From: Dolichospermum sp. ST_sed8
GTDB lineage: Bacteria > Cyanobacteriota > Cyanobacteriia > Cyanobacteriales > Nostocaceae
Direction: 5' to 3'
Length of the DNA stretch: 64,000 bases
Assembly: GCA_028658405.1 (NCBI GenBank)
Contig: JAKOGY010000001.1
Coordinates: 1 to 64,000 of the forward strand
The notes under the pieces were generated by a model, which saw only the letters and a program-made list of their open reading frames with translations, searched no databases and was not told where the DNA came from. Below are positions 1 to 64,000 of the stretch, one piece after another. Every line of letters begins with the position of its first letter. Position 1 is the first letter of the stretch. Made by a program: the position numbers and the translations under genes.

Positions 1-285
1 TGATAACTTATCTATCATCCCAAAATCTGTATATTTTATAGACAATCAAACAACAACATCCTGAAAATCCTCTAATCCTGGTTATCCTGATTCAGACAGA
101 TTGTTATTGATAAATTGTCTGTGAAGATTTGAAGATTATAAAATCCAGTTACAGTAATAGTCAAGAATTAACAGCGGATAATTTAACTGATAACTTATCT
201 ATCATCCCAAAATCTGTATATTTTATAGACAATCAAACAACAACATCCTGAAAATCCTCTAATCCTGGTTATCCTGATTCAGACA
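1..285. repeat. Two 5'-truncated copies of a CAGGAT-type palindromic element
   Basis: Two copies of the element described at 743-967 lie in tandem here. The first copy ends at 98 and the second covers about 99-285. Both carry the internal body (with the motif ATAACTTATCTATCATCCC) and the right terminal inverted repeat ending in TCCTGATTCAGACA. The second copy lacks the left terminal repeat. The second copy stops 3 bases before the stop codon of the minus-strand gene at 288-689. No coding content is supported. Confidence 0.8.
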
Positions 286-287
286 AC

Positions 288-689
288 TTAAACCTGATAT
301 CTAGGATTAAAAACCTTCTTATATTCCAGCTTTAACCCACCAAAATTAATCAATAATCCCACAGGAAAATTATAAGCTACCAAATAGTTTTTCGCTTGTG
401 CTAAATGAACATCTTCTAAAGAAATAACCGCTTTCAACTCCACCACAATCTGATTTTCAACTATAAAATCTGCCCTTCGTGTTCCTACTTCAATTCCTTC
501 ATAATAAATTAGTTGTTCTACCTCCCTTCCAAAACCTAAACCTGATTTTTGCAATTCAATTTCCATACATCTTTGATAAATAACCTCCTGAAAACCATTT
601 CCTAAAGTTCGGTGTATTTTCATTGCACATCCATTGATTATATATGTAATTTCGTCTAATTTTATATTTTGGGTATTAGGTGTGTTCAT
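288..689 (-). CDS. GxxExxY family protein (PD-(D/E)XK nuclease-like)
   Basis: A 133-residue protein of the GxxExxY family (Pfam PDDEXK_3). The signature G-F-Q-E-V-I-Y is at about residues 32-38. It is followed by a nuclease-like core with ADFIVENQIVVELKAV at about residues 73-88, which supplies the D and E-x-K residues of a PD-(D/E)XK fold. The length is normal for the family, so the gene looks intact. No biological role is established for the family. The gene is bracketed by CAGGAT-type repeats: a right-hand repeat end lies at 285, just past the stop, and a GGATTTACAGGAT segment starts at the start codon. It may therefore have spread with these repeats. Nuclease activity is inferred only. 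Confidence 0.85.
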   Translation of the reverse strand: MNTPNTQNIKLDEITYIINGCAMKIHRTLGNGFQEVIYQRCMEIELQKSGLGFGREVEQLIYYEGIEVGTRRADFIVENQIVVELKAVISLEDVHLAQAKNYLVAYNFPVGLLINFGGLKLEYKKVFNPRYQV

Positions 690-742
690 GGATTTACAGG
701 ATTGTTATTGATAAATTGTTGGTGGGATGCTGAAATTGTAAT

Positions 743-967
743 TGTCTGAATCAGGATGTCCAGGATTTGAGGATTTACAGGATTGTTATTGATAAATTGT
801 CTGTGAAGATTTGAATATCATAAAATACAGTTACACCAACAGTCAACAAATAACAGGAGATAATTTAACTGATAACTTATCTATCATCCCAAAATCTCTA
901 TATTTTATGGACAATCAAACAACCACATCCTGTACATCCTCTAATCCTGGTTATCCTGATTCAGACA
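743..967. repeat. Full-length 225-bp palindromic element with about 41-bp inverted ends
   Basis: The left end reads TGTCTGAATCAGGATGTCC and the right end reads GGTTATCCTGATTCAGACA. The two arms are imperfect inverted repeats of about 41 bases built from CAGGAT/ATCCTG units. The body between them is the same as in the two copies at 1-285. It contains no coding sequence of its own, so it looks like a non-autonomous, MITE-like repeat. Confidence 0.75.
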
Positions 968-1007
968 AAAAAATCCTCAAAATCCCCACCTCAAATAAAA
1001 AACTATA

Positions 1008-1048
1008 TCCTGAAAATCCTCTAATCCTGGTTATCCTGATTCAGACAA
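1008..1048. repeat. Solo right end of the CAGGAT-type element
   Basis: This is a separate copy of the right terminal arm (ATCCTGAAAATCCTC through GATTCAGACA) with no body or left arm. It lies 80 bases upstream of the small gene at 1128. Confidence 0.6.
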
Positions 1049-1127
1049 AAAATATTTTAAATTATCCATATTTTTATTGTTGATCATGTTATAATATAAA
1101 GGTTATCAAAATTATTAAGATAATTCT

Positions 1128-1361
1128 ATGATGACTCAAGTAATGATTCAACCCTCATACTGGATAGAATCTGGAATTGAAATCAGCAAAGTCAGAAATT
1201 TGAATTTGTTTAAATTCACTCCAGAATTACAATCTAGGTTAGAAGAACTGGCCGATAAAAATAAAGCAGGAATGTTAACTACAACAGAAGAAACTGAACT
1301 AGCAGGAATATTAGAACTGGATAGGATTTTTACTTTATTGAATGCAAAAATAATTGCTTAA
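1128..1361 (+). CDS. Small conserved hypothetical protein
   Basis: A 77-residue protein I do not recognise with certainty. It is largely helical and charged, with the stretch SRLEELADKNKAGMLTTTEE in the middle. Small proteins with this LEELxxKxxxGxLTxxE pattern are common in cyanobacteria and often sit next to toxin-like genes, but none follows here. The sequence starts ATGATG, so the start could be 1128 or 1131. It lies between two blocks of CAGGAT repeats. Confidence 0.55.
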   Translation: MMTQVMIQPSYWIESGIEISKVRNLNLFKFTPELQSRLEELADKNKAGMLTTTEETELAGILELDRIFTLLNAKIIA

Positions 1362-1411
1362 TCATGACAGTTAACGATACAACCAGAAAATTAGTCAGAG
1401 GCTGATATTTT

Positions 1412-1640
1412 AATTGTCAGAATCAGGATGTCCAGGATTTTAGGATTTTCAGGATTGTTATTTGTAGGTTATTGGTGGAATGCTAAAATTGTAATTGTCA
1501 GAATCAGGATATCCAGGATTTTAGGATTTTCAGGATTGTTATTTGTAGGTTATTGGTGGAATGCTGATATTTTAATTGTCTGAATCAGGATGTCCACCGA
1601 TTTAAGGATTTACAGGATTGTTGTTGATGATTTTTTTGTG
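1412..1640. repeat. 81-bp tandem repeat, nearly three copies
   Basis: A unit beginning AATTGTCAGAATCAGGAT starts at 1412, 1493 and 1574, a period of exactly 81 bases. Each unit contains CAGGATTTTAGGATTTTCAGG followed by a TTATTGGTGGAATGCT spacer. The third copy is cut short. The unit is related to the left arm of the element at 743-967. The rest of the 1362-1740 gap holds only AT-rich sequence. Confidence 0.85.
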
Positions 1641-1740
1641 AATATTGAAAGATAAAAAATGATAATTACAAATTTTGAAGATTTAAAATTACCAATATAC
1701 AAATTTTGCTGCTAGTTAATACATCATGAATATTCATATT

Positions 1741-2316
1741 TCAAATGACTTTTATTAACTGGGGAACTAAGGCTTTTAAAGCATTACCACGATGGCTAAT
1801 TGATTTTTTTAACTCTGTCGTCATTTGAGCAAAAGTCAATTGTTTCTCTGGTATATAGAAAACTGGATCATAACCAAAACCACCATTACCAGCAGGTGCA
1901 AACAAAATTTCACCGTGACAAATACCCTCAGATTGAATTACTATTTCTCCTTGAGGATTTGCAACTGCGATCGCACACACAAATTCAGCCTGGCGATTTT
2001 CCTGATCACCTAACTCTCTTAATAGTCTCTCAATCCGTTCTGTATCTGTGTTTCCATAACGCGCAGAATACACCCCAGGCGCACCATTGAGTGCATCTAC
2101 CTGTAAACCTGAATCATCAGCGATCGCCCAATTACCTGTTATTTTCGCAATTTCTGAGGCTTTGAGACAAGCATTTGCTGCAAAAGTTTTTCCTGTTTCT
2201 TCTACATCCAAATCTTCCGGTTTCAAAGCCAATTCCCAACCAGAATCAGCTAAATAGGCTTGCATTTCCCGCAATTTACCGGGGTTTCCTGTCGCTACTA
2301 CAAGTAATTTATTCAT
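1741..2316 (-). CDS. rdgB: RdgB/HAM1 family XTP/dITP pyrophosphatase
   Basis: A 191-residue housecleaning enzyme that hydrolyses non-canonical purine triphosphates (dITP, XTP, ITP) to monophosphates and keeps them out of DNA and RNA. The start VVATGNPGKLREMQ is the family's nucleotide-binding loop. The core ADDSGLQVDALNG at about residues 65-77 carries the metal-binding Asp residues. GFGYDPVFYIPE and SHRGNALK near the C-terminus are the other conserved blocks. Length is typical, so it is probably functional. It is a single gene on the minus strand with no obvious operon partner. Confidence 0.95.
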   Translation of the reverse strand: MNKLLVVATGNPGKLREMQAYLADSGWELALKPEDLDVEETGKTFAANACLKASEIAKITGNWAIADDSGLQVDALNGAPGVYSARYGNTDTERIERLLRELGDQENRQAEFVCAIAVANPQGEIVIQSEGICHGEILFAPAGNGGFGYDPVFYIPEKQLTFAQMTTELKKSISHRGNALKALVPQLIKVI

Positions 2317-2372
2317 TGGTCATTTGTTAGTTATTAGTTATCAAAAAATAAGTAAAAGCCAAAGATTTTTAT

Positions 2373-2606
2373 TTATTCTAAATTTTCAGAGAAATTGATT
2401 TTTTTATATAATTTCTTTAAAGACAATTCTACATTAATTGATGACAGATTTATCATAGCATCTTCTGTTTCATACTCTGTCAAAATCCATTGATTTTCCG
2501 CAGTTTTAACATACTGCATCACATAATATTTAGTTTGGTCAATTAAAATATATTCTTTAAATTCGGGAATTGAACGATAATAGAGAAATTTATCATACTG
2601 AACCAC
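2373..2606 (-). pseudogene. C-terminal fragment of a Uma2 family protein
   Basis: The 77 residues DKFLYYRSIPEFKEYILIDQ onward match the C-terminal third of Uma2 (DUF820) restriction-endonuclease-like proteins, which are usually about 190-215 residues. The catalytic N-terminal two thirds are missing. A stop codon lies in frame just upstream, and the repeat beginning TATAGGAATCATAAATG starts about 13 bases before the fragment. The repeat therefore probably marks the break. The GTG that would open the frame is unlikely to be a true start. Confidence 0.7.
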
Positions 2607-2618
2607 AGTTAAACACTA

Positions 2619-2717
2619 CATATAGGAATCATAAATGATATTTGAAAAATTTTAGCTCTTGTAGGGTGGGCATTGCCCACCGTTCAGGGGTTTTGGTGGG
2701 CATTGCCCACCCTACAG
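2619..2717. repeat. Dispersed repeat with GGTGGGCATTGCCCACC palindromes
   Basis: The segment starts CATATAGGAATCATAAATG, runs through TTTGAAAAATTTTA, and ends in two inverted copies of the palindrome GGGTGGGCATTGCCCACC. The first 63 bases recur almost unchanged at 3833-3895, and the palindrome alone recurs at 22909-22930. Confidence 0.8.
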
Positions 2718-2789
2718 TTCTAATTTTTATATCAAAATTACCACTAGCAAGGGTGTTTATCTGGATTAATAGCGATAGCGAAGCTCGAC

Positions 2790-2925
2790 CTAGTGGTCTG
2801 TCAAATAAATTTGGACGGATAAGAAACGAACCACGAAGGCACGAAGGACACGAAGGAAGAAGGAAGAAGGAAGAATCAAAATGGCAACAAATGAACCCGT
2901 CAATTAGTTCTTGATAGACTACTAG
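2790..2925. repeat. MITE-like element, 136 bp, with 15-bp inverted ends
   Basis: The left end CTAGTGGTCTGTCAA and the reverse complement of the right end, CTAGTAGTCTATCAA, match at 13 of 15 positions. The interior carries the GAACCACGAAGG repeat seen again near 12950, 59620 and 62680. There is no gene inside. Confidence 0.6.
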
Positions 2926-3009
2926 TAATCGCATTTACCCAATAATTGAGTAGATACAACCACAAATACCATTAATACCAGAATCTTGCCTTGTGTCTAT
3001 ATCTATAAA

Positions 3010-3306
3010 TCAGTGACGAGGTTTTTTCTTGGAAACCTTTAATACAGGTAAAGGATCAGAGGAAGACTGAGGAGGTAAATAGTATTGCACAACAGGCTCT
3101 TCTGGTAAAGACGGACGTTGCTGCATTCGCCATAACTTAAAGACGAGAGCTATTCCGGCTGTTCCTAAACCAAAGGTAAAAAGTGACCAACTATCATCCA
3201 AACCACCAATCAGAGCATCCATTATTCCCGCTGTTATCAATGCACTAATGATAGGTTCTTTGCGGTAGGCTGACTTTAAAAAACGAGGTAATACAGCATT
3301 CATCAC
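3010..3306 (-). CDS. Small predicted membrane protein, hypothetical
   Basis: A 98-residue protein of unknown function. Two hydrophobic stretches, about residues 19-36 and 40-58 (for example LFTFGLGTAGIALVFKLW), could form a membrane hairpin. They are followed by a proline-rich, basic tail ending KKKPRH. It looks like a conserved cyanobacterial small membrane protein, but I cannot name a family. It is a single gene on the minus strand. Confidence 0.6.
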   Translation of the reverse strand: MMNAVLPRFLKSAYRKEPIISALITAGIMDALIGGLDDSWSLFTFGLGTAGIALVFKLWRMQQRPSLPEEPVVQYYLPPQSSSDPLPVLKVSKKKPRH

Positions 3307-3640
3307 AACTTACTTGGTTCCAATTAGGTTTTTGTATAAATTTACTCAGAATATCCCAACCACGATTTGCTTATTGCACTAACGGCAAATAATAACATAA
3401 ATAATTATAGTTTCTCTCAACAAAAAAGCGAGTACGGTAATTCACACCTAAATAAATGATAATTTTAGAAATAACGACGGAATTATAGGCTTTTCAGGAT
3501 TTAATTCCGATTAGGTTGATTTTATAACTTTGTCTTAGTTAGTTCTTAATACAAATATTTTAATATATTAATCGTCAACTTCGTCTATTTTTCAAGCCTA
3601 GAATTTTTAAGTTAGAGAACTGTTGTGGGTGTAAGTTTAC

Positions 3641-3836
3641 CAGCTTTACGCCTATCTGAAAAATTATGGATCTGGTGGAGATACCATTCTTATTCGCAAC
3701 CATGAACTAGATTTCACATCTGCCAATCCTTTAAACGCTCCTAGTGGTAGCAAATACAATACCAATGGCAGAGGCGGTTGTACTAAATTGGTTGTTAATT
3801 CTTCCCGTAACCTGGTATCTCATCGGAACTGTCATA
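3641..3836 (+). pseudogene. Remnant of a PhoX-like (DUF839) alkaline phosphatase
   Basis: One reading frame with no start codon encodes NYGSGGDTILIRNHELDFTS and then GGCTKLVVNSSRNLVSHRNC. This is the pattern of the N-terminal part of DUF839/PhoX phosphatases: an [N/D]TILIRNHE block followed by GG-T-LVV. Only about 65 codons remain. The 3' end runs directly into the repeat copy at 3833. It is a broken gene, not a functional one. A complete, unrelated PhoA-type phosphatase is encoded at 19857. Confidence 0.65.
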
Positions 3837-3897
3837 TAGGAATCATAAATGATATTTGAAAAATTTTAAGTATTGTAGGGTGGGCATTGCCCACCTT
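3833..3897. repeat. Second copy of the CATATAGGAATC...GGGCATTGCCC repeat
   Basis: It is nearly identical to 2619-2681 and ends in TAGGGTGGGCATTGCCCACC. It directly abuts the phosphatase remnant. The remainder of the 3307-4056 gap is AT-rich, with no further gene seen. Confidence 0.8.
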
Positions 3898-3985
3898 ACT
3901 TAGTGGCGTAACTTGTATAGAATAATATATTTAAATCAGAATTTTGCAAAACAGGGTTTTGGGAAAAAAATAAATATAAAACCAA

Positions 3986-4015
3986 TGTAGAGACGTTTCA
4001 TGGAACGTCTCTACA
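3986..4015. repeat. 30-bp palindrome TGTAGAGACG...CGTCTCTACA
   Basis: This is an almost perfect inverted repeat around TTTCATGGAA. A second copy is at 30276-30305. It could form a hairpin, but there is no T-run, so I do not call it a terminator. Confidence 0.75.
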
Positions 4016-4056
4016 CTATCAGCATCACCAATACAAAATTACAAATCTACTTAAAT

Positions 4057-4227
4057 CTACTTTAAACCCAGCCATGCAATTACACCTTGATTGGTAGCAT
4101 ATTCGATTACCACCATTAAAATAAAGCCAATCATAGCCGCTCTACCATTCAAACGTTCAGCGTACTCATTAAAGCCAAACTTGGGTTCTTCCAATTTGGG
4201 GGTAATGGTTGGTTGTTGTTGTGTCAT
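4057..4227 (-). CDS. High-light-inducible protein (HLIP, CAB/ELIP family)
   Basis: A 56-residue single-helix chlorophyll-binding-like protein of the thylakoid membrane. The chlorophyll a/b-binding motif is in FNEYAERLNGRAAMIGF, with E-x-x-N-x-R followed by AMIGF, leading into one transmembrane helix. HLIPs bind pigments and help photoprotection and assembly of photosystem II and chlorophyll proteins under stress. I chose the ATG of MTQQQ because AAAGGA lies just upstream on the minus strand. A longer frame starting ten codons earlier lacks such support. HLIP genes are usually induced by high light, but no regulatory site is recognised here. Confidence 0.92.
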   Translation of the reverse strand: MTQQQPTITPKLEEPKFGFNEYAERLNGRAAMIGFILMVVIEYATNQGVIAWLGLK

Positions 4228-4475
4228 AATCAGTAATTCCTTTCTAGTAATTCGCAAACAAAGATTTACAGGGATTTTTCAAAAAATTGCTGGGGATGGC
4301 GATCGCTACTTAACAATTTTTAATTATTCTTTATCTATTGTAAGAACACTGGCGAATTAGTCAAGATGTAGTGTGAGGGAGAATAAAAATTTTGCATTTT
4401 GAATTACTGAATACGGAAATAATTAGCTAGGTACTGGCACGCTAAAGTGAAACAATAAAATATTAGAGGTTATCA

Positions 4476-5567
4476 ATGGAAATTGGTGTTCCCAAAGAAA
4501 CTAAAGATCAAGAATTTCGGGTCGGTTTAAGTCCTTCCAGTGTTCGGGTATTACGAGAAAACGGTAATAATATTTTTGTAGAAAGTGAAGCAGGTACTGG
4601 TGCGGGATTTACTGATGAAGATTACCGTAATGCTGGAGCAGAAATTGTCAATACTGCCGATGTTGCTTGGAATCAAGAGTTAGTTATCAAAGTCAAAGAG
4701 CCTTTGACAAGTGAGTATAAATTTTTGCAAAAAGGACAATTGTTATTTACTTATTTACATTTAGCGGCAAATCGCCAACTAACAGAACATTTAATTGATT
4801 GTGGCACTTGTGCGATCGCTTACGAAACCGTAGAACAACCAGGAGCAAATAAACTCCCCTTGCTTACCCCCATGAGTATTGTTGCTGGTCGGTTAGCCGT
4901 ACAATTTGGAGCGAGATTCCTAGAGAGTCAACAAGGAGGAAGAGGGGTACTTTTAGGCGGTATACCCGGAGTTAAAGCCGGTCAAGTGGTGATTTTAGGC
5001 GGTGGTGTAGTGGGTACAGAAGCCGCCAAAATTGCCGTGGGTATGGGTGCAATGGTGCAAATATTAGATGTTAACGTTGAACGCCTATCCTACCTAGAAA
5101 CCCTCTTCGGTTCGAGAGTAGAATTACTTTACAGCAACTCTGCCCATATTGAAGCCGCAGTTAAAGAAGCCGATTTACTCATTGGTGCAGTTTTGATTCC
5201 CGGCAAAAAAGCCCCAATTTTAGTATCTCGTGCATTAGTTAAACAAATGCGTCCTGGTTCAGTGATTGTAGATGTAGCTGTTGATCAAGGTGGATGTGTG
5301 GAAACATTACATCCTACTTCTCACACCAAACCAGTATATATTGATGAGGGAGTAGTGCATTATGGCGTTCCTAATATGCCAGGAGCAGTACCTTGGACAT
5401 CAACACAAGCTCTCAACAACAGCACATTACCCTATACTGTCCAGTTAGCAAATCTCGGACTTAAAGCTTTAGACATTAACCCAGCCTTAGCCAAAGGTTT
5501 AAATGTCCAAAATCATCGGCTTGTACATCCCGCTGTGCAAGAAGTCTTCCCGGATTTAGTTGGGTAG
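4476..5567 (+). CDS. ald: Alanine dehydrogenase
   Basis: A 363-residue NAD-dependent L-alanine dehydrogenase that interconverts alanine with pyruvate and ammonium. The N-terminus MEIGVPKETKDQEFRVGL is the family signature. The catalytic Lys is in KVKEPL and the catalytic His in YLHLAA. The Rossmann loop VVILGGGVVGTEAAK is at about residues 170-184. Length is normal. In filamentous cyanobacteria the enzyme feeds nitrogen and carbon metabolism and is linked to diazotrophic growth; that role is from the literature and not visible here. A repeat array begins a few bases after the stop codon. Confidence 0.97.
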   Translation: MEIGVPKETKDQEFRVGLSPSSVRVLRENGNNIFVESEAGTGAGFTDEDYRNAGAEIVNTADVAWNQELVIKVKEPLTSEYKFLQKGQLLFTYLHLAANRQLTEHLIDCGTCAIAYETVEQPGANKLPLLTPMSIVAGRLAVQFGARFLESQQGGRGVLLGGIPGVKAGQVVILGGGVVGTEAAKIAVGMGAMVQILDVNVERLSYLETLFGSRVELLYSNSAHIEAAVKEADLLIGAVLIPGKKAPILVSRALVKQMRPGSVIVDVAVDQGGCVETLHPTSHTKPVYIDEGVVHYGVPNMPGAVPWTSTQALNNSTLPYTVQLANLGLKALDINPALAKGLNVQNHRLVHPAVQEVFPDLVG

Positions 5568-5571
5568 GTAA

Positions 5572-5640
5572 TTGGTGATTGGTAATTGGTAATTGGTAAA
5601 ACTCTTACCCATTACCCATTACCCATTACCCATTACCCAT
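5572..5640. repeat. Short tandem repeat array (TAATTGG / CCCATTA heptamers)
   Basis: Heptamer runs GGTAATTGGTAATTGGT and then TTACCCATTACCCATTACCC form an imperfect inverted pair between two convergent genes. They belong to the STRR class known from heterocystous cyanobacteria. The stop codon of the MAPEG gene lies inside the array. Confidence 0.85.
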
Positions 5641-6025
5641 TTACAATAGATAAAATAATACCAACTAGCGAACCGAGAATTAGTACAATACTGCTCAGAG
5701 AACTAATTGCAAAACCTGGACCGCGTTTTTCTGCTGCTATATAATATCCCCATGCGTAAGCAATCCTTCCCACTACCCAAGCTGCACCAAGAGCAGAACC
5801 CCAAATAGGACTAACGTAAATAGAAAACAACCATAAAGCTGGGATAAATAAAGCAAGCTGTTCTAAGGTATTTTGTTGTACCCTTAGCACACGCTCAAAA
5901 TCCAGGTTTCCTGTAGTTTGGGGTACTGGAACTTGATATTTAAATCTAGCTCTACCAACATTAATTGTAACTACAAAATATAGTATAAGCGCGGAAACAG
6001 TAACTAAACTAGGATAAGGTGACAT
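5633..6025 (-). CDS. MAPEG family membrane protein
   Basis: A 130-residue integral membrane protein of the MAPEG (membrane-associated eicosanoid and glutathione metabolism) superfamily. It has about four hydrophobic helices. The family block RVQQNTLEQLALFIPALWLF is at about residues 47-66, and GRIAYAWGYY is at about 87-96. Some members are glutathione transferases, but the substrate of the cyanobacterial proteins is not known. The C-terminus ends at a stop codon formed by the adjacent heptamer repeats, so the last residues may be altered compared with relatives. Confidence 0.88.
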   Translation of the reverse strand: MSPYPSLVTVSALILYFVVTINVGRARFKYQVPVPQTTGNLDFERVLRVQQNTLEQLALFIPALWLFSIYVSPIWGSALGAAWVVGRIAYAWGYYIAAEKRGPGFAISSLSSIVLILGSLVGIILSIVNG

Positions 6026-6066
6026 AAACTTTAGTAAAATTGAGAAATTGTTACAAAATATTATAG

Positions 6067-6195
6067 ATTACAAACTTACCTGGTAAGCAATCTGATATTA
6101 ATCGTGCTAAAGAATTGTACCAGGAATACAAAAGACGCAAAAAAGAAGTCAATAAAGAACAGGAAAATGAAAACGAGAATAGAAAAAAGATGTAG
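6067..6195 (+). pseudogene. C-terminal remnant of a RelE/HigB-like toxin
   Basis: An open stretch after an in-frame stop at 6064 encodes TNLPGKQSDINRAKELYQEY, then a basic and acidic tail ending at 6195. In addiction-module killer proteins of the COG3657 type, the C-terminus reads GG-KS-Q--DI-KAK-L, which this resembles. The gene immediately downstream is the matching antitoxin family, which supports the identification. The catalytic body of the toxin is missing, so this is a remnant at best. Confidence 0.45.
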
Positions 6196-6200
6196 TTATT

Positions 6201-6527
6201 ATGGCACTTACTAGAGATTCTAAAGAAACTGTTAATGCACGAATCCAAAGAGATCCTGAGTTTGTTATAGCTTTATTAGATGAAGCTATTTCTCTTTTTC
6301 TGAATGGTGAACCAGAAACAGCAAGACTAATTCTGAGAGATATTGTCAATGCAACAGTGGGTTTTGAACAGTTGGCAATTGAAACTTCTAAACCGAGCAA
6401 AAGTTTACATCGGATGTTATCTGCGAAAGGTAATCCAACAATGGATAATCTGACGGCAATTTTCAATGTTTTGCGGAAAAAGCTGAATGTTGATATTAAT
6501 GTGCAGACGACGGTAATTTCGTCATAA
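6201..6527 (+). CDS. HigA-like addiction-module antidote protein
   Basis: A 108-residue DNA-binding protein of the COG3636 antidote family. The N-terminal part (residues about 14-50) is helical. The helix-turn-helix lies at about residues 60-95, with LHRMLSAKGNPTMDNLTAIF as the recognition region. These antitoxins normally sit 3' of their RelE/HigB-type toxin and repress the operon. Here the toxin is reduced to the fragment ending 5 bases upstream, so this is probably an orphan antitoxin that might still regulate DNA or neutralise related toxins elsewhere. Confidence 0.85.
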   Translation: MALTRDSKETVNARIQRDPEFVIALLDEAISLFLNGEPETARLILRDIVNATVGFEQLAIETSKPSKSLHRMLSAKGNPTMDNLTAIFNVLRKKLNVDINVQTTVISS

Positions 6528-6533
6528 TTTTTT

Positions 6534-7172
6534 TCATGAATTGCCACTACGAATACTTTCACGGAACTTTGATATTAAATCCTTTGGTTTTTCCCCAGAT
6601 AAAATTAAACTTGCCAACAAATCTAAATCCAAATCTGGTAGAAATACACTTTTTGATATTTTCTCATACTGATCACCACGCAGATGATATAACGAAAATT
6701 GATAATTCTGCCAAAACCAAACTTCTGGAACTCCCAAACCTTGATAAATTAATAAATCATTAATTCCCCCACTAGTAACAACCACTTCAATAGCTAAATC
6801 AGGAACAGATTTTTCTGAATTAAAACAATAACACTCATCTGGTTCAATACCTCTAGCAGATGCTTCTTTTCTAAAGGTAGTTGAACCTAAAGGATAAAAA
6901 TCAATATCTGTTTCTATAAAATACGTCTCTAATAATAAAGCAATAATTTTTTTCTCAAACTCATGACGACGACTAGGAGACATTATTTCTAAAGTACCTT
7001 CTAAATATTTAAAGCGATAATGAGAAGTATTTTCAAATCTCTTTAATATTGTCTCATAGATATTCCAACCAATCCCATTCATAAGTAAAATTTGGTCAGA
7101 ATCAACATTCTGTAATATTGATTGACTAGTTAATTCTTCCCATTGGTTCAATTTTTCTAGTAAACCTAACAT
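6534..7172 (-). CDS. Uma2 family (DUF820) restriction-endonuclease-like protein
   Basis: A 212-residue protein of the Uma2 family, which is strongly expanded in cyanobacteria. It has a PD-(D/E)XK-like core: the E in YLEGTLEIMSPSRRHE, then ARGIEPDECYCF, then VPDLAIEVVVTSGGINDL, followed by the YQGLGVPEVWFW block. No cellular function has been proven for the family. I chose the ATG at 7172 because GGAG lies eight bases upstream, rather than the in-frame TTG two codons earlier. It is convergent with the antitoxin gene, separated by 6 bases. Confidence 0.9.
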   Translation of the reverse strand: MLGLLEKLNQWEELTSQSILQNVDSDQILLMNGIGWNIYETILKRFENTSHYRFKYLEGTLEIMSPSRRHEFEKKIIALLLETYFIETDIDFYPLGSTTFRKEASARGIEPDECYCFNSEKSVPDLAIEVVVTSGGINDLLIYQGLGVPEVWFWQNYQFSLYHLRGDQYEKISKSVFLPDLDLDLLASLILSGEKPKDLISKFRESIRSGNS

Positions 7173-7178
7173 TGTCAA

Positions 7179-7492
7179 TGCTCCAAAATTACTTTAATTT
7201 ACAGCATAATCTTAGCCATATACCTGTCCTTCTTTAATATATCAGCTACTAATACCAAATTTATTCAGAAACCAATATAAAATGGTTACAAAAAGTCAAG
7301 AATTTTGGAATGATATTAATTTCAATATTTACACTGTGTGCATTTACAAATTTAGTTAAATAAATATAAGTATTAGCACTGACAATACTTAAAGTGTTAT
7401 ATAATACAAATAATTTATAGACGATCTATTAGTAACAGAACATATCAGGAATTTGCTAAAATTTCAGTTAGCTTGTTTTCCTTGCTATACCA
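7179..7492. other. Intergenic region between divergent genes
   Basis: 314 bases of AT-rich sequence between the Uma2 gene and the ABC ATPase gene. It must hold the promoters of both divergent units, but I see no clear operator, repeat or RNA. Confidence 0.5.
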
Positions 7493-8296
7493 ATGACCAA
7501 TAACCAATCATTAAGCACAGAACCATTAATTGAATTAAGAGGTATTTCTAAAACCTTTGGTAACAACAAGGTTTTAGACAATGTAGATTTGAAAATATAC
7601 CGAGGACAAGCACTAGGGATAATTGGACCTTCGGGAACTGGTAAATCAACGGTTTTACGGATTATAGCCGGGTTATTGAAACCCGACGAGGGAGAAATTT
7701 ATATTCAAGGAGTCCGCCGAAATGGCTTAATTGAAGATGCTGCTGATCCTGTAGGTATTGGCATGGTATTCCAGCAAGCAGCCTTATTTGATTCCTTGAC
7801 AGTCGAAGAGAATATCGGATTTCTACTTTATCAAAATTCCCGATTAAAGCGATCGCATATTCGTGAACTAGTCAATGAAAAATTAGAAATGGTTGGTTTA
7901 GCAGATATTAGTCATCTTTACCCGTCTGAACTTTCTGGAGGGATGCGAAAAAGGGTCAGCTTTGCTCGGGCTATTATGTCTAATCCTCAGCGACCTACAG
8001 ATAGTCCAGAGGTTTTATTATACGATGAACCTACCGCCGGACTCGACCCCATTGCCTCAACGGTAATTGAGGACTTAATCCGCGATTTACAACATACACA
8101 AGGAGTCTGTAGTACATATTGCATTGTTACTCACCAAGATAGTACAATTCGCCGGACATCTGACCAAATAGTATTTCTTTATCAAGGAAAAGTGCAATGG
8201 CAAGGTACAGTAGTTGCATTAGATCACACAGAAAATCCTTTGATTAGACAATTTATGAGTGGAAGTGTCAATGGACCGATTCAAATAGCTGGTTAA
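7493..8296 (+). CDS. ABC transporter ATP-binding protein, MlaF/TGD3-like
   Basis: A 267-residue ATPase subunit of an MCE-type lipid transporter. Walker A GPSGTGKS is at residues 45-52, the ABC signature LSGGM at about 145, and Walker B LLYDEPTAG at about 174-182. The final part, IVFLYQGKVQWQGTV, is typical of MlaF proteins. Together with the MlaD-like gene 50 bases downstream it would drive movement of phospholipids between the outer and inner membranes (Mla in proteobacteria, TGD in chloroplasts). The permease (MlaE) is not in this window. Confidence 0.9.
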   Translation: MTNNQSLSTEPLIELRGISKTFGNNKVLDNVDLKIYRGQALGIIGPSGTGKSTVLRIIAGLLKPDEGEIYIQGVRRNGLIEDAADPVGIGMVFQQAALFDSLTVEENIGFLLYQNSRLKRSHIRELVNEKLEMVGLADISHLYPSELSGGMRKRVSFARAIMSNPQRPTDSPEVLLYDEPTAGLDPIASTVIEDLIRDLQHTQGVCSTYCIVTHQDSTIRRTSDQIVFLYQGKVQWQGTVVALDHTENPLIRQFMSGSVNGPIQIAG

Positions 8297-8346
8297 GTAC
8301 CAAATCCAAGAAAATTGTTAAGTTTAATTTGTTGGTGGAGGAATAA

Positions 8347-9783
8347 ATGCGAGGTCTAATTAGCAGTTTCACGTCTGCACGTACATGGAGAGAAGGTTCT
8401 GTCGGATTGTTGCTCCTGCTAGGTTTAGGCGCATTTGGAGTAATTTTACTGTGGCTGAATAGAATCACCCCTGGACAGACTTCTTATAAAGCTATTATCG
8501 AATTTGCTAACGCTGGAGGAATGCAAAAGGGTTCAGCAGTGCGTTTTCGTGGTGTGAAAGTAGGGAGTATCACCAATGTTAAAGCTGGTTCTAATGCAAT
8601 TGATGTAGAAATTCAAATTAACTCCCCTGATTTGATAATTCCCAGCAATGCAGTCATTGAAGCCAATCAAAGTGGATTAATTAGCGAAAATATTATTGAC
8701 ATTACCCCAAAAAGAGAATTACCTCCTGGGATTGTGTCCGCTAAACCCCTAGATAAAGACTGTAACCCCAGCCTGATTATTTGTAATGGTTCTCGCTTAA
8801 AAGGTGTGATTGGCATTAGTGTTGATGAACTGATGCGTCAATCAACTATTTTTGCGGCTCAATACAGTAACGAAAAGTTCTATAAAAATATTAATCGCAC
8901 TTTAGAAACATCGGCTAATGCTGCTGCTAATATCGCCGACTTGACTAAGGATTTACAAGGTTTGAGCAAAACCTTCAAAGGACAAATAGGCATATTCTCT
9001 AATACGGCTGTAACATTACAACGTTCGACAACTCAACTGACTGCAACCACTACCAAAACAGCAGATCAATTGGGATCAACTGCAAAGGACTTTAGTACAA
9101 CAGCTAAACAAGCAGGTCGCTTACTTACTAATTTAGATAATCTTGTCAGCACCAATCGTTCTTCTTTGGTTGGGGCTTTGAATAGTATGACGGAAACTAG
9201 TAACCAACTTCGTCAGACAGTAACAAGTTTATCCCCAGCAATTAATCGCTTAACTCAAGGAAAATTATTAGATAACTTAGAAACCCTATCTGCAAATGCA
9301 GCCGAAGCTTCTGCAAATTTAAAAGATGCTTCTAAAAGTTTAAATGATCCAAAAAACATTGTTTTACTGCAACAAACTTTAGATGCAGCTAGAGTAACGT
9401 TTGAAAATACCCAAAAAATTACTTCTGATTTAGATGAATTAACAGGCGATCCTAAGTTCCGCCAAAATATGCTGCGATTAGTTAATGGTTTGAGTAAATT
9501 AGTTTCCTCTAGCAAAGACATCCAGGAAACAACCAAGGTAGCTGTAACTTTAGATTCTCTCAAAGCTGCTGCTAATCAATCAAAGGTAGTAATTACCGCA
9601 CCTGTTCCTCAAAAACAAACTGTAGTCATCAATCCCGTACCCAAAGTCCCAGAAAAAGTAGAAGCAACTCCCCAACCCATCACAGAACCACCCAATTCAT
9701 CCCAAGAACAACTCCTACAGCAACTCCGCGATTATCGAGAACAGGGAACAGGGAACAGGGAACAGGGAACAGGGAACAGGTGA
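8347..9783 (+). CDS. MCE-domain protein, MlaD/TGD2-like
   Basis: A 478-residue substrate-binding subunit of the MCE lipid transporter. One N-terminal membrane anchor spans about residues 18-38 (LLLLLGLGAFGVILLWLN). The MCE domain covers about 45-120, with GSAVRFRGVKVGSITNV. A long helical region rich in Asn, Thr and Ser follows, then a Pro-rich tail. The last residues, EQGTGNREQGTGNR, are translated from a GGGAACA tandem repeat, so the original stop has been replaced by repeat DNA. It is in an operon with the ATPase gene upstream. Confidence 0.9.
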   Translation: MRGLISSFTSARTWREGSVGLLLLLGLGAFGVILLWLNRITPGQTSYKAIIEFANAGGMQKGSAVRFRGVKVGSITNVKAGSNAIDVEIQINSPDLIIPSNAVIEANQSGLISENIIDITPKRELPPGIVSAKPLDKDCNPSLIICNGSRLKGVIGISVDELMRQSTIFAAQYSNEKFYKNINRTLETSANAAANIADLTKDLQGLSKTFKGQIGIFSNTAVTLQRSTTQLTATTTKTADQLGSTAKDFSTTAKQAGRLLTNLDNLVSTNRSSLVGALNSMTETSNQLRQTVTSLSPAINRLTQGKLLDNLETLSANAAEASANLKDASKSLNDPKNIVLLQQTLDAARVTFENTQKITSDLDELTGDPKFRQNMLRLVNGLSKLVSSSKDIQETTKVAVTLDSLKAAANQSKVVITAPVPQKQTVVINPVPKVPEKVEATPQPITEPPNSSQEQLLQQLRDYREQGTGNREQGTGNR

Positions 9784-9868
9784 CAGGTGACAGAAGAATA
9801 AATTTTTACCAATTACCAATTACCAATTACCAATTACCAATTACCAATTACCCATTACCAATTACCTA
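9740..9868. repeat. Tandem GGGAACA and CCAATTA arrays between convergent genes
   Basis: Five GGGAACA heptamers (9746-9780) are followed by GTGACAG repeats and about seven ACCAATT/ACCCATT heptamers (9809-9866). The end of the MlaD-like gene and the stop codon of the DUF3288 gene both fall in or at the array. Confidence 0.9.
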
Positions 9869-10162
9869 ATTCCAATCCTGTTCTTCTTTTTTGCCACGAG
9901 TTTTGTAAATTCCGCCGATATCATGGAGTTGACGGGTTTTTTCAAACAGTTCAGTTTCCGTTAAACCCCAGCTTTGCAAAACTTTATCTAAGCCAGTTTG
10001 GATGTCTCTCGCTCCGGGAAAACCTTGATAGCGGATTTTTAGTCTAGCTAATTCTGATAAATTGTAATCTGTTGCGCCTTGAGCAAGTAAAATATCAATA
10101 GAGGGGCGATCGCGGTTGTAGAGTGGATGTTGTTGGTCTTTACCGCCGGAAATTTCTGTCAT
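9866..10162 (-). CDS. DUF3288 family protein
   Basis: A 98-residue cyanobacterial protein of unknown function. The motif KDQQHPLYNRDRPSIDILL at the N-terminus and LARLKIRYQGFPGARDIQ in the middle identify the DUF3288 family. No signal peptide or membrane segment is visible. Two ATGs lie close together; I prefer MTEIS at 10162. The stop codon lies at the edge of the heptamer repeat array. Confidence 0.88.
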   Translation of the reverse strand: MTEISGGKDQQHPLYNRDRPSIDILLAQGATDYNLSELARLKIRYQGFPGARDIQTGLDKVLQSWGLTETELFEKTRQLHDIGGIYKTRGKKEEQDWN

Positions 10163-10404
10163 AATCAATACCAGTAAAAAGTTGGCAATCCATCAACAAC
10201 TCAAGATTAAAAAATCTCGACCATTGCTAATTATTCACCATTATCACTGAATGACGGCTACTACGCCTGTCACTTACGGCTCTCACTACTGCCATTCAGC
10301 TTTAAATAAAGATACATTATCTTTAAGAAACTACAAGAAACTTTAGAAAAGGGTGAACTTATATCTCACCCAAACTCCAAGCAGCACGAGGGAAAGAACC
10401 CGCT

Positions 10405-12855
10405 ATGTTTGAACACTTCACTTCCGAAGCCATTCGGGTAATCATGTTAGCCCAGGAAGAAGCACGACGACTGGGACACAATTTTGTAGGCACTGAACAA
10501 ATTCTCCTGGGTTTAATGGGAGAAGGCACAGGTGTTGCTGCGAAAGTCCTGGCTGAGTTGGGTGTTACCTTGAAAGAAGCCCGTCGGGAAGTAGAAAAAA
10601 TAATTGGCCGGGGTTCTGGGTTTGTCCCACCGGAAATTCCTTTTACCCCCAAAGTAAAAAGCCTGTTTGAGCAATCTTTCCGAGAAGCTCATGGACTTGG
10701 ACATAATTACATAAACACTGAACACTTATTATTAGGTTTAACCGAGGCCGGTGAAGGAGTCGCCGCCAAAGTATTACAAAATCTAGGAGTGGATTTACCA
10801 GTTATCCGTTCCGCTGTTATGAGCCGATTGGGTGAAGATACAGCGGTTGTGGCTGGTGGTAGAAGTAATTCCCAGCGCAATCAAAATTTATCCATTGAGG
10901 AGTTTGGCAGAAATCTCACCAAATTGGCTCAAGAGGGCAGACTAGACCCCGTAATTGGTCGTCAGCAGGAAATTGAAAGAACTGTGCAAATTCTCGGTCG
11001 TAGGACTAAGAATAACCCAGTTTTGATTGGAGAACCTGGCGTTGGTAAAACTGCGATCGCTGAAGGTCTAGCTCAACGGATTGTCAATCAAGATGTCCCC
11101 GAAGTTTTGCTGGATAAGCAAGTCATCAGCCTGGACATGGGGTCTGTAGTAGCAGGAACTCGCTTCCGTGGTGATTTTGAGGAACGCCTGAAAAAAATCA
11201 TGGAAGAAGTTCGCACCGCTGGTAACATCATCTTAGTAATTGATGAAATTCATACCTTAGTGGGTGCAGGTGGTACAGAAGGTGGTTTGGATGCAGCTAA
11301 TATCCTTAAACCAGCTTTAGCACGGGGTGAACTCCAGTGTATTGGTGCGACTACCCTCGATGAATATCGTCAGTACATTGAGCGTGATGCGGCTCTAGAG
11401 CGGCGTTTTCAGCCAATTTTGGTTGGTGAACCATCAATAGCCGAAACTATTGATATTCTCTATGGTTTACGCAGTGCTTATGAACAGCACCATAAAGTCA
11501 ATATTACTGATGAAGCGGTAGTAGCGGCGGCTGAATTGGCAGATCGTTATATTAGCGATCGCTTTCTTCCCGACAAAGCCATAGACTTAATTGATGAAGC
11601 TGGTTCTCGGGTGCGGTTACGTAACTCGCGGATTGCGAATAACAAAGAACTCAAACGGGAATTAACCACCGCTACCAAGGCCAAATCTGAAGCCGTCAGA
11701 ATTCAAGATTTTGGCAAAGCTGGTAAATTGCGGATACAAGAGTTGGAACTACAAACCAGACTTGATTTAGAGGAAAACCAGGAAACTGTTAACACGCCCC
11801 TAGTCAATGAAGAAGACATTGCTCAAATTGTCGCTTCTTGGACTGGTGTTCCTGTTAACAAACTGACTGAATCTGAATCAGAGTTACTGTTACACCTGGA
11901 AGATACCTTACATACAAGATTAATCGGTCAAGAACAAGCAGTTACATCTGTTTCTCGCGCTATTCGTCGCGCCCGTGTCGGACTAAAAAGTCCTAATCGT
12001 CCCATTGCCAGTTTTATCTTCTCTGGTCCAACTGGTGTCGGTAAAACCGAATTAGCGAAAGCCTTAGCGGCTTACTTCTTTGGTTCTGAGGAATCAATGG
12101 TGCGTTTAGATATGTCCGAGTACATGGAAAGCCACAACGTTTCCAAGTTGATTGGTTCACCTCCAGGTTATGTAGGATACGACGAAGGTGGACAATTAAC
12201 GGAAGCTGTGCGGCGCAAACCCTACACGGTATTGCTATTCGACGAAATCGAAAAAGCGCATCCCGATGTATTCAATATGCTGCTGCAAATCTTGGATGAC
12301 GGTCATCTCACGGATGCGAAAGGTCGGAAAGTAGATTTCAAGAATACATTAATTATCTTGACTTCTAATATTGGTTCTAAGGTAATTGAAAAAGGTGGTA
12401 GTAGCTTAGGGTTTGAGTTTGATAATCACGCAGAAGCTAGTTATCATCGGATTCGTAACTTAGTTAACGAAGAACTCAAAGCTTATTTCCGTCCAGAATT
12501 CCTCAACCGTGTTGATGATATTATCGTCTTCACTCAACTTAACAAAGATGAAGTCAAGCAAATTGCTGAAATCATGCTGCGTGATGTTGCTAGTCGTCTC
12601 AAAGATAAGGATATTACCTTAGAAGTGACAGAAGCCTTTAAAGAGAAGGTGGTACAAGAAGGCTATGATCCTAGCTACGGTGCTAGACCATTACGCCGCG
12701 CTATTGTCCGTCTGTTGGAAGATTCTTTGGTTGAAGCTATCTTATCTGGGGAAATAGCAAATGGAGATAAGGCTATTGTGGATGTAGATGATGATGGCCA
12801 GGTGAAAGTCAGGAAATCGGAAACCCGTGAGTTGCTATTAACTAACGTTGGTTAA
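10405..12855 (+). CDS. clpC: ATP-dependent Clp protease ATPase subunit ClpC
   Basis: An 816-residue HSP100 chaperone that unfolds proteins and feeds them to the ClpP/ClpR protease. The N-terminal double Clp repeat covers about residues 1-145. AAA domain 1 has Walker A GEPGVGKT at 209-216, a UVR-type middle segment lies near 430-450, and AAA domain 2 has [14 protein letters not shown]. The ClpP-binding loop region and the C-terminal D2 small domain are present. Length is slightly below the usual 820-825. In cyanobacteria ClpC is essential and also acts in photosystem and pigment-protein quality control. AGGGA upstream of the ATG supports the start, and a good terminator follows. Confidence 0.97.
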
Positions 12856-12886
12856 TTCGGGATTTCTACAACATTTGTAAATTATT

Positions 12887-12920
12887 TGGTGGGTGACTTT
12901 ATTGTTAACCCACCTTTTTT
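12887..12920 (+). terminator. Rho-independent terminator of clpC
   Basis: The stem GGTGGGT / ACCCACC has a 13-base loop and is followed by six T residues. It lies 33 bases after the clpC stop codon. Confidence 0.85.
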
Positions 12921-12949
12921 ATAGTTTTTTTACGGAAGAATATGGATAA

Positions 12950-13065
12950 ATGAACCACGAAGGGACGAAGAGCGCGAAGGAAGAAGGAAGAAGGAAGAAA
13001 GAAGATATACTCAACACGACTTAATCATTTGATTCTATAGGTAGGGGTTTAGCACTGCTAAACCC
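12950..13065. repeat. GAACCACGAAGG repeat plus a GGGTTTAGCA palindrome
   Basis: 12950-13005 carries the dispersed AATGAACCACGAAGG...GGAAGAAGGAAGAA sequence also found near 2830, 59620 and 62690. 13045-13065 is the perfect inverted repeat GGGTTTAGCA-C-TGCTAAACCC, a common cyanobacterial intergenic palindrome. Confidence 0.8.
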
Positions 13066-13146
13066 TTACACGTCTGGGATTTTCTTGATCTTGTAAAAGC
13101 CTAAAAGTCTATGTTTCAACCGTTTTTATTCCAGTTATTTTTATGA

Positions 13147-13542
13147 CTATGAGTGAAAGTTTCTAATTTTTTCGGAAGCGTTGAGAATTCCAATTCCTAT
13201 AACATTACCTGCTGTGTCATAATCAAGAGTCACCCCAGGACTAACAGAATCACTTTCTTGAATTTCTGCTTGACTCCAACAGATTTTTAATTCATCAATC
13301 TCAGGGTTATATTGACTATGGGTGTAATTTATAGATTCAGGTTTTTGTTCAGCATCTATTTTTTTTGATAAAGTAGCCACTGTTTCATTTGCAAATTCTT
13401 TATCTTTAAATTGTAAATAATTCCCTTGTCCCAGATTATATTTTGCTATAAACCGAAGAAATTTAGTAGGTTCTAAATGATTCATTAATATCATTAATGC
13501 TTCTTGAAGAATTTGTTGATCATCAGTAGTTTTGATTTTCAT
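13147..13542 (-). CDS. DUF2283 domain protein downstream of a PIN toxin
   Basis: A 131-residue protein. Residues about 72-128 (YNPEIDELKICWSQ ... SPGVTLDYDTAGNVIGIGIL) match the DUF2283 fold, a short beta-rich domain often found beside toxin genes. Residues 1-70 are helical and of unknown nature. The start overlaps the end of the PIN gene by 20 bases, which suggests translational coupling. It is the last gene of the four-gene minus-strand cluster 13147-14539. It may take part in toxin control, but this is inferred from position only. Confidence 0.7.
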   Translation of the reverse strand: MKIKTTDDQQILQEALMILMNHLEPTKFLRFIAKYNLGQGNYLQFKDKEFANETVATLSKKIDAEQKPESINYTHSQYNPEIDELKICWSQAEIQESDSVSPGVTLDYDTAGNVIGIGILNASEKIRNFHS

Positions 13543-13972
13543 TTTCTATCTCCAGAATAAAATCAATGGGGTTAACAGTTTTTACTATAGCTAAAGTCTG
13601 ACAGCGATTAATTAACCTTTTATCACAAGTAATAAAATAATTACATTTACTTATTTCTGAACAAGCAACATGGAGAGCATCTAAAGCTTTAATTCCATTT
13701 AGTTCTAGATTTGTGGCTCGTTCTTGTACTGTTATGGTTTTCGCTTGTGTTAGAGTAGCCATGTTTAAATATCGCTTCATATTATATTGTTGTAATATTT
13801 GACTATTCCGGTTATTTTCATATTCTAAAATAGGAGAACTGACTAATTCAAGTTCTTTATCTTCCACCATTTGTAAAATTATCAAAACTGCTTGTGTTTC
13901 TAAAAAAACTTTGGCTTGTGTTTGGTCATCAAATGGACGATTATAGATACTAGTATCAAGATACACTCTCAT
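13523..13972 (-). CDS. PIN domain ribonuclease-like protein (probable toxin)
   Basis: A 149-residue PIN domain protein. The four acidic positions are present: D6 in VYLDTS, E50 in the ILEYEN segment, D98 in KALDALHVA, and D118 in YFITCDKRL. PIN toxins of the VapC type cleave RNA using Mg2+ held by these residues. The upstream gene (13985-14269) looks like its antitoxin, separated by 12 bases. The downstream DUF2283 gene overlaps it. The N-terminus RVYLDTSIYNRPFDDQ matches a PIN subgroup that is common in cyanobacteria. Confidence 0.85.
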   Translation of the reverse strand: MRVYLDTSIYNRPFDDQTQAKVFLETQAVLIILQMVEDKELELVSSPILEYENNRNSQILQQYNMKRYLNMATLTQAKTITVQERATNLELNGIKALDALHVACSEISKCNYFITCDKRLINRCQTLAIVKTVNPIDFILEIENENQNY

Positions 13973-13984
13973 TATAATTTATTA

Positions 13985-14269
13985 TTAATAATCCTGATTA
14001 TCAATTAAGTCAATAGTTCTACCTTGATAAGCATGGCGTTGTTGATCAATTTCAATAAATATTGATGTTAAATCTGGTTGATTTTTGTAACTTCCAAATA
14101 ACTTATTTAATTTAGCTAATTTCTCTGTTTCTGTTAAAGGTAGTTGGGGTTCAGATATTTGCTTTTCAATAAATTCCAAATCTATGATTATTTCTGTTCC
14201 ATCTGGAATATTATTGATTTGCTCTAAAATTTCAATAGTTTGACCGCGTTTTATACCTCTAATTTTCAT
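13985..14269 (-). CDS. Probable antitoxin of the PIN toxin
   Basis: A 94-residue acidic protein with a small N-terminal beta-rich part (MKIRGIKRGQTIEIL, resembling an AbrB/SpoVT-like swapped hairpin) and a disordered acidic C-terminus of the type that wraps toxins. It lies 12 bases upstream of the PIN gene on the same strand, the usual antitoxin-first order. I infer its role from this position. No certain family match is claimed. Confidence 0.65.
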   Translation of the reverse strand: MKIRGIKRGQTIEILEQINNIPDGTEIIIDLEFIEKQISEPQLPLTETEKLAKLNKLFGSYKNQPDLTSIFIEIDQQRHAYQGRTIDLIDNQDY

Positions 14270-14311
14270 CTGTAGTTACCCTCGCATTAGTGTCAATGAT
14301 AACGCAAAATT

Positions 14312-14539
14312 TCATATTTGGCGGTTTTGCTGACGCACAGCTTTGATTTCTGCCATAATATCATCATCCGAAATATCATCAATTGGCGGTTGAGTGTAAA
14401 ATTCTTGAATTAACGCTGTTAAATCAGCAGCTAAATCAAATTTTATCAATGCTTGAGCTACTATTGCTCGTTCTTCCGGTTGTAATTGTTGTACAGCCGT
14501 AATTAATTGTTCTAAGGTAATCGGGACTGATATCATCAT
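14312..14539 (-). CDS. Small antitoxin-like protein
   Basis: A 75-residue protein with the helical start ITLEQLITAVQQLQPEERAI followed by an acidic tail. This pattern is frequent in small cyanobacterial proteins annotated next to toxins. It is the first gene of the minus-strand cluster and lies 42 bases upstream of the next antitoxin. No separate toxin for it is present. The ATGATG start leaves a one-codon ambiguity. Confidence 0.6.
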   Translation of the reverse strand: MMISVPITLEQLITAVQQLQPEERAIVAQALIKFDLAADLTALIQEFYTQPPIDDISDDDIMAEIKAVRQQNRQI

Positions 14540-14656
14540 CTAATTTCCCAAATCATTATTTAAAATTATAAATTATTTACAGTTAATCCAACCATTATCT
14601 TTTGCTTATATGGATGCCCACTTAACAATATTTAGACTCCTAACAGGCTATACAAT

Positions 14657-15532
14657 TTAAACGCGAAATATAGAGGGTGGGGAAACCCCGCCCTTACTTT
14701 GACACTGAGAACAGAAATGACTAGAACGCCCACCTAATTTAATTCGCTGAATGACATTACCACAAACCTTACAAGGTTCTCCAGTGCGGTTATAAACCCA
14801 GGCTTCACCACCATAATTACCATTAACACCTTTAACACTCAAGAAATTACTAAAAGTTGTCCCCCCTACCGCAATACTCGCTGATAAAACTTCAATAATT
14901 GCCGTTCGCAAAAGTTCGATTTGCGGAAGTTGTAATTCTGTACAAAGAGTAGTTGGTAAAATCCCACTTTTAAACAAAGCTTCATCTGCATAAATATTAC
15001 CTAATCCTGCCACCATTGACTGATCTAATAATCCAGTTTTTATCGGACGACGGGATTTTTTTAATTTATCAGACAAATACTCAACGGTGAACTCTGGGGA
15101 AAAGGGGTCAACTGCCAGTTTTGCTAAACCTGTAATAATACTTTCTACAGCCACATTACCAGGAACATACCACATTTGCCCGAATGTGCGCTGGTCAACA
15201 AAGCGTAATTCTTGCTTTTCTCCAAAGAATAATCTCACCCTGGTGTGTTTGTGTAAAGGTTCATCTTGGGTTAACCATAATAACTGACCAGTCATTCGCA
15301 AATGCACACCCAAATAATTGGCAGCAGGTGCAGAAAGTTCAGCTAGGAGATATTTACCACGACGATGCCAGGTAGCAATGGTATTTCCTTTAATTCTATC
15401 AACAAACTCATCTACAGAAAACGGGTAGGCGATGGTGCGTTGTAGCAACACATCTCCTCCCGTAATTTCTTGACCGAGGGTTAATTGATTTAAACCTCGT
15501 CGGACTGTTTCAACTTCAGGCAGTTCAGGCAT
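14657..15532 (-). CDS. mutM: Formamidopyrimidine-DNA glycosylase (MutM/Fpg)
   Basis: A 291-residue base excision repair enzyme that removes 8-oxoguanine and other oxidised purines. The N-terminal catalytic proline is in MPELPEVETVRRGL. The H2TH region includes LLDQSMVAGLGNIYADEALF. The C-terminal zinc finger has C-x2-C in CKVCG and CSQCQ. After the zinc finger the protein runs on with SKGGVSPPSIFRV, translated from a GGGCGGGG-type repeat, so the normal stop seems to have been lost to inserted repeat DNA. The enzyme core is complete. Confidence 0.96.
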   Translation of the reverse strand: MPELPEVETVRRGLNQLTLGQEITGGDVLLQRTIAYPFSVDEFVDRIKGNTIATWHRRGKYLLAELSAPAANYLGVHLRMTGQLLWLTQDEPLHKHTRVRLFFGEKQELRFVDQRTFGQMWYVPGNVAVESIITGLAKLAVDPFSPEFTVEYLSDKLKKSRRPIKTGLLDQSMVAGLGNIYADEALFKSGILPTTLCTELQLPQIELLRTAIIEVLSASIAVGGTTFSNFLSVKGVNGNYGGEAWVYNRTGEPCKVCGNVIQRIKLGGRSSHFCSQCQSKGGVSPPSIFRV

Positions 15533-15648
15533 TCAAGCAAATAATATTTTTAGGGGAAGCTGTGGTTAAAGAGAGAAAATGTGCAAGGTTTTTCCCTTGA
15601 CATCTCCTGCTATTATCCCATGAAACAATCCCCTGGGTGCTTGACTGT

Positions 15649-15882
15649 TTATTTTGCTGCTGCTGCTGGTTTAGCGGCTGCTTTAGCTTTAGGTGCTTCT
15701 ACTTCGGTTAACTCATCTACAGCATAGTTAGCAGTGTTGAGGTTGGAGTAGTTAACTTTGTCAAACCGGACAATTACAGGGTATTTGATGGCACTTTTTT
15801 CAATAGAAACCACTGTACCAGTATCCTGAAACCAGTAGGACTCAGGGCGGTGAACACGTACTTTAGAACCTTTTTGAACCAT
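15649..15882 (-). CDS. psaE: Photosystem I reaction centre subunit IV (PsaE)
   Basis: A 77-residue stromal-side subunit of photosystem I that helps ferredoxin docking and cyclic electron flow. The SH3-like core runs from [19 protein letters not shown] through [12 protein letters not shown] and [10 protein letters not shown]. The C-terminal tail is rich in Ala, Pro and Lys, typical of filamentous cyanobacteria. AAGGGA stands before the ATG on the minus strand. It is probably transcribed alone. Confidence 0.97.
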
Positions 15883-16093
15883 GATGGATCTTCCCTTTTG
15901 AAGTATGAATGCCTTAATGTAGGGCTGATTGTTCTCACTTTACAACCTGAAGGTGTTTGCTTGTGGTTTTGTTAAGTTATTTGTCGAATTGGTGGGTTTT
16001 GATGGTTAATCAGTTGTTAATCTTCCTAATTCCCCCTTGACAAAGTACCCATAACAAAGTATGTTCGTTTCCAAATACTTCTTGCATCATGGC

Positions 16094-16678
16094 TTATGTC
16101 TTACTTAATACAAAAACACTACCTTCGTTCCCCCTGGCAATACGGAGATCATCATCTATATAAGTAATATCTAACCAACCTTGTTGTTGTTCACTTTGAA
16201 TGAGAAAATCAAAAGCTGTAAATTTTTTGCCTAATTCAATTTGTTGGATCAAGTTTCCTGGTGTTGTATAGCCAATAAGCCTTTGTAAACCAATAATAGA
16301 ACGTTGGAATTTTACTTGTACACGCCGCCCCGATACTGGTTCAAATTTAGCAGCAACGCTGACTAATCCTTCTAGGGAAGGAATACCGTAAATCTCAGCT
16401 ATATTGTAGACACTGTTGCTTTCTACCCGAATACATTGGTAAATTTGACCAAGTTTACAAAAGGGGAAACGATCTATCTTTAATAAAGCTTTACTTGTGG
16501 TGTATAGTAGTCGCCAGTTGCCTTCTAGTAAATTACTAGCTGACAATGGATTGCGTGTAGGATTAAAATCTTCTAAGTTAGCGATCGCTGCTAAGATAGC
16601 TTGTTGTTGTTGCTGATTTGCTAACAAACCGCGATTTGTGCCAACAATTAAATCTATGAGAGTTGATTTGCCTATCAT
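16094..16678 (-). CDS. PAP/fibrillin (plastoglobulin) family protein
   Basis: A 194-residue protein of the plastid lipid-associated protein/fibrillin family. The segment LLEGNWRLLYTTSKALLKID at about residues 56-75 and the C-terminal LDITYIDDDLRIARGNEGSVFVL are the family landmarks, including the D-x-D-x-R motif. Members form lipocalin-like lipid-binding proteins on thylakoids and protect photosystem II against light stress. I chose MIGKSTL at 16678 as start, with GAGGTATAGGGTA upstream on the minus strand. Five more residues are possible with an earlier codon. Confidence 0.88.
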   Translation of the reverse strand: MIGKSTLIDLIVGTNRGLLANQQQQQAILAAIANLEDFNPTRNPLSASNLLEGNWRLLYTTSKALLKIDRFPFCKLGQIYQCIRVESNSVYNIAEIYGIPSLEGLVSVAAKFEPVSGRRVQVKFQRSIIGLQRLIGYTTPGNLIQQIELGKKFTAFDFLIQSEQQQGWLDITYIDDDLRIARGNEGSVFVLSKT

Positions 16679-16916
16679 TACCCTATACCTCAAGAGTTTA
16701 CATGATGAAACATCATTAATAAAATATTAATGTTGTTTGTCTATGAGCATACAATTCATGAATAATGCCTTTTTGGCTACCTTTTCCTAATTAAATGAAA
16801 ATTTTCTTTGATTCGGATTAAGCAATTAAAGAGTTGTATGAAGGAATAAAATAACTCATATCAAATGATAGACTCTTAATGTCTAGTTATATAAACCCTT
16901 TTGTGTGATTGCTGAT

Positions 16917-17153
16917 ATGTTAGATTCTCCCCTCCGTGAAGCCCCCCGAAACCAACGAGCATCGGTTATTCCTTTAAAACAAGAGTCCTCCATGCTGGAC
17001 TGGTTGCGGCTGAGTGGCCGACTGATAGCCCGTGATATCCATGAAACAGACTCGCGGGAAGATGTAGAAGTAATATCCGATTTTCTGGGCGCAGACGACG
17101 GAATTAGTGATATTGATTATGATGATGATGATGCAACTCCTGACGAAGACTAG
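16917..17153 (+). CDS. DUF3134 family protein
   Basis: A 78-residue cyanobacterial protein of unknown function. MLDSPLREAPRNQRASVIPL followed by LDWLRLSGRLIARD is the DUF3134 signature. The last third is very acidic (YDDDDATPDED). There is no membrane segment. I start at the ATG of MLDSPL; a frame four codons longer exists but is less like the family. Confidence 0.88.
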   Translation: MLDSPLREAPRNQRASVIPLKQESSMLDWLRLSGRLIARDIHETDSREDVEVISDFLGADDGISDIDYDDDDATPDED

Positions 17154-17164
17154 CACCGCAAGGC

Positions 17165-17347
17165 GAAAGTCAAAAGTCAAAAGTCAAAAGTAATATGGCG
17201 TAAGCTTTTTGGCGATTGAGAATGGTTGTTTTATTTACGCCCTACTGTACTAGTAACCTAGAGCGGAAGTCAAAAGGAATACATAATCAGCTTTTTGTCA
17301 AATTTGGAATGGTTGGTTTATTTATGATGCAGTGTACTAGTACACTG
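17165..17347. repeat. GTCAAAA heptamers, a partial duplication and an 18-bp palindrome
   Basis: 17166-17189 holds three GTCAAAA units. Two similar stretches, GAATGGTTGTTTTATTTA at about 17220 and GAATGGTTGGTTTATTTA at about 17308, each lead into TGTACTAGTA. The second ends in the perfect palindrome CAGTGTACTAGTACACTG at 17330-17347. This region upstream of mraY may contain its promoter, but no clear elements were recognised. Confidence 0.6.
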
Positions 17348-17429
17348 TATTTTGGGAACGAGGAAAGGAAAACAGTTTTTATTGTTTTATTTAGATTTTT
17401 TTAAAGTGTGGAGTGAAGGGACTTTTTTT

Positions 17430-18530
17430 GTGGACGCTAAATTATCTCCTAATCAAAGTGTGAATTTTTCGGGAATTGGGTTGGCCTCCTTGCTGGCTCT
17501 GTTACTCAGTACGACAGCCTTGGTTTTCGATTGGATGGCAAATAGGACTCCCTGGTATACTACTTCTCTCACCCTACCTCTTTTATTGTCTGCTGTTGGT
17601 GTGACAGTTCTGGGACAGTGGGTAATTCCTCTGTTACAAGCGTTGAAAACTGGGCAAATCATCCGGGAAGATGGACCCCAGGCACATCTAAAAAAGGCGG
17701 GGACACCAACTATGGGTGGTGTATTTTTTATCCCTGTAGCGGTGGTAATTGCTGGGATATTATCCGATTTTTCAGAAAATGTCCTGGCGGTTTCGGCTTT
17801 AACACTCAGTTACGGTTTCATTGGTTGGATAGACGACTGGCAAATTTTGCGTCGTAAGTCTAACAAAGGCATTTCTCCAAAGATGAAGTTAGCTTTGCAA
17901 GTTGTCTTTGGAGCGGTATTTTGTGGCTGGTTGATGTTTAAAGGTGATTTTAGTATAACTAACATCCATTTACCTTGGTGGGGTTTATCCTTACCTTTAG
18001 GAATGTTGTTCTGGCCTGTCGCGGGTTTTGTCCTAGTGGCTCAGAGCAATGCTACTAATTTAACAGATGGTGTTGATGGTTTAGCTGCGGGAACAGTAGC
18101 GATCGCTATTTTCGCATTAGGTGTGATTATTGCGCCAACTTCTCCCGACTTGATGGTTTTCTGTGCGGCTGTCAGTGGTAGTTGCTTAGGGTTTTTAGCC
18201 TATAATCGCAACCCCGCTAGTGTTTTTATGGGTGACACAGGTTCTTTAGCCCTGGGTGGCGCTTTAGCTGCTGTTGCACTGCTAACTAATACCTTAGTCG
18301 CACTATTTATTTTGAGTGGGATTTTCTTTGTAGAAACCCTCTCTGTGATGGCACAAGTTGGTTATTATAAAGCTACAAAAGGACCAGATGGCAAAGGTAA
18401 GCGCTTATTTAAAATGGCTCCTTTACATCATCATTTAGAATTAACTGGTTGGTCAGAATTACAAGTAGTGGCTGTATTTTATATTATCGCTGCTTTTCTG
18501 GCATCTGTTTGTATTATGTCTATAAAATAA
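17430..18530 (+). CDS. mraY: Phospho-N-acetylmuramoyl-pentapeptide-transferase (MraY)
   Basis: A 366-residue integral membrane enzyme that joins UDP-MurNAc-pentapeptide to undecaprenyl phosphate, forming lipid I of peptidoglycan synthesis. The conserved blocks are GTPTMGGVFF (residues about 90-99), the Asp pair in GFIGWIDDW, NATNLTDGVDGLA, and FKMAPLHHHLEL with its three catalytic-site histidines. About ten transmembrane helices are visible. I start at a GTG because GAAGGGA precedes it and the resulting length matches the family; an upstream in-frame ATG would add 26 unlikely residues. It is followed by a terminator. Confidence 0.96.
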   Translation: MDAKLSPNQSVNFSGIGLASLLALLLSTTALVFDWMANRTPWYTTSLTLPLLLSAVGVTVLGQWVIPLLQALKTGQIIREDGPQAHLKKAGTPTMGGVFFIPVAVVIAGILSDFSENVLAVSALTLSYGFIGWIDDWQILRRKSNKGISPKMKLALQVVFGAVFCGWLMFKGDFSITNIHLPWWGLSLPLGMLFWPVAGFVLVAQSNATNLTDGVDGLAAGTVAIAIFALGVIIAPTSPDLMVFCAAVSGSCLGFLAYNRNPASVFMGDTGSLALGGALAAVALLTNTLVALFILSGIFFVETLSVMAQVGYYKATKGPDGKGKRLFKMAPLHHHLELTGWSELQVVAVFYIIAAFLASVCIMSIK

Positions 18531-18557
18531 TCAGCTTTTTCACAAATACAAATTTAC

Positions 18558-18585
18558 AACCTCCAATTTCGGGGGTTATTTTTTT
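18558..18585 (+). terminator. Rho-independent terminator of mraY
   Basis: AACCTCC pairs with GGGGGTT (one G-T pair) around a 6-base loop and is followed by ATTTTTTT. It lies 27 bases after the mraY stop codon. Confidence 0.8.
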
Positions 18586-18593
18586 GAGATTTG

Positions 18594-18666
18594 AACGCAG
18601 ATAAATGCAGATGAAGATGTATCAATAACTGGATTTCTGTGCAGCCTTACATAAAATTGGTATTAG
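18594..18666. repeat. Solo right half of the 155-bp MITE
   Basis: ACGCAGATAAATGCAGATGA and the end CAGCCTTACATAAAATTGGT correspond to the right half of the element at 33455-33609. It supplies the stop codon of the minus-strand gene at 18663. Confidence 0.65.
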
Positions 18667-18842
18667 TCATATTTTTTGTTAAATTGTTTTTTGGCCTCTT
18701 CGTAAATCTCAATGGTGATTGGAGATACATTATTATCTTGAGCGTAAGTTTCAATCTTTTTACGCGCAAAAGGACGGACAAAAAAGGGAATGTCTTTGAG
18801 TTTAGCTTCGGCTTCTGGAGTCCATTGAATTTTTTCACTCAT
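18663..18842 (-). CDS. PCP_red-domain protein (light-independent protochlorophyllide reductase C-terminal domain)
   Basis: A 59-residue protein beginning MSEKIQWTPEAEAKLKDIPF, followed by FVRPFARKKIETYAQDNNV and ITIEIYEEAKKQF. This is the PCP_red domain, found at the C-terminus of ChlB/BchB and also as free small proteins in cyanobacteria. In ChlB it belongs to the nitrogenase-like enzyme that reduces protochlorophyllide in the dark; the role of the free version is not known. Its ATG overlaps the last codons of moaB by 8 bases, so translation is probably coupled. Its stop lies in a repeat, so a few C-terminal residues may have been replaced. Confidence 0.85.
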   Translation of the reverse strand: MSEKIQWTPEAEAKLKDIPFFVRPFARKKIETYAQDNNVSPITIEIYEEAKKQFNKKYD

Positions 18843-19359
18843 TGATTTTTAGGTTTTGATAGTTTACCTGTTTTACTAAATGCACTAATTCCGGTAAAAT
18901 CAACTTTTCCATCCCCAGTCGCACAGCATTACTAGAACCAGGAAGAGAAAAAATGATTTTACCTTGATAAACACCTGCGACAGCGCGAGAAGCCATAGCG
19001 CGGGAACCAATTTCTTGATAACTTAAAAACCGAAATAATTCTCCAAATCCTGGTAAAGTTTTTTCTAACAACTTTTCTAGAGCATCATAGGTAGTGTCTC
19101 TGGGAGAAATTCCTGTTCCTCCATTAAAAATTACAGCATTGATATGAGTATTTTTACCTAAAACTGCCATTTGGGCTTGAATTTCTCTTGGTTCATCTTT
19201 GATAATATGATACACTCCCACTGTGTGATCATCGGCTAAAAGTAGTTCTTTAATTAATTGACCACTTTTATCTGTATCTGGGGAACGGGTATCACTAACT
19301 GTAATTACCGCACAGGTTACAGAAATTTTCTGTGTGTTTGGATGTGGTTGAAATTTCAT
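18835..19359 (-). CDS. moaB: Molybdenum cofactor biosynthesis protein MoaB
   Basis: A 174-residue MogA/MoaB family protein that binds molybdopterin and takes part in its adenylylation. The conserved nucleotide and pterin-binding loop FNGGTGISPRDTT is at about residues 78-90. SRAVAGVYQGKIIFSLPGSS is the second family block, with the PGSSNAVRLGMEKLILPEL end. Length is typical. The gene overlaps the small PCP_red gene downstream. Confidence 0.93.
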   Translation of the reverse strand: MKFQPHPNTQKISVTCAVITVSDTRSPDTDKSGQLIKELLLADDHTVGVYHIIKDEPREIQAQMAVLGKNTHINAVIFNGGTGISPRDTTYDALEKLLEKTLPGFGELFRFLSYQEIGSRAMASRAVAGVYQGKIIFSLPGSSNAVRLGMEKLILPELVHLVKQVNYQNLKINE

Positions 19360-19441
19360 AGATAATAAATATTATATTTAAGTTTTAGTCAATATTTAAT
19401 GAATACTGACTGGGCGCAGGCCCTGCGCCCCTACTGACTGA

Positions 19442-19777
19442 TTAAGATTTGCTCAATCCTAGTCCATTGTTCTCGGCGTAACGCTCCATGAAGCGCATAA
19501 AACGATCCCATTCATCATTAGACTTCATCACATAAATCGCTTCTAAGGATTCTGGTTTACCGTTGACAAATTTACCCTGAACTTCCTTAATAACTATTTC
19601 CCCTTCTTCGTCAATTAAATACATCCCGGTAACTTCATCTTTGCCATCTTGTGCCAAAATCTGAGGATTGATGAAGACAAATGTGGCTGTGCCACTTTCA
19701 CCTGTTTTTGCTCTCGTCAACCGAACATCTGGAACTACTGCTTCGTCAATACCTCTAGCAAACTGAATTTTCGCCAT
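19442..19777 (-). CDS. psb28: Photosystem II assembly protein Psb28
   Basis: A 111-residue extrinsic protein that binds assembling photosystem II (near CP47 and cytochrome b559) on the cytoplasmic side. It opens [20 protein letters not shown] and includes TGTAT-like [11 protein letters not shown] and the typical [20 protein letters not shown]. The C-terminus [17 protein letters not shown] is normal for Psb28-1. I chose the ATG of MAKIQ; a longer open frame upstream runs through the divergent gene's start and has no support. Confidence 0.96.
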
Positions 19778-19856
19778 GATGAGTAAGTTTAAACTTTTGT
19801 GATCATTTTGTAATATTCTCTCATCATAGAGCGATTTCCTCACAGGCATTTTACCG

Positions 19857-21620
19857 ATGGTTATTAAATCTAGTTCACAATTTCGATTCAAACGCCGTTT
19901 ATTAGCTACAGCGTTGATCATTGTAGTTAGTATATTCATCACTCTGACTAACCATTCTAGCCCAGCTATATCTGCTACCAAAACCAAAAACGTCATTCTG
20001 ATGATTGGGGACGGTATGGGCTGGGAAATGGCTCGCGCTGGGGCTATAGCCAAGGGATATAATTACAATTCTGGTCAGGGGGAAGGACTCAGTTTTCAAA
20101 CTCTGGATAATTACGCCCTTGCTACCACCTATGGTACTACTATTGCTCCTGGTAATGGAGTTTTCAGCACTGGTAACTCTGCATTGAATGGCTCTAATCC
20201 CATGACTGGTGCAAGTTCGATTTTACCAGGGTTTACATTTCAACCCCAATTTAATCCGGGAAATAAACCATCTGGAGGTGCGGAGAATCCCAACCCCAAT
20301 GCGGTGGGTAATTTAGTGGGTTATGACCCTAAACGTGGAGGAATAAATCCTTGGACACCTGGTAATGATCCTGAATATATCCAGCATAGTTATCCTGATT
20401 CTGCAAATACAGCGACTACTTTGTATACAGGAGTAAAAAGCTATAACAATGCTATTTCCGTTGATATATTTGAAAAACCCTTAGAAACAATTCTCAAAGC
20501 TGCGGCTGATAAAGGAAAATCAACGGGAATTGTGACTTCTGTTCCTGTGGATCATGCTACACCAGGAGCAGCAGCAGCTAATGTGAATCGTCGTAGTAAA
20601 TATGATAGTGATTACCCATCTTTGGATAATATTCTCCAGCAGGAACTTCGCATTTATCAACCTACTGTAATTCTAGGTGGTGGTCATCCGCTTACTGGTG
20701 CTAGTAGTCAACCTCTGCCTACGGGTGTAGAACCGCCAACTAAATTTGAATATATCACTAAATCAACCTATGCAGAATTGAGCAAAAAACCCAATCAAAA
20801 CCGCTATAAGTATACATTTTTAGAAAGAGGAAAAGATGCAGCGGCCATGTTAGCAAAGACTGCGGCTAAATTAAATCCAAATCGGGGCGATCGCTTGTTA
20901 GGATTATATGGAGCTAGAGGACAGGAGGGAAATCTCCCTGTGAGTACCGCTAATGGAGATTATAGTAATACAGGTTTGAGTATTTTTTCCCTATTTTCTT
21001 CTCAAGGACAAAAACCGGATACGGTGCGGCCGCTACTTCCTGGAGAAACTAATCAATCTTTTATTAATAGGGAAATTAATGAAAATCCCACACTTAATGA
21101 TTTAACCAAAGCCGCTTTAACAGTTTTATCAAAAGATAAAGATGGATTTTGGTTAATGGTAGAAGGTGGTGATATTGATTGGGCTGCCCATGATGATAAC
21201 TTAGATAATATGATTGGCACAGTATTAGATTTTGATAAAGCTGTAAAAACCACAATTGACTGGATTAAAAATCATGGTGGTTGGGAAAATAATCTCCTCA
21301 TTATTACCGCAGATCATGATCATTATCTGACTTTAAATTCCAACTTTTTTGAACTGCTCAAAGTTAAAGGTGCAGAGGCTTTAACTGCTGAATCTGATGC
21401 TATCAAATCTGGTCATTTTTGGGGTGCAAATCCTAACATCAAATATGGTTGGGGAACTCATTCTAACCGTCCAGTTCCTGTTTATTATCAAGGTAAGGGT
21501 TCAGCAGTTTTAAATAATTCTGTCGGTAAAGGTTTTCCACTTTACGGTGATAAGATTCCTGGTATTCAAGGTTTAGTAGATCAAATTCACATTTATCAAA
21601 CTCAACGGAAGGCACTATAA
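19857..21620 (+). CDS. Alkaline phosphatase (PhoA superfamily), secreted
   Basis: A 587-residue phosphomonoesterase. A basic start and hydrophobic helix at about residues 14-32 form a signal peptide ending near SPAISA. The metal site IGDGMG is at 50-55 and the catalytic Ser182 is in [17 protein letters not shown], the metal ligands in [19 protein letters not shown] and WGTHS are all present. It is longer than E. coli PhoA, with Pro/Gly/Asn-rich insertions around residues 95-175, as in large cyanobacterial enzymes. It probably releases phosphate in the periplasm or outside the cell. No Pho box was recognised in the short 79-base gap that it shares with the divergent psb28. Confidence 0.93.
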
Positions 21621-21642
21621 TTCAATCCGTTTAAATTACGTA

Positions 21643-21674
21643 GGTTGGGTTGACCTGAGGAAACCCAACTTTTT
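21643..21674 (+). terminator. Rho-independent terminator of the alkaline phosphatase gene
   Basis: GTTGGGTT and AACCCAAC form an 8-bp stem around a short loop (TGACCTGAGGA) and are followed by TTTTT. It lies about 25 bases after the stop codon. Confidence 0.85.
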
Positions 21675-21703
21675 CGTATGTGTTTCTACAAGGATTAAAA
21701 TCA

Positions 21704-21784
21704 TTGTCTGAACTATGATTTTTGTGATTATTTTGATTAAGATGATGAATTTTGCTTCAGAATTAGACAAATCATAGTTCAGAT
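21704..21784. repeat. Palindromic element with TCTGAACTATGATTT ends
   Basis: The left end TCTGAACTATGATTT and right end AAATCATAGTTCAGA are perfect inverted repeats about 80 bases apart. The same ends recur in the tandem array at 53251-53681. The rest of the 21621-22041 gap is AT-rich with no other recognisable feature. Confidence 0.8.
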
Positions 21785-22041
21785 GGTAAAGTACTATTAC
21801 TAGAAATCAAACGCAGATAAATTTGTGCTTTGTGTAAGTTGTAACTGATATTTCATAACCTTAGTATATATACTATCGCTAGTGATATAAAAATTGACAA
21901 TTATAGTAGTTCAGTATTAATTATTAATTAACCATCAGTTATCCTGCTCTAAGCCATCAGCAGATTAAATCAGGGGATCGCTTGCATTATTGTTCACAAT
22001 TTGTTACAAAAATATAAAGAACTTCTAGAGACTAAAACCTA

Positions 22042-22836
22042 ATGTTCGGCGGACTTACCGGTTTAACAGATCCCAAAAGCACCGATTGGGGAGAGCGAAT
22101 GCTCAACACAGTCGCCAGCCAAACGATTCGCCACCTGTTTACCCAAAGCGAGTCGGTAGAAGTCTTTGTGCGCTGCTATCCCTCCAGCAAACTGTTGCAA
22201 GGCAGCATTGATAGCTTTAAAATGAACGGTTGCGGCTTAGTAATTCGTAGAGACTTCGCAGTTGAGGAAATGTCCTTTGAAACTGATGCTGTAGCTATTG
22301 ACTTCGGCTCGGTTTTAAGTGGCAAACTTAATCTCAAACAACCCACCCAAGCAGTCGCTCAGGTGATTTTATCAGAGGCAGGCATTAATAAAGCTTTTGA
22401 AGCAGAACTGGTTAAAAAGCGCCTGCTAAACCTTTCTGAACCCACTTTGATAGCAATATCTGATGGTGAGCCAGTTTCCTTTACCGAAGTTCAAGTCAAG
22501 CTATTACCGGAAAATCGCTTACATCTGGTAGCTAAAGCCGATTTAAATAACGGCGAACTCATACCCCTAAGTATGACCATTGGTATCGGGATTGAAAGAA
22601 GAAGGCGGGTTTCTTTCAAAGAACCTAAGATTGAACTTGAGGGAGTTCCAGAAGCACAAAGAGAAATTTCCCAGACTTTAAGTGTGGCATTGGTAGAAAT
22701 TTTGGATAATATGGTTGATTTAGATCGCTTTGATTTAGATGGGGTAAAAATGCGACTGAATCGTTTAGAAACAGAAGGTCAAAGATTGATTTTTAGCGGT
22801 TATGCAGAAATAGAAAGAATTCCTCACAGCGCTTAA
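22042..22836 (+). CDS. DUF2993 family protein (LmeA-like, lipid-binding)
   Basis: A 264-residue protein of the DUF2993 family. MFGGLTGLTDPKSTDWGERM opens the protein. VEVFVRCYPSSKLLQGSIDS at about residues 50-69 is a conserved block, and VILSEAGINKAFEAEL follows further on. Related mycobacterial LmeA binds phospholipids outside the membrane. The cyanobacterial proteins have no proven function, and this one lacks a clear signal peptide. It is a single gene. Confidence 0.85.
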   Translation: MFGGLTGLTDPKSTDWGERMLNTVASQTIRHLFTQSESVEVFVRCYPSSKLLQGSIDSFKMNGCGLVIRRDFAVEEMSFETDAVAIDFGSVLSGKLNLKQPTQAVAQVILSEAGINKAFEAELVKKRLLNLSEPTLIAISDGEPVSFTEVQVKLLPENRLHLVAKADLNNGELIPLSMTIGIGIERRRRVSFKEPKIELEGVPEAQREISQTLSVALVEILDNMVDLDRFDLDGVKMRLNRLETEGQRLIFSGYAEIERIPHSA

Positions 22837-22908
22837 CAATTCTTAAAAGTGAAAAAAATTAACGCCGTCTAGTTAACTCTGGGCGGCGATTTAATTTTTA
22901 TTTAGGGC

Positions 22909-22968
22909 TGGTGGGCATTGCCCACCCTACTATTCCCTATTCCCTATTCCCTATTCCCTGTCACCTAT
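22909..22968. repeat. GGTGGGCATTGCCCACC palindrome plus TATTCCC heptamers
   Basis: One palindrome copy (as at 2659 and 3876) is followed by four ATTCCCT heptamers and a GTCACCT unit. The stop codon of the UDP-glucose dehydrogenase gene (TAG on the minus strand) lies at the end of the array. Confidence 0.85.
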
Positions 22969-24356
22969 CTTCCTACACCTACATATTGAAATCCAGCCCT
23001 GGTCATTGCTTGAGGATCAAGGAAATTACGACCATCAATCATCACGGGGTGGAGCATCAATTTTGCCATTTTCCCATAATCTAAAGTGCTGAACTGTTGC
23101 CACTCGGTGACAAGTACCAAAGCATCACAGCCATCAGCTAGTCTTTCCGCATCGGTTTCTACTAAGACACCAGAAAGACCATGACGCATTCCGGTTTGGG
23201 AAATAATGGGGTCATAGGCTTTGACTTTAGCTCCCAGTCGGTTAAGTTGTTCAATCAAGATGAGTGCGGGTGCATCCCGTAAATCGTCGGTATCTGGTTT
23301 GAAGGTTAAACCCAGTAATCCCACAGTTTTACCTTTAAGGATTTTGAGAACCTGTTGGAGCTTTTCTAGGGCGATTAAACGTTGACGTTCGTTGACACTG
23401 ACAGCAGCTTTCATGAGTTGGGCTTCATAACCATAATCATCAGCAGTGTGAATTAATGCAGAAACATCTTTGGGGAAACATGAACCACCCCAACCAATCC
23501 CAGCTTGTAAGAACTTGCTACCAATGCGGGAATCTAAACCAATGCCTTTTGCTACTTGGGTAACATCCGCACCAACGCGATCGCATATATTAGCAACTTC
23601 ATTAATAAAACTAATCTTGGTAGCTAAAAAAGCATTAGCCGCATATTTGATCATTTCCGCCGAACTAAGGTCTGTTACCAGAACTGGAACCGGAGGTAAA
23701 GACTTATCAGCCGCAAATTTGCGTTCGACAATTGGGGCATATAGTTCTTTCATCATGCCGGTGGCTTGTTGACTATTGCCGCCTAAGACAATCCGATCAG
23801 GGTTAAAGGTATCATGAACTGCTGAACCTTCCCGTAAAAACTCTGGATTACTAACTACATCAAACTCATTAGCGATCGCCGAAAACTTCTCCTCACAGGC
23901 TGTATCACCAGCAACCACCAATGTTTTCTGACGTTCAGCAATCCCGTCTAAAACAATCATTCTTACCCAGTCCCCAGAACCAATGGGAACGGTAGATTTG
24001 TTGACAATTACCTTATAACCACCATTGAGATTTTCGCCAATACCCCGAGCAACTGCTTCTACATATCGAGTGTCGCTCTCACCATTCGGTAAGGGAGGAG
24101 TTCCTACCGCAATAAACAGGATTTCTCCATGATTAACACCGGCCGCGAGATCACTAGAAAATAGAATCTTGCCACTATTAATGGAAGACTGCATAATTTC
24201 CGAGAGTCCTGGCTCGAAAATCGGCGACTGCCCAGACTTCATTAATTTGACTTTTTCTTCGTTATTATCTATACAAATGACATCATGGCCAATGTGAGCC
24301 AAACAAGCACCTGTTACTAAACCAACATAACCAGTCCCGATTACACAAACACGCAT
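22965..24356 (-). CDS. UDP-glucose 6-dehydrogenase
   Basis: A 463-residue NAD-dependent enzyme that oxidises UDP-glucose twice to UDP-glucuronate. The N-terminal Rossmann loop is GTGYVGLVTGACLAHIGH (residues 7-24). The catalytic Cys293 is in GWGGSCFPKD. The C-terminal UDP-binding Rossmann domain starts near GKTVGLLGLTFKPDTDD. It is the second gene of a minus-strand pair, 54 bases after the UDP-glucuronate decarboxylase gene, whose substrate it makes. The products serve exopolysaccharide or glycan synthesis. Confidence 0.94.
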   Translation of the reverse strand: MRVCVIGTGYVGLVTGACLAHIGHDVICIDNNEEKVKLMKSGQSPIFEPGLSEIMQSSINSGKILFSSDLAAGVNHGEILFIAVGTPPLPNGESDTRYVEAVARGIGENLNGGYKVIVNKSTVPIGSGDWVRMIVLDGIAERQKTLVVAGDTACEEKFSAIANEFDVVSNPEFLREGSAVHDTFNPDRIVLGGNSQQATGMMKELYAPIVERKFAADKSLPPVPVLVTDLSSAEMIKYAANAFLATKISFINEVANICDRVGADVTQVAKGIGLDSRIGSKFLQAGIGWGGSCFPKDVSALIHTADDYGYEAQLMKAAVSVNERQRLIALEKLQQVLKILKGKTVGLLGLTFKPDTDDLRDAPALILIEQLNRLGAKVKAYDPIISQTGMRHGLSGVLVETDAERLADGCDALVLVTEWQQFSTLDYGKMAKLMLHPVMIDGRNFLDPQAMTRAGFQYVGVGR

Positions 24357-24410
24357 TTTTGAATCCCCCGTTTTGTACAGTTATCAGTGAATAAATGGGA
24401 TTTAGCCTTG

Positions 24411-25343
24411 CTAAACCTTTTGGAAGCGTTGACGGAAATCTTCAATCATTAGTTTTAAACCATCTTGCAGAGGGATAGTAGGTTCCCAATCTAACAAAGT
24501 TTGTGCCTTGGTAATATCAGGACGACGACGACGGGGATCATCAGCAGGTAGGGGTTCAAATTTAATTTGTGCCTCTGGGTTAATTAAATTTTGCACAGCC
24601 TGAGCTAGTTCTAAAATCGTGTACTCATCAGGATTGCCCAAATTTATGGGGCCAGTATGTTCACCATTCATTAATCGCATTAGCCCATTTACCAAGTCCA
24701 AAACGTAACAAAAACTCCGGGTTTGTTGACCTTCACCATAAACAGTTAATGGCACACCTCGTAGTGCTTGTGCTACAAAATTGCTGACTACGCGACCATC
24801 ATTTTCCAACATTCTCGGTCCATAAGTGTTGAAGATTCTGGCGACGCGAATCTCAACTTTATTCTCTCTGTGATAGTCAAATGCTAAGGTTTCGGCCATT
24901 CTCTTACCTTCGTCATAACATGAGCGAATGCCAATGGGATTGACGCTGCCTCGATAATCTTCAGTTTGAGGATGAACTTCTGGATCTCCGTAGACTTCGC
25001 TGGTGGAAGCTAATAAAAATCTCGCTTTAACTCGTTTAGCTAACCCCAACATATTGAGTGTGCCAATAACGTTAGTTTTAACTGTTTTAATGGGGTTATA
25101 CTGATAATGCACTGGAGAAGCCGGACAAGCCAGATGATAAACTTGATCCACTTCTAAGCGGATTGGCTCGGTGATGTCGTGACGAATCAGTTCAAAATTA
25201 GGATTATCTAACCATGGGAGGAGATTCTGTTTCTTGCCTGTATAAAAATTATCTAAGCAGATAACTTCATGACCATCATTCATTAATCGGTCAATTAGAT
25301 GAGAACCAATAAAACCAGCCCCACCCGTCACTAAAATTCTCAT
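24411..25343 (-). CDS. UDP-glucuronate decarboxylase (UDP-xylose synthase)
   Basis: A 310-residue extended SDR enzyme that converts UDP-glucuronate to UDP-xylose with bound NAD. The loop [11 protein letters not shown] is at residues 6-16. [18 protein letters not shown] and [17 protein letters not shown] are the typical UXS blocks, and the active-site Y-x3-K is in [18 protein letters not shown]-type residues appear as [10 protein letters not shown]. It is the first gene of the pair with UDP-glucose dehydrogenase. Together they give a two-step route from UDP-glucose to UDP-xylose. Confidence 0.93.
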
Positions 25344-25590
25344 ATTTTCCCTTTAACTAACATATATTTTCAGTACCTATCATTTATTTATGGCTTTTAA
25401 TTTTGAGATTAATTACCTGCCAGGTATTTTCTACTAAATAGCTTACTTATGGGAATGTTTTATCAAATCTTTAAGAAAAAAATACGGTTTTTTAATTGTA
25501 ACAGCTATAACGAACCACTTTTTATATTCGCTTGTATATGTTTAGACATCACTATGAGCGATTCTGAGGTATCCATTCAGCAAGCTGTGA

Positions 25591-28500
25591 TTAATTTTTT
25601 GGAAACCCATATTCTTTTTTCCGATCTTCAAACCTATATTCACGATTGTAGTTATCATCTGGATCATAACCAATATCGCCAACAAAGCAGAAGGAAGTTA
25701 CTAAATTAAAGGTTCTTTTTTCAAACACAAATTCTGTTTGTGGTGGCATTTTTATGAAATCAAGTTTAAACTTTTTCCATTCTCTTTGGTTATGTCTATC
25801 CATAAAAACATCTAGATTTTGTAACCGATTTAGCCATACATCTTTTTCAATTATTACTGTGTCTGTATCTGTTTCTTCAAATTCTAAATAAATTTCTTCT
25901 AAGAATTTCCGCATTTCCTTGGGATATCTACCAGCTAAGGCTAAAAATGCAATCAGGGTTTGCTTACATTCTGGTGTAGGTTCTATTTTCCATGTTGTAT
26001 CATTTGCTGTTGGAGTCCAGATAATTTTGATGATTTTGCAAATATTAATCAGTCGTTTTGCAGTTCTGGGAGTTAAGTCAACGTGCTGACAACATTCTTT
26101 AATCCATTGGAATTCTTCAGCAGTAAATCTTTCAAAGCTAACTAATGGGTCACTATTTGCAGAATGTTGGATTTTTTTATTCTTAGATTCTGAATTAGAT
26201 TTTTTATTTTGAGATTTAGAAATATTATCTTCCGTTATTGTTTCTTCAGTTTCGACGGTATACTCTTCAATAACAGGATATTCTTTAAAATTATCTTGAT
26301 ATGATATTTCTGAAACCTCTTCTAATTCTGGTAAAAAGCTACTTTCATTATTTACTTGTTGTAAAGGAATGCTACTTTGTTCTGTAGTTTGTTGTAAAAC
26401 CGTATTTTTTTGGCTTACTGATTGTGAATTAAAGAAATTTTGATTTTCTTGTTTAGTCTCCTCTTGAATATCTACTAAAGATTTTAAATAACTCTCTGCC
26501 ACATCTTTGCTAATAGGCCGCATTCTATAGGGAAGTTGAATGATTTTCTCAATATAATCAACACCAGAAGGAGTACCACCACGTTTTAAAACTCCTCTAT
26601 AAGTTTGTTCTAAAGCCCGACCAATATAACGGTCATCTATTGCTAAGACAATGATGAAAATATTGGTATTTAACAATAATTGTACAGATTCTAAAACTTG
26701 GACAACTTTATCAGGAGGACAACGATCTAAATCATCTATATATAAAACTATTCTTACTGGACCTCTAGGAAAAATTTCTTTTAGAACTGCGAGTTTATCA
26801 GGATTTGTTTTTCCTGGTATATAGGTTAAATGATCAGATAAATCTGATAAATCGCGTTGAACTTGGTTCATTATTCCTAAAAGTTTTTGATAGGAATTTT
26901 CTTCTAAGCGATTATTGACAAAATCCAATAAAGATGTATATTGAGCAGTTAAGCCAACACGCTGTTTTTGTCTTTCTGCTTGTAATTGCAGTTTCTCTAT
27001 TTTTTCCTGGTTTTCATTTAGTTTTTTGTTAGCGGCTTCTTTCAGTTTATAGATTGTTTTTATATCTTGATTTTGTTCATCTTCTAATTTTGAATGATCT
27101 TCATTATTTTCATCTTCTTTAGTAGCTTTTTGACACTCTTTAATTGCTTTTTCAATTTCTTCTTGAGTTTTTTGTTCTTTCTCTTTCTCTAATTTTTGCT
27201 TTTCTTCTTGTATATTTTCTTTCGCTAATTGGAAAAATTTTACTGCTTTTACTTGCAAGACTTGGATTTTTTTAAATATTTCTAGACCAATAGATATAGC
27301 TGGAATTGCTGAGACACTGGTTAACCAAAGTTGTAACCCTGTAGATATGGTTTTAAAGAATGGTAAAACATTTAAAACAGTTGGAATAATATAAACGATT
27401 AGACAATAAGTAATAAATGGTAAAGTAATTGTACCTAAAAAGATTAATAATATCTTTTTATTTTTCTTAGTAAATTCAGTGAATCCAACTATTTTACTAG
27501 GTTGTTCTTCTAAAAAATTAGTTATTTGTTCTTTATTTTTAACGAGAATTTTAATTTTATTATCTTTTTGATTCTTTTTCTTATTTTCATTTTTAATTAG
27601 TTCTTCTGCTTTATCTAAAATGGTAGATTCAGATAATTTTTCTAAATCCTTCAATATCGGAAATTGTTTCTCTAAATCTTTTCTATCTTTAAACCCGCAA
27701 GAATTGAGAAAATCTTTAAGAATCGAATTACCAAAATCATCTTTTAGCGTTTCTTTAAGTTGAGATAGAAAAACAACTAATATTGCTTTATCACTCATTT
27801 TTCTCGCAATATTTACCTCGATTTTCTTAATTTCTTGATTAAAATCTTGCTCAAGTTGCTCAATATTTTGATTGTCTACTTGCACGGCTGCCTCTAATTT
27901 TTGTAATTCATTTTCTATGCATTCTAACTTATCCTTTTCTTTTTTTCTAACTTTACTAAGAATATCCCAAAGTGCATAATTGTCAGCATTTAAATTAGCA
28001 AATATTTCCTCACTTAATTGCGATTCTAATATTGCCTTTCTATCACTATCACTCATCTGATTGAGGACACCCCAAATCTCACCTCCAGCTAAATCATTAA
28101 CATTTCCATTTGTTCTTAACTGTTGTTCTAAAGTTAATTGCCGGTCAAGTTGTTCAAAAATAGTCTGCATTAAACTTGCCCACAGGTCAGACTTAGCATA
28201 ACTCCAGGCATTAAATTTAATTTGATAAACATGACCAACATAAGGAGAAAGATAGGTTTCATCTCCCGTTTTACCCCATGTCTGTTTTTCTGTAAGTTGT
28301 TGACAGCGAATTTTGGTAATTTGTTTTTCTATTAGGTGCATACCAAAGGATTTACCGCTACCCCAATTACCTAAAATCGCTACCGCTAAAGGAGGTTCAA
28401 GACTGCGTAACATTAATACATCAGCTAAAGATTGTAATTCCTTAGCTACATCTAAAGAATCTTCACCGGTGGCTTGGTCATTGCGGAAAGCTTGAGGAAC

Positions 28501-30129
28501 ACGAGTAATATTAAACTCTTGCCAACGCCAAGCTTTGAGACCATCTACACCAGCGCTGATAATGTAGTCTTTTTGATATTTTCCTTCTTTGTCTTTGAGG
28601 GTGTCAAAAATAACGGAATAAACTGCCCCTTCGTGATTACCAATAATGAGATGTCGTTTACCTTGGGTGTCAGAAAGATCCCATAATCGTACTGTTCCGT
28701 CACTACTAGCAGAAGCCAATGTTCGTCCGTCGGAGCTAAAACTGACACTTGTAACATAATCATCATGCCCTGAGAGGGTGCGGATTTGATTTCCTGTCTC
28801 CACTTCCCAGAGTTTGATCTTCATGTCACGACCACCAGAAGCCAATATCTGTCCGTCGGGGCTAAAACTGACGCTCCAAACATAACCATCATGTCCTGAA
28901 AGGGTGCGGATTTGGTTTCCTGTCTCTAATTCCCAAAGTTTTATCTCCCTGTCAAAACTAGCAGAAGCCAATGTCTGTCCGTTGGGGCTAAAACTAATGC
29001 TTGTGACATAATTATCATGCCCTGAGAGAGTGCGGATTTGGTTTCCTGTCTCCACTTCCCAGAGTTTGATCTTCCTGTCACGACTACCAGAAGCCAATGT
29101 CTGTCCGTTGGGGTTAAAACTGATGCTATTTATATAATTGTTATGCCCTGTAAAGGTAGGGATTTCCCTTCCTGTCTCCACTTCCCAGAGTTTGATCTTT
29201 TTGTCACGGCCACCAGAAGCCAATGTCTTTCCGTCGGGGCTAAAACTGACGCTTCTAACGGAATTATCATGCCCTGTGAAGGTGAGGATTTCCCTTCCTG
29301 TCTCTACTTCCCAGAATTTGATCTTTTTGTCACGACCACCAGAAGCCAATGTCTTTCCGTCGGGGCTAAAACTGACACTATTAACATAATGATCATGCCC
29401 TGTAAGGGTGCGGATTTGGTTTCCTGTCTCTACTTCCCACAGTTTGATCTTTTTGTCACAACTACCAGAAACCAATGTCTGTCCGTCATGGCTAAAACCA
29501 ACGCTATTGACATAACCATTATGCCCTGAGAGGGTGCGGATTTGATTTCCTGTCTCTACTTCCCACAGTTTGATCTTTTTGTCACGACCACCAGAAGCCA
29601 ATGTCTGTCCGTCGGGGCTAAAACCGACACTATTGACATAATTATCGTGATCTGTAAAAGTGCGAATTTGGTTTCCTGTCTCTACTTCCCACAGTTTTAT
29701 CTTGTTGTCACCACCACCAGAAGCCAATGTTTGTCCGTCGGGGCTAAAACTGACGCTATTAACATTACTATCATGCCCTATCAGGGTGCGGATTTCCCTT
29801 CCTGTCTCTATTTCCCAGAGTTTGATCTTGTTGTCATCACCACTAGAAGCCAATGTCTGTCCGTCGGGGCTAAAACTGACGCTCAAAACAGAATAATCGT
29901 GACTACCCTGGCAAGTTAACCACTTTGTCCCGGTTAGCACATTCCAAATTTCTATTGTACCATCTTGTAAACCCACAGCAATGCGTTGTCGTTCTTGGGG
30001 TGATACAGCTACTGTATATACTTGACAATCGAACTCAGCAAAGGGTTTTGAGGGTTCTGGGTTTTGAATTTCTTGTTCAGGTTCGGGAAATAATAAGCTT
30101 TGTGCCGATACTTCACTTTGTGCTTCCAT
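25591..30129 (-). CDS. WD40-repeat KAP family P-loop NTPase
   Basis: A 1512-residue protein of unusual architecture. Residues about 30-536 hold twelve WD40 blades, of which ten (residues 76-486) are near-identical 42-residue units ending in IKLWEVETG. A KAP NTPase module follows, with Walker A GNWGSGKS at 587-594 and Walker B IVLYIDDLDRC at 1127-1137. Between them is a long insertion with coiled coils (about 730-870 and 965-1060) and a hydrophobic hairpin at about 893-953. This is the KAP feature that places the ATPase at a membrane. Residues about 1210-1330 are acidic and low in complexity. KAP NTPases are found in bacterial conflict systems and plasmids; the WD40 part could sense a ligand or protein. 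The function is not known. It is a lone gene with no linked effector. Confidence 0.9.
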   Translation of the reverse strand: MEAQSEVSAQSLLFPEPEQEIQNPEPSKPFAEFDCQVYTVAVSPQERQRIAVGLQDGTIEIWNVLTGTKWLTCQGSHDYSVLSVSFSPDGQTLASSGDDNKIKLWEIETGREIRTLIGHDSNVNSVSFSPDGQTLASGGGDNKIKLWEVETGNQIRTFTDHDNYVNSVGFSPDGQTLASGGRDKKIKLWEVETGNQIRTLSGHNGYVNSVGFSHDGQTLVSGSCDKKIKLWEVETGNQIRTLTGHDHYVNSVSFSPDGKTLASGGRDKKIKFWEVETGREILTFTGHDNSVRSVSFSPDGKTLASGGRDKKIKLWEVETGREIPTFTGHNNYINSISFNPNGQTLASGSRDRKIKLWEVETGNQIRTLSGHDNYVTSISFSPNGQTLASASFDREIKLWELETGNQIRTLSGHDGYVWSVSFSPDGQILASGGRDMKIKLWEVETGNQIRTLSGHDDYVTSVSFSSDGRTLASASSDGTVRLWDLSDTQGKRHLIIGNHEGAVYSVIFDTLKDKEGKYQKDYIISAGVDGLKAWRWQEFNITRVPQAFRNDQATGEDSLDVAKELQSLADVLMLRSLEPPLAVAILGNWGSGKSFGMHLIEKQITKIRCQQLTEKQTWGKTGDETYLSPYVGHVYQIKFNAWSYAKSDLWASLMQTIFEQLDRQLTLEQQLRTNGNVNDLAGGEIWGVLNQMSDSDRKAILESQLSEEIFANLNADNYALWDILSKVRKKEKDKLECIENELQKLEAAVQVDNQNIEQLEQDFNQEIKKIEVNIARKMSDKAILVVFLSQLKETLKDDFGNSILKDFLNSCGFKDRKDLEKQFPILKDLEKLSESTILDKAEELIKNENKKKNQKDNKIKILVKNKEQITNFLEEQPSKIVGFTEFTKKNKKILLIFLGTITLPFITYCLIVYIIPTVLNVLPFFKTISTGLQLWLTSVSAIPAISIGLEIFKKIQVLQVKAVKFFQLAKENIQEEKQKLEKEKEQKTQEEIEKAIKECQKATKEDENNEDHSKLEDEQNQDIKTIYKLKEAANKKLNENQEKIEKLQLQAERQKQRVGLTAQYTSLLDFVNNRLEENSYQKLLGIMNQVQRDLSDLSDHLTYIPGKTNPDKLAVLKEIFPRGPVRIVLYIDDLDRCPPDKVVQVLESVQLLLNTNIFIIVLAIDDRYIGRALEQTYRGVLKRGGTPSGVDYIEKIIQLPYRMRPISKDVAESYLKSLVDIQEETKQENQNFFNSQSVSQKNTVLQQTTEQSSIPLQQVNNESSFLPELEEVSEISYQDNFKEYPVIEEYTVETEETITEDNISKSQNKKSNSESKNKKIQHSANSDPLVSFERFTAEEFQWIKECCQHVDLTPRTAKRLINICKIIKIIWTPTANDTTWKIEPTPECKQTLIAFLALAGRYPKEMRKFLEEIYLEFEETDTDTVIIEKDVWLNRLQNLDVFMDRHNQREWKKFKLDFIKMPPQTEFVFEKRTFNLVTSFCFVGDIGYDPDDNYNREYRFEDRKKEYGFPKN
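28672..29904 (-). repeat. 126-bp tandem coding repeats (WD40 blades 2-11)
   Basis: The DNA coding for blades 2 to 11 is a 126-base tandem array. Units share long stretches such as CCAGAAGCCAATGTCTGTCC (plus strand) with few differences. This nucleotide identity means the blades were recently duplicated or homogenised. Confidence 0.85.
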
Positions 30130-30275
30130 GCCAGTGATGTTACCAGTTTAGTAGTGTGTGACTGATACTAATTCAACTGGTTATGGTGTTTAGTTGTAAA
30201 TAGTTTTACACATTTGTTTACTTTGCCAATGATTATTCGGCGATTAGAAACCGCAACTACACATATAAATTTAGA

Positions 30276-30305
30276 TGTAGAGACGTTCCATGAAACATCT
30301 CTACA
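30276..30305. repeat. 30-bp palindrome TGTAGAGACG...CATCTCTACA
   Basis: A second copy of the inverted repeat at 3986-4015, with one mismatch between the arms. It lies in the gap between the divergent WD40-KAP and valS genes. Confidence 0.75.
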
Positions 30306-30401
30306 CAGGGTTTCAAATCATCAAACATCATGTTTATGATCAAGGTTTTCCAAGGCTGTGGCAAAATTTAGTAAAGTTATTATATAATCACCATTCCCAG
30401 C

Positions 30402-33400
30402 ATGACCGCAACTATTCCTAATCTCCCTAGTCTTTACGAAGCCTTTTCCACAGAAGCCAAATGGCAAAAATTCTGGGAAGACAACCAAGTTTACAAAGCT
30501 GACCCCAACCACAAGGGTGAACCCTATTGCGTCGTTATCCCTCCACCTAACGTAACTGGTAGTTTACACATGGGTCACGCCTTTGAAGGGGCTATCATTG
30601 ACACCCTTGTTCGCTACCACCGCATGAAAGGACGGAATACTCTGTGGCTACCGGGAACTGACCACGCCAGTATTGCAGTGCAAACCATTTTAGAAAAGCA
30701 ACTTAAAGCCGAAGGGAAAACCCGTGATGATTTGGGGCGCGAAAAGTTCCTAGAACGGGCTTGGCAATGGAAAGCAGAATCCGGTGGCACAATTATTAAT
30801 CAGTTAAAACGGTTAGGTGTGTCTGTGGACTGGTCACGGGAACGCTTTACTTTAGATGAAGGTTTATCAAAAGCAGTTTTAGAAGCATTTATTCGCCTCC
30901 ATGAAGAAGGCTTAATTCATCGCAGTAACTATTTAGTCAATTGGTGTCCCGCTTCTGGTTCGGCTGTGTCTGATTTGGAAGTCGAACCCAAAGAAGTGAA
31001 TGGGAATCTCTGGTATTTCCGTTATCCCCTCAGTGACGGTTCTGGTTTTCTGGAAGTAGCCACAACCCGCCCCGAAACCATGTTAGGTGATACGGGTGTG
31101 GCAGTTAATCCCACTGACGACAGATATAAACACCTAATTGGCAAAACTCTGACTTTACCAATTATGAACCGGGAAATCCCCATTGTTGGTGATGAATTGG
31201 TAGATCCAACTTTTGGTACAGGTTGCGTAAAAGTGACTCCGGCACATGACCCCAATGATTTTGAAATGGGGAAACGTCATGATTTGCCGTTCATTAATAT
31301 TATGAATAAGGACGGGACATTAAATGAAAATGCGGGTGATTTTCAAGGACAAGACCGCTTTGTGGCTAGGAAAAATGTTGTAGCGCGTTTAGAAACTGAA
31401 GGCGTTTTAGTCAAAGTTGAGGAATATAAACATACAGTACCTTATAGCGATCGCGGCAAAGTCCCTGTTGAACCCCTACTTTCTACCCAGTGGTTTGTAA
31501 AAATCCGTCCTCTGGCTGATGAAACCTTAGATTTACTCGATAACCAAAATTCCCCAGAAATTGTTCCCCAACGTTGGCATAAAGTTTATCGGGATTGGTT
31601 AGTAAATCTGCGTGATTGGTGTATTTCTCGGCAGTTGTGGTGGGGTCATCAAATCCCCGCTTGGTATGCTGTCAGCGAAACTGAGGGAGAAATTACCGAC
31701 TCTACACCTTATTTTGTCGCTCGTAATCAAGAAGAAGCATTAGAAAAAGCTAAAGCGCAATTTGGGGAAGATGTTCAATTACTTCAAGACCCCGATGTTT
31801 TAGATACTTGGTTTTCTTCGGGACTGTGGCCATTTTCCACGTTAGGTTGGCCGGAAGAAACTGAAGATTTAGCGACATATTACCCCACAGCTACCCTCGT
31901 TACTGGCTTTGATATTATCTTTTTCTGGGTAGCCAGAATGACGATGATGGGAACACATTTTACCGGAAAAATGCCGTTTAAAACTGTGTACATTCATGGT
32001 TTAGTCAGAGATGAAAATAATAAGAAAATGTCCAAATCGGCAAATAATGGGATTGACCCTTTATTGTTGATTGCCAAATATGGAACGGATGCTTTACGCT
32101 ATACCTTAATTAAGGAAGTAGCTGGGGCTGGTCAAGATATTCGATTAGAATATGACCGCAAAAAAGATGAATCTATCTCGGTAGAAGCTTCTCGCAATTT
32201 TGCCAATAAGTTGTGGAATGCTGCCCGATTTGTGATGATGAATTTGGATGGACAAACTCCAGCCCAATTGGGTCAACCAGTTCCCACTGAGTTAAGTGAT
32301 AGATGGATTCTTTCCCGTTTCAATCAAGTTGTTAAACAAACAAATCATGACATTGAAAATTATGGTTTAGGAGAAGCAGCAAAGGGACTTTATGAGTTTA
32401 TTAGAGGTGATTTCTGTGATTGGTATATTGAATTAGTCAAATCCAGATTACAGCAAGATGCAGAACCAGAATCTCGCAAAGTTGCCCAACAAATTATTGC
32501 CTACATTTTAGAAGGGATTTTAAAATTACTTCATCCCTTTATGCCTCATATTACTGAGGAAATTTGGCAAACTCTCACCCAACAACCAACAGAAAATCCC
32601 CAACTTTTACCTTTACAATCCTATCCTGAAGTAGATGAAAATCTCATTGATTCAGCTTTGGAAACCCAGTTTGATTTGTTAATTGACACAATTCGCACAA
32701 TTCGCAATTTACGGGCAGAAGCAGATATTAAACCAGGGGTAAAAATTACTGCAAATTTACAAACTGAAAGCGAAAGTGAAAGGTTTATTCTCACTGCTGG
32801 ACAGGCTTATATTCAAGATTCAGCTAAGGTGGAAACTTTAACAATTACAGATCCTCATACTGTTGTTATTCCCGAAGTAATTGCTACAGTTGCAGATAGT
32901 AAATATTGGGGTGGGATTAAGATCATTGCTTTAACCGTTGTCGCACTTATCGCTTTGAAAGTAGCTGTATTTGTGGGTAACACTGCTTTAGATATTCCTG
33001 TGTTTGGAACTAGTTTTGAAATCATTGGTTTGGGTTATGTTGGTTGGTTTATTATCCGCTATATACTCAATGGTGAAGCTAGAAAAGAGTTATTGGCAAA
33101 ATATTTTCCACCCAGTGAAACATCAACTGAATCAGAATTACCAATAACAGCACCCCAGGAAAAAGAAAATTCTATTGCTGGTGTTGTTGGCACTGTACAG
33201 GTAGTAATCCCTTTAAAAGGAGTTGTAGATATTGAATCTGTGCGGGTAAAACTAGAGAAGAGTTTACAAAAAGCCGAAACGGAAGCAGAATCTTTGAGTG
33301 CAAGATTAAGTAATTCTAAGTTTGTAGATAAAGCCCCTGTAGATGTAGTTGAGACTGCTAGAGCTACTTTAGCAGAGGTACAAAAACAAGCGGAAATTTT

Positions 33401-33428
33401 ACGCGACCGTCTGCGAACTTTAGTATAA
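30402..33428 (+). CDS. valS: Valyl-tRNA synthetase with CAAD membrane domain
   Basis: A 1008-residue class I aminoacyl-tRNA synthetase that charges tRNA-Val and edits threonine. The HIGH motif is present as HMGH (residues 56-59) in [14 protein letters not shown], and the KMSKS motif is in [11 protein letters not shown]. Residues about 828-908 are an insertion absent from E. coli ValRS, with two hydrophobic helices ([19 protein letters not shown] and [16 protein letters not shown]). This is the CAAD domain, known to anchor some cyanobacterial synthetases to thylakoid membranes. The C-terminal coiled-coil tRNA arm follows it. A T-box or other leader was not seen. Confidence 0.97.
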
Positions 33429-33454
33429 GTATCATGGGGATAGGTTGGGTGTTT

Positions 33455-33609
33455 ATACTAAGTTAGTGTGAAGCTGTATAGAATCAAATATCAAGTATAA
33501 TTGTAGCTTGCTTCCCGAAGAATACGCAGATAAGCGCGGATAAACGCTGATGAAAATGTGTAAATTAATAGATTTTAGGATTCTATACAGCTTTACATAA
33601 AATTAGTAT
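33455..33609. repeat. 155-bp MITE-like element with 31-bp inverted ends
   Basis: The left arm ATACTAAGTTAGTGTGAAGC continues into TGTATAGAATC. The right arm is its imperfect reverse complement, with 5 mismatches in 31. The interior contains ACGCAGATAAGCGCGGATAA and no gene. A right half only is found at 18594-18666. Confidence 0.75.
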
Positions 33610-33645
33610 TACTCAATTTTCTAAGTATTAAATTAATGGTAAACT

Positions 33646-34104
33646 ATGTTATATCTTGCTCAAGTAGACAAAAATGATTTTTTAGATCAGTATGAGTTAC
33701 GTTTATTAGCACGACAAGAATCACAAAACTTTTGGTTAACGATTTCTGATAGCGATCGCGTAATATTAGAAATAGAAACATTAATTTTCTTAGGTAAAAT
33801 AAATACTATAAGTAATAATTTATTAGTATTAGTTGAACTGTCTACTACAGGTAAAATTGAAACATTTGAAGATGCTACTGATTGGGTAATTAATCTGGTC
33901 AAAACCTATCTTTCTACAGGTGTTACTTCTGAATTTCTCAAGCAAGAGACAGAAAAAATGGAGAATTGGCAGCAAAATTTAACTTTGCAAAATCAAGATT
34001 TAGCCCGTCGGAGTTTGGAATTAGAAGCCCGTCGGGAACAAATTGAAGCTTTAGAAGAAAGTCTCAACCGGGAAAGAAATGGTCATAAAAAAACTGAAGG
34101 ATAA
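33646..34104 (+). CDS. Conserved hypothetical protein with C-terminal coiled coil
   Basis: A 152-residue protein of unknown function. Residues 1-100 appear globular, with VDKNDFLDQYELRLLARQES near the start. Residues about 100-145 form a charged coiled coil (LARRSLELEARREQIEALEE). There is no signal or membrane segment. It looks like a cyanobacterial conserved protein, but I cannot name a family. The start codon is an ATG after an AT-rich stretch. Confidence 0.6.
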   Translation: MLYLAQVDKNDFLDQYELRLLARQESQNFWLTISDSDRVILEIETLIFLGKINTISNNLLVLVELSTTGKIETFEDATDWVINLVKTYLSTGVTSEFLKQETEKMENWQQNLTLQNQDLARRSLELEARREQIEALEESLNRERNGHKKTEG

Positions 34105-34114
34105 ACAGGAAAGA

Positions 34115-34223
34115 CTCTCGTTCCCTGGCTCTGCTGTGGGAACGCTCATTTAGAGGCTCGGCCTCCTTGTATTGAGGCAGAGCCTCAGTAACTGCATTCC
34201 TAGGTAGAACCTGGGAACGAGAG
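34115..34223. repeat. 109-bp element with CTCTCGTTCCC inverted ends
   Basis: Left end CTCTCGTTCCC and right end GGGAACGAGAG are exact inverted repeats. An inner hairpin pairs AGAGGCTCGGCCTC and GAGGCAGAGCCTC. It has no coding content and lies between two convergent genes. Confidence 0.75.
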
Positions 34224-34239
34224 AAGAATAAATACGGGA

Positions 34240-35649
34240 TTAATCTTTAATTAAGCTCTCCAACATCCTTTGTAAATCCTGCGTTAACTCACTAACACCC
34301 TTTCGCAAAGCTGGTTTATTTCCCTGACAATTTTCCCATCTTTCATGAACATTAATCGGTTCACCGACAAAAATCATTGCTTGTTTTAAACCTAAACGCG
34401 GTCTTCCTGGTAAAGTAGAATCCTGAATGCGAGATAACATATCAAACATTAATAATATTGTTTCTGCAAATCTTTCTGGTGTGGGTTTTTCGAGAATATA
34501 ATTAGAAGTAACTGCCACGAAACTTTCAGCAATTCTCATGTGCTGCATTTTCAAGTCTGCTTCTTGGGCTACCCAATCAGCTAAACCACGTTTGAAGGGT
34601 GGTAAACTTTGAATATCGGCAATATCATCTCGATAAATATAATTCCAACCAGCATCTTCTAAACGCCGACATCTATCAATAAAATTACCTTGATGCTGCA
34701 CATTAAAATATGTTTCTGTAATTTTTAAAGCAGTATCCATTAACCGATGTAATTTCGTAATTAACACCTCATTTATTGGGATTTCTGAAGTGATAATTTC
34801 TGTTAATTCTTGATGGTAGAAATGCCGATAAAATTCCTCCATTTCTGAAATTAGATATTCAGCTAAACGCAGGACTCGCTGATATAAAATTCCTTCTAAA
34901 TCCTTACCATTTGCACTAATTTCTGTCACAGGTAAACCGCTATCAGCTTCTAATTTAGATAATAGCCAATCTATTTTTTGCCAAGGGGGGTTAACATAAC
35001 TATATTTAATACCAATAGGAATAATAAAAACCTGTTCTTCGCGGTTAGCCTTTTTTAAATCTTCCACACACCAAAAACCCAATTGTGCTACACCTGGTTC
35101 TAAGGGACTGACTATACTACTGTGTCCATTTGTACCACCTTCAGGAGCGATCGCTATCGGCATTTCAGCATGAGCAAATAATTCTCTGGCCATTTGAATG
35201 GCGTTCTTATCTACGCGTTTTCCCCTGCGAACAGGTACACCACCCAGCCTAGAAAATAACCATCCTAACCAATTTCCTGCCCATAGAGTCATCCCCCGTT
35301 CATACATAAAATGACTGTGAACTGGGTATTTGAGATTAATACCTTTTTCCCGTGCCACTTTCGGGACAATCCGTGATAGCAGATATAACATAGATAGAGG
35401 ATCTTCTACCTCTGGGTGACGGAAAGCGATTAAAAATCGGACTTTACCTGCTTGAAATTCGTGGTATAATTTGGCGAGGACTTCCGCATTTTTAGCTTCA
35501 ATATTGACAATACCCGCAGGTAGCCAAGGTCTAGTTCTCACCCGCAAAATAAAAGGCAAAAACCAAGATATAATTTTAACAACCAAGGGATTATGACGTT
35601 GAGGAATAAATTTCAGCGGTGGTTGGGTGGAATGAATAGATTTAGGCAA
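34240..35649 (-). CDS. Lysophospholipid acyltransferase family protein (PlsC-like)
   Basis: A 469-residue membrane-associated acyltransferase. The H-x4-D catalytic motif is in FRHPEVEDPLS at about residues 78-88. The acceptor-binding EG motif is in IAIAPEGGTNGHS. RLGGVPVRRGKRVDKNAIQM lies between them, as in 1-acylglycerol-phosphate acyltransferases. The C-terminal half (after about 260) is helical and of unknown role. The precise substrate is not clear; phosphatidic acid formation is the likely chemistry. Confidence 0.85.
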   Translation of the reverse strand: MPKSIHSTQPPLKFIPQRHNPLVVKIISWFLPFILRVRTRPWLPAGIVNIEAKNAEVLAKLYHEFQAGKVRFLIAFRHPEVEDPLSMLYLLSRIVPKVAREKGINLKYPVHSHFMYERGMTLWAGNWLGWLFSRLGGVPVRRGKRVDKNAIQMARELFAHAEMPIAIAPEGGTNGHSSIVSPLEPGVAQLGFWCVEDLKKANREEQVFIIPIGIKYSYVNPPWQKIDWLLSKLEADSGLPVTEISANGKDLEGILYQRVLRLAEYLISEMEEFYRHFYHQELTEIITSEIPINEVLITKLHRLMDTALKITETYFNVQHQGNFIDRCRRLEDAGWNYIYRDDIADIQSLPPFKRGLADWVAQEADLKMQHMRIAESFVAVTSNYILEKPTPERFAETILLMFDMLSRIQDSTLPGRPRLGLKQAMIFVGEPINVHERWENCQGNKPALRKGVSELTQDLQRMLESLIKD

Positions 35650-35722
35650 GTTGTTCTCCTGTGGTGTGGCGAAAAAGGCTAAAATTAAGAAATCGCTGCT
35701 AATTTAATTATGATAGCCAACT

Positions 35723-36355
35723 ATGAACACATCACCAGACCAGCGAAAATTTGCCCCCGCAACCCAGCGCAACCGCGAACCTATATTAGAGGTACTATTA
35801 CAAATATTGCCTCAACATGGGACTATTTTAGAAATCGCCAGTGGTACAGGTGAACACGCTACATTTTTTTCCTATCACTTAGCACCTCGACAATGGCTAC
35901 CTTCTGACCCAAACCCAGAACTGCGTGCTAGTATTAGCGCGTGGGCTGAGTTTTTCCCCTGCGATGTTCTGCAACCACCTCTAGATTTAGATGCTAGTTC
36001 GGCAATATGGGCTGTGGAAACAGAGCCGTTACCAGAGCTTCCTATTTCTGCTATTGTCAATATTAACATGATTCATATTTCCCCTTGGTCAGCCTGTTTA
36101 GGACTGATGGCAGGGGCGGGGCGGATTCTGCCACCTGGTGGTATACTGTACTTGTATGGTCCCTACAAGCAAAATGGAGAACATACTTCACCCAGTAACG
36201 CTGCTTTTGATGATTCTTTACAAGCCGAAAATCCAGCTTGGGGAGTGCGTAATTTGGAAGATGTTATTACAGCCGCAGCAGTGGAAAATTTGACTTTGCA
36301 AGAAACTCACACTATGCCAGCAAATAACTTTTCGCTCATCTTTAAACATAATTAA
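35723..36355 (+). CDS. DUF938 family SAM-dependent methyltransferase-like protein
   Basis: A 210-residue protein of the DUF938 family. RKFAPATQRNREPILEVL opens the family domain. The SAM-binding glycine motif ILEIASGTGEHATFF is at about residues 36-50. VNINMIHISPW and LYLYGPYKQNGEHTSPSN are the other conserved blocks. The substrate is not known. It lies divergent from the acyltransferase gene, with 73 bases between them. Confidence 0.88.
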   Translation: MNTSPDQRKFAPATQRNREPILEVLLQILPQHGTILEIASGTGEHATFFSYHLAPRQWLPSDPNPELRASISAWAEFFPCDVLQPPLDLDASSAIWAVETEPLPELPISAIVNINMIHISPWSACLGLMAGAGRILPPGGILYLYGPYKQNGEHTSPSNAAFDDSLQAENPAWGVRNLEDVITAAAVENLTLQETHTMPANNFSLIFKHN

Positions 36356-36402
36356 TGGAGTACCAAAAGAAGATATTATTTTTGGTTTACAACCACCCTA
36401 CT

Positions 36403-38175
36403 TTAGCCTTTCACACACAAAACTTGTTTGAGAGTTGCGACTATTTCTACCAAATCAGATTGGTTGGCCATTACTTGTTCAATGGGTTTATAAGCGCCGG
36501 GAATTTCATCTAAAACTCCCGTATCTTTCCGACATTCTACACCTTGAGTTTGCTCGATTAAATCATCAAGAGTATAGACATTTTTAGCTTTACTTCTTGA
36601 CATTAAGCGCCCTGCACCATGAGAACAACTGAAAAAACTATGAGCATTTCCTTTACCTTTAACAATGAAAGATTTTGCTCCCATTGAACCAGGAATAATC
36701 CCATAATCTTCTGTTTGAGCGCGAACTGCACCTTTCCGAGTGACATACACATCTTCGCCAAAATGTACTTCTTTTTCGGCATAATTGTGATGACAATTTA
36801 CCTCTAATAAAGGTTTGGTAACTTTGCCCCCATTGAGATGTTTTTCCACGATTTTTTTAAATCGGGACATCATCACATCACGGTTAAAAAGTGCGTAATT
36901 TTGCGCCCATTGTAAGTCTTCCCAGTAGGCTTTAAATTCAGGTGTTCCCACGACAAAGTGAGCTAAATCGGGATCTGGTAATTTATTATTTGCCATTTTC
37001 GCTAATTCTTTAGCAGTATTAATATGGCATTGTGCGAGTTTATTACCAATATTCCGAGAACCGGAATGCAACATTAACCAAACTTGGTTTTCTGTATCGA
37101 GACAAAGTTCAATAAAGTGATTGCCTGATCCGAGAGAACCTAGTTGTTTCATCGCTTTACCTTCTAAATCTTGCACACCACGATGCAAATTAGAAAAATC
37201 GCGCCATCTTTGCCAGTTAGTTACAGCTTTTTCTACATCTTTATTTTCATTAAATCCTGTGGGAATTGCGGCTTCAATATCGAGGCGAATTTTCTTTAAT
37301 TTGCCTTCTAATTGTTCACCTGTAAATTGTGTTTTGATAGCACTCATACCGCAGTTGTGAACAAATACCCCAGCTTTGAGAGCGAAGTTATGATGTTCCG
37401 GTACTGTCAAACAATACACATTTTCCGTGTAATTTAGAGGAATTACATCTACAATTTTATGATTATACGTATATTCTGGAAATACCAGATTATCTGATTC
37501 ATGGAAATTGCGATGATGAATAATTGTTGTTTGTCCCTCAAATTTGGGAATTTTACCTAATAAACCAGAACGAGCAATCATCCAATGTGCTTTTTGCCAT
37601 CTTCCAGAATATGGTTGAGATATGAGAGTATAACCATCTTTATCAATTTGGGAATAAAAAGGCATTAAAGAAGTACCTGCTTCCAGTAATTGTGCTTCTT
37701 GATAATTGCCATCTCTAAGCATAAATTGATGATCTGGAGTACAGATAATCTCTTCATCATTATCTAAAATTACTTTGACAAGGTACGCATTTTTTCTTGT
37801 TAATTTTGCATTAGCTTTAGCAGCTACAATTTTTCCTGTTGGTGTACAGGCATAAACTATAAATTCTGCATTTTTATCAGCTAATTCTCTTATTTGATAA
37901 AATTTTCCATCAACTAGAGGAATCAATGTTTCTCCAACAAAGCAACCTAAGTCCACCCCCACAGCCGCAGGAATAATAGCATCTTTAGTAGCAATAACTG
38001 AACCAACTAACGCCCCTTTTCCTAAGTGAACATCAGGCATTAAGGCAACGTGCTTAAATACAAATGGTAATGAGGCTACATTCTTAGCCATTTTAGTTTC
38101 ATCTGAACCTAATGGATGATTTGCCCAAGATAAAACGGGATGTGGTGTGGTAATTCCTAATTGTTCGTAGGGCAT
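36403..38175 (-). CDS. rtcB: RNA-splicing ligase RtcB interrupted by an intein
   Basis: A 590-residue precursor. The extein parts (residues 1-77 and 275-590, 393 residues in total) form an RtcB RNA ligase, which joins 2',3'-cyclic phosphate and 5'-OH ends using GTP and Mn2+. Conserved blocks are MPDVHLGKGALVGSV, AVGVDLG|CGMSA, LGSLGSGNHFIEL, HSGSRNIG, VNCHHNYA and SCSHGAGRLMSR with the guanylated His. The intein (residues 78-274) sits exactly before the metal-ligand cysteine. Its excision would regenerate the uninterrupted VGVDLGCGM. No archease or other RNA repair gene is adjacent. Confidence 0.93.
   Translation of the reverse strand: MPYEQLGITTPHPVLSWANHPLGSDETKMAKNVASLPFVFKHVALMPDVHLGKGALVGSVIATKDAIIPAAVGVDLGCFVGETLIPLVDGKFYQIRELADKNAEFIVYACTPTGKIVAAKANAKLTRKNAYLVKVILDNDEEIICTPDHQFMLRDGNYQEAQLLEAGTSLMPFYSQIDKDGYTLISQPYSGRWQKAHWMIARSGLLGKIPKFEGQTTIIHHRNFHESDNLVFPEYTYNHKIVDVIPLNYTENVYCLTVPEHHNFALKAGVFVHNCGMSAIKTQFTGEQLEGKLKKIRLDIEAAIPTGFNENKDVEKAVTNWQRWRDFSNLHRGVQDLEGKAMKQLGSLGSGNHFIELCLDTENQVWLMLHSGSRNIGNKLAQCHINTAKELAKMANNKLPDPDLAHFVVGTPEFKAYWEDLQWAQNYALFNRDVMMSRFKKIVEKHLNGGKVTKPLLEVNCHHNYAEKEVHFGEDVYVTRKGAVRAQTEDYGIIPGSMGAKSFIVKGKGNAHSFFSCSHGAGRLMSRSKAKNVYTLDDLIEQTQGVECRKDTGVLDEIPGAYKPIEQVMANQSDLVEIVATLKQVLCVKG
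37354..37944 (-). other. In-frame intein in RtcB (197 residues, HNH-like remnant)
   Basis: Block A is CFVGETLIPLVDGKFYQI at the start, with Cys1 as nucleophile. Block B is ICTPDHQFMLRDG, with the T-x-x-H pattern. Block F is VYCLTVPEHHNFAL, and block G ends FVHN before the +1 Cys of the extein. Between B and F, HWMIARSGLLGKIPKF and IIHHRNFHESDN resemble a shortened HNH homing endonuclease. All splicing residues are present, so it should be able to splice. The HNH part looks reduced. Confidence 0.9.
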
Positions 38176-38439
38176 AATTTTAATTGGGGATTTGTGATTT
38201 TAATGTAAACTCCTTATGGGTAGGGAAACCCAACTCTTACAGATATATTTTCTGCATGAAATTTTTAACCTCAATTCTCGCATACTACAGATATACTACA
38301 TGATTTATGATTCTGTCAAGCTATATCTGCAAAAATAGGTTAATCTTGAATGTATTCTGGTAATTTATTCTGGTCATCTTTCCCTAGATGCCAAAATAAA
38401 CAATAATTATCATCTTGAGGATTGTTCCTAGTTTGTACT

Positions 38440-39162
38440 ATGAGTTTAAAGGCAGTTTTATTTAATTTTAATGGTGTCATTATTAAAGATGGACTAATCC
38501 ATATCCAATTGATAGATGAGATTCTTCTCCAGGAAAATCTCCAACTTCAACGGGTGCAGGAACGTCAAGGTTTTTTAGGGATAAGTGCGAGCGCTTATTT
38601 ACAAACTCTGCTGAAAAGTCGTGGTAGGGTGGTAACAGAAGCTTATATGACTCAGCTACTCACCCGCAAAGCTCAAGCTTATGTGCTGGAATTGGAGAAG
38701 CTGGAAAAATTGCCTTTGTATTCGGGAATTGATGATGTGATTTTTCAAATTCGTTCCCGTGATCTCAAATTGGGGTTAGTTAGTGATGCTTTATCCCTAG
38801 AGATAGAAATGGTGTTGACATCTGCTAAATTAGCGGAACACTTTCCTGTGATTGTGTCGGGGGATGATATCAGCAGTAACAAGCCCAATCCAGAGGGTTA
38901 TTTACTGGCACTTGACCGGATAAATCAAGCATATCCAGAATTAAACCTCCAACCTCATGAGTGTTTAGTGATTGAAGATACTCCTGTCGGTATCCAAGCA
39001 GCTAAACGCGCTCAAATGCAAGTGGTGGGAGTAGCGAATACTTATCCTTTCCATATGTTACAACGTCAAGCTAATTGGACGATTGATTATTTGATTGATT
39101 TGGATTTACAGCGGGTACAGGAAGTTTTTTTAGAAAAAAATGTGCAATCTATTGTTCTATGA
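38440..39162 (+). CDS. HAD-like hydrolase family protein lacking the nucleophile Asp
   Basis: A 240-residue protein with the fold of the beta-phosphoglucomutase/phosphatase group of HAD enzymes. Motif I, normally D-x-D-G, reads VLFNFNGVI, so both aspartates are Asn and the nucleophile is missing. The cap domain (about residues 20-90), motif II region LGLVSDA, motif III KPNPEGY and motif IV VIEDTPVGIQAAKRA are otherwise complete. I start at the ATG of MSLKAVLF rather than six codons earlier. It may be catalytically dead or use another role. The tRNA-Ala gene follows 21 bases after the stop. Confidence 0.85.
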   Translation: MSLKAVLFNFNGVIIKDGLIHIQLIDEILLQENLQLQRVQERQGFLGISASAYLQTLLKSRGRVVTEAYMTQLLTRKAQAYVLELEKLEKLPLYSGIDDVIFQIRSRDLKLGLVSDALSLEIEMVLTSAKLAEHFPVIVSGDDISSNKPNPEGYLLALDRINQAYPELNLQPHECLVIEDTPVGIQAAKRAQMQVVGVANTYPFHMLQRQANWTIDYLIDLDLQRVQEVFLEKNVQSIVL

Positions 39163-39183
39163 GTGTTAAAATATAGTATGCCT

Positions 39184-39256
39184 GGGGAATTAGCTCAGTT
39201 GGTAGAGTGCTGCGATCGCACCGCAGAGGCCAGGGGTTCGAGTCTCCTATTCTCCA
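39184..39256 (+). tRNA. tRNA-Ala (anticodon CGC)
   Basis: A 73-base cloverleaf: acceptor GGGGAAT/ATTCTCC, D arm GCTC/GAGT, anticodon stem CTGCG/CGCAG, loop ATCGCAC with anticodon CGC, T stem AGGGG/CTCCT with loop TTCGAGT, and discriminator A. The acceptor has the G3-U70 wobble pair that identifies alanine tRNAs. CCA is not encoded. The HIP1 octamer GCGATCGC lies in the anticodon arm (39212-39219). The tRNA marks the left edge of the accessory island. Confidence 0.93.
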
Positions 39257-39276
39257 TTTGTACATTCGCACATAAT

Positions 39277-39385
39277 TGCCTGTACGCGTCTGGAAATGAC
39301 GCAAACTGCGGCTTTGGAGGAGGCGATTAGGGATTGGTTGCAAAAAAAAGATTCCCCTGTTGGTGGTAAGTCAGAGGGGAGGTAA
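39277..39385 (+). pseudogene. Possible C-terminal scrap of a small antitoxin
   Basis: One frame ending at a TAA at 39383 reads RLEMTQTAALEEAIRDWLQK, then KDSPVGGKSEGR. This resembles the C-terminal helix of ribbon-helix-helix antitoxins, but no start or N-terminal part is present. It is reported as a low-confidence remnant just after the tRNA. Confidence 0.3.
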
Positions 39386-39445
39386 AGGGTTATGCTGAAA
39401 ATTAATGAAATATTTGTAAAATATAAATCCTGGCACTAAAACTAA

Positions 39446-40144
39446 ATGTTTGAGCAAACTTTTAAAAATATTGATGATGTTCTCTGGAAAGAGGCGGGCT
39501 GTACTACAGAGTTAGATTACACAGAACAAACTTCATGGCTATTGTTTTTGAAGTATTTGGATGATTTGGAACAGGAACGCTCTGAAAAAGCGGAATTAAG
39601 TGGCGAATCCTATACGTTTATTATTGAGCAAAAACATCGTTGGTCAGTTTGGGCAGCACGAAAAGATAAAAATGGTAAATTAGATGATGATCATGCTTTA
39701 ACTGGGGATGATTTAATCAATTATGTAAATGGTGAATTATTTCCATATTTACAAGGTTTTAAGGAACGGTCTAGCGGTTCAGATACTATAGAATATAAAA
39801 TTGGCGAGATTTTTAGCGAGATAAAAAATAGGTTTCAAAGTGGTTATAGTTTGCGGGATGCTTTGGAATATATTGATGAATTAAGATTTAGATCCCAGCA
39901 GGAAAAACATGAGTTATCCCATCTCTATGAAGCAAAAATCAAGAATATGGGAAATGCGGGGCGTAATGGTGGGGAATATTATACACCACGTCCTTTAATT
40001 CGCGCCATGATTCAGGTTGTTAAACCGAAAATTGGTGAAAAAATTTATGATGGTGCTTGCGGTTCGGCGGGTTTTTTATGTGAATCGGTGCTTGAATCTG
40101 AATCTTCAATACTAGAGGCTTTTGTGGCAGAGGCAACGGTATAA
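39446..40144 (+). pseudogene. hsdM: Type I restriction-modification methylase HsdM, truncated
   Basis: The first about 215 residues are clear HsdM: the N-terminal helical domain (MFEQTFKNIDDVLWKEAGCT, SWLLFLKYLDDLE) and the start of the N6-adenine methylase with EYYTPRPLIRAM and SAM-binding motif I YDGACGSAGFLCE. The protein then stops. The NPPF catalytic motif and the rest of the domain (about 250-300 residues) are absent. The last residues, LESESSILEAFVAEATV, do not fit HsdM and may be the tail of a hicB-type gene fused at the break, because a hicA sequence begins at the overlapping TAATG. The methylase cannot work. Confidence 0.85.
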
Positions 40145-40504
40145 TGACAAAGTTTCCGGTTGATGCTCCTAAAGCAAAAGTGATTAAGGTGCTTGAAAGT
40201 TTTTGATTTTTAATAGTACGAGAAAAAGAGCATATTTCTATGATTAAACAAAATTCTGATGGCACAAATACTCCTTTAACTTTACCAAATCATAAACTTA
40301 TTAAAGGTTCTACTCTCAGAGGGTGTTTGAAAAGTATCAGAATTAATCGAGATCCCCCCAACCCCCCTTAAAAAGGGGGGATTTAGGGGGATCTACGGGT
40401 GTCAGATCCCACAAAAAAAAGTTTTCAAACAACCTCTCAGAAGTATCTGTACTCAATCTGGTATCTCACGGGATGATTTTATTGCTGCTTATGAACAAAG
40501 TTAG
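40144..40504 (+). pseudogene. hicA: HicA family toxin gene, inactivated twice
   Basis: The reading frame starts MTKFPVDAPKAKVIKVLESF, hits a TGA where relatives have a Gly codon (codon 21), then continues as FLIVREKEHISMIKQNSDGT and NTPLTLPNHKLIKGSTLR, the HicA double-stranded-RNA-binding-like fold with its catalytic His region. After LR the frame is split by a 114-bp element (40321-40434). It resumes as SICTQSGISRDDFIAAYEQS and a stop. HicA toxins degrade mRNA. The nonsense mutation and the insertion each inactivate it. Confidence 0.85.
40321..40434. mobile_element. 114-bp MITE inserted in hicA with target duplication
   Basis: The terminal inverted repeats are GGGTGTTTGAAAAG and GGTTGTTTGAAAAC (12 of 14 match). 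The interior has the hairpin CCCCCCTTAAAAAGGGGGG. TCTCAGA stands on both sides (40314-40320 and 40435-40441) as a target-site duplication of 7, possibly 8, bases. Removing the element and one duplicate joins CTC-AGA to AGT-ATC and restores the hicA reading frame exactly. Confidence 0.88.
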
Positions 40505-40534
40505 AAATATATTCGCTCTGATTGGGGGGATGTT

Positions 40535-41572
40535 GTGAGTGAGATAAGTTCTCAGGATTATGCTAATTTCTGCTATGAGATTAAACGGCGAATCCGCGAT
40601 CGCCAATTGGCAGCTTTACGCAGTGTAAATCGGGAATTAGTGCGGCTATATTGGGAAATTGGCGAGTTAATTCACCACAAGCAGGAAACCCTAGGCTGGG
40701 GTAAATCTGTGGTGGAAACTCTAGCGCGAGATTTACAAAGTGAGTTCCCAGGACGGAATGGGTTTTCGGCAAATAATCTCTGGTTAATGCGCCAGTTTTA
40801 CTGTGAATATGTGGATCATCCAAATCTCCAATTATTGATTGGAGAAATTAGCTGGACAAAGAATCTAGTCATTTTTGGTCGTTGTAAAGATGATTTGGAG
40901 CGGGAATTTTATCTTCGGGCTACGGCTCGTTATGGCTGGACAACGGCGGTGCTTAAACATCAAGTAGATAATAAGAGTTATGAGAAATATTTACTGAATC
41001 AAACTAATTTTGATGCCACTGTAACGGATGATATCAAGGCACAGGCGGTGCTGGCGGTTAAAGATAACTATACCTTTGATTTTCTGGATTTGGCGGATCA
41101 ACATTCAGAACGGGATTTAGAGCAGTCTTTGGTGCAGAATTTACGGGGGTTTCTGTCTGAGTTGGGCGGTGCGTTTGCGTTTATTGGTAATCAATATCGG
41201 CTGGAGGTGGGTGGTCAGGAATACTTTATTGATCTGCTATTATTTCATCGTCGGTTACGCTGTTTGGTGGCAATCGAGTTGAAAATAGGTGATTTTAAGC
41301 CGGAACATAAGGGCAAAATGGAATTTTATCTGGAGGCTTTGGATTGTCAAGAAAAGATGGAGGGTGAAAATCCGCCGATAGGAATGATTATTTGTCGTTA
41401 TAAAAATAAAACGGTGGTGGAATATGCTTTACGAACGGCATCCCGTCCGATTGGGGTGGCGACTTATACAATTGTACCGCAGTTGCCTGATGCTTATCGT
41501 GAGCAGTTGCCTAGTCCTGAAGAGATTGCTGAACGGTTAAGATTATGGCAGGAGGATAGTAATGATGAGTAG
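40535..41572 (+). CDS. DUF1016 (YhcG-like) PD-(D/E)XK nuclease family protein
   Basis: A 345-residue protein. The N-terminal DUF1016 domain covers about residues 1-170 (RSVNRELVRLYWEIGELI, NLWLMRQFYCEY). The C-terminal domain, about 180-335, has the nuclease motif: D in YFIDLLLFHRRLRCLVAIEL with the following K, then KGKMEFYLEALD. Such genes often accompany restriction systems, and a nuclease role is inferred. The frame starts with GTG. It lies 30 bases after the hicA remnant and its end overlaps the hsdS start, so the two are probably co-transcribed. Confidence 0.88.
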   Translation: MSEISSQDYANFCYEIKRRIRDRQLAALRSVNRELVRLYWEIGELIHHKQETLGWGKSVVETLARDLQSEFPGRNGFSANNLWLMRQFYCEYVDHPNLQLLIGEISWTKNLVIFGRCKDDLEREFYLRATARYGWTTAVLKHQVDNKSYEKYLLNQTNFDATVTDDIKAQAVLAVKDNYTFDFLDLADQHSERDLEQSLVQNLRGFLSELGGAFAFIGNQYRLEVGGQEYFIDLLLFHRRLRCLVAIELKIGDFKPEHKGKMEFYLEALDCQEKMEGENPPIGMIICRYKNKTVVEYALRTASRPIGVATYTIVPQLPDAYREQLPSPEEIAERLRLWQEDSNDE

Positions 41573-42752
41573 TGGAGAGATGGAATTGATGGTTGATAAT
41601 AGACAGTTGCCAGTGGGGTGGGAAATTAAAAAACTTGGTGAAGTTTGTACTCTTCAAAGAGGATTTGATCTTCCTAAAGGACAACGAGAAGAAGGTGATT
41701 ATCTTCTAATTAGCTCTAGTGGTTGTATTGATACTCATACAGAAGCTAAATCATTCGCTCCAGGTGTAGTTACTGGTCGAAGTGGAAGTATTGGATCTGT
41801 TTTTTTTATTACTGAAGATTTTTGGCCTCTCAATACGACTCTTTATGTAAAAGACTTTCACGGGAATGATCCGCGCTTTATATTTTATTTACTCAACAAA
41901 TTTGATCTCAAACGTTTTGCGAGTGGAGTTGGAGTTCCAACACTTAATAGAAATAGTGTTCATAGTGAGTTAGTAATAATTCCATCATCAATTATTGAAC
42001 AAAAGCGAATTGTGGCGATCGCAGATGAGGCATTTGAGGGGATTGATAGAGCAATTCGTAACACGGAAAAAAACCTCTCTAATGCCCGCGAATTATTTGA
42101 AAGTTATCTAAATTCAATCTTTACCCAAAAAGGCGACGGGTGGGTAAAAAGCAAGCTTAACGAAGTTTGTGAAAAAATCACTGATGGAACTCATCAAACA
42201 CCAAAATATTTTGAAACAGGTTTCGTATTTTTATCCTCGCGTAATGTTACGACTGGCGCAATTAATTGGGATAAAGTCAAATATATAGACGATGCACAAC
42301 ATATCACTATGCAGAAGCGTGTTTCACCTCGGCTATACGATATATTATTGGCAAAAAATGGCACTACGGGTGTTGCTGCATTGGTTGATAAAGACATTGA
42401 TTTCGATATTTATGTTAGCCTAGCTTTGCTTAGACCATTGCCAGTGATCTTGCCTAAATTTATGTTGCACTTTGTCAATTCTCCAGTTGCAAAAGAGCAG
42501 TTCAATAAAAGATTGAAAGGCATTGGAGTTCCCAATTTACATTTAGAAGAAATCCGAGAGGTAACTATTTGTTATCCACAAGAATTGAGATTACAAGAGG
42601 GTATAATTATCAAGATCGATGAGATGCGAAGTCAGATTCTTCGCCTCGAAAACATCTACCGCCAAAAAATCGCCGCATTAAAAGAACTGAAACAATCCAT
42701 CCTACAAAAAGCATTTACAGGAGAACTCACCGCACATAAAGGGGAAAAATAG
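41562..42752 (+). CDS. hsdS: Type I restriction-modification specificity subunit HsdS
   Basis: A 396-residue DNA-recognition subunit. It has two target recognition domains: about residues 15-150 (PVGWEIKKLGEVCTLQRG, ending PLNTTLYVKD and EQKRIVAIADEAF) and about 195-350 (WVKSKLNEVCEKITDGTHQT, ending RPLPVILPKFMLHF). Each is followed by a helical spacer, and the end is LKELKQSILQKAFTGELT, the standard HsdS terminus. AGGAGG precedes the ATG. The gene looks intact even though its partners hsdM and hsdR are broken, so it may pair with an unlinked methylase or be a passenger. Confidence 0.92.
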   Translation: MMSSGEMELMVDNRQLPVGWEIKKLGEVCTLQRGFDLPKGQREEGDYLLISSSGCIDTHTEAKSFAPGVVTGRSGSIGSVFFITEDFWPLNTTLYVKDFHGNDPRFIFYLLNKFDLKRFASGVGVPTLNRNSVHSELVIIPSSIIEQKRIVAIADEAFEGIDRAIRNTEKNLSNARELFESYLNSIFTQKGDGWVKSKLNEVCEKITDGTHQTPKYFETGFVFLSSRNVTTGAINWDKVKYIDDAQHITMQKRVSPRLYDILLAKNGTTGVAALVDKDIDFDIYVSLALLRPLPVILPKFMLHFVNSPVAKEQFNKRLKGIGVPNLHLEEIREVTICYPQELRLQEGIIIKIDEMRSQILRLENIYRQKIAALKELKQSILQKAFTGELTAHKGEK

Positions 42753-42772
42753 AAAAGATGATAAAAATATTT

Positions 42773-43021
42773 TGTCTGAATCAGGATGCTCAGGATTTAA
42801 GGATGTACAGGATGTTTATTGATATTATAAAATAGTATTTATTTCCGACAGAAAACGAATAAATCAATCCTGAAAATCCTCAAATCATGGAAATCCTGAT
42901 TCTGACAAAAAATGTATAAGCTGTTTATTAATATAATCAAATAGTATTTATTACCGACAGAAAACGAGTAAATCAATCCTGAAAATCCTCAAATCCTGGA
43001 AATCCTGATTCTGACAAAAAA
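42773..43021. repeat. Two further CAGGAT-type palindromic elements
   Basis: TGTCTGAATCAGGATGCTCA at 42773 pairs with the end TGGAAATCCTGATTCTGACA at about 42906. A second copy of the body and right arm follows to about 43018. The body contains TATTTATTTCCGACAGAAAA, unlike the bodies at 1-967, so this is a subfamily. It fills the gap between hsdS and vapB. Confidence 0.8.
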
Positions 43022-43047
43022 TGTACACTTACTAGCAGAGAGTTTAA

Positions 43048-43672
<625 letters not shown>

Positions 43673-43676
<4 letters not shown>

Positions 43677-45449
43677 ACGAAGCAGAAACCCGCGCCGAAT
43701 TAATTGACCCCGCCTTAACTGCTGCTGGTTGGGGAGTTATCGAAAATAGTCGCATCCGTCGAGAAGTCATCGCCCCTGGCCGTTTAATTGGCAACGGTAA
43801 ACGGGCAAAAGCAGACATCGCTGATTATGTATTAGTTTATCGTGGTGAAAAACTCGCTGTTATTGAAGCTAAAAAACGCGAATTACCTGATACAGAAGGT
43901 TTAGCACAGGCTAAAAAATACGCCGAAAAATTACAAACTCGCTTTGCATACTCTACCAATGGTGTTGGCATCTATCAAGTAGATATGCACACAGGGAAAG
44001 AAGGCTATATAAATCAATATCCCACACCCCATGAACTATGGGAAGCCACCTTTAATAAAGAAAATACATGGCGCGATCGCTTTGCAACTATTCCCTTTGA
44101 AGATAAAAGCCTACGCTTATTTTGGTGAGCCTGTTTATATTTATGCGCTCAAAGATGGGATTAATGATGGGTTTTTAACTCCCTTTAAAGTTAGAGAAAT
44201 AGAAACTACTTTAGATGAATATATTTACAGCCCTGATGATGATGTCATAGAAGGGGCGATAGATGATGAAAAAACCTATACAGAAACTGATTTTAATCGC
44301 ATCATTGAAATTGAAGAACGGGAACGCTACCGAGTGCAACTATTCATGGAGAAAATAGATCAAAATCAAAAAACTCTTGTATTTTGTGCTAACCAAGATC
44401 ACGCCCTAGCAGTAAGAAATTTAATCAATCAAATCAAGATTAGTAATAATCCTAATTACTGTCATCGAGTTACAGCTAATGATGGGAAATTAGGAGAACA
44501 ACACCTCAAAACGTTTCAAGATAATGAAAAAAATATTCCTACTATTTTAACAACTTCTCAAAAACTTTCCACAGGAGTTGATGCTCGCAATGTGCGGAAT
44601 ATAGTATTGATGCGTCCTATTAATTACATGATTGAATTTAAACAAATCATTGGTCGTGGTACTCGGTTATATGATGGGAAAGATTATTTTACTATTTATG
44701 ATTTTGTCAAAGCCTACGAACATTTTAACGATCCAGAATGGGATGGTGAACCCCAAGAACCTGTAAAAGTTACCAACAGAAAAGCACGGGAGTTATCACC
44801 AAATACAGATGATAATAACCCAGAAGAGAGAAGCGAAAAAACAAAAAATATCACACCTAAAATAATTAAAGTTCAATTAAGAGATGGTAAAGAAAGAACT
44901 ATTCAACATCAAATATCTACCAGCTTTTGGAGTCCAGATGGTAAACCCATGACTGCCGCAGAATTTATAGAAAAGCTATTTGGTGAAATTCCCGAACTGT
45001 TTAAAAATGAAAATGAATTAAGAACTATTTGGAGTCGTCCAGATACAAGAAAAGCCCTATTAGAAGGATTATCAGAAAAGGGTTATGATTCAGAACAACT
45101 AACGCAAATTAGCTGTTTAATTAATGCTGAAAGAAGTGATTTATATGATGTTTTAGCCTATATTGCTTATGCTTCTGTGCCTATTAGCCGTCGGGAAAGG
45201 GTTTTGGCTCATAAATCGTTAATTTTCTCTAAGTATGTAGGTAAACAACAGGAATTTCTTAATTTTGTGTTAGATCAATATATTAAGGATGGAGTAGAAG
45301 AACTGGATCGATCTAAATTACCCCAACTATTAGAGTTGAAATATCATACTGTTCATGATGCTATTAAAGAACTAGGTAGCGTTGCTAATATCAGTGAAGT
45401 ATTTATCGGATTTCAGCAGTATTTGTATTCACAAGATATAGCAGCTTAA
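43673..45449 (+). pseudogene. hsdR: Type I restriction endonuclease HsdR with internal deletion and frameshift
   Basis: The 5' part (43673-44128, 151 residues) carries the N-terminal nuclease domain, with DIADYVLVYRGEKLAVIEAKKR supplying the D, E and K residues, and ends at WRDRFATIPFEDK. The next bases switch frame and resume in AYAYFGEPVYIYALKDGIND, then helicase motifs V and VI (STGVDARN, QIIGRGTRLYDG) and the C-terminal domain. In full-length HsdR a stretch of roughly 300 residues with helicase motifs I, II and III lies between FEDK and DTYAYFGEPVY. That stretch is gone here, at a junction near 44107. The motor and therefore restriction are lost. Confidence 0.88.
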
Positions 45450-45486
45450 TTGGGCAAATTGCGACAATTAAGCTCTTTTGTAATAA

Positions 45487-45771
45487 ATTGCCAAGTGGGA
45501 ACAAAATATAGGCGTTAATGTTAACGACTGGGGAGTGAAGTTAATGAGAACTAAATGGGGTACTTGTAATATAGAAGCCAAACGCATCTGGCTAAATCTG
45601 GAATTAGCCAAAAAGGATAAGCAATGTCTAGAGTATGTGGTGGTACATGAAATAGTACATTTATTAGAACGCGGTCATGGAGAGCGATTTGTGGCTTTAA
45701 TGAATAAATTTCTGCCCAATTGGCAATTTTATAAGGATGAATTGAACCGTTACCCCCTTGAAAGTTACTAA
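45487..45771 (+). pseudogene. C-terminal part of a YgjP/SprT-like zinc metallopeptidase
   Basis: The frame reads IAKWEQNIGVNVNDWGVKLM, then RTKWGTCNIEAKRIWLNLEL and VVVHEIVHLLERGHGERF. The zinc motif H-E-x-x-H with the third His is intact. Stop codons stand before 45487, and the N-terminal half of the usual about 230-residue protein is missing. A start at ATG 45535 would give 78 residues. Such metallopeptidase genes commonly follow hsdR in cyanobacteria, so it decayed with the locus. Confidence 0.75.
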
Positions 45772-45914
45772 GTGCCATTATGGGGGTAGATAGCCATTAA
45801 TAGTATCTTGTCAGGTGCTTGACGGATGGAATCAATTGTTTATTGCAAAGATGATCATAATTCTTTACACTGGACAATATTATATAATTCACAATAATTC
45901 AGGAATCTTCATCA

Positions 45915-46808
45915 ATGACAACCACAACCCAAGATATACAAACGCTGGAAAAACATATTTGGATTTGGCGAGATTACAAAATTCAATATACAGTTATGGG
46001 TACAGGCCAACCATTGGTATTAATTCACGGCTTTGGTGCTTCCATTGGTCATTGGCGCAAAAATATCCCGGTTTTAGCTGAAGCTGGTTATCAGGTGTTT
46101 GCTGTAGATTTGTTGGGGTTTGGGGGTTCTGATAAAGCAGTTATAGATTATAGCTTGGAACTGTGGGCAGAATTATTAAAAGATTTTTACAATGCCCATA
46201 TTCAAACACCAGCAATATTTATTGGTAATTCTATTGGCGCACTTTTAAGTTTAATTGTGTTAACAGAATATCCAGAAATTGCGGCTGGAGGTGTATTAAT
46301 TAACTCTGCGGGTGGTTTAAGTCACCGTCCCCATGAATTAAACCCAATTTTACGAGTTGTTATGGGAACTTTTAACAAGTTGGTAGCTAACCCAGTTACA
46401 GGTAAATTTGTATTTAACCGCATTCGTCAAAAATCGCAAATTCGTCGGACTTTATATCAAGTATATAGCGATCGCAATGCCGTGACAGATGAACTGGTTG
46501 ATTTACTTTATAACCCATCTTCTGACCCCGGAGCGCAAGAAGTTTTTGCTTCTATTCTCACTGCACCCCCAGGACCTAGCCCAGAGGAATTATTACCTAA
46601 GTTGGAATTTCCTTTGTTAGTAATTTGGGGTGCAGAAGATCCTTGGACACCAATTACGGGAGCGAATATTTATGAAGCAGCGCGAGAAAATGGCCAAGAT
46701 ATCAAAATTGTTCCTATTCCCGGCGCTGGTCATTGTCCCCATGATGAAGTTCCAGATATTGTGAATAGTGAAATTATTGATTGGTTAGGAGAGGTAATAA
46801 ATAATTAG
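45915..46808 (+). CDS. Alpha/beta-fold hydrolase
   Basis: A 297-residue esterase-like enzyme. The oxyanion region is VLIHGFGASIGHWRKN and the nucleophile Ser is in IGNSIGALLSL. The acid is in WGAEDPWTP and the His in GAGHCPHDE. The cap domain between about residues 135 and 210 is helical. Close relatives in cyanobacteria resemble chlorophyll and pheophytin esterases of plants, but the substrate cannot be decided from sequence. It is a single gene between the restriction remnants and the DUF262 operon. Confidence 0.88.
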   Translation: MTTTTQDIQTLEKHIWIWRDYKIQYTVMGTGQPLVLIHGFGASIGHWRKNIPVLAEAGYQVFAVDLLGFGGSDKAVIDYSLELWAELLKDFYNAHIQTPAIFIGNSIGALLSLIVLTEYPEIAAGGVLINSAGGLSHRPHELNPILRVVMGTFNKLVANPVTGKFVFNRIRQKSQIRRTLYQVYSDRNAVTDELVDLLYNPSSDPGAQEVFASILTAPPGPSPEELLPKLEFPLLVIWGAEDPWTPITGANIYEAARENGQDIKIVPIPGAGHCPHDEVPDIVNSEIIDWLGEVINN

Positions 46809-46909
46809 TGATTTCTTAAACAGCAGAAGTTCAATAATTAGGCTATAAATCTCATGTAATCCTAGAAAATAGTGGAATAAAACATTGGATATTATGGATA
46901 TAAGTCTAT

Positions 46910-47839
46910 TTATTGAATTTTAATATCAATATAGCCAATTATGATTTCAGTTGAGTTTAAAGGATAAAAATACAATCTCCATGCACCCGGAGTCATGCGA
47001 ATATGCAAACTAAATAATCTTTTTTTTCCGTCAGGACATTGAAAAGTTAACTCTTGTTCAAATTTTTGTAATCTGGATTCACTTTCGGGAGTTGCTTTAC
47101 TAGGTAAACTATTGAGATCAAAATTACCTACTGTCCAATTTTTAGAAGCATTTTCAACTTCTGTTAATTTTTTAATAATTGCTTGAAATATAGGATGACT
47201 ATTCTTAATATTTTGTAATTGTTTTTCTACAGAATCACAAAATTCTAAATGAGGAAATATCTTTTTTCTTTTATTCCATAAATCTAAGCCATTATTAATA
47301 TTATCTTGAAGACGACTCTTAATCCATGTTTGATGTTCAATAACATGATTTATACTGCTTGCGTGTCTAACTTCTATAATTTCTTCTAATAATTCTCCAT
47401 CTTCATTATTTGTAATTTGTAATAGATGGATAACACTATTTTTCCATAATTTGTGTGTTTTCAAACTAACAGATAATGCTTTTAATCTATAAGCATAGAC
47501 AAATCCTTTCGGTTCGTTATTATAATCTGTGCAAGCATATAATAATTCACTTTCTTGATCTTGATCAAAAATTTCATCAGATTCAAAAAATTGCATACTC
47601 AAGATAAAATCCTGTTCAACTTGATCAACATTTGGATCATTAAGCCATTTAGATATAGGATAATTAGATGCAAGATTAATATTATGAAAACTATTATGAC
47701 TTAGTAATTGTTGTTGTATTCCTTGTTCTAATGCTTCTCTTAAAGTTTGAATAAAATTAGACATTAATTCTCTAGCTTTATATTCGTTATCTTCTAAATT
47801 CAAAAGACATAATTCATTAAATACCAGTTGAGTATCCAT
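46910..47839 (-). CDS. Unknown third gene of the DUF262-AAA operon
   Basis: A 309-residue protein I do not recognise. Residues about 1-200 are helical and acidic. The C-terminal about 60 residues (CPDGKKRLFSLHIRMTPGAW, then RLYFYPLNSTEIIIGYI) form a compact beta-rich piece vaguely like a RelE-type fold; this likeness is an inference only. It starts 3 bases after the AAA gene ends, so all three genes should be translated from one mRNA. It is the natural candidate for the effector or adaptor of the system. Confidence 0.7.
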   Translation of the reverse strand: MDTQLVFNELCLLNLEDNEYKARELMSNFIQTLREALEQGIQQQLLSHNSFHNINLASNYPISKWLNDPNVDQVEQDFILSMQFFESDEIFDQDQESELLYACTDYNNEPKGFVYAYRLKALSVSLKTHKLWKNSVIHLLQITNNEDGELLEEIIEVRHASSINHVIEHQTWIKSRLQDNINNGLDLWNKRKKIFPHLEFCDSVEKQLQNIKNSHPIFQAIIKKLTEVENASKNWTVGNFDLNSLPSKATPESESRLQKFEQELTFQCPDGKKRLFSLHIRMTPGAWRLYFYPLNSTEIIIGYIDIKIQ

Positions 47840-47842
47840 TAT

Positions 47843-48943
47843 TTAATCTCCCACTGGTGCTAATAATGCTCTTGCACTTTTATTCCATTCATCAAAGAAA
47901 TTTTTAGGAATTTTATCAATACGTCCTTTCTTATCTAATTTAGGAGAGATAATTTTAATTTCATTCGTTTTATCTCGAATCTCAAAAAAGTGAAGTTGTA
48001 CATCTTCAGGTTTAATTTTGCCAGCATGAACAGAAATTCTGATACCATATAAAATATGATCACTATGACTTTCAATAATTACTTGAATACCATGATTAGC
48101 AGCTAAAGCTAATAATTGACCTAGTTGTGATTGTCCTTGGGGGTGAAGATGAGATTCAGGATTTTCAATAATTATCATTGTTCCTGGTTTAGAGGAAAGA
48201 ATTGCTGTGAGAATAGGTAAAGAATAAGTGACACCAAAACCTACATTAAAAGGAGAATATTCTTTACTAACGCCAAAAGAATATTTTATTGTCATTGCAT
48301 TGGCAACTTGTCTTATGTTAATATTAATATTAGGACTAATTTCTCCCATCCAAGCATCAACTTGATCTTTTAAACTTTGAGATTTACTGCAAGGATGACT
48401 TAATTCACTAATGGGAATATCTTGATTACCAAATTCATATAAAAAATGTGCGGTATATTCTCCTTTTTTACCTATTTGTCTATGTTTAACAACATCATTT
48501 TCAGATAAAGGATAAGATTCTTCTGGTGTAATTCTTTCTGCACCTAAATAGTGAAAATTATCATTAAATAAATTAAATTGATTAACTTGAGCATCATTAA
48601 TTATTAATGCAATTGGTAGCACATTACTACTAGGAGAATCATAATCAAAATTCCAGATTGTGTGCTGATCATTTTCCCAAACAATACCAAAGCTAATTAA
48701 TTCTTCTTCCGCATTTTCATATAGAGCATCTTCAGCAGTACCTATATAAGCTATCTTATTATCAAGTTTTATCCCACTATTAGGTAAATAATCTCTTATA
48801 TAAGCATAGCGTAATAAAACTAATGATTGAATTATAGAAGATTTACCTGTACTATTTAAACCAGAAATTAAGGTAAGAGATTTAAAATCAAAATTTTCAT
48901 CTGCAAATGCTTTGAAGTTTTTTAAATGTAATTTTTTGATCAT
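47843..48943 (-). CDS. AAA family ATPase (OLD/DUF3696-like)
   Basis: A 366-residue SMC/OLD-like ATPase. It opens MIKKLHLKNFKAFAD. Walker A is GLNSTGKS (residues 28-35), an ABC-like segment is at about 230-245 (FNVGFGVTYSLPI), Walker B is IIIENPESHLHP (257-268), and the ESHSDHIL switch motif is at 291-298. These are typical of AAA15/AAA21 ATPases in anti-phage systems. The C-terminal part matches the DUF3696 type. No Toprim nuclease domain is attached. It overlaps the DUF262 gene upstream by 4 bases. Confidence 0.85.
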   Translation of the reverse strand: MIKKLHLKNFKAFADENFDFKSLTLISGLNSTGKSSIIQSLVLLRYAYIRDYLPNSGIKLDNKIAYIGTAEDALYENAEEELISFGIVWENDQHTIWNFDYDSPSSNVLPIALIINDAQVNQFNLFNDNFHYLGAERITPEESYPLSENDVVKHRQIGKKGEYTAHFLYEFGNQDIPISELSHPCSKSQSLKDQVDAWMGEISPNININIRQVANAMTIKYSFGVSKEYSPFNVGFGVTYSLPILTAILSSKPGTMIIIENPESHLHPQGQSQLGQLLALAANHGIQVIIESHSDHILYGIRISVHAGKIKPEDVQLHFFEIRDKTNEIKIISPKLDKKGRIDKIPKNFFDEWNKSARALLAPVGD

Positions 48944-50097
48944 AATAATATACTTTGAATAATTCCTTGAATATGTTTAAATCGTTCTTTAACGCTGTTA
49001 GCATCTCCAGCACTTTTATATAAAATACAATCAAATTTACCATCTTCTTGCTCTTTTAATAAAACTTCATATAAATCTTCTTTTCTTTGTTTAACAATAT
49101 TGATTTCCTGATCATCTAATTTAGCAAGATTGATTGACCATGCTTCCAACAATGCTTTATTAATAGGATATCTTTTTTGTTGCTTTATGGTAGATAGTTT
49201 TGGTTTTCTAAATGCTTGTCTATCAAATAAATCATAAGCAAGATTCATAATCAACAGAAATTCCTGTTTAATGTTCTCTATTTCAGAATCATCCATTTGA
49301 TTCATCTCGGTCATTTTTCCATCTAAAAAATAATCATAATCTTTAAAATTCAGGTTATCTATATTACTTGTCATTAAAGATAAAACTTTTAAAATACATT
49401 CTTGATCAATCATTCTTTTATCTTTAATTCCGTTATCTGTTGTTTTTTTAAATTCTGGAGATTGAGAAAGTTCTTTTAATAAATTTGTGATTTTATTTGG
49501 AGAGTTTTTAGCATAGCGCATTTCTTGAGCAGAAAGTGCAGTTCCTCCTTGATTAATCCGTTTAAATATATTAAAAGTAATTTCGGATGATGTTCCTCTT
49601 AAAATTAAATATACTGTTAATTTTGTTTCTTTAATTCTTCTTTGCCAACGAGGTGTAAGTTCCTGATATTTTTTACCATGTAAATCAGTGAAAAAATCTA
49701 ATCCATCGAGAGTAAAACTTTGATCAGTTACAAATTCCTTAAATGTTGTTATTCTTTGCATTCCATCTATAACCAACCATTTATCATCATTAGTTGCATC
49801 AATATAAAAAGCAGGTAAAGGAATTTGCACTAAAAGAGATTCAATTAACCGACTTTTTGCAGTTTTAGTCCAAATACCTTCTTTTCGTTGAAATTCAGGG
49901 GCGATCATTCGATGATTATTTAATCTGTTCAAAATTTGCTGTACGGTCATGATATTAGTTCCCATACTAATGCAAGTCGGATCAAATCCTTGAGAAAGCG
50001 TTGGCTCTTCTGTTGGTTCTTCTTCCTCTTCAATATCTATATCTTCCTCATATTCTGAGTTAATCTGATTTTGTTCTAAATTATTTGTTTCTGTCAT
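48940..50097 (-). CDS. DUF262 (GmrS N-terminal-like) protein
   Basis: A 385-residue protein, the first gene of the operon. An acidic N-terminal tail (EEDIDIEEEEEPTEEPT) precedes the DUF262 domain, which has the ParB/sulfiredoxin-like motif VIDGMQRITTF (D111-R115) and the F-x3-N-x-GG-x-L block IFKRINQGGTALSAQEMR. DUF262 proteins include the nuclease subunits of GmrSD and SspE-type defences. There is no DUF1607 (GmrD) domain. Its start lies 205 bases from the divergent uvrA start. Confidence 0.88.
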   Translation of the reverse strand: MTETNNLEQNQINSEYEEDIDIEEEEEPTEEPTLSQGFDPTCISMGTNIMTVQQILNRLNNHRMIAPEFQRKEGIWTKTAKSRLIESLLVQIPLPAFYIDATNDDKWLVIDGMQRITTFKEFVTDQSFTLDGLDFFTDLHGKKYQELTPRWQRRIKETKLTVYLILRGTSSEITFNIFKRINQGGTALSAQEMRYAKNSPNKITNLLKELSQSPEFKKTTDNGIKDKRMIDQECILKVLSLMTSNIDNLNFKDYDYFLDGKMTEMNQMDDSEIENIKQEFLLIMNLAYDLFDRQAFRKPKLSTIKQQKRYPINKALLEAWSINLAKLDDQEINIVKQRKEDLYEVLLKEQEDGKFDCILYKSAGDANSVKERFKHIQGIIQSILL

Positions 50098-50302
50098 AAT
50101 AGTAGAAGAAAAAAGTTTTCACGCTGTTTCCTGTGATGTTTAGTAACCAGATGGAGTATAATACATTTTTTTTGCAGGCAATGATAAGACACTGTTGGTA
50201 AAATATTTCTTCATGAAAATACATGATAAGTGGGAAACTCATTAACAAAGATAGTATTATTAAGGATTGTTTCATCATGTAACCTTCCTTTAGCCTGTCA
50301 AT

Positions 50303-53245
50303 ATGTCAGAAAATCTAGCTGCTTCTTTAAACGATGTGCTTCCAAACGCTCACAATAGCCAGAATACTATCCGCATTCGGGGCGCTAGGCAGCATAATCT
50401 GAAAAATATTGATTTGGAATTACCCCGCGATCGCTTGATTGTCTTTACTGGCGTTTCTGGTTCGGGTAAATCGTCTTTGGCGTTTGATACCATCTTCGCG
50501 GAAGGTCAACGCCGTTATGTGGAATCCCTGAGCGCTTATGCTCGGCAATTTTTGGGACAGTTGGATAAACCTGATGTGGAAGCAATCGAAGGTTTGAGTC
50601 CAGCAATTTCCATTGACCAAAAATCAACTTCCCACAATCCTCGTTCCACGGTGGGGACGGTGACGGAAATTTATGATTATCTGCGATTGTTATATGGTCG
50701 CGCTGGTGAACCCCATTGTCCGCTGTGCGATCGCTCTATTGCTCCCCAGACCATTGACCAGATGTGCGATCGCATCATGGAACTTCCCGACCGGACCCGC
50801 TTCCAAATCTTAGCCCCTGTGGTGCGCGGTAAGAAGGGAACTCACCGCAAATTAATTTCTAGTTTAGCTGCTCAAGGTTTTGCTCGTTTGCGGGTAAATG
50901 GAGAGGTCAGAGAGCTATCAGATTCCATTGAGTTAGACAAAAATAATACACATACTATAGAACTGGTTATTGACAGATTAGTTAAAAAAGAAGGTCTACA
51001 AGAACGTTTAGTAGATTCTCTAGCAACTTGTCTTAAGCAATCTCACGGCATTGCCATGATTGAGGTATTAAAAGATACATTTGATAAGATAGCGCAGGAG
51101 CGGTCTGATAGTAAGTATATAACAACTGAGGCAGAAAGTCAAGATATTTCGGAACAAGAATTACCCACAGAAATGGTATTTTCTGAAAACTTTGCTTGTC
51201 CCGAACATGGTGCGGTAATGGAAGAATTATCCCCGCGTTTATTTTCTTTTAATTCACCTTATGGAGCTTGTCCCCATTGTCATGGGATAGGAACTTTAAG
51301 AAGATTTTCACCGGAGTTGGTTGTACCTAACACAGATTCGCCGATGTATGCGGCAATTGCCCCTTGGTCAGAAAAGGAAAACTCCTATTATTTGGAGTTG
51401 CTGTATGCTGTGGGCTTGAATTATGGCTTTGAGTTACAAACACAATGGGGTAAGTTGACACCAGAACAGCAAAAAATTGTTTTGTATGGGGAAGAAAATA
51501 AGAAAACTACAGAAGAGAAAAAGCAGAGTTTCAAAGGTGTAATTCCCATTTTACAAAGACAGTATGAAGGAGGAACAGAGTTAGTTAAACAGAAATTAGA
51601 AGAATATTTAATTGACCAACCCTGCGAAGTTTGCGGAGGGAAAAGATTAAAAGCAGAAGCCTTAGCAGTGAAGTTAGGACAATATGGAATTTTAGATTTT
51701 ACCAGCGTTTCCATTCGGGAATGTCGGGAAAGAGTAGATAAAGTAAAATTGAGCGATCGCCAAACCCAAATTGCTGATTTAGTTCTCAGAGAAGTTAGAT
51801 CTAGATTACAATTTTTATTAGATGTTGGTTTAGATTATCTCACCTTAGATCGTCCCGCTATGACATTATCAGGTGGAGAAGCGCAACGGATTCGATTAGC
51901 TACACAAATCGGTTCTGGACTAACAGGAGTTCTTTACGTTTTAGACGAACCAAGTATCGGGTTACATCAACGAGATAATGGAAAATTACTGAAAACATTA
52001 ACAAAATTACGGGATTTAGGAAATACCTTAATAGTCGTCGAACATGACGAAGAAACTATTCGTGCAGCTAACTATATAGTTGATATTGGTCCTGGGGCTG
52101 GAATTCACGGGGGACATATTATTTCTCAAGGAAGTTTAGAGAATTTATTAAATGCCGAAGAGTCTTTAACTGGTGCTTATTTATCAGGAAGAAGAGTTAT
52201 AAGTACCCCAACTAAAAGAAGAGAAGGAAATGGCCGGGCTTTAACTATTAGAAATGCCCGTCGCAACAACTTACAAAATATAGATGTAGAAATTCCCTTG
52301 GGGAAACTTGTATCTGTTACAGGTGTTTCTGGTTCAGGAAAATCTACCTTAATTAACGAATTACTTTATCCGGCATTACAACATCATTTACTCAAAAAAG
52401 CTCCTGCACCCAAAGATATAGATGAAATTAAAGGTTTAAACTGCGTTGACAAAGCCATTGTCATTGACCAATCACCTATTGGGAGAACTCCCCGTTCTAA
52501 CCCCGCAACTTACACCGGAGTTTTCGATATAATTCGTGATATCTTTTCCCAAACTGTAGAGGCAAAAACCAGAGGTTATAAACCTGGACAATTTTCTTTC
52601 AATGTCAAAGGTGGACGTTGTGAAGCTTGTAGTGGACAAGGTGTAAATGTCATTGAAATGAATTTTCTTCCTGACGTTTACGTCCAATGTGAAATTTGCA
52701 AAGGTGCGAGATATAACCGCGAAACTTTGCAAGTTAAATATAAAGATAAATCAATTTCTGATGTTTTGAATATGACAGTTGAAGAAGCATTAGCTTTCTG
52801 TCAAAACATTCCTAAAGCCGTAACTAGATTACAGACGTTAGTAGATGTCGGTTTGGGTTATGTGCAGTTAGGACAACCAGCGACAACTTTATCTGGAGGG
52901 GAAGCACAACGGGTGAAGTTAGCTACAGAATTATCTCGACGCGCAACAGGAAAGACTTTGTATTTAATAGATGAACCGACTACAGGTTTATCTTTTTATG
53001 ATGTTCACAAATTATTAGATGTTTTGCAAAGATTGGTAGATAAAGGCAATTCAATTTTAGTCATTGAACATAATTTAGATGTAATTCGTTGTTCCGATTG
53101 GGTAATAGATTTAGGACCAGAAGGAGGAGATAAAGGCGGAGAACTTATTGCCGCAGGAACGCCAGAAGATGTGGCAAAAAATCCCCGTTCATATACTGGA
53201 CAATATTTACAGGAGGTCTTGAAGCAATATCCAGCGGTAAGCTAA
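50303..53245 (+). CDS. uvrA: Excinuclease ABC subunit A (UvrA)
   Basis: A 980-residue damage-recognition ATPase of nucleotide excision repair. There are two ABC ATPase modules: Walker A GVSGSGKSSLAF near residue 50 and GVSGSGKSTLINELL near 675, with signatures LSGGEAQRIRLA and LSGGEAQRVKLA. Zinc-finger cysteines appear as CPLC, CPEH..CPHC, CEVC and CEACSGQG..CEIC. The usual H-F-x-D-V after Walker B is S-F-Y-D-V here (DEPTTGLSFYDV). Length is normal. A 62-bp repeat array begins 6 bases after the stop. Confidence 0.97.
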   Translation: MSENLAASLNDVLPNAHNSQNTIRIRGARQHNLKNIDLELPRDRLIVFTGVSGSGKSSLAFDTIFAEGQRRYVESLSAYARQFLGQLDKPDVEAIEGLSPAISIDQKSTSHNPRSTVGTVTEIYDYLRLLYGRAGEPHCPLCDRSIAPQTIDQMCDRIMELPDRTRFQILAPVVRGKKGTHRKLISSLAAQGFARLRVNGEVRELSDSIELDKNNTHTIELVIDRLVKKEGLQERLVDSLATCLKQSHGIAMIEVLKDTFDKIAQERSDSKYITTEAESQDISEQELPTEMVFSENFACPEHGAVMEELSPRLFSFNSPYGACPHCHGIGTLRRFSPELVVPNTDSPMYAAIAPWSEKENSYYLELLYAVGLNYGFELQTQWGKLTPEQQKIVLYGEENKKTTEEKKQSFKGVIPILQRQYEGGTELVKQKLEEYLIDQPCEVCGGKRLKAEALAVKLGQYGILDFTSVSIRECRERVDKVKLSDRQTQIADLVLREVRSRLQFLLDVGLDYLTLDRPAMTLSGGEAQRIRLATQIGSGLTGVLYVLDEPSIGLHQRDNGKLLKTLTKLRDLGNTLIVVEHDEETIRAANYIVDIGPGAGIHGGHIISQGSLENLLNAEESLTGAYLSGRRVISTPTKRREGNGRALTIRNARRNNLQNIDVEIPLGKLVSVTGVSGSGKSTLINELLYPALQHHLLKKAPAPKDIDEIKGLNCVDKAIVIDQSPIGRTPRSNPATYTGVFDIIRDIFSQTVEAKTRGYKPGQFSFNVKGGRCEACSGQGVNVIEMNFLPDVYVQCEICKGARYNRETLQVKYKDKSISDVLNMTVEEALAFCQNIPKAVTRLQTLVDVGLGYVQLGQPATTLSGGEAQRVKLATELSRRATGKTLYLIDEPTTGLSFYDVHKLLDVLQRLVDKGNSILVIEHNLDVIRCSDWVIDLGPEGGDKGGELIAAGTPEDVAKNPRSYTGQYLQEVLKQYPAVS

Positions 53246-53250
53246 AAAAC

Positions 53251-53681
53251 GTCTGAACTATGATTTGCCTGATTAATTTGATTTTTGTGATTAATTAATC
53301 ATCTAAATCAACGTTTGAACTATGATTTGTGTGATTAATTTGATTTTTGTGATTAATTAATCATCTAAATCAACGTCTGAACTATGATTTGTGTGATTAA
53401 TTTGATTTTTGTGATTAATTAATCATCTAAATCAACGTCTGAACTATGATTTGTGTGATTAATTTGATTTTTGTGATTAATTAATCATCTAAATCAACGT
53501 CTGAACTATGATTTGCGTGATTAATTTGATTTTTGTAATTAATTAATCATCTAAATCAAAAAAATCACAGTTCAGACACTAATTTGATTTTTGTAATTAA
53601 TTAATCATCTAAATCATCTAAATCAAAAAAATCACAGTTCAGACATTATTCACAGTTTAGACATTATTCACAGTTTAGACA
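53251..53681. repeat. 62-bp tandem repeat array, five units plus palindromic tail
   Basis: Units start GTCTGAACTATGATTT at 53251, 53313, 53375, 53437 and 53499, a period of exactly 62 bases, with very few differences. Each contains TTGTGATTAATTAATCATCT, itself palindromic. The array closes with AAATCACAGTTCAGAC, the inverted counterpart of the unit start, then a partial copy and three TTCACAGTTTAGACATTA units. It separates the convergent uvrA and ABC1-kinase genes and holds the stop codon of the latter. Confidence 0.9.
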
Positions 53682-55670
53682 TTATTCAGATACTAATAAC
53701 TCCCGAATTATCCGAGTTACAGCTTTTTGAGTAACGCGAGTAGCAATTTGTTGACCTAAAAGTTGAACTCCTGGATTAACAATGAGTTGGGCTAATTGAG
53801 GAGCAAATTTCGTCACATCAAAGCCTTTAGTTTCTCTGAGAATACCCGCAATGCGTTTAATATATTCTAAGGTTTGTTGTTGTTCAACAGTTGCTGAGGG
53901 AATTTGATTGACTGCGGTTAATCCTACCCTTTCTCGAAGTACATAAGTGAAGCTGTGTAAGGCATTTTTACTAACAGCATCTACACTATTAAAAAATTCA
54001 TCAACTAATCTCTCACGAATAAATGAACCTCGTTCAGAAGAGAGAAATTCTACTCCTTGATTAACGACTAAATTCAGATCATATTCTTGATTACTGCGGG
54101 CATTTTTTAAGAGGTTCTCCAAACGATTCCAGCGGAATTTACCATCTTTAAACAGTAACTCTTGTAATGATGTTCTTAATTCATTTGAGGGGTCTGTTAA
54201 TAACCTTTTAGCAACATAAGGATAAGCTTCACTAAGAACTTTGAAATCGGGATCTATATAAATTGCAATCCCTTCCAAAGTCACAAGAGAACGAATAATT
54301 AAAGCGTAATAGGGGGGGACGCGGAACGGATATTCATACATTAAAGCCGATAAATCATCGGTGATGCTTTTAATATTCAAATCCGCTACACTTGCACCTT
54401 CAGCATTAGCAAATACCTTTGCAAAAGCCGGAACAATAGGGGTAAGGTCTATATCTGGAGTTAGGAATTCTAACTTTACATAGTCTTTTGCTAAACTATC
54501 AAATTCTCGGTTAATAACGTGAACAATTGCCTCAATTAAACCATAACGTTGAGCAGGTTTAACTTCGCTCATCATGCCAAAATCGAGATAAGCTAATTTA
54601 CCATCCATAGTAGCTAATAAGTTACCTGGGTGGGGGTCAGCGTGGAAAAATCCGTGTTCTAATAATTGCCGCAAAGAACATTGAACGCCAACTTCAATTA
54701 AATACCGCGCATTGATTCCTAAAGCCGCAATTTTTTCGGGTTGAGTTAATTTGATACCGTTAATCCACTCCATCGTTAAAACGCGACGGTTGGTGTATTC
54801 CCAATAAATTTTTGGTACATAAATATCCTTCATGTGACCATATAATTCAAAGAAACGTTCGGCATTTTCACCTTCATGAATATAATCCATTTCTTCAAAA
54901 ATGCGATCGCCTAACTCATCCAAAATCCCGACTAAATCACTGCGGACCCGCTGCATTTTCCGCTGTATCCAACCAGCCAGATTTCGCAAAATATACAAAT
55001 CTATCGTAATTCGTTCTCGTAAATCTGGACGTTGTACCTTAATCGCTACTTCTTCCCCAGTTTTCAATCTTCCTTTATATACCTGTCCCAAGGAAGCTGC
55101 TGCAATGGGTTGTCCAGAAAATTCTGCATAAATTTCTGACGGTGGCGCTCCCAATTCTTCCTCAATAAATTGGTAAGCTATTTCATTAGGAAAAGCTGGT
55201 AATTGATCTTGGAGTCTAGTTAATTCCTCTAAATAAGTTGGTGGTACTAAATCTGGTCTAGTAGATAAAGCCTGACCAATTTTAATGTAAGCTGGACCCA
55301 ATTTTGTTAATAATTCTCGAAGTTGAATAGCGCGACGAAGTTCATTTTTAACTAAAAGTCCCCATTGCTTATCCCACCACAACCCAAAAACAAAGGAAAG
55401 AATTGGTTTGAGAACTGTGAGAATCCGCCGTAAAACTTGCAGAAATCGCCCACGATACTGCTCTTGTATTTCCACAGGATCATACAGCACCGACTCCGGT
55501 TCAGATCCCGCACTCACCCGCGCCTTGTGTCTTGGCTCTCGTGAAGCTTCTGCCGATTTGATTACTACCGTCTGTGTACTTTGTTCCGCTACCACTTCAA
55601 TTAAGGACAATTCGCCTCCGCGACTGTCCTCCTGACTTGTTCGAGAACTAGGGGGAAGTGTCTTAACCAT
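53682..55670 (-). CDS. ABC1/UbiB family atypical protein kinase
   Basis: A 662-residue ABC1 kinase-like protein. The family block GQALSTRPDLVPPTYLEEL at about residues 145-163 includes the KxGQ motif. The A-rich loop replacing the glycine-rich loop is QPIAAASLGQVY. The nucleotide-binding Lys is in EVAIKVQRP, and the catalytic and metal motifs are HADPHPGN and YLDFGMMSE. Cyanobacterial and plastid members act in quinone, tocopherol and thylakoid lipid metabolism and in stress. The first about 85 residues are low in complexity. The last residues end in repeat DNA. Confidence 0.93.
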   Translation of the reverse strand: MVKTLPPSSRTSQEDSRGGELSLIEVVAEQSTQTVVIKSAEASREPRHKARVSAGSEPESVLYDPVEIQEQYRGRFLQVLRRILTVLKPILSFVFGLWWDKQWGLLVKNELRRAIQLRELLTKLGPAYIKIGQALSTRPDLVPPTYLEELTRLQDQLPAFPNEIAYQFIEEELGAPPSEIYAEFSGQPIAAASLGQVYKGRLKTGEEVAIKVQRPDLRERITIDLYILRNLAGWIQRKMQRVRSDLVGILDELGDRIFEEMDYIHEGENAERFFELYGHMKDIYVPKIYWEYTNRRVLTMEWINGIKLTQPEKIAALGINARYLIEVGVQCSLRQLLEHGFFHADPHPGNLLATMDGKLAYLDFGMMSEVKPAQRYGLIEAIVHVINREFDSLAKDYVKLEFLTPDIDLTPIVPAFAKVFANAEGASVADLNIKSITDDLSALMYEYPFRVPPYYALIIRSLVTLEGIAIYIDPDFKVLSEAYPYVAKRLLTDPSNELRTSLQELLFKDGKFRWNRLENLLKNARSNQEYDLNLVVNQGVEFLSSERGSFIRERLVDEFFNSVDAVSKNALHSFTYVLRERVGLTAVNQIPSATVEQQQTLEYIKRIAGILRETKGFDVTKFAPQLAQLIVNPGVQLLGQQIATRVTQKAVTRIIRELLVSE

Positions 55671-55828
55671 TATGAAGAAGCCACCAGTTAGATCAACGTT
55701 GTTAAATATTGTAACAATATCTTGTCTTTTCAGGATATCTTCAACAATTAGAAATTATTGTTTCTATCTTGCTTGCTGATAAGCGTATTTTAGTATATAC
55801 AAGCATGGATTGAATTGGATAAGTACAT

Positions 55829-56648
55829 TTAAGGACGTTCATGTAGAAACCAAGTATCACTTTTGAATAATGCACAGGCATGATCTTCAAGAGAAATACC
55901 AGGTAACATAGTCGTACAAGGAGCAATTATTTCTTGTTCAATTGCTAATTGCAAGGCTTCTTGACAAGTTTTTGGTTTATTCTTGACTGTCAACTGTAAC
56001 ATAGTTCCGTAATGACAAACCAACTCTATTTGATATTTTTTATGCCAATATTTTAACATAGCCATAACTTTATCACTGCCTAAAGATTCTGCACCATACC
56101 AATGTAAATAAGCCAGTATTTCCCAACTATTTTGAACAGGTAATAATAGTAATACTAAAGGTTGATCAATAGGCTCATACCATTCTAAATATATCAAATC
56201 AGTTAAATTCTGTTCTTGACTTTGTTGCTCTAAAAATACCAGTTTTTTGTTAAACTCTTCTGGAGTTATTTCTGTTTTTCCATGTAAAAAATCCTGAACA
56301 TTAATTTTATCAATTTTTGTGATTAATTCTGAGATACTATTATTTTTATATGAATGGTCAATTAGTTCTTGTTGATATCCAAAACGGCAAAATAAATCAC
56401 TATTAATAACATCATTTGCCCAATTTGCGGTTTTCCCGAACCAACAGGTAACTATGAGCGGATAAAGTTGAGTTTGAGAAAAAATTTCTCATTATTTCCC
56501 ATGCCTCTAGCTTATTATCAATATCAATATCAATCTCCATTGCCAAAGCTATTTTTTCGGTTTCTGGTATTTTGATTTCAATGATTTGCGTTTCTGCAAT
56601 AATTGTATTCTTGATAATTTGTTTGATATCGTTGATTGGCAGATTCAT
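55829..56648 (-). pseudogene. DUF4253 family gene split by a one-base frameshift
   Basis: The 5' part encodes MNLPINDIKQ and runs to KLEAWEIMRNF in one frame. In the run of six T residues (minus strand, 56479-56484) the frame changes to SQTQLYPLIVTCWFGKTANW, which continues unbroken to MAMLKYWHKKYQIELVCHYG, KTCQEALQLAIEQE and the end at 55829. With five T residues the gene is a single frame of about 272 residues. The C-terminal part resembles DUF4253 (YLxWGG...VAVLKYWxxKY). It is either a real pseudogene or a sequencing error in a homopolymer. Confidence 0.65.
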
Positions 56649-56718
56649 AATGATTGACAAAATTGAAAATATTAATATAATAATTTTATCCTAAAAATAC
56701 AAATTTTATCATAAAAAA

Positions 56719-57675
56719 ATGAGTAAACATCTTGCAGGTAAGATAGCATTAGTAACAGGTGCTACCAGAGGTATTGGTAAGGGAATTGCAATTGGATTAG
56801 GTGAAGCAGGTGCTACTGTGTATGTTACGGGACGCACTCTTGAACCTAATCATGATAGTCTTGGTGGTAGTCTACAAGAAACTGAAACCGCTGTTAGAGA
56901 AGCTGGTGGTATTTGTATTTCTGTGCAAGTTGATCATAGTGATGATGAGCAAATTCAGCAACTTTTTGCCCGAATTGAGAGAGAACAGAATGGTCAATTA
57001 GATATTCTAGTTAACAATGTTTATGCAGGTGTAAAAGCCATAAGAGAAGCATTTGGTAAACCTTTTTGGGAATCAGAACCAAGTTTTTGGGATGCTACTA
57101 ATAATGTGGGTTTACGAAGTCATTATGTAGCGAGTATTTATGCCGCAAGGATGATGACAAAACGGAAAGAGGGGATTATTTTCACTATTTCTTCTTGGGG
57201 AGGAATGTCTTATATTTTTAATGTTCCCTATGGTGTGGGAAAAAGTGCCTGTGATAGATTAGCCGCAGATATGGCTAAAGAATTAAAAGAGTATGATGTA
57301 ACTTCTCTGGCTATTTATCCGGGGATTGTGGGGACAGAACAGATTACAAGTTTTGCGAAAGAACAGAGTGCAGAAAATGGTAATTCTTCATCATTTGGTG
57401 ATGGTTATAATTGGGAAACACCGTTATTTACTGGGAGAGCGATCGCTTGTTTAGCATCTGATGATAACATTATCAAATATACAGGTAAAATTCAAATTGT
57501 GGCTGAGGTTGCCAAGAGATATAAAATTGTAGATGAGAATGGCAATCTTCCCGTATCTTTGCGTTCTTTGCGGTTTATTTTAGCAAGGGGAATACCTGGT
57601 TTGAGAAATTATGCTTGGCTGATTCCTGATTTAACAATACCTTGGTTATTTATTCTGTTTTCTAAATTTTTATAA
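56719..57675 (+). CDS. SDR family oxidoreductase (DHRS1-like)
   Basis: A 318-residue short-chain dehydrogenase/reductase. The NAD(P) loop TGATRGIGKGIA is at residues 14-25, with NNVYAG as the second motif. The active site has Ser in FTISSWGG and Y-x3-K in YGVGKSACDR. After the core, about 60 residues with a hydrophobic end (IPDLTIPWLFILFSKFL) may touch the membrane, as in DHRS1 relatives. The substrate is not known. It is divergent from the frameshifted DUF4253 gene. Confidence 0.88.
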   Translation: MSKHLAGKIALVTGATRGIGKGIAIGLGEAGATVYVTGRTLEPNHDSLGGSLQETETAVREAGGICISVQVDHSDDEQIQQLFARIEREQNGQLDILVNNVYAGVKAIREAFGKPFWESEPSFWDATNNVGLRSHYVASIYAARMMTKRKEGIIFTISSWGGMSYIFNVPYGVGKSACDRLAADMAKELKEYDVTSLAIYPGIVGTEQITSFAKEQSAENGNSSSFGDGYNWETPLFTGRAIACLASDDNIIKYTGKIQIVAEVAKRYKIVDENGNLPVSLRSLRFILARGIPGLRNYAWLIPDLTIPWLFILFSKFL

Positions 57676-57851
57676 AAATAGTATACAATGAATAAAAAGT
57701 TCTCAAGTAGTGGATAAAATCATGGTTAACCAACTTTTAATCAATGATATTGATAATTGTGATGTATCAGATGTCATTAATTTTTTTCCTTGGACTGTGG
57801 CACTTGTGTAAGCTATACTTTTTTGCTTCTTGTCCACCTATTAGTGTACAA

Positions 57852-58019
57852 TTAATTGATAAAACCAGCTAGTGGATCATTGATCAAGTTTTCATCCTTC
57901 TTTGTCTGAGAATTAGATATCAGAACATGAAGAAACTGTAATACCTGACTAAGTTGTTCATCAGGAATTTGATTGATTTCTTCTAATACTATTTGTCGAA
58001 GATTTGCAATGGTACTCAT
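57852..58019 (-). CDS. Small orphan antitoxin-like protein
   Basis: A 55-residue protein starting MSTIANLRQIVLEEINQIPD, then EQLSQVLQFLHVLI, and ending NDPLAGFIN. It is of the VapB/DUF2281-like type, with helix-turn IPxEQLxxVLxFL. No toxin gene lies beside it; the segment after it on the minus strand contains only a 29-codon plus-strand frame of no clear meaning. It is probably a solitary antitoxin. Confidence 0.65.
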   Translation of the reverse strand: MSTIANLRQIVLEEINQIPDEQLSQVLQFLHVLISNSQTKKDENLINDPLAGFIN

Positions 58020-58206
58020 AGGAGTAAACTTAAATTATTGGTACTACCTTCGATTATAATATAACCCACATTCAGTTAAAGCTATATTTAGCTATTGCTT
58101 GCCTGAAATTGATTTTTTGGCGGTAAGTTTTAACGAGCTTAGTTTTATCTTCATGAAATTAGGTTAAAATCCGACTATTGGCAATTTTAGGTATAAAAAC
58201 TAGATT

Positions 58207-59616
58207 ATGGCAAATGATAAGCATTTAGCAATACTAAGGCAAGGTATAGAGGTTTGGAATAATTGGGTATTTCCAACATACAATTTAACACGCATAAGCC
58301 CGAATCTGAGTGAGGCTAACCTGAGTGGTGTTAACCTGCGTGGTGCTAACCTGTATTACACGAACCTGAGTAATGCTAACCTGAGTGGTGCTGACCTGCG
58401 TGAGACTTACCTGTATGCTGCTGACCTGAGCGGTGCTGACCTTCGTGATGCAAACCTCACACAGGTAACTCCTGATATACGTCTCAGAGATTCTTCTCAT
58501 AGTCCAAGAACTGACTTCAGTAAAGCTAACCTGAGTAATGCTAATCTGAGTAGCGCTTACCTTCGAGCAGCTAACCTGAGTAATGCTAATCTGAGTAGTG
58601 CTTGCCTTCATGAGGCTAACCTGAGTGATGCTAACCTTCGCGGTGCTTGCCTTCATGAGGCTAACCTGAGTAATGCTAACCTTCACGGTGCTGACCTACG
58701 TGATGCTAATCTGCGTGATGCTCACCTAATCGGTGCTGACCTAAGCTACGCTAACTTGAGTTGCAATAACTTAAGTACGTTAGACCTGCGAGATGCTAAC
58801 TTGTATGGTGTTAACCTGAGCAACGCAAACCTGAGCAACGCAAACCTGAGTGGCGCTGACCTGAGTGATGCTGATTTATCAAAGTCGCAAGTAATAGGTA
58901 CAAATTTTCACAATGCCAATATTACAGGCGCTTGTATAAAAGACTGGCATATTAATAGTGAAACCAAATTAGATACAATAGTTTGTAACTTTGTTTATCT
59001 TTTTTATTATGATATTTGTTATTGGGAACATCCTGTGATAGTAGACCAATTTGGTTATGAAGGAGAATACAGACAACAAGAAAGTAGAATACCTTTAAAC
59101 GGTGATTTTGCTCCTGGAGAGTTTGCAAGTTTATACAAAAATATTCTAGAAAGTACAGATTTAATTTTACGCAAAAATATCCAAAGACCACAACTTCAAA
59201 TATCAAAATTAGATACTACTATTAATAACCAGGGGATTGAATTTTATTCAAATTCAAAAATTCACACTTGGCAAAATCTACGCTTTCGCTCAAAAACAGA
59301 AATCAAAATTGCTGAAGCATTAGACAGAACTGGAGTTTTATTTGTACCCAACTCATTAGCACGACTCAACACAGCCAAAGGTAGAGAAAATAAAGAAGCT
59401 GATTTCCTCATTTGTTATAACGGTAAATGGGGAGTTTTGGAAGTTGATGGACCCTTTCACACCGCAGAACGCAGAGTTGAAGAACAAGAAAGAGAACGCA
59501 TTTTCAAAAAAAACGGGATCAAAGTTGTAGAAAGATTTGATTCTGAAAGATGTTATAACCATCCTGATGAAGTAGTGCAGGAATTTTTCAAAATGATAGA
59601 AATTGGATATTCTTAA
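58207..59616 (+). CDS. Pentapeptide-repeat protein fused to a PD-(D/E)XK nuclease-like domain
   Basis: A 469-residue two-part protein. Residues about 30-235 are pentapeptide repeats of the A(D/N)LS/R type (NLSNANLSGADL), forming a right-handed beta helix that often mimics DNA or binds protein. Residues about 350-465 look like the DUF559/Vsr-like nuclease fold: E in RSKTEIKIAEAL, D in KEADFLICY, E-x-D in LEVDGPFH, and then a helix with RVEEQERERIF. The middle (240-350) is of unknown nature. A role in DNA handling or defence is inferred. It is a single gene with no clear partner. Confidence 0.85.
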   Translation: MANDKHLAILRQGIEVWNNWVFPTYNLTRISPNLSEANLSGVNLRGANLYYTNLSNANLSGADLRETYLYAADLSGADLRDANLTQVTPDIRLRDSSHSPRTDFSKANLSNANLSSAYLRAANLSNANLSSACLHEANLSDANLRGACLHEANLSNANLHGADLRDANLRDAHLIGADLSYANLSCNNLSTLDLRDANLYGVNLSNANLSNANLSGADLSDADLSKSQVIGTNFHNANITGACIKDWHINSETKLDTIVCNFVYLFYYDICYWEHPVIVDQFGYEGEYRQQESRIPLNGDFAPGEFASLYKNILESTDLILRKNIQRPQLQISKLDTTINNQGIEFYSNSKIHTWQNLRFRSKTEIKIAEALDRTGVLFVPNSLARLNTAKGRENKEADFLICYNGKWGVLEVDGPFHTAERRVEEQERERIFKKNGIKVVERFDSERCYNHPDEVVQEFFKMIEIGYS

Positions 59617-59617
59617 A

Positions 59618-59665
59618 ACTTCCTTTCTTCCTTCGTGTACTTCGCGTCTTCGTGGTTCATTTACT
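59618..59665. repeat. Inverted copy of the GAACCACGAAGG repeat
   Basis: TTCCTTCGTGTACTTCGCGT and CTTCGTGGTTCATTT are the reverse complement of the repeat near 2830, 12950 and 62690. It lies directly after the stop codon of the pentapeptide gene. Confidence 0.8.
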
Positions 59666-59725
59666 CCATATTCTTCCATCACAACAGAAATAGTGTAAAA
59701 TTGAATTCAAAACCACACACAAAAT

Positions 59726-60775
59726 ATGGCTACAAAAATCCCCGTTACCGTCATCACAGGCTTCTTAGGAAGCGGTAAAACCAGCATTATCCGTCACCTC
59801 CTCCAAAACAACCAAGGACGACGGATAGCAGTATTAGTCAACGAATTTGGCGAACTGGGGATAGATGGAGAATTATTAAAATCCTGTCAAATTTGCCCCG
59901 AAGATGAAACAGAAGCAAATCCAGAAACTAACATATTTGAACTGACAAACGGCTGTTTATGCTGCACCGTGCAAGAAGAATTTTACCCGACAATGCGGGA
60001 ATTAATTAAACGCCGAGATAGCATTGATTGTATTATCATTGAAACCTCTGGTTTAGCATTACCAAAACCTTTAATTAAAGCCTTTCGTTGGCAAGAAATC
60101 CGCAATGCTGCTACAGTAGATGCAGTAATTACAGTGGTAGATTGTGCTGCGGTTGCGGAAGGGACATTTGCTAGTGATTTAGAGGCGATCGCTGCCCAAC
60201 GCCAAGAAGATGATAGTCTAGAACATGAAACACCATTACAAGAATTGTTTGAAGATCAACTTGCTTGTGCTGATTTAGTAATTTTGAATAAAACTGATTT
60301 AGTTGATAGTGAAACTCAAGCAAGAGTTTTAGAATTAGTCAAGCATGAATTACCGAGAGTTGTGAAAATTGTCTCTAGTGATTATGGTAAATTAGACCCA
60401 TCTATATTATTAGGATTTGCAGCCGCAGTTGAAGATAATTTAGATTCTCGTCCTAGTCATCATGATACAGAAGAAGACCATGATCATGATGATGAAATTA
60501 ACTCAACTCACGTAATTTTAGATCGGACATTTGATCCAGAGAAGCTCCAAGCAACATTAGAAAAACTAGCACAAGAACAAGAAATTTACCGAATTAAAGG
60601 ATTTGTGGCTGTTGAGAATAAACTCATGCGGTTAGTTATGCAAGGTGTGGGAAATAGATTTGATAAATTTTATGATCGTCCTTGGAAACCAGAAGAAGCA
60701 AAACAAACCAGTTTAGTTTTTATCGGTCGTAATTTACAATCTTCAGTAATAGAATCTCAATTAGTAGCTTTGTAA
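59726..60775 (+). CDS. CobW family (G3E) GTPase, metal chaperone
   Basis: A 349-residue GTPase of the CobW/COG0523 family. Walker A GFLGSGKT is at residues 12-19. The metal-binding motif G-C-L-C-C is at 76-80. Walker B and base recognition are in IIIETSGLALPKP and ILNKTDLV. A His/Asp-rich stretch HHDTEEDHDHDDE is near residue 250, and the CobW C-terminal domain ends the protein. These proteins insert or deliver Zn or Co. No cobalamin synthesis genes and no zinc-uptake regulator (Zur) site were recognised nearby. An ABA4-like gene follows after one base, so they form an operon. Confidence 0.93.
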   Translation: MATKIPVTVITGFLGSGKTSIIRHLLQNNQGRRIAVLVNEFGELGIDGELLKSCQICPEDETEANPETNIFELTNGCLCCTVQEEFYPTMRELIKRRDSIDCIIIETSGLALPKPLIKAFRWQEIRNAATVDAVITVVDCAAVAEGTFASDLEAIAAQRQEDDSLEHETPLQELFEDQLACADLVILNKTDLVDSETQARVLELVKHELPRVVKIVSSDYGKLDPSILLGFAAAVEDNLDSRPSHHDTEEDHDHDDEINSTHVILDRTFDPEKLQATLEKLAQEQEIYRIKGFVAVENKLMRLVMQGVGNRFDKFYDRPWKPEEAKQTSLVFIGRNLQSSVIESQLVAL

Positions 60776-60776
60776 T

Positions 60777-61241
60777 ATGAATATCACAGATTTATTTAAC
60801 GTCGCCAATCTTTTTGTTTTGCCTTTTTGGGCTTTGATGATTCTGTTACCCAACTGGAATGTCACCCGCAAGGTAATGGAATCTTATCTACCTTTTGTGG
60901 TTTTAGCTGGTGCTTATGTGTATTTATTCGTTACTAGCATTACTCCAGAAAACGCCGCTGCTTTATCAAATCCTCAATTAGCAGATATAGCCAAGTTTTT
61001 CAGTGATGAAACTGCTGCTGCTACAGGTTGGATTCATTTTCTGGTAATGGATTTATTTGTCGGTAGATGGATTTATTGGGAAGGACAAAAAACCGGAATT
61101 TGGACAATTCACTCGATAGCTTTGTGTTTGTTTGCGGGTCCTTTAGGTGTGCTTTCTCATATTTTCACCTATTGGATTACTAAAGCATTTTCTAAAGGTT
61201 CTGAAGGTGTGACAGGAGAAGAAAAAGCTGTTGTGAATTAA
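60777..61241 (+). CDS. ABA4-like (DUF4281) membrane protein
   Basis: A 154-residue integral membrane protein with about four helices. MNITDLFNVANLFVLPFWAL opens the family domain and GWIHFLVMDLFVGRWIYWEG at about residues 82-101 is its most conserved part. The plant member ABA4 is needed for neoxanthin synthesis and has carotenoid-related functions; the cyanobacterial role is not settled. The gene is separated by one base from the CobW gene, so they are probably translated together. Confidence 0.9.
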   Translation: MNITDLFNVANLFVLPFWALMILLPNWNVTRKVMESYLPFVVLAGAYVYLFVTSITPENAAALSNPQLADIAKFFSDETAAATGWIHFLVMDLFVGRWIYWEGQKTGIWTIHSIALCLFAGPLGVLSHIFTYWITKAFSKGSEGVTGEEKAVVN

Positions 61242-61257
61242 ATTAATGTAGGGGTTC

Positions 61258-61525
61258 AGCAATGCTCATAGGTGTCAACTTAACGTAAAACCTATAGCCC
61301 GTCTGGGAATGATAGCGTAGCGTGGCGTAAGCCATATTCCCAGTCTAATAGCTCAAGTCATCTAAAGATGACTAAATATCCCGAAAATCCTGAGTCTACT
61401 TGAGTAGGCTTTGGTTATTAGCCCTGATAGCGAAGCGTGGCGTAAGCCATAATTCATTTCTGGGCGGTTGTGGAAGCTAATAGATAAGCTATTTTTAACT
61501 TAAATTGACACCAATGAGCATTGCT
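61258..61525. mobile_element. 268-bp MITE-like element with 26-bp inverted ends
   Basis: The left end AGCAATGCTCATAGGTGTCA continues ACTTAA. The reverse complement of the right end, AGCAATGCTCATTGGTGTCA, continues ATTTAA, so only 2 of 26 positions differ. The interior has two copies of GCGTGGCGTAAGCCATA and a hairpin, but no coding frame. It looks like a non-autonomous element of an unidentified transposon. Confidence 0.75.
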
Positions 61526-61542
61526 TTACCCTATAACTAACA

Positions 61543-61761
61543 TTAAGCTGCTACAGATTCTCTATAGTGGGCGTTTAACCAACAGAGTGGTAATTTTTCC
61601 CCAGAAGGAAATACTAATTCTTCCTTTTTATAGATGTCTGTTTCCTGTTCTTCTTGTCCTTGTTGGTCTTGGGCGTGTACAATCTCAATATTGGGGTCAA
61701 ATAGTTCTTGAACATCAACTATTTTGACCAAATCCCGGCTATCTTTGATTTGTAAAAACAT
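61543..61761 (-). CDS. Small conserved hypothetical protein
   Basis: A 72-residue acidic protein (MFLQIKDSRDLVKIVDVQEL, then FDPNIEIVHAQDQQGQEEQE, ending NAHYRESVAA). I do not recognise a family. GGAGG lies just before the ATG on the minus strand, supporting translation. It lies 57 bases after the DUF3181 gene on the same strand, so the two could be co-transcribed. Confidence 0.65.
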   Translation of the reverse strand: MFLQIKDSRDLVKIVDVQELFDPNIEIVHAQDQQGQEEQETDIYKKEELVFPSGEKLPLCWLNAHYRESVAA

Positions 61762-61818
61762 ATTGATAATCCTCCATTATTTAAATGTGTAAATTTGTTA
61801 ATGGGAAGAAAATTAAGA

Positions 61819-62127
61819 TTAGATTTCCCGTTGATATTTTTCAACAATATCTACTAAGGTAACTTGACATTGCACGGGTAATAAATCAATTAAAGATAGT
61901 TCCTTTCTACCACCACCAACTTTGACAGTGATAGATTCTAAAGCGGCAATTACTTTGTCTTCATTAACGCCTTTAGAAGTAATTAAAGGATACAATTTTT
62001 CAGCAACAACATTATGCAGTTTGGCATCCGATAGATAAAGATGCCATTTTGCAATATCTATATAAACACTTTCACCAATTTCTGCGGCTAGGGTTTCTAG
62101 TAATTCTGTGGTATTAGTTTTAGCCAT
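61819..62127 (-). CDS. DUF3181 family protein
   Basis: A 102-residue cyanobacterial protein of unknown function. ETLAAEIGESVYIDIAKWHL and HLYLSDAKLHNVVAEKLYPL are DUF3181 landmarks, with VKVGGGRKELSLIDLLP near the end. There is no membrane segment. It is preceded by heptamer repeats at 62143-62180. Confidence 0.88.
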   Translation of the reverse strand: MAKTNTTELLETLAAEIGESVYIDIAKWHLYLSDAKLHNVVAEKLYPLITSKGVNEDKVIAALESITVKVGGGRKELSLIDLLPVQCQVTLVDIVEKYQREI

Positions 62128-62142
62128 AAATATAATCTCAAG

Positions 62143-62180
62143 GTAATTGGTAATTGGTAATTGGTAATTGGTAATTGGGG
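62143..62180. repeat. TAATTGG heptamer array
   Basis: Five GGTAATT units (62143-62177) of the STRR class sit directly upstream of the DUF3181 gene. Confidence 0.85.
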
Positions 62181-62291
62181 AAGAGATTAAATTTTGACCA
62201 GTTCCCCGTTCCCTATTTCGACATTGTTACTCAATTAGCTAGGCTTTATCTACTACCATAGGTTATAATATCCTATCTTGATTTTCTTTCT

Positions 62292-62549
62292 TTAGGTAGA
62301 TTTCGGTGGAGTTGGGTCGTAATTAGCGATCGCCCCAATGTAAATTAGATGCAATAACAATACTCCTACCCAACCAACTGTTACCCCAGGTAGCCATTCC
62401 CAGGCAGTAGTTTTCAAAATGTGGAAAAACCATAACCCAGATGTGACAGTTGCACAAATACCGACATGAACAGCAAAATTCATGCGATCATCTAGTTTAC
62501 GGAAATCTGGATCTTTGCGATCTGGTTTGCGAGGCCAACGGGGAGGCAT
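62292..62549 (-). CDS. Small two-helix membrane protein, hypothetical
   Basis: An 85-residue protein with a basic N-terminus (MPPRWPRKPDRKDPDFRKLD) and two hydrophobic helices at about residues 26-45 and 53-74 (VGWVGVLLLHLIYIGAI). It looks like a conserved small membrane protein of cyanobacteria. The function is not known. It is a single gene on the minus strand. Confidence 0.75.
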   Translation of the reverse strand: MPPRWPRKPDRKDPDFRKLDDRMNFAVHVGICATVTSGLWFFHILKTTAWEWLPGVTVGWVGVLLLHLIYIGAIANYDPTPPKST

Positions 62550-62684
62550 AAATATAAATGTTCGTGACAGCAGTTAACGCACCTTCTCTATTGTAAGGTC
62601 TTTGGGGTTTACTTGCTCAGATATACAAACAATTTTCAATAGGTGACTCCCTACTCCCTTCCCACTCAAAGAATATGGATTAAA

Positions 62685-62735
62685 TGAACCACGAAGGAGC
62701 GAAGAACACGAAGGAAGAAGGAAGAAGGAAGATAA
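62685..62735. repeat. GAACCACGAAGG dispersed repeat
   Basis: AATGAACCACGAAGGAGCGA, then the GGAAGAAGGAAGAAGG run, as at 2830 and 12950. Confidence 0.8.
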
Positions 62736-62810
62736 TCTTTATACTGGGAAGGGAATATCACCAATCTGGGGATAAAAATGTTGATGGTTTTCCCCAGATG
62801 GTAATATGGG

Positions 62811-63074
62811 CTATGAACTCTGCACGGTTGACTCTGCGTAGGAACTAGCTCCAAATTCGCTACCTCTAGCGCTAGGAACTAAAGTCCAACCTGCTTTCAA
62901 GAGTTTTTGGTAAGTTGCCCAACCCTTAGAACCACGAGGAACGCGATAATCTGGAACTGAAAATTGCGGAAAAGCTGTGTAAGGCCGCCAAGGTTGTCCC
63001 AGTGCAGTTTGCAAGTACAAAATCTTTTCATCATCACCGCTAGACTTAGATAACCAGCACATTTGTCGAAGCAT
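62811..63074 (-). CDS. Small conserved hypothetical protein
   Basis: An 87-residue protein beginning MLRQMCWLSKSSGDDEKILY, with TALGQPWRPYTAFPQFSVPD and RGSKGWATYQKLLKAGWTLV. It is of unknown function, with no signal peptide or membrane segment. I chose the ATG at 63074 because GGAG lies six bases upstream on the minus strand. A serine-rich tail (ASSYAESTVQSS) ends the protein. Confidence 0.7.
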   Translation of the reverse strand: MLRQMCWLSKSSGDDEKILYLQTALGQPWRPYTAFPQFSVPDYRVPRGSKGWATYQKLLKAGWTLVPSARGSEFGASSYAESTVQSS

Positions 63075-63080
63075 AGTCAA

Positions 63081-63617
63081 CTCCTTGATTGTTTAGCTGA
63101 AATATCACAAGGACACTAACTACGGATATTTAGGGGGTGGGAAATTGCTGTAAAAATGTTTTTCATTCCCAATCTAATATCCCGAATTGGTATGACAGAT
63201 TTTTGTGCTGTCATACTGAATTGTGATAAAGTGGTTTTGTCCTTATGTTTAAGGCAGTAAAAATTATTTTTGTCAGGTAAATTATTTAAGAAGGTAAACT
63301 CCTGTAGGCTGCTGTTTATTAAGGTAGAAAGATGAACAAGAACAATGGTTTTTTTGGTTCTTGATGTTTTTTTGCTAGGGGAATATTTTTATTATGTTAT
63401 CAACGATTGCAATAATTGTATGTATCCATAGTTACGATTTTGTGAAAATTATTAAAAATTTATTGACAAGGGAACTGACAAGGTGTGGAGTTGAGGGTCA
63501 GAATGCTTGTCAAATAAGCATTTAAAAGATTTGAGATTTTTTGCATATCAACCATTACCATTATGATTTAAGATACCTATATATTTGTTTTTCTATTGAT
63601 ATAGATAAGCGCAGATA
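63081..63617. other. Intergenic region between divergent genes
   Basis: About 540 AT-rich bases. No gene, tRNA or repeat family member was recognised. It must hold the promoters of the small gene to the left and the photolyase-like gene to the right. Confidence 0.5.
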
Positions 63618-64000
63618 ATGAATAACCCAGTTGTTTGGATACATGGAGACTGTCTGAGTCCCCACAACCCTGCATTCCTAGAATATCCCCAAGCCCCAGC
63701 CCTTTGGGTTTGGGATGATACTTTAATTGCAGAATGGCAAATTGGCCTCAAACGCCTAACTTTTATTTATGAATGTTTGCTAGAATTACCTGTAGAAATT
63801 CGCCGGGGAAATGTAGCAGAAGAAGTTTTAGCTTTTGCTCAAGAACATAATACTAATTTAGTTGTAACTACAGATAGCCCCAGTCCAAGATTTAATGATA
63901 TTTGTGATCACATTAAACAGGCTGTAAGTTTGGAAGTTTTGGCTGTAGAACCGTTTTTTGAATATGACGGATATATTGATTTAAAGCGGTTTTCCCGTTA
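63618..64000 (+). CDS. DNA photolyase N-terminal domain-like protein (partial)
   Basis: The first 127 codons of a gene that runs off the window. MNNPVVWIHGDCLSPHNPAF, ALWVWDDTLIAEWQ and LELPVEIRRGNVAEEVLAFA match the photolyase N-terminal (antenna-binding) alpha/beta domain, followed by NTNLVVTTDSPSPRF. The catalytic FAD domain is not visible, and some cyanobacterial relatives may consist of this domain alone. The start is the ATG at 63618. Confidence 0.7.
   Translation, partial: MNNPVVWIHGDCLSPHNPAFLEYPQAPALWVWDDTLIAEWQIGLKRLTFIYECLLELPVEIRRGNVAEEVLAFAQEHNTNLVVTTDSPSPRFNDICDHIKQAVSLEVLAVEPFFEYDGYIDLKRFSR

Follow-up and report, generated by a model that had tools for sequence, protein, structure and literature searches.

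In the window (the whole 64,000-nucleotide stretch of Dolichospermum sp. ST_sed8 DNA analysed here), three intact reading frames, all on the minus strand and each with an ATG start, are flanked by uvrA on one side and an alpha/beta hydrolase gene on the other and almost certainly make up an operon of the Menshen type (Table 1). The first two genes overlap by four bases (48940-48943) and the second and third are separated by a gap of three (47840-47842), in agreement with an original prediction, made from the sequence alone, that had placed three such genes at 46910-50097; the gene 3' of nsnC is the convergent hydrolase gene. The motifs that the prediction had described as kept (DGMQR, Walker A, Walker B and ESHSDH) are likewise intact, NsnA carrying VIDGMQR and NsnB a Walker A motif (GLNSTGKS), a Walker B-like motif (IIIENPESHLH) and the H-switch IIESHSDH. 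The restriction remnants and toxin-antitoxin genes said to lie nearby were also located, as a truncated hsdM, hsdS and an hsdR in two pieces together with a PIN-domain toxin pair, in a cluster that further holds a YhcG-type PDDEXK nuclease (PADLOC candidate PDC-S02). Two other genes of the window deserve mention in their own right: an in-frame mini-intein (Pfam Intein_splicing, residues 85-274) splits an RtcB RNA ligase gene (36403-38175, minus strand), and a 1512-residue protein (25591-30129, minus strand) begins with a WD40 propeller and matches, in its C-terminal region, the QatA-type NTPases of defence systems.

Table 1. Coordinates of the operon, its putative effector domain and neighbouring features in the window.
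Feature	Positions	Strand	Description	Basis
Broken type I restriction cluster	39446-45449	+		
Truncated hsdM	39446-40144		Within restriction cluster	
hsdR	43673-45449		Two overlapping-frame pieces, within restriction cluster	
Alpha/beta hydrolase gene	45915-46808	+	Flanks operon	
Accessory insertion spot	46809-50302	.	Occupied by the Menshen operon in the window	Same-genus comparison
nsnC	46910-47839	-	309 aa; two-part protein	PADLOC and AlphaFold2
Putative effector domain of NsnC	46913-47254	-	Residues 196-309	Fold and conservation
nsnB	47843-48943	-	366 aa; ABC/OLD-type AAA ATPase, DUF3696 C-terminal	PADLOC and Pfam
nsnA	48940-50097	-	385 aa; DUF262 (GmrSD_N, ParB/Srx-like NTPase fold)	PADLOC and Pfam
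uvrA	50303-53245	+	Flanks operon	

The identity of the operon follows from PADLOC profiles named NsnA, NsnB and NsnC, which we take to be the Menshen components in the naming of PADLOC and DefenseFinder: NsnA matches PDLC03877 over residues 9-384 of 385 (E 1.6e-113), NsnB matches PDLC03878 over residues 1-361 of 366 (E 5.3e-118) and NsnC matches PDLC03879 over residues 1-308 of 309 (E 3.9e-87, 291 bits). This profile search was the check put forward in the original prediction, which had suggested a likely anti-phage operon related to Menshen, and full-length matches of all three proteins, with E-values from 1e-87 to 1e-118, bear that suggestion out. The same search does not support its reading of the third protein, thought to belong to no recognised family and possibly to mark the operon as a Menshen variant; that protein is NsnC itself, and it had looked unfamiliar because NCBIfam has no model matching any of the trio. 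Pfam, too, gives NsnC no family above cut-off, and a candidate Het-C assignment was dropped at 16 bits against a cut-off of 21. For the other two proteins Pfam finds GmrSD_N/DUF262 in NsnA (80.9 bits) and AAA_15, AAA_21 and DUF3696 in NsnB, whose nearest solved relatives in a PDB sequence search are the OLD and PtuA ATPases. The genes are adjacent and stand in the A-B-C order of Menshen, so that the window shares with that system all three components, their order and their domain content (DUF262, AAA ATPase and NsnC). An identification as Menshen also fits because a review describes the system as a DUF262 gene with a predicted OLD-type protein or OLD nuclease (PMC10952713, where the original report is cited as Millman et al. 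2022). More distant likenesses lie with PD-T4-2, whose PD-T4-2_A profile scores 108 bits against NsnA, and with GmrSD/BrxU, both of which have the DUF262 domain in common with NsnA but differ in their partners; the DUF1524 nuclease domain that accompanies DUF262 in GmrSD type IV restriction was not found in NsnA by Pfam, which reports GmrSD_N alone. AriA profiles of PARIS match NsnB at a lower score in PADLOC, and the operon has no AriB.

Conservation across genomes points the same way. An NsnB alignment was scanned against GTDB genomes and the best 80 loci of the listing were kept. The pairing of ATPase and DUF262 genes, on which the original prediction had staked its case, recurs widely among them, with NsnA no more than 60 bp upstream of NsnB at 74 of the 80 loci and detectable at 77; an open reading frame directly follows NsnB at 78, and in 76 of those it contains the NsnC N-terminal domain. 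Full-length profile matches, together with a gene order recurring at about 80 other loci, establish that the gene set is not a product of chance, and the window adds a further complete NsnABC copy to a known system. Hosts among the best 80 loci span Cyanobacteria, Chloroflexota, Pseudomonadota, Desulfobacterota, Bacillota, Myxococcota and Planctomycetota, as well as one archaeon (Methanosarcinaceae), and within the order an NsnC match is present in 92 of 391 genomes. The closest named relative among the matches listed is Anabaena sp. UHCC 0204, with an NsnB 93% identical to that of the window, and in one genome (G437) a single reading frame spans NsnB and the initial portion of NsnC.

NsnC is a modular protein, in which a conserved N-terminal half (about residues 1-165), common to nearly all homologues, is joined to swappable C-terminal domains. 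The tail found in the window (type 1) is the commonest, occurring in 60 of the 78 open reading frames that follow NsnB among the best loci listed. At three loci (L080, L085 and L107) the tail is a RelE/ParE family toxin by sequence (TIGR02683, 80-97 bits, above the curated NCBIfam cut-off), with Pfam Gp49 also above cut-off in two of them, and the tails at L103 and L145 are of further, unannotated types. Yet another tail domain occurs at five loci and at a second complete Menshen locus within the same genome as the window (G000:C416; L068:2774-5861), beside a coaBC/dfp-like gene. NsnA and NsnB of this second locus are 44-46% identical to those of the window and the NsnC N-terminal domain is common to both, whereas its tail, which matches PDLC03898 at 360 bits and carries a KFYEFQPDN..GYHGYPI-like motif, is unrelated by sequence. 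This same domain also forms the extreme end of a protein of 1900 residues with the look of a polymorphic toxin, and occurs in a small protein whose start is signal-like. In two related genomes (G584, L049:3411-5584; G600, L050:3034-4950), one of them Okeania, the type 1 tail recurs in several additional copies, arranged in tandem directly 3' of nsnC and spaced by about 365 bp in G600, some of which are almost the same as the tail that the complete gene encodes; by analogy these resemble the cassette arrays of polymorphic toxins and would offer a route for tail exchange. A study by Li et al. (NAR, 2025) is reportedly concerned with Menshen domain polymorphism and may already cover the diversity of NsnC tails. 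Domains of the NsnC C-terminal type also end long predicted membrane and coiled-coil proteins in other cyanobacteria, away from Menshen genes (L051-L054, e.g. L051:2144-3538), where E, H, R and GYxGxHL-like residues are present. No match to the tail was found in a plasmid collection.

An AlphaFold2 model of the window's whole NsnC, built with 46 homologues, has a pLDDT of 92, and residues 196-309 modelled alone reach 94.4, as expected of an independent fold. In a Foldseek search of this segment against 350,542 PDB chains the six top matches are all RelE/ParE toxins, the best being E. coli RelE (4fxe; probability 0.99, TM 0.67 normalised by target) at an E-value of 0.04. The C-terminal domain (about residues 196-309) therefore looks like a RelE/ParE fold in its predicted structure, and the compact, beta-rich end noted in the original prediction is accounted for as a separately folding domain of this predicted kind. 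As the Foldseek E-value is weak and a profile-profile comparison with RelE/YoeB (hhalign) is not significant, the assignment is one of structure prediction only; Pfam gives no match above cut-off for the tail, the full-length model retrieves no PDB fold at E<=0.001 and its top-ranked hits are uninformative, NsnC finds no match among PDB sequences, and a viral fold library returned no informative match. Having a RelE-fold tail (predicted) with no sequence-family annotation does nothing to break the membership of the operon in Menshen. All 46 homologues keep three polar residues of the domain unchanged, namely E252, H279 and R288. An E-H-R residue set is known in several RNases of the RelE-type fold class, and judged by conservation the three would fit an active site, although their role could be structural. 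Likeness to type II toxins of the RelE/ParE class lies in the predicted fold, and in the true family members that serve as tails in three NsnC relatives; the window's operon differs from them in having no significant sequence similarity in its tail, no free-standing toxin gene and no antitoxin gene adjacent to the operon. Among the ORFs downstream of nsnC at 61 loci, no antitoxin-like gene is recurrent; what lies there is either a tail, as a cassette or in a shifted frame, or a neighbour of no relation.

Taken as a whole, the explanation that we consider probable is a Menshen system in which a RelE-like RNase, NsnC, is released by NsnA and NsnB. The ABC/OLD-type ATPase NsnB and the DUF262 NTPase NsnA would together provide the sensor and the switch and keep NsnC inactive; upon infection, a nucleotide-driven rearrangement would free or activate the C-terminal domain of NsnC, which as a RelE/ParE-fold ribonuclease would cleave mRNA, probably on ribosomes, and the ensuing stop in translation would halt the phage and possibly also the cell. 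We infer sensing, inhibition within the complex, RNase activity and defence alike. Within this scheme, there is a good likelihood that NsnC is a toxin-like effector, and RNA is favoured, with somewhat less assurance, as its target. Since no antitoxin gene follows nsnC, the leash would have to lie in the complex, and we lean slightly towards viewing NsnC as the Menshen toxin, a polymorphic effector whose N-terminal domain docks onto the NsnA/NsnB switch, whose RNase-type tails, RelE-like in the window and other toxin domains in other systems, are exchanged partly through tandem cassettes, and whose antitoxin is replaced by the NTPase complex. Control of a separate effector by an ABC-type ATPase has a parallel in PARIS and Lamassu; to our knowledge, PARIS (AriA) and Lamassu-like systems have no DUF262 subunit. 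We report both the RelE-like tail and the cassettes as independent findings.

One must also consider that the catalytic part may lie elsewhere, with NsnB acting as an OLD-like nuclease, NsnA and NsnC serving as accessory proteins, and the NsnC tail binding nucleic acid or protein. The predicted OLD nuclease in the review's account of Menshen (PMC10952713) and the kinship of NsnB with OLD and PtuA speak for such an arrangement, but NsnB ends with DUF3696, Pfam detects no TOPRIM domain in it, its 366 residues leave little space for a separate nuclease, and the swappable toxin domains sit on NsnC rather than on NsnB, so that we hold this to be unlikely.

Comparison of the hydrolase-uvrA spot in genomes of the same genus reveals that the Menshen operon is accessory. 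The spot is empty, at 98 bp, in two genomes (G617 and G675), and holds genes named by sequence inspection in two others, namely a YoeB-like toxin-antitoxin pair (G062) and a Uma2-like gene (G101), whilst an intact orthologous Menshen operon occupies it in G666. Decay is evident there too, as a transposase-bearing insertion sequence of 1.1 kb splits nsnB of the orthologous operon in G663 (L202:7083-8217) and most of nsnC has been deleted in G243, and the window's copy might by the same token be decayed or non-functional. Against this stand three intact reading frames with canonical motifs, and dN/dS values relative to the G666 ortholog (nsnA 0.22, nsnB 0.24, nsnC 0.45) which, as substitution estimates, indicate purifying selection on all three genes, weakest on nsnC; a dead copy is thus improbable. 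Relative to G666, dS is 0.11-0.13 for the trio and 0.43 for the flanking hydrolase gene; the lower values of the trio therefore suggest that the operon was transferred after the window strain and G666 had diverged. Upstream of nsnA, as many as nine Menshen loci of cyanobacteria carry a methylenetetrahydrofolate reductase-like gene (e.g. L093:1766-2677), possibly marking another shared insertion site. Least credible of all is a new three-gene system related to Menshen with the third protein as a new subunit: that protein has no Pfam or NCBIfam family, but its NsnC profile match is full-length, NsnA and NsnB are equally canonical, and the same protein type with the window's tail follows NsnB in most of the 78 listed loci.

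If the RelE-like reading of NsnC is true, Menshen would attack RNA or translation, with a RelE-type toxin leashed by ATPases and no antitoxin. The third protein now becomes a testable effector, for which mutations of E252, H279 and R288 are predicted to abolish activity and the isolated tail is predicted to be toxic to the cell that produces it. Because the genome has two Menshen copies that differ in their tails, the two can be compared directly.

Follow-up and report, generated by a model that had tools for sequence, protein, structure and literature searches.

Type I restriction, with its HsdS protein, couples a constant catalytic part to an exchanged recognition part. Conflict systems of multicellular bacteria are built from modular effectors that include REase-fold domains, with pentapeptide repeats (PR) as scaffold modules (Kaur et al. 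2020, PMC7159879). For the majority of PR proteins in cyanobacteria no function is known (PMC8145042), and HetL, a PR protein from the same cyanobacterial group as the genome described here, binds HetR via the faces of its helix (PMC7476756). Residues E25, D51, H64, H69, and D97 of the DUF559 protein VsrA from Caulobacter have been paired with E73, D102, D115, H119, and D124 of Escherichia coli Vsr (PMC12907096), and EDxHD proteins are established as a family of homing endonucleases (PMC6083498).

We analysed a window of 64,000 nt from Dolichospermum sp. ST_sed8 (GenBank assembly GCA_028658405.1, contig JAKOGY010000001.1, positions 1 to 64,000 of the forward strand), which encodes a PR helix fused to a DUF559/Vsr-type PD-(D/E)XK domain. 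The protein shares with Caulobacter VsrA (PMC12907096) the PD-(D/E)XK core and the residue order E..D..(E)xD..H..D/E, but differs in its PR helix and linker and has no known link to a cytosine methyltransferase or to mismatch repair. With other cyanobacterial PR-linker proteins it has in common the PR tract, the linker/cap module and, in some of them, the N-cap, whereas its nuclease tail replaces a coiled-coil with CHAT, PDC-M14B-like, or other ends, and the PR part of those proteins was conserved in the one related pair measured. Like the conflict systems, in which modules vary between close relatives (PMC7159879; TRADD-N paper, PMC8195603), it has a module of this kind, but no MoxR-vWA, EAD, or TRADD-N partner was recognised next to the gene. 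HetL, which has no nuclease, is a precedent only for protein binding by PR faces. The protein would work in an HsdS-like mode, combining constant catalysis with exchanged recognition, although it is a single polypeptide without a methyltransferase and DNA reading by PR rods is not known. Our best reading, held tentatively, is a single-gene nuclease effector in which a constant PD-(D/E)XK domain of the DUF559/Vsr kind is carried on a rapidly replaced PR recognition rod, probably serving defence or conflict.

Gene and protein architecture

The gene starts with ATG and its open reading frame coincides exactly with positions 58207–59616 on the plus strand, encoding 469 aa arranged as an N-cap, a PR helix, a linker/cap module, and the nuclease-like domain. 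The N-cap (residues 1–28; 58207–58290, plus strand) contains two predicted helices (residues 3–27) and is kept among relatives together with approximately 60 nt of DNA 5′ of the gene. The PR tract (residues ~31–240; 58297–58926, plus strand) comprises about 42 repeats, is hypervariable in orthologues, and matches the Pentapeptide family (PF00805) with E = 5e-62. AlphaFold2 modelled it with pLDDT ~90 as regular strands every five residues, the repeat of a quadrilateral beta-helix. A non-repeat loop interrupts the tract at residues ~88–101 (58468–58509, plus strand), with pLDDT <50 at residues 88–97. The helix is separated from the nuclease by a linker/cap module of ~100 aa that the preliminary description had overlooked (residues ~241–345; 58927–59241, plus strand; ACIKDW...FAPGEFASLY...TDLIL...NNQG), for which no Pfam family was matched. 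The DUF559/Vsr-type domain follows at residues 352–469 (59260–59613, plus strand). The open reading frame, Pfam matches, AlphaFold2, Foldseek, and alignments all agree on the fusion of a PR helix to a nuclease-like domain that had been proposed from the sequence at first sight.

The gene itself stands alone, as first described: an SDR gene lies ~530 nt upstream and a cobW-type GTPase gene (59726–60775, plus strand) begins 109 nt downstream, the latter being a conserved 3′ flank that we used for reference only and place outside the system. The gene is outside any annotated defence operon, with a defence island 8–19 kb upstream. PADLOC gave the protein only a weak PDC-S68 match (E = 0.003, ~100 residues) and recognised no adjacent partner genes.

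The surrounding window has defence-related features of its own. A broken type I restriction locus at 39446–45446 (plus strand) carries an HsdM N-terminal fragment, PDC-S02, HsdS, a PIN-like gene, and HsdR fragments (PADLOC). A three-gene operon at 46913–50097 (minus strand), 8–11 kb upstream of the fusion gene, matches PADLOC NsnA (2e-113), NsnB (5e-118), and NsnC (4e-87). A 1512-aa protein encoded at 25594–30129 (minus strand) has PADLOC matches to HEAT-ARM_XIII (2e-40) and a QatA-like protein (8e-18).

Fold and active site of the nuclease domain

The whole protein matched DUF559 (PF04480) with E = 4.5e-4 and 20.5 bits, and the C-terminal part alone with 1.7e-4 and 21.8 bits, against a cut-off of 20.6; the match covers the second half of the domain and lies at the cut-off, not well above it. 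Among relatives scanned singly, 14 of 19 matched the family (E ≤ 0.01). L073 and L088 scored 27.9 and 28.8 bits. In the AlphaFold2 model of the C-terminal half, residues 363–444 follow the H-E-E-E-H-E order of the PD-(D/E)XK core, with pLDDT ~60–95 across the nuclease domain and no confidence in the linker. The top Foldseek matches in the PDB are PD-(D/E)XK nucleases (Bax1, R2 endonuclease, AF1548, VRR_NUC, and the small subunit of R.BspD6I), although scores were modest, with a best E of ~3e-4, only four matches below 0.001, and low TM-scores, in part because the low-confidence linker was included in the query. When the C-terminal sequence was compared with those of solved structures, only chance matches to RNA polymerase subunits came up (E ≥ 0.057). 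Core order and structural matches together bear out the PD-(D/E)XK fold for which the preliminary description had suggested structure prediction as the check.

The active-site candidates of the window protein run in the order E..D..ExD..H..D/E: E365 in the first helix (59299–59301), D399 (59401–59403), E412-V-D414 forming the ExD motif (59440–59448), H418 (59458–59460), and E426 (59482–59484), all on the plus strand, the last being D or E in most intact relatives. The final motif position holds D, in place of the K of classical PD-(D/E)XK members. By sequence order, we infer that the VsrA/Vsr residue set corresponds to E365, D399, D414, H418, and E426.

The E..D..ExD set is intact in 10 of 11 PR-linker members, the exception (G002) having K for E412. 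Beyond this clade it is intact in 5 of 14 PR fusions without the linker, 5 of 14 other fusions, and 1 of 49 members of the HTH-type group. The preliminary description had tied its nuclease assignment to conservation of these acidic residues, which thus holds for the close relatives and fails in the wider family. The nuclease domain of 14 related genes is under purifying selection, with a median dN/dS of 0.17 over 91 pairs.

The PR rod is replaced while the nuclease stays constant

We compared 14 related genes from Dolichospermum, Anabaena, Richelia, Sphaerospermopsis, and Nodularia; the relative L036, which had been divided at wrong domain boundaries and slightly lowers the mean domain identities, was left out of the dN/dS set (by length), the PR-tract identities, and the DNA-segment comparisons. 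The nuclease is ~92% identical across the 14 genes. Their PR tracts range from 69 to 299 aa, with a mean pairwise identity of 50% vs 45% to an unrelated PR protein, and PR similarity was uncorrelated with nuclease similarity (Spearman −0.12, p = 0.26). DNA identity was 52–71% in the PR tract vs 93–97% in the nuclease. Between the window gene and L142 it was 88% in the start region (60 + 60 nt), 59% in the PR tract, 76% in the linker, and 97% in the nuclease.

Other PR genes of the genus vary far less. One long control PR gene from the same genome showed 84–96% identity along all 259 aa in 14 further genomes of the genus, and a second, also long, was 74–93% identical over its full 330 aa in eight others, with one more, partial match; the length of both is fixed across the genus. 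In a PR-linker-coiled-coil pair of the genus, the PR part was 86% identical.

We looked for the origin of the new rods. Searching the genus for a PR donor gave nothing near-identical: at the DNA level the window PR tract was best matched by other alleles of the same gene (67–71%), and other PR genes matched it only over short stretches (e.g. 139 bp at 75%). As for silent cassettes like those of shufflons or hsdS loci, the flanks of 20 loci held a single other PR gene (in L146), and there were no inverted repeats of note around the window gene.

These data bear on the reading that the PR helix has no bearing on specificity and serves passively as spacer or scaffold, its repetitive units expanding, contracting, and recombining, with only the nuclease mattering. 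Repeat units of 15 nt, length changes in 5-residue steps, and 70 identical, recent unit pairs in the longest allele (L152) are in keeping with it. Nevertheless, equally repetitive long PR genes of the same genome retain length and sequence, the PR part is retained in fusions with decayed nucleases, and rods differ to the level of unrelated PR proteins at a nuclease dS of 0.1–0.26, for which slippage and neutral substitution are not readily sufficient, so that we regard a passive spacer as unlikely.

The wider family and the state of its active site

The nuclease domain was detected in 89 of 245 genomes of one cyanobacterial order with one model and in 138 of 391 with a second model at a stricter threshold. 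The fusion recurs among other genomes, as the preliminary description had proposed to ask, and with about 100 distinct domain-bearing proteins in that order it is more than a chance event. Domain partners include PR tracts with or without the linker, an HTH-like front end of ~100 residues, and several others. The PR-linker group formed one clade (SH-aLRT 99) when 98 domains were placed on a tree, and front ends changed at least six times vs 39.5 after shuffling, so the fusions are long inherited and exchanged only occasionally. One front end, that of L043 (= L156, Phormidium sp. LEGE 05292), matches anti-phage Stk2 (2.9e-13) and AbiJ (5e-4). Further relatives are present in Ktedonobacter and one Anaerolineae genome. 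No relatives were found in viral contigs (IMG/VR, with the patterns used), which leaves the idea of phage or plasmid cargo without support there.

We detected the linker in 73 of 100 genomes of the order; a coiled-coil-like stretch comes after it there and, in several cases, CHAT or another end. As it is common with other tails, the window protein looks like the usual PR-linker chassis with a nuclease replacing the tail.

Several neighbouring branches of the family were seen along the way. PR-linker proteins L163–L192 have coiled-coil, CHAT, or other tails, with as many as 15 copies of the linker in a single genome (G053), and the tail of one PR-linker protein (L025, residues 550–679) matches the defence candidate PDC-M14B (1e-7). 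A large cyanobacterial clade (L011, L041–L047, and ~40 more loci) combines the HTH-like front end with a small number of PR repeats and the nuclease fold seen here; its active site is mostly lost (1 of 49 intact), making it a widespread pseudo-nuclease. Its front end was also considered as the VMAP-M9 domain, a reading that we rejected, as Pfam and NCBIfam gave no support and just a very weak sigma-70-type match. The window’s own genome also holds a decayed copy of the nuclease domain with two stops (G000:C490:10637–10759). Since most wider relatives are without the active site, cutting is not required in every family member.

Rod variability was compared between fusions with intact and decayed active sites in an exploratory test, the association having first been noticed on six lineages and the set then enlarged. 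PR identity was below nuclease identity in 315 of 316 intact pairs, which are not independent; about five intact and three decayed lineages underlie the comparison. The intact lineages are the Nostocaceae clade (with Nodularia), L244/L245, L101/L102, L037/L039, and, as a near tie with similar rods (0.92 vs 0.95), L251/L252. In the three decayed lineages with close pairs, L158–L160 (Symploca), L099/L105/L108, and L115/L116, it is the PR part that shows the greater similarity and the nuclease the lesser; in linker-bearing members, the automatically cut PR stretch includes some linker, which inflates PR similarity. On a simple reading, the decayed proteins may keep another PR function while the nuclease relaxes, and the intact ones may be pressed to change the PR part.

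The cobW locus and a probable exchange of alleles

In most of these genomes the gene lies directly before cobW. Over 45 pairs, cobW dS ranged from 0.08 to 0.77 while nuclease dS was always 0.12–0.26; single values from the 351-nt nuclease stretch are imprecise, and it is the missing trend that counts. The histories of gene and flank are thus decoupled. At a cobW dS of only 0.08–0.09, the window gene and L123 have ~42 vs 18 repeats, and L124 and L127 have 33 vs 60. As nuclease dS is independent of cobW dS, alleles appear to have been exchanged, and it is likely, judging from these comparisons, that they move among strains and genera.

Genomes without the gene have unrelated genes preceding cobW. 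Remnants of it persist at the cobW site in G003, G007, and G014, and an N-cap remnant in G009. Empty and occupied sites have in common only ~30–140 bp of DNA before cobW, and their upstream neighbours are unrelated. Among genomes of the genus (L260–L266), the stretch 5′ of cobW is a variable spot with unrelated genes in each strain. The close relatives L142 and L150 sit at other loci.

This setting weighs on the proposal that the protein is a Vsr/DUF559-type repair or housekeeping endonuclease whose PR helix docks a repair partner. Its active site does correspond to that of the DUF559 protein VsrA of Caulobacter, itself matched to E. coli Vsr (PMC12907096), and the nuclease is under purifying selection; yet patchy presence and decay within the genus, cargo-like placement in a variable site, a hypervariable docking part, and the defence-type front end of another member make such a role improbable. 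No adjacent cytosine methyltransferase was seen either, although VsrA is likewise unlinked to its methyltransferase.

An EDxHD (Vsr-like) endonuclease of the homing or selfish type, free-standing and spreading through the cobW site before it decays, would account for the EDxHD-like residues, for alleles apparently exchanged across strains and genera, and for the decayed remnants at the same site in four genomes. We consider it equally improbable, as no clean empty site with both flanks conserved was found and the spot instead holds various cargo, as the recognition part, expected to be constant in such an enzyme, varies, and as close relatives reside elsewhere.

Proposed function

The preliminary description had suggested that the PR helix might imitate DNA or bind gyrase, as the PR proteins MfpA and Qnr are known to do (review, PMC8145042), and so deliver or inhibit the nuclease; with a PR tract of only mild negative charge (net −3 to −9 per 100 aa), scores of 63.8 bits against a Qnr cut-off of 240 and of 60.2 against an MfpA cut-off of 360, and a rod variable in sequence and length facing a conserved gyrase, this is very improbable. 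What stands of that proposal is its spirit, namely that the nuclease may owe its delivery to a target to the helix.

We therefore return to the effector with a replaceable rod. In this mechanism, the rod and linker would probably bind a protein partner or trigger, which may come from a phage or mobile element or be a host protein that such an element attacks; binding would bring or release the nuclease, which would then nick or cut DNA. New rods would arise and spread by allele replacement at the site, of the whole gene or of its front part. A nearly unchanged cutter with a rod that is replaced outright is what one would expect of a rod that selects a changing target, phage defence being one example. 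Because the PR tract is replaced while the nuclease is constant and other PR genes of the genome are invariant, the variable part should meet a changing partner. By analogy with HetL, which binds HetR, and with the PR and REase-fold modules of conflict systems, a constant nuclease with a replaced rod would fit a recognition module. The weakest steps of this reading are DNA cleavage and the trigger. A more specific version, in which the protein is an immune receptor built on a nuclease and its PR helix a specificity module under rapid replacement, so that allelic rods choose the trigger and the constant DUF559/Vsr-type domain executes, is possible, though we hold it doubtful.

Novelty and implications

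A literature search, largely of titles and abstracts and mostly without subscription papers, found no report of a PR-DUF559 or PR-nuclease fusion or of PR turnover. The parts are known, and they are joined and evolve in a manner for which we found no report in that search; what is new is the mode of gene evolution. If our reading is true, PR helices would join the few scaffolds diversified for recognition, such as TRDs, LRRs, and C-type lectin folds, and, in the immune-receptor version, the PR rod would be a variable recognition element of a kind new to bacterial immunity.
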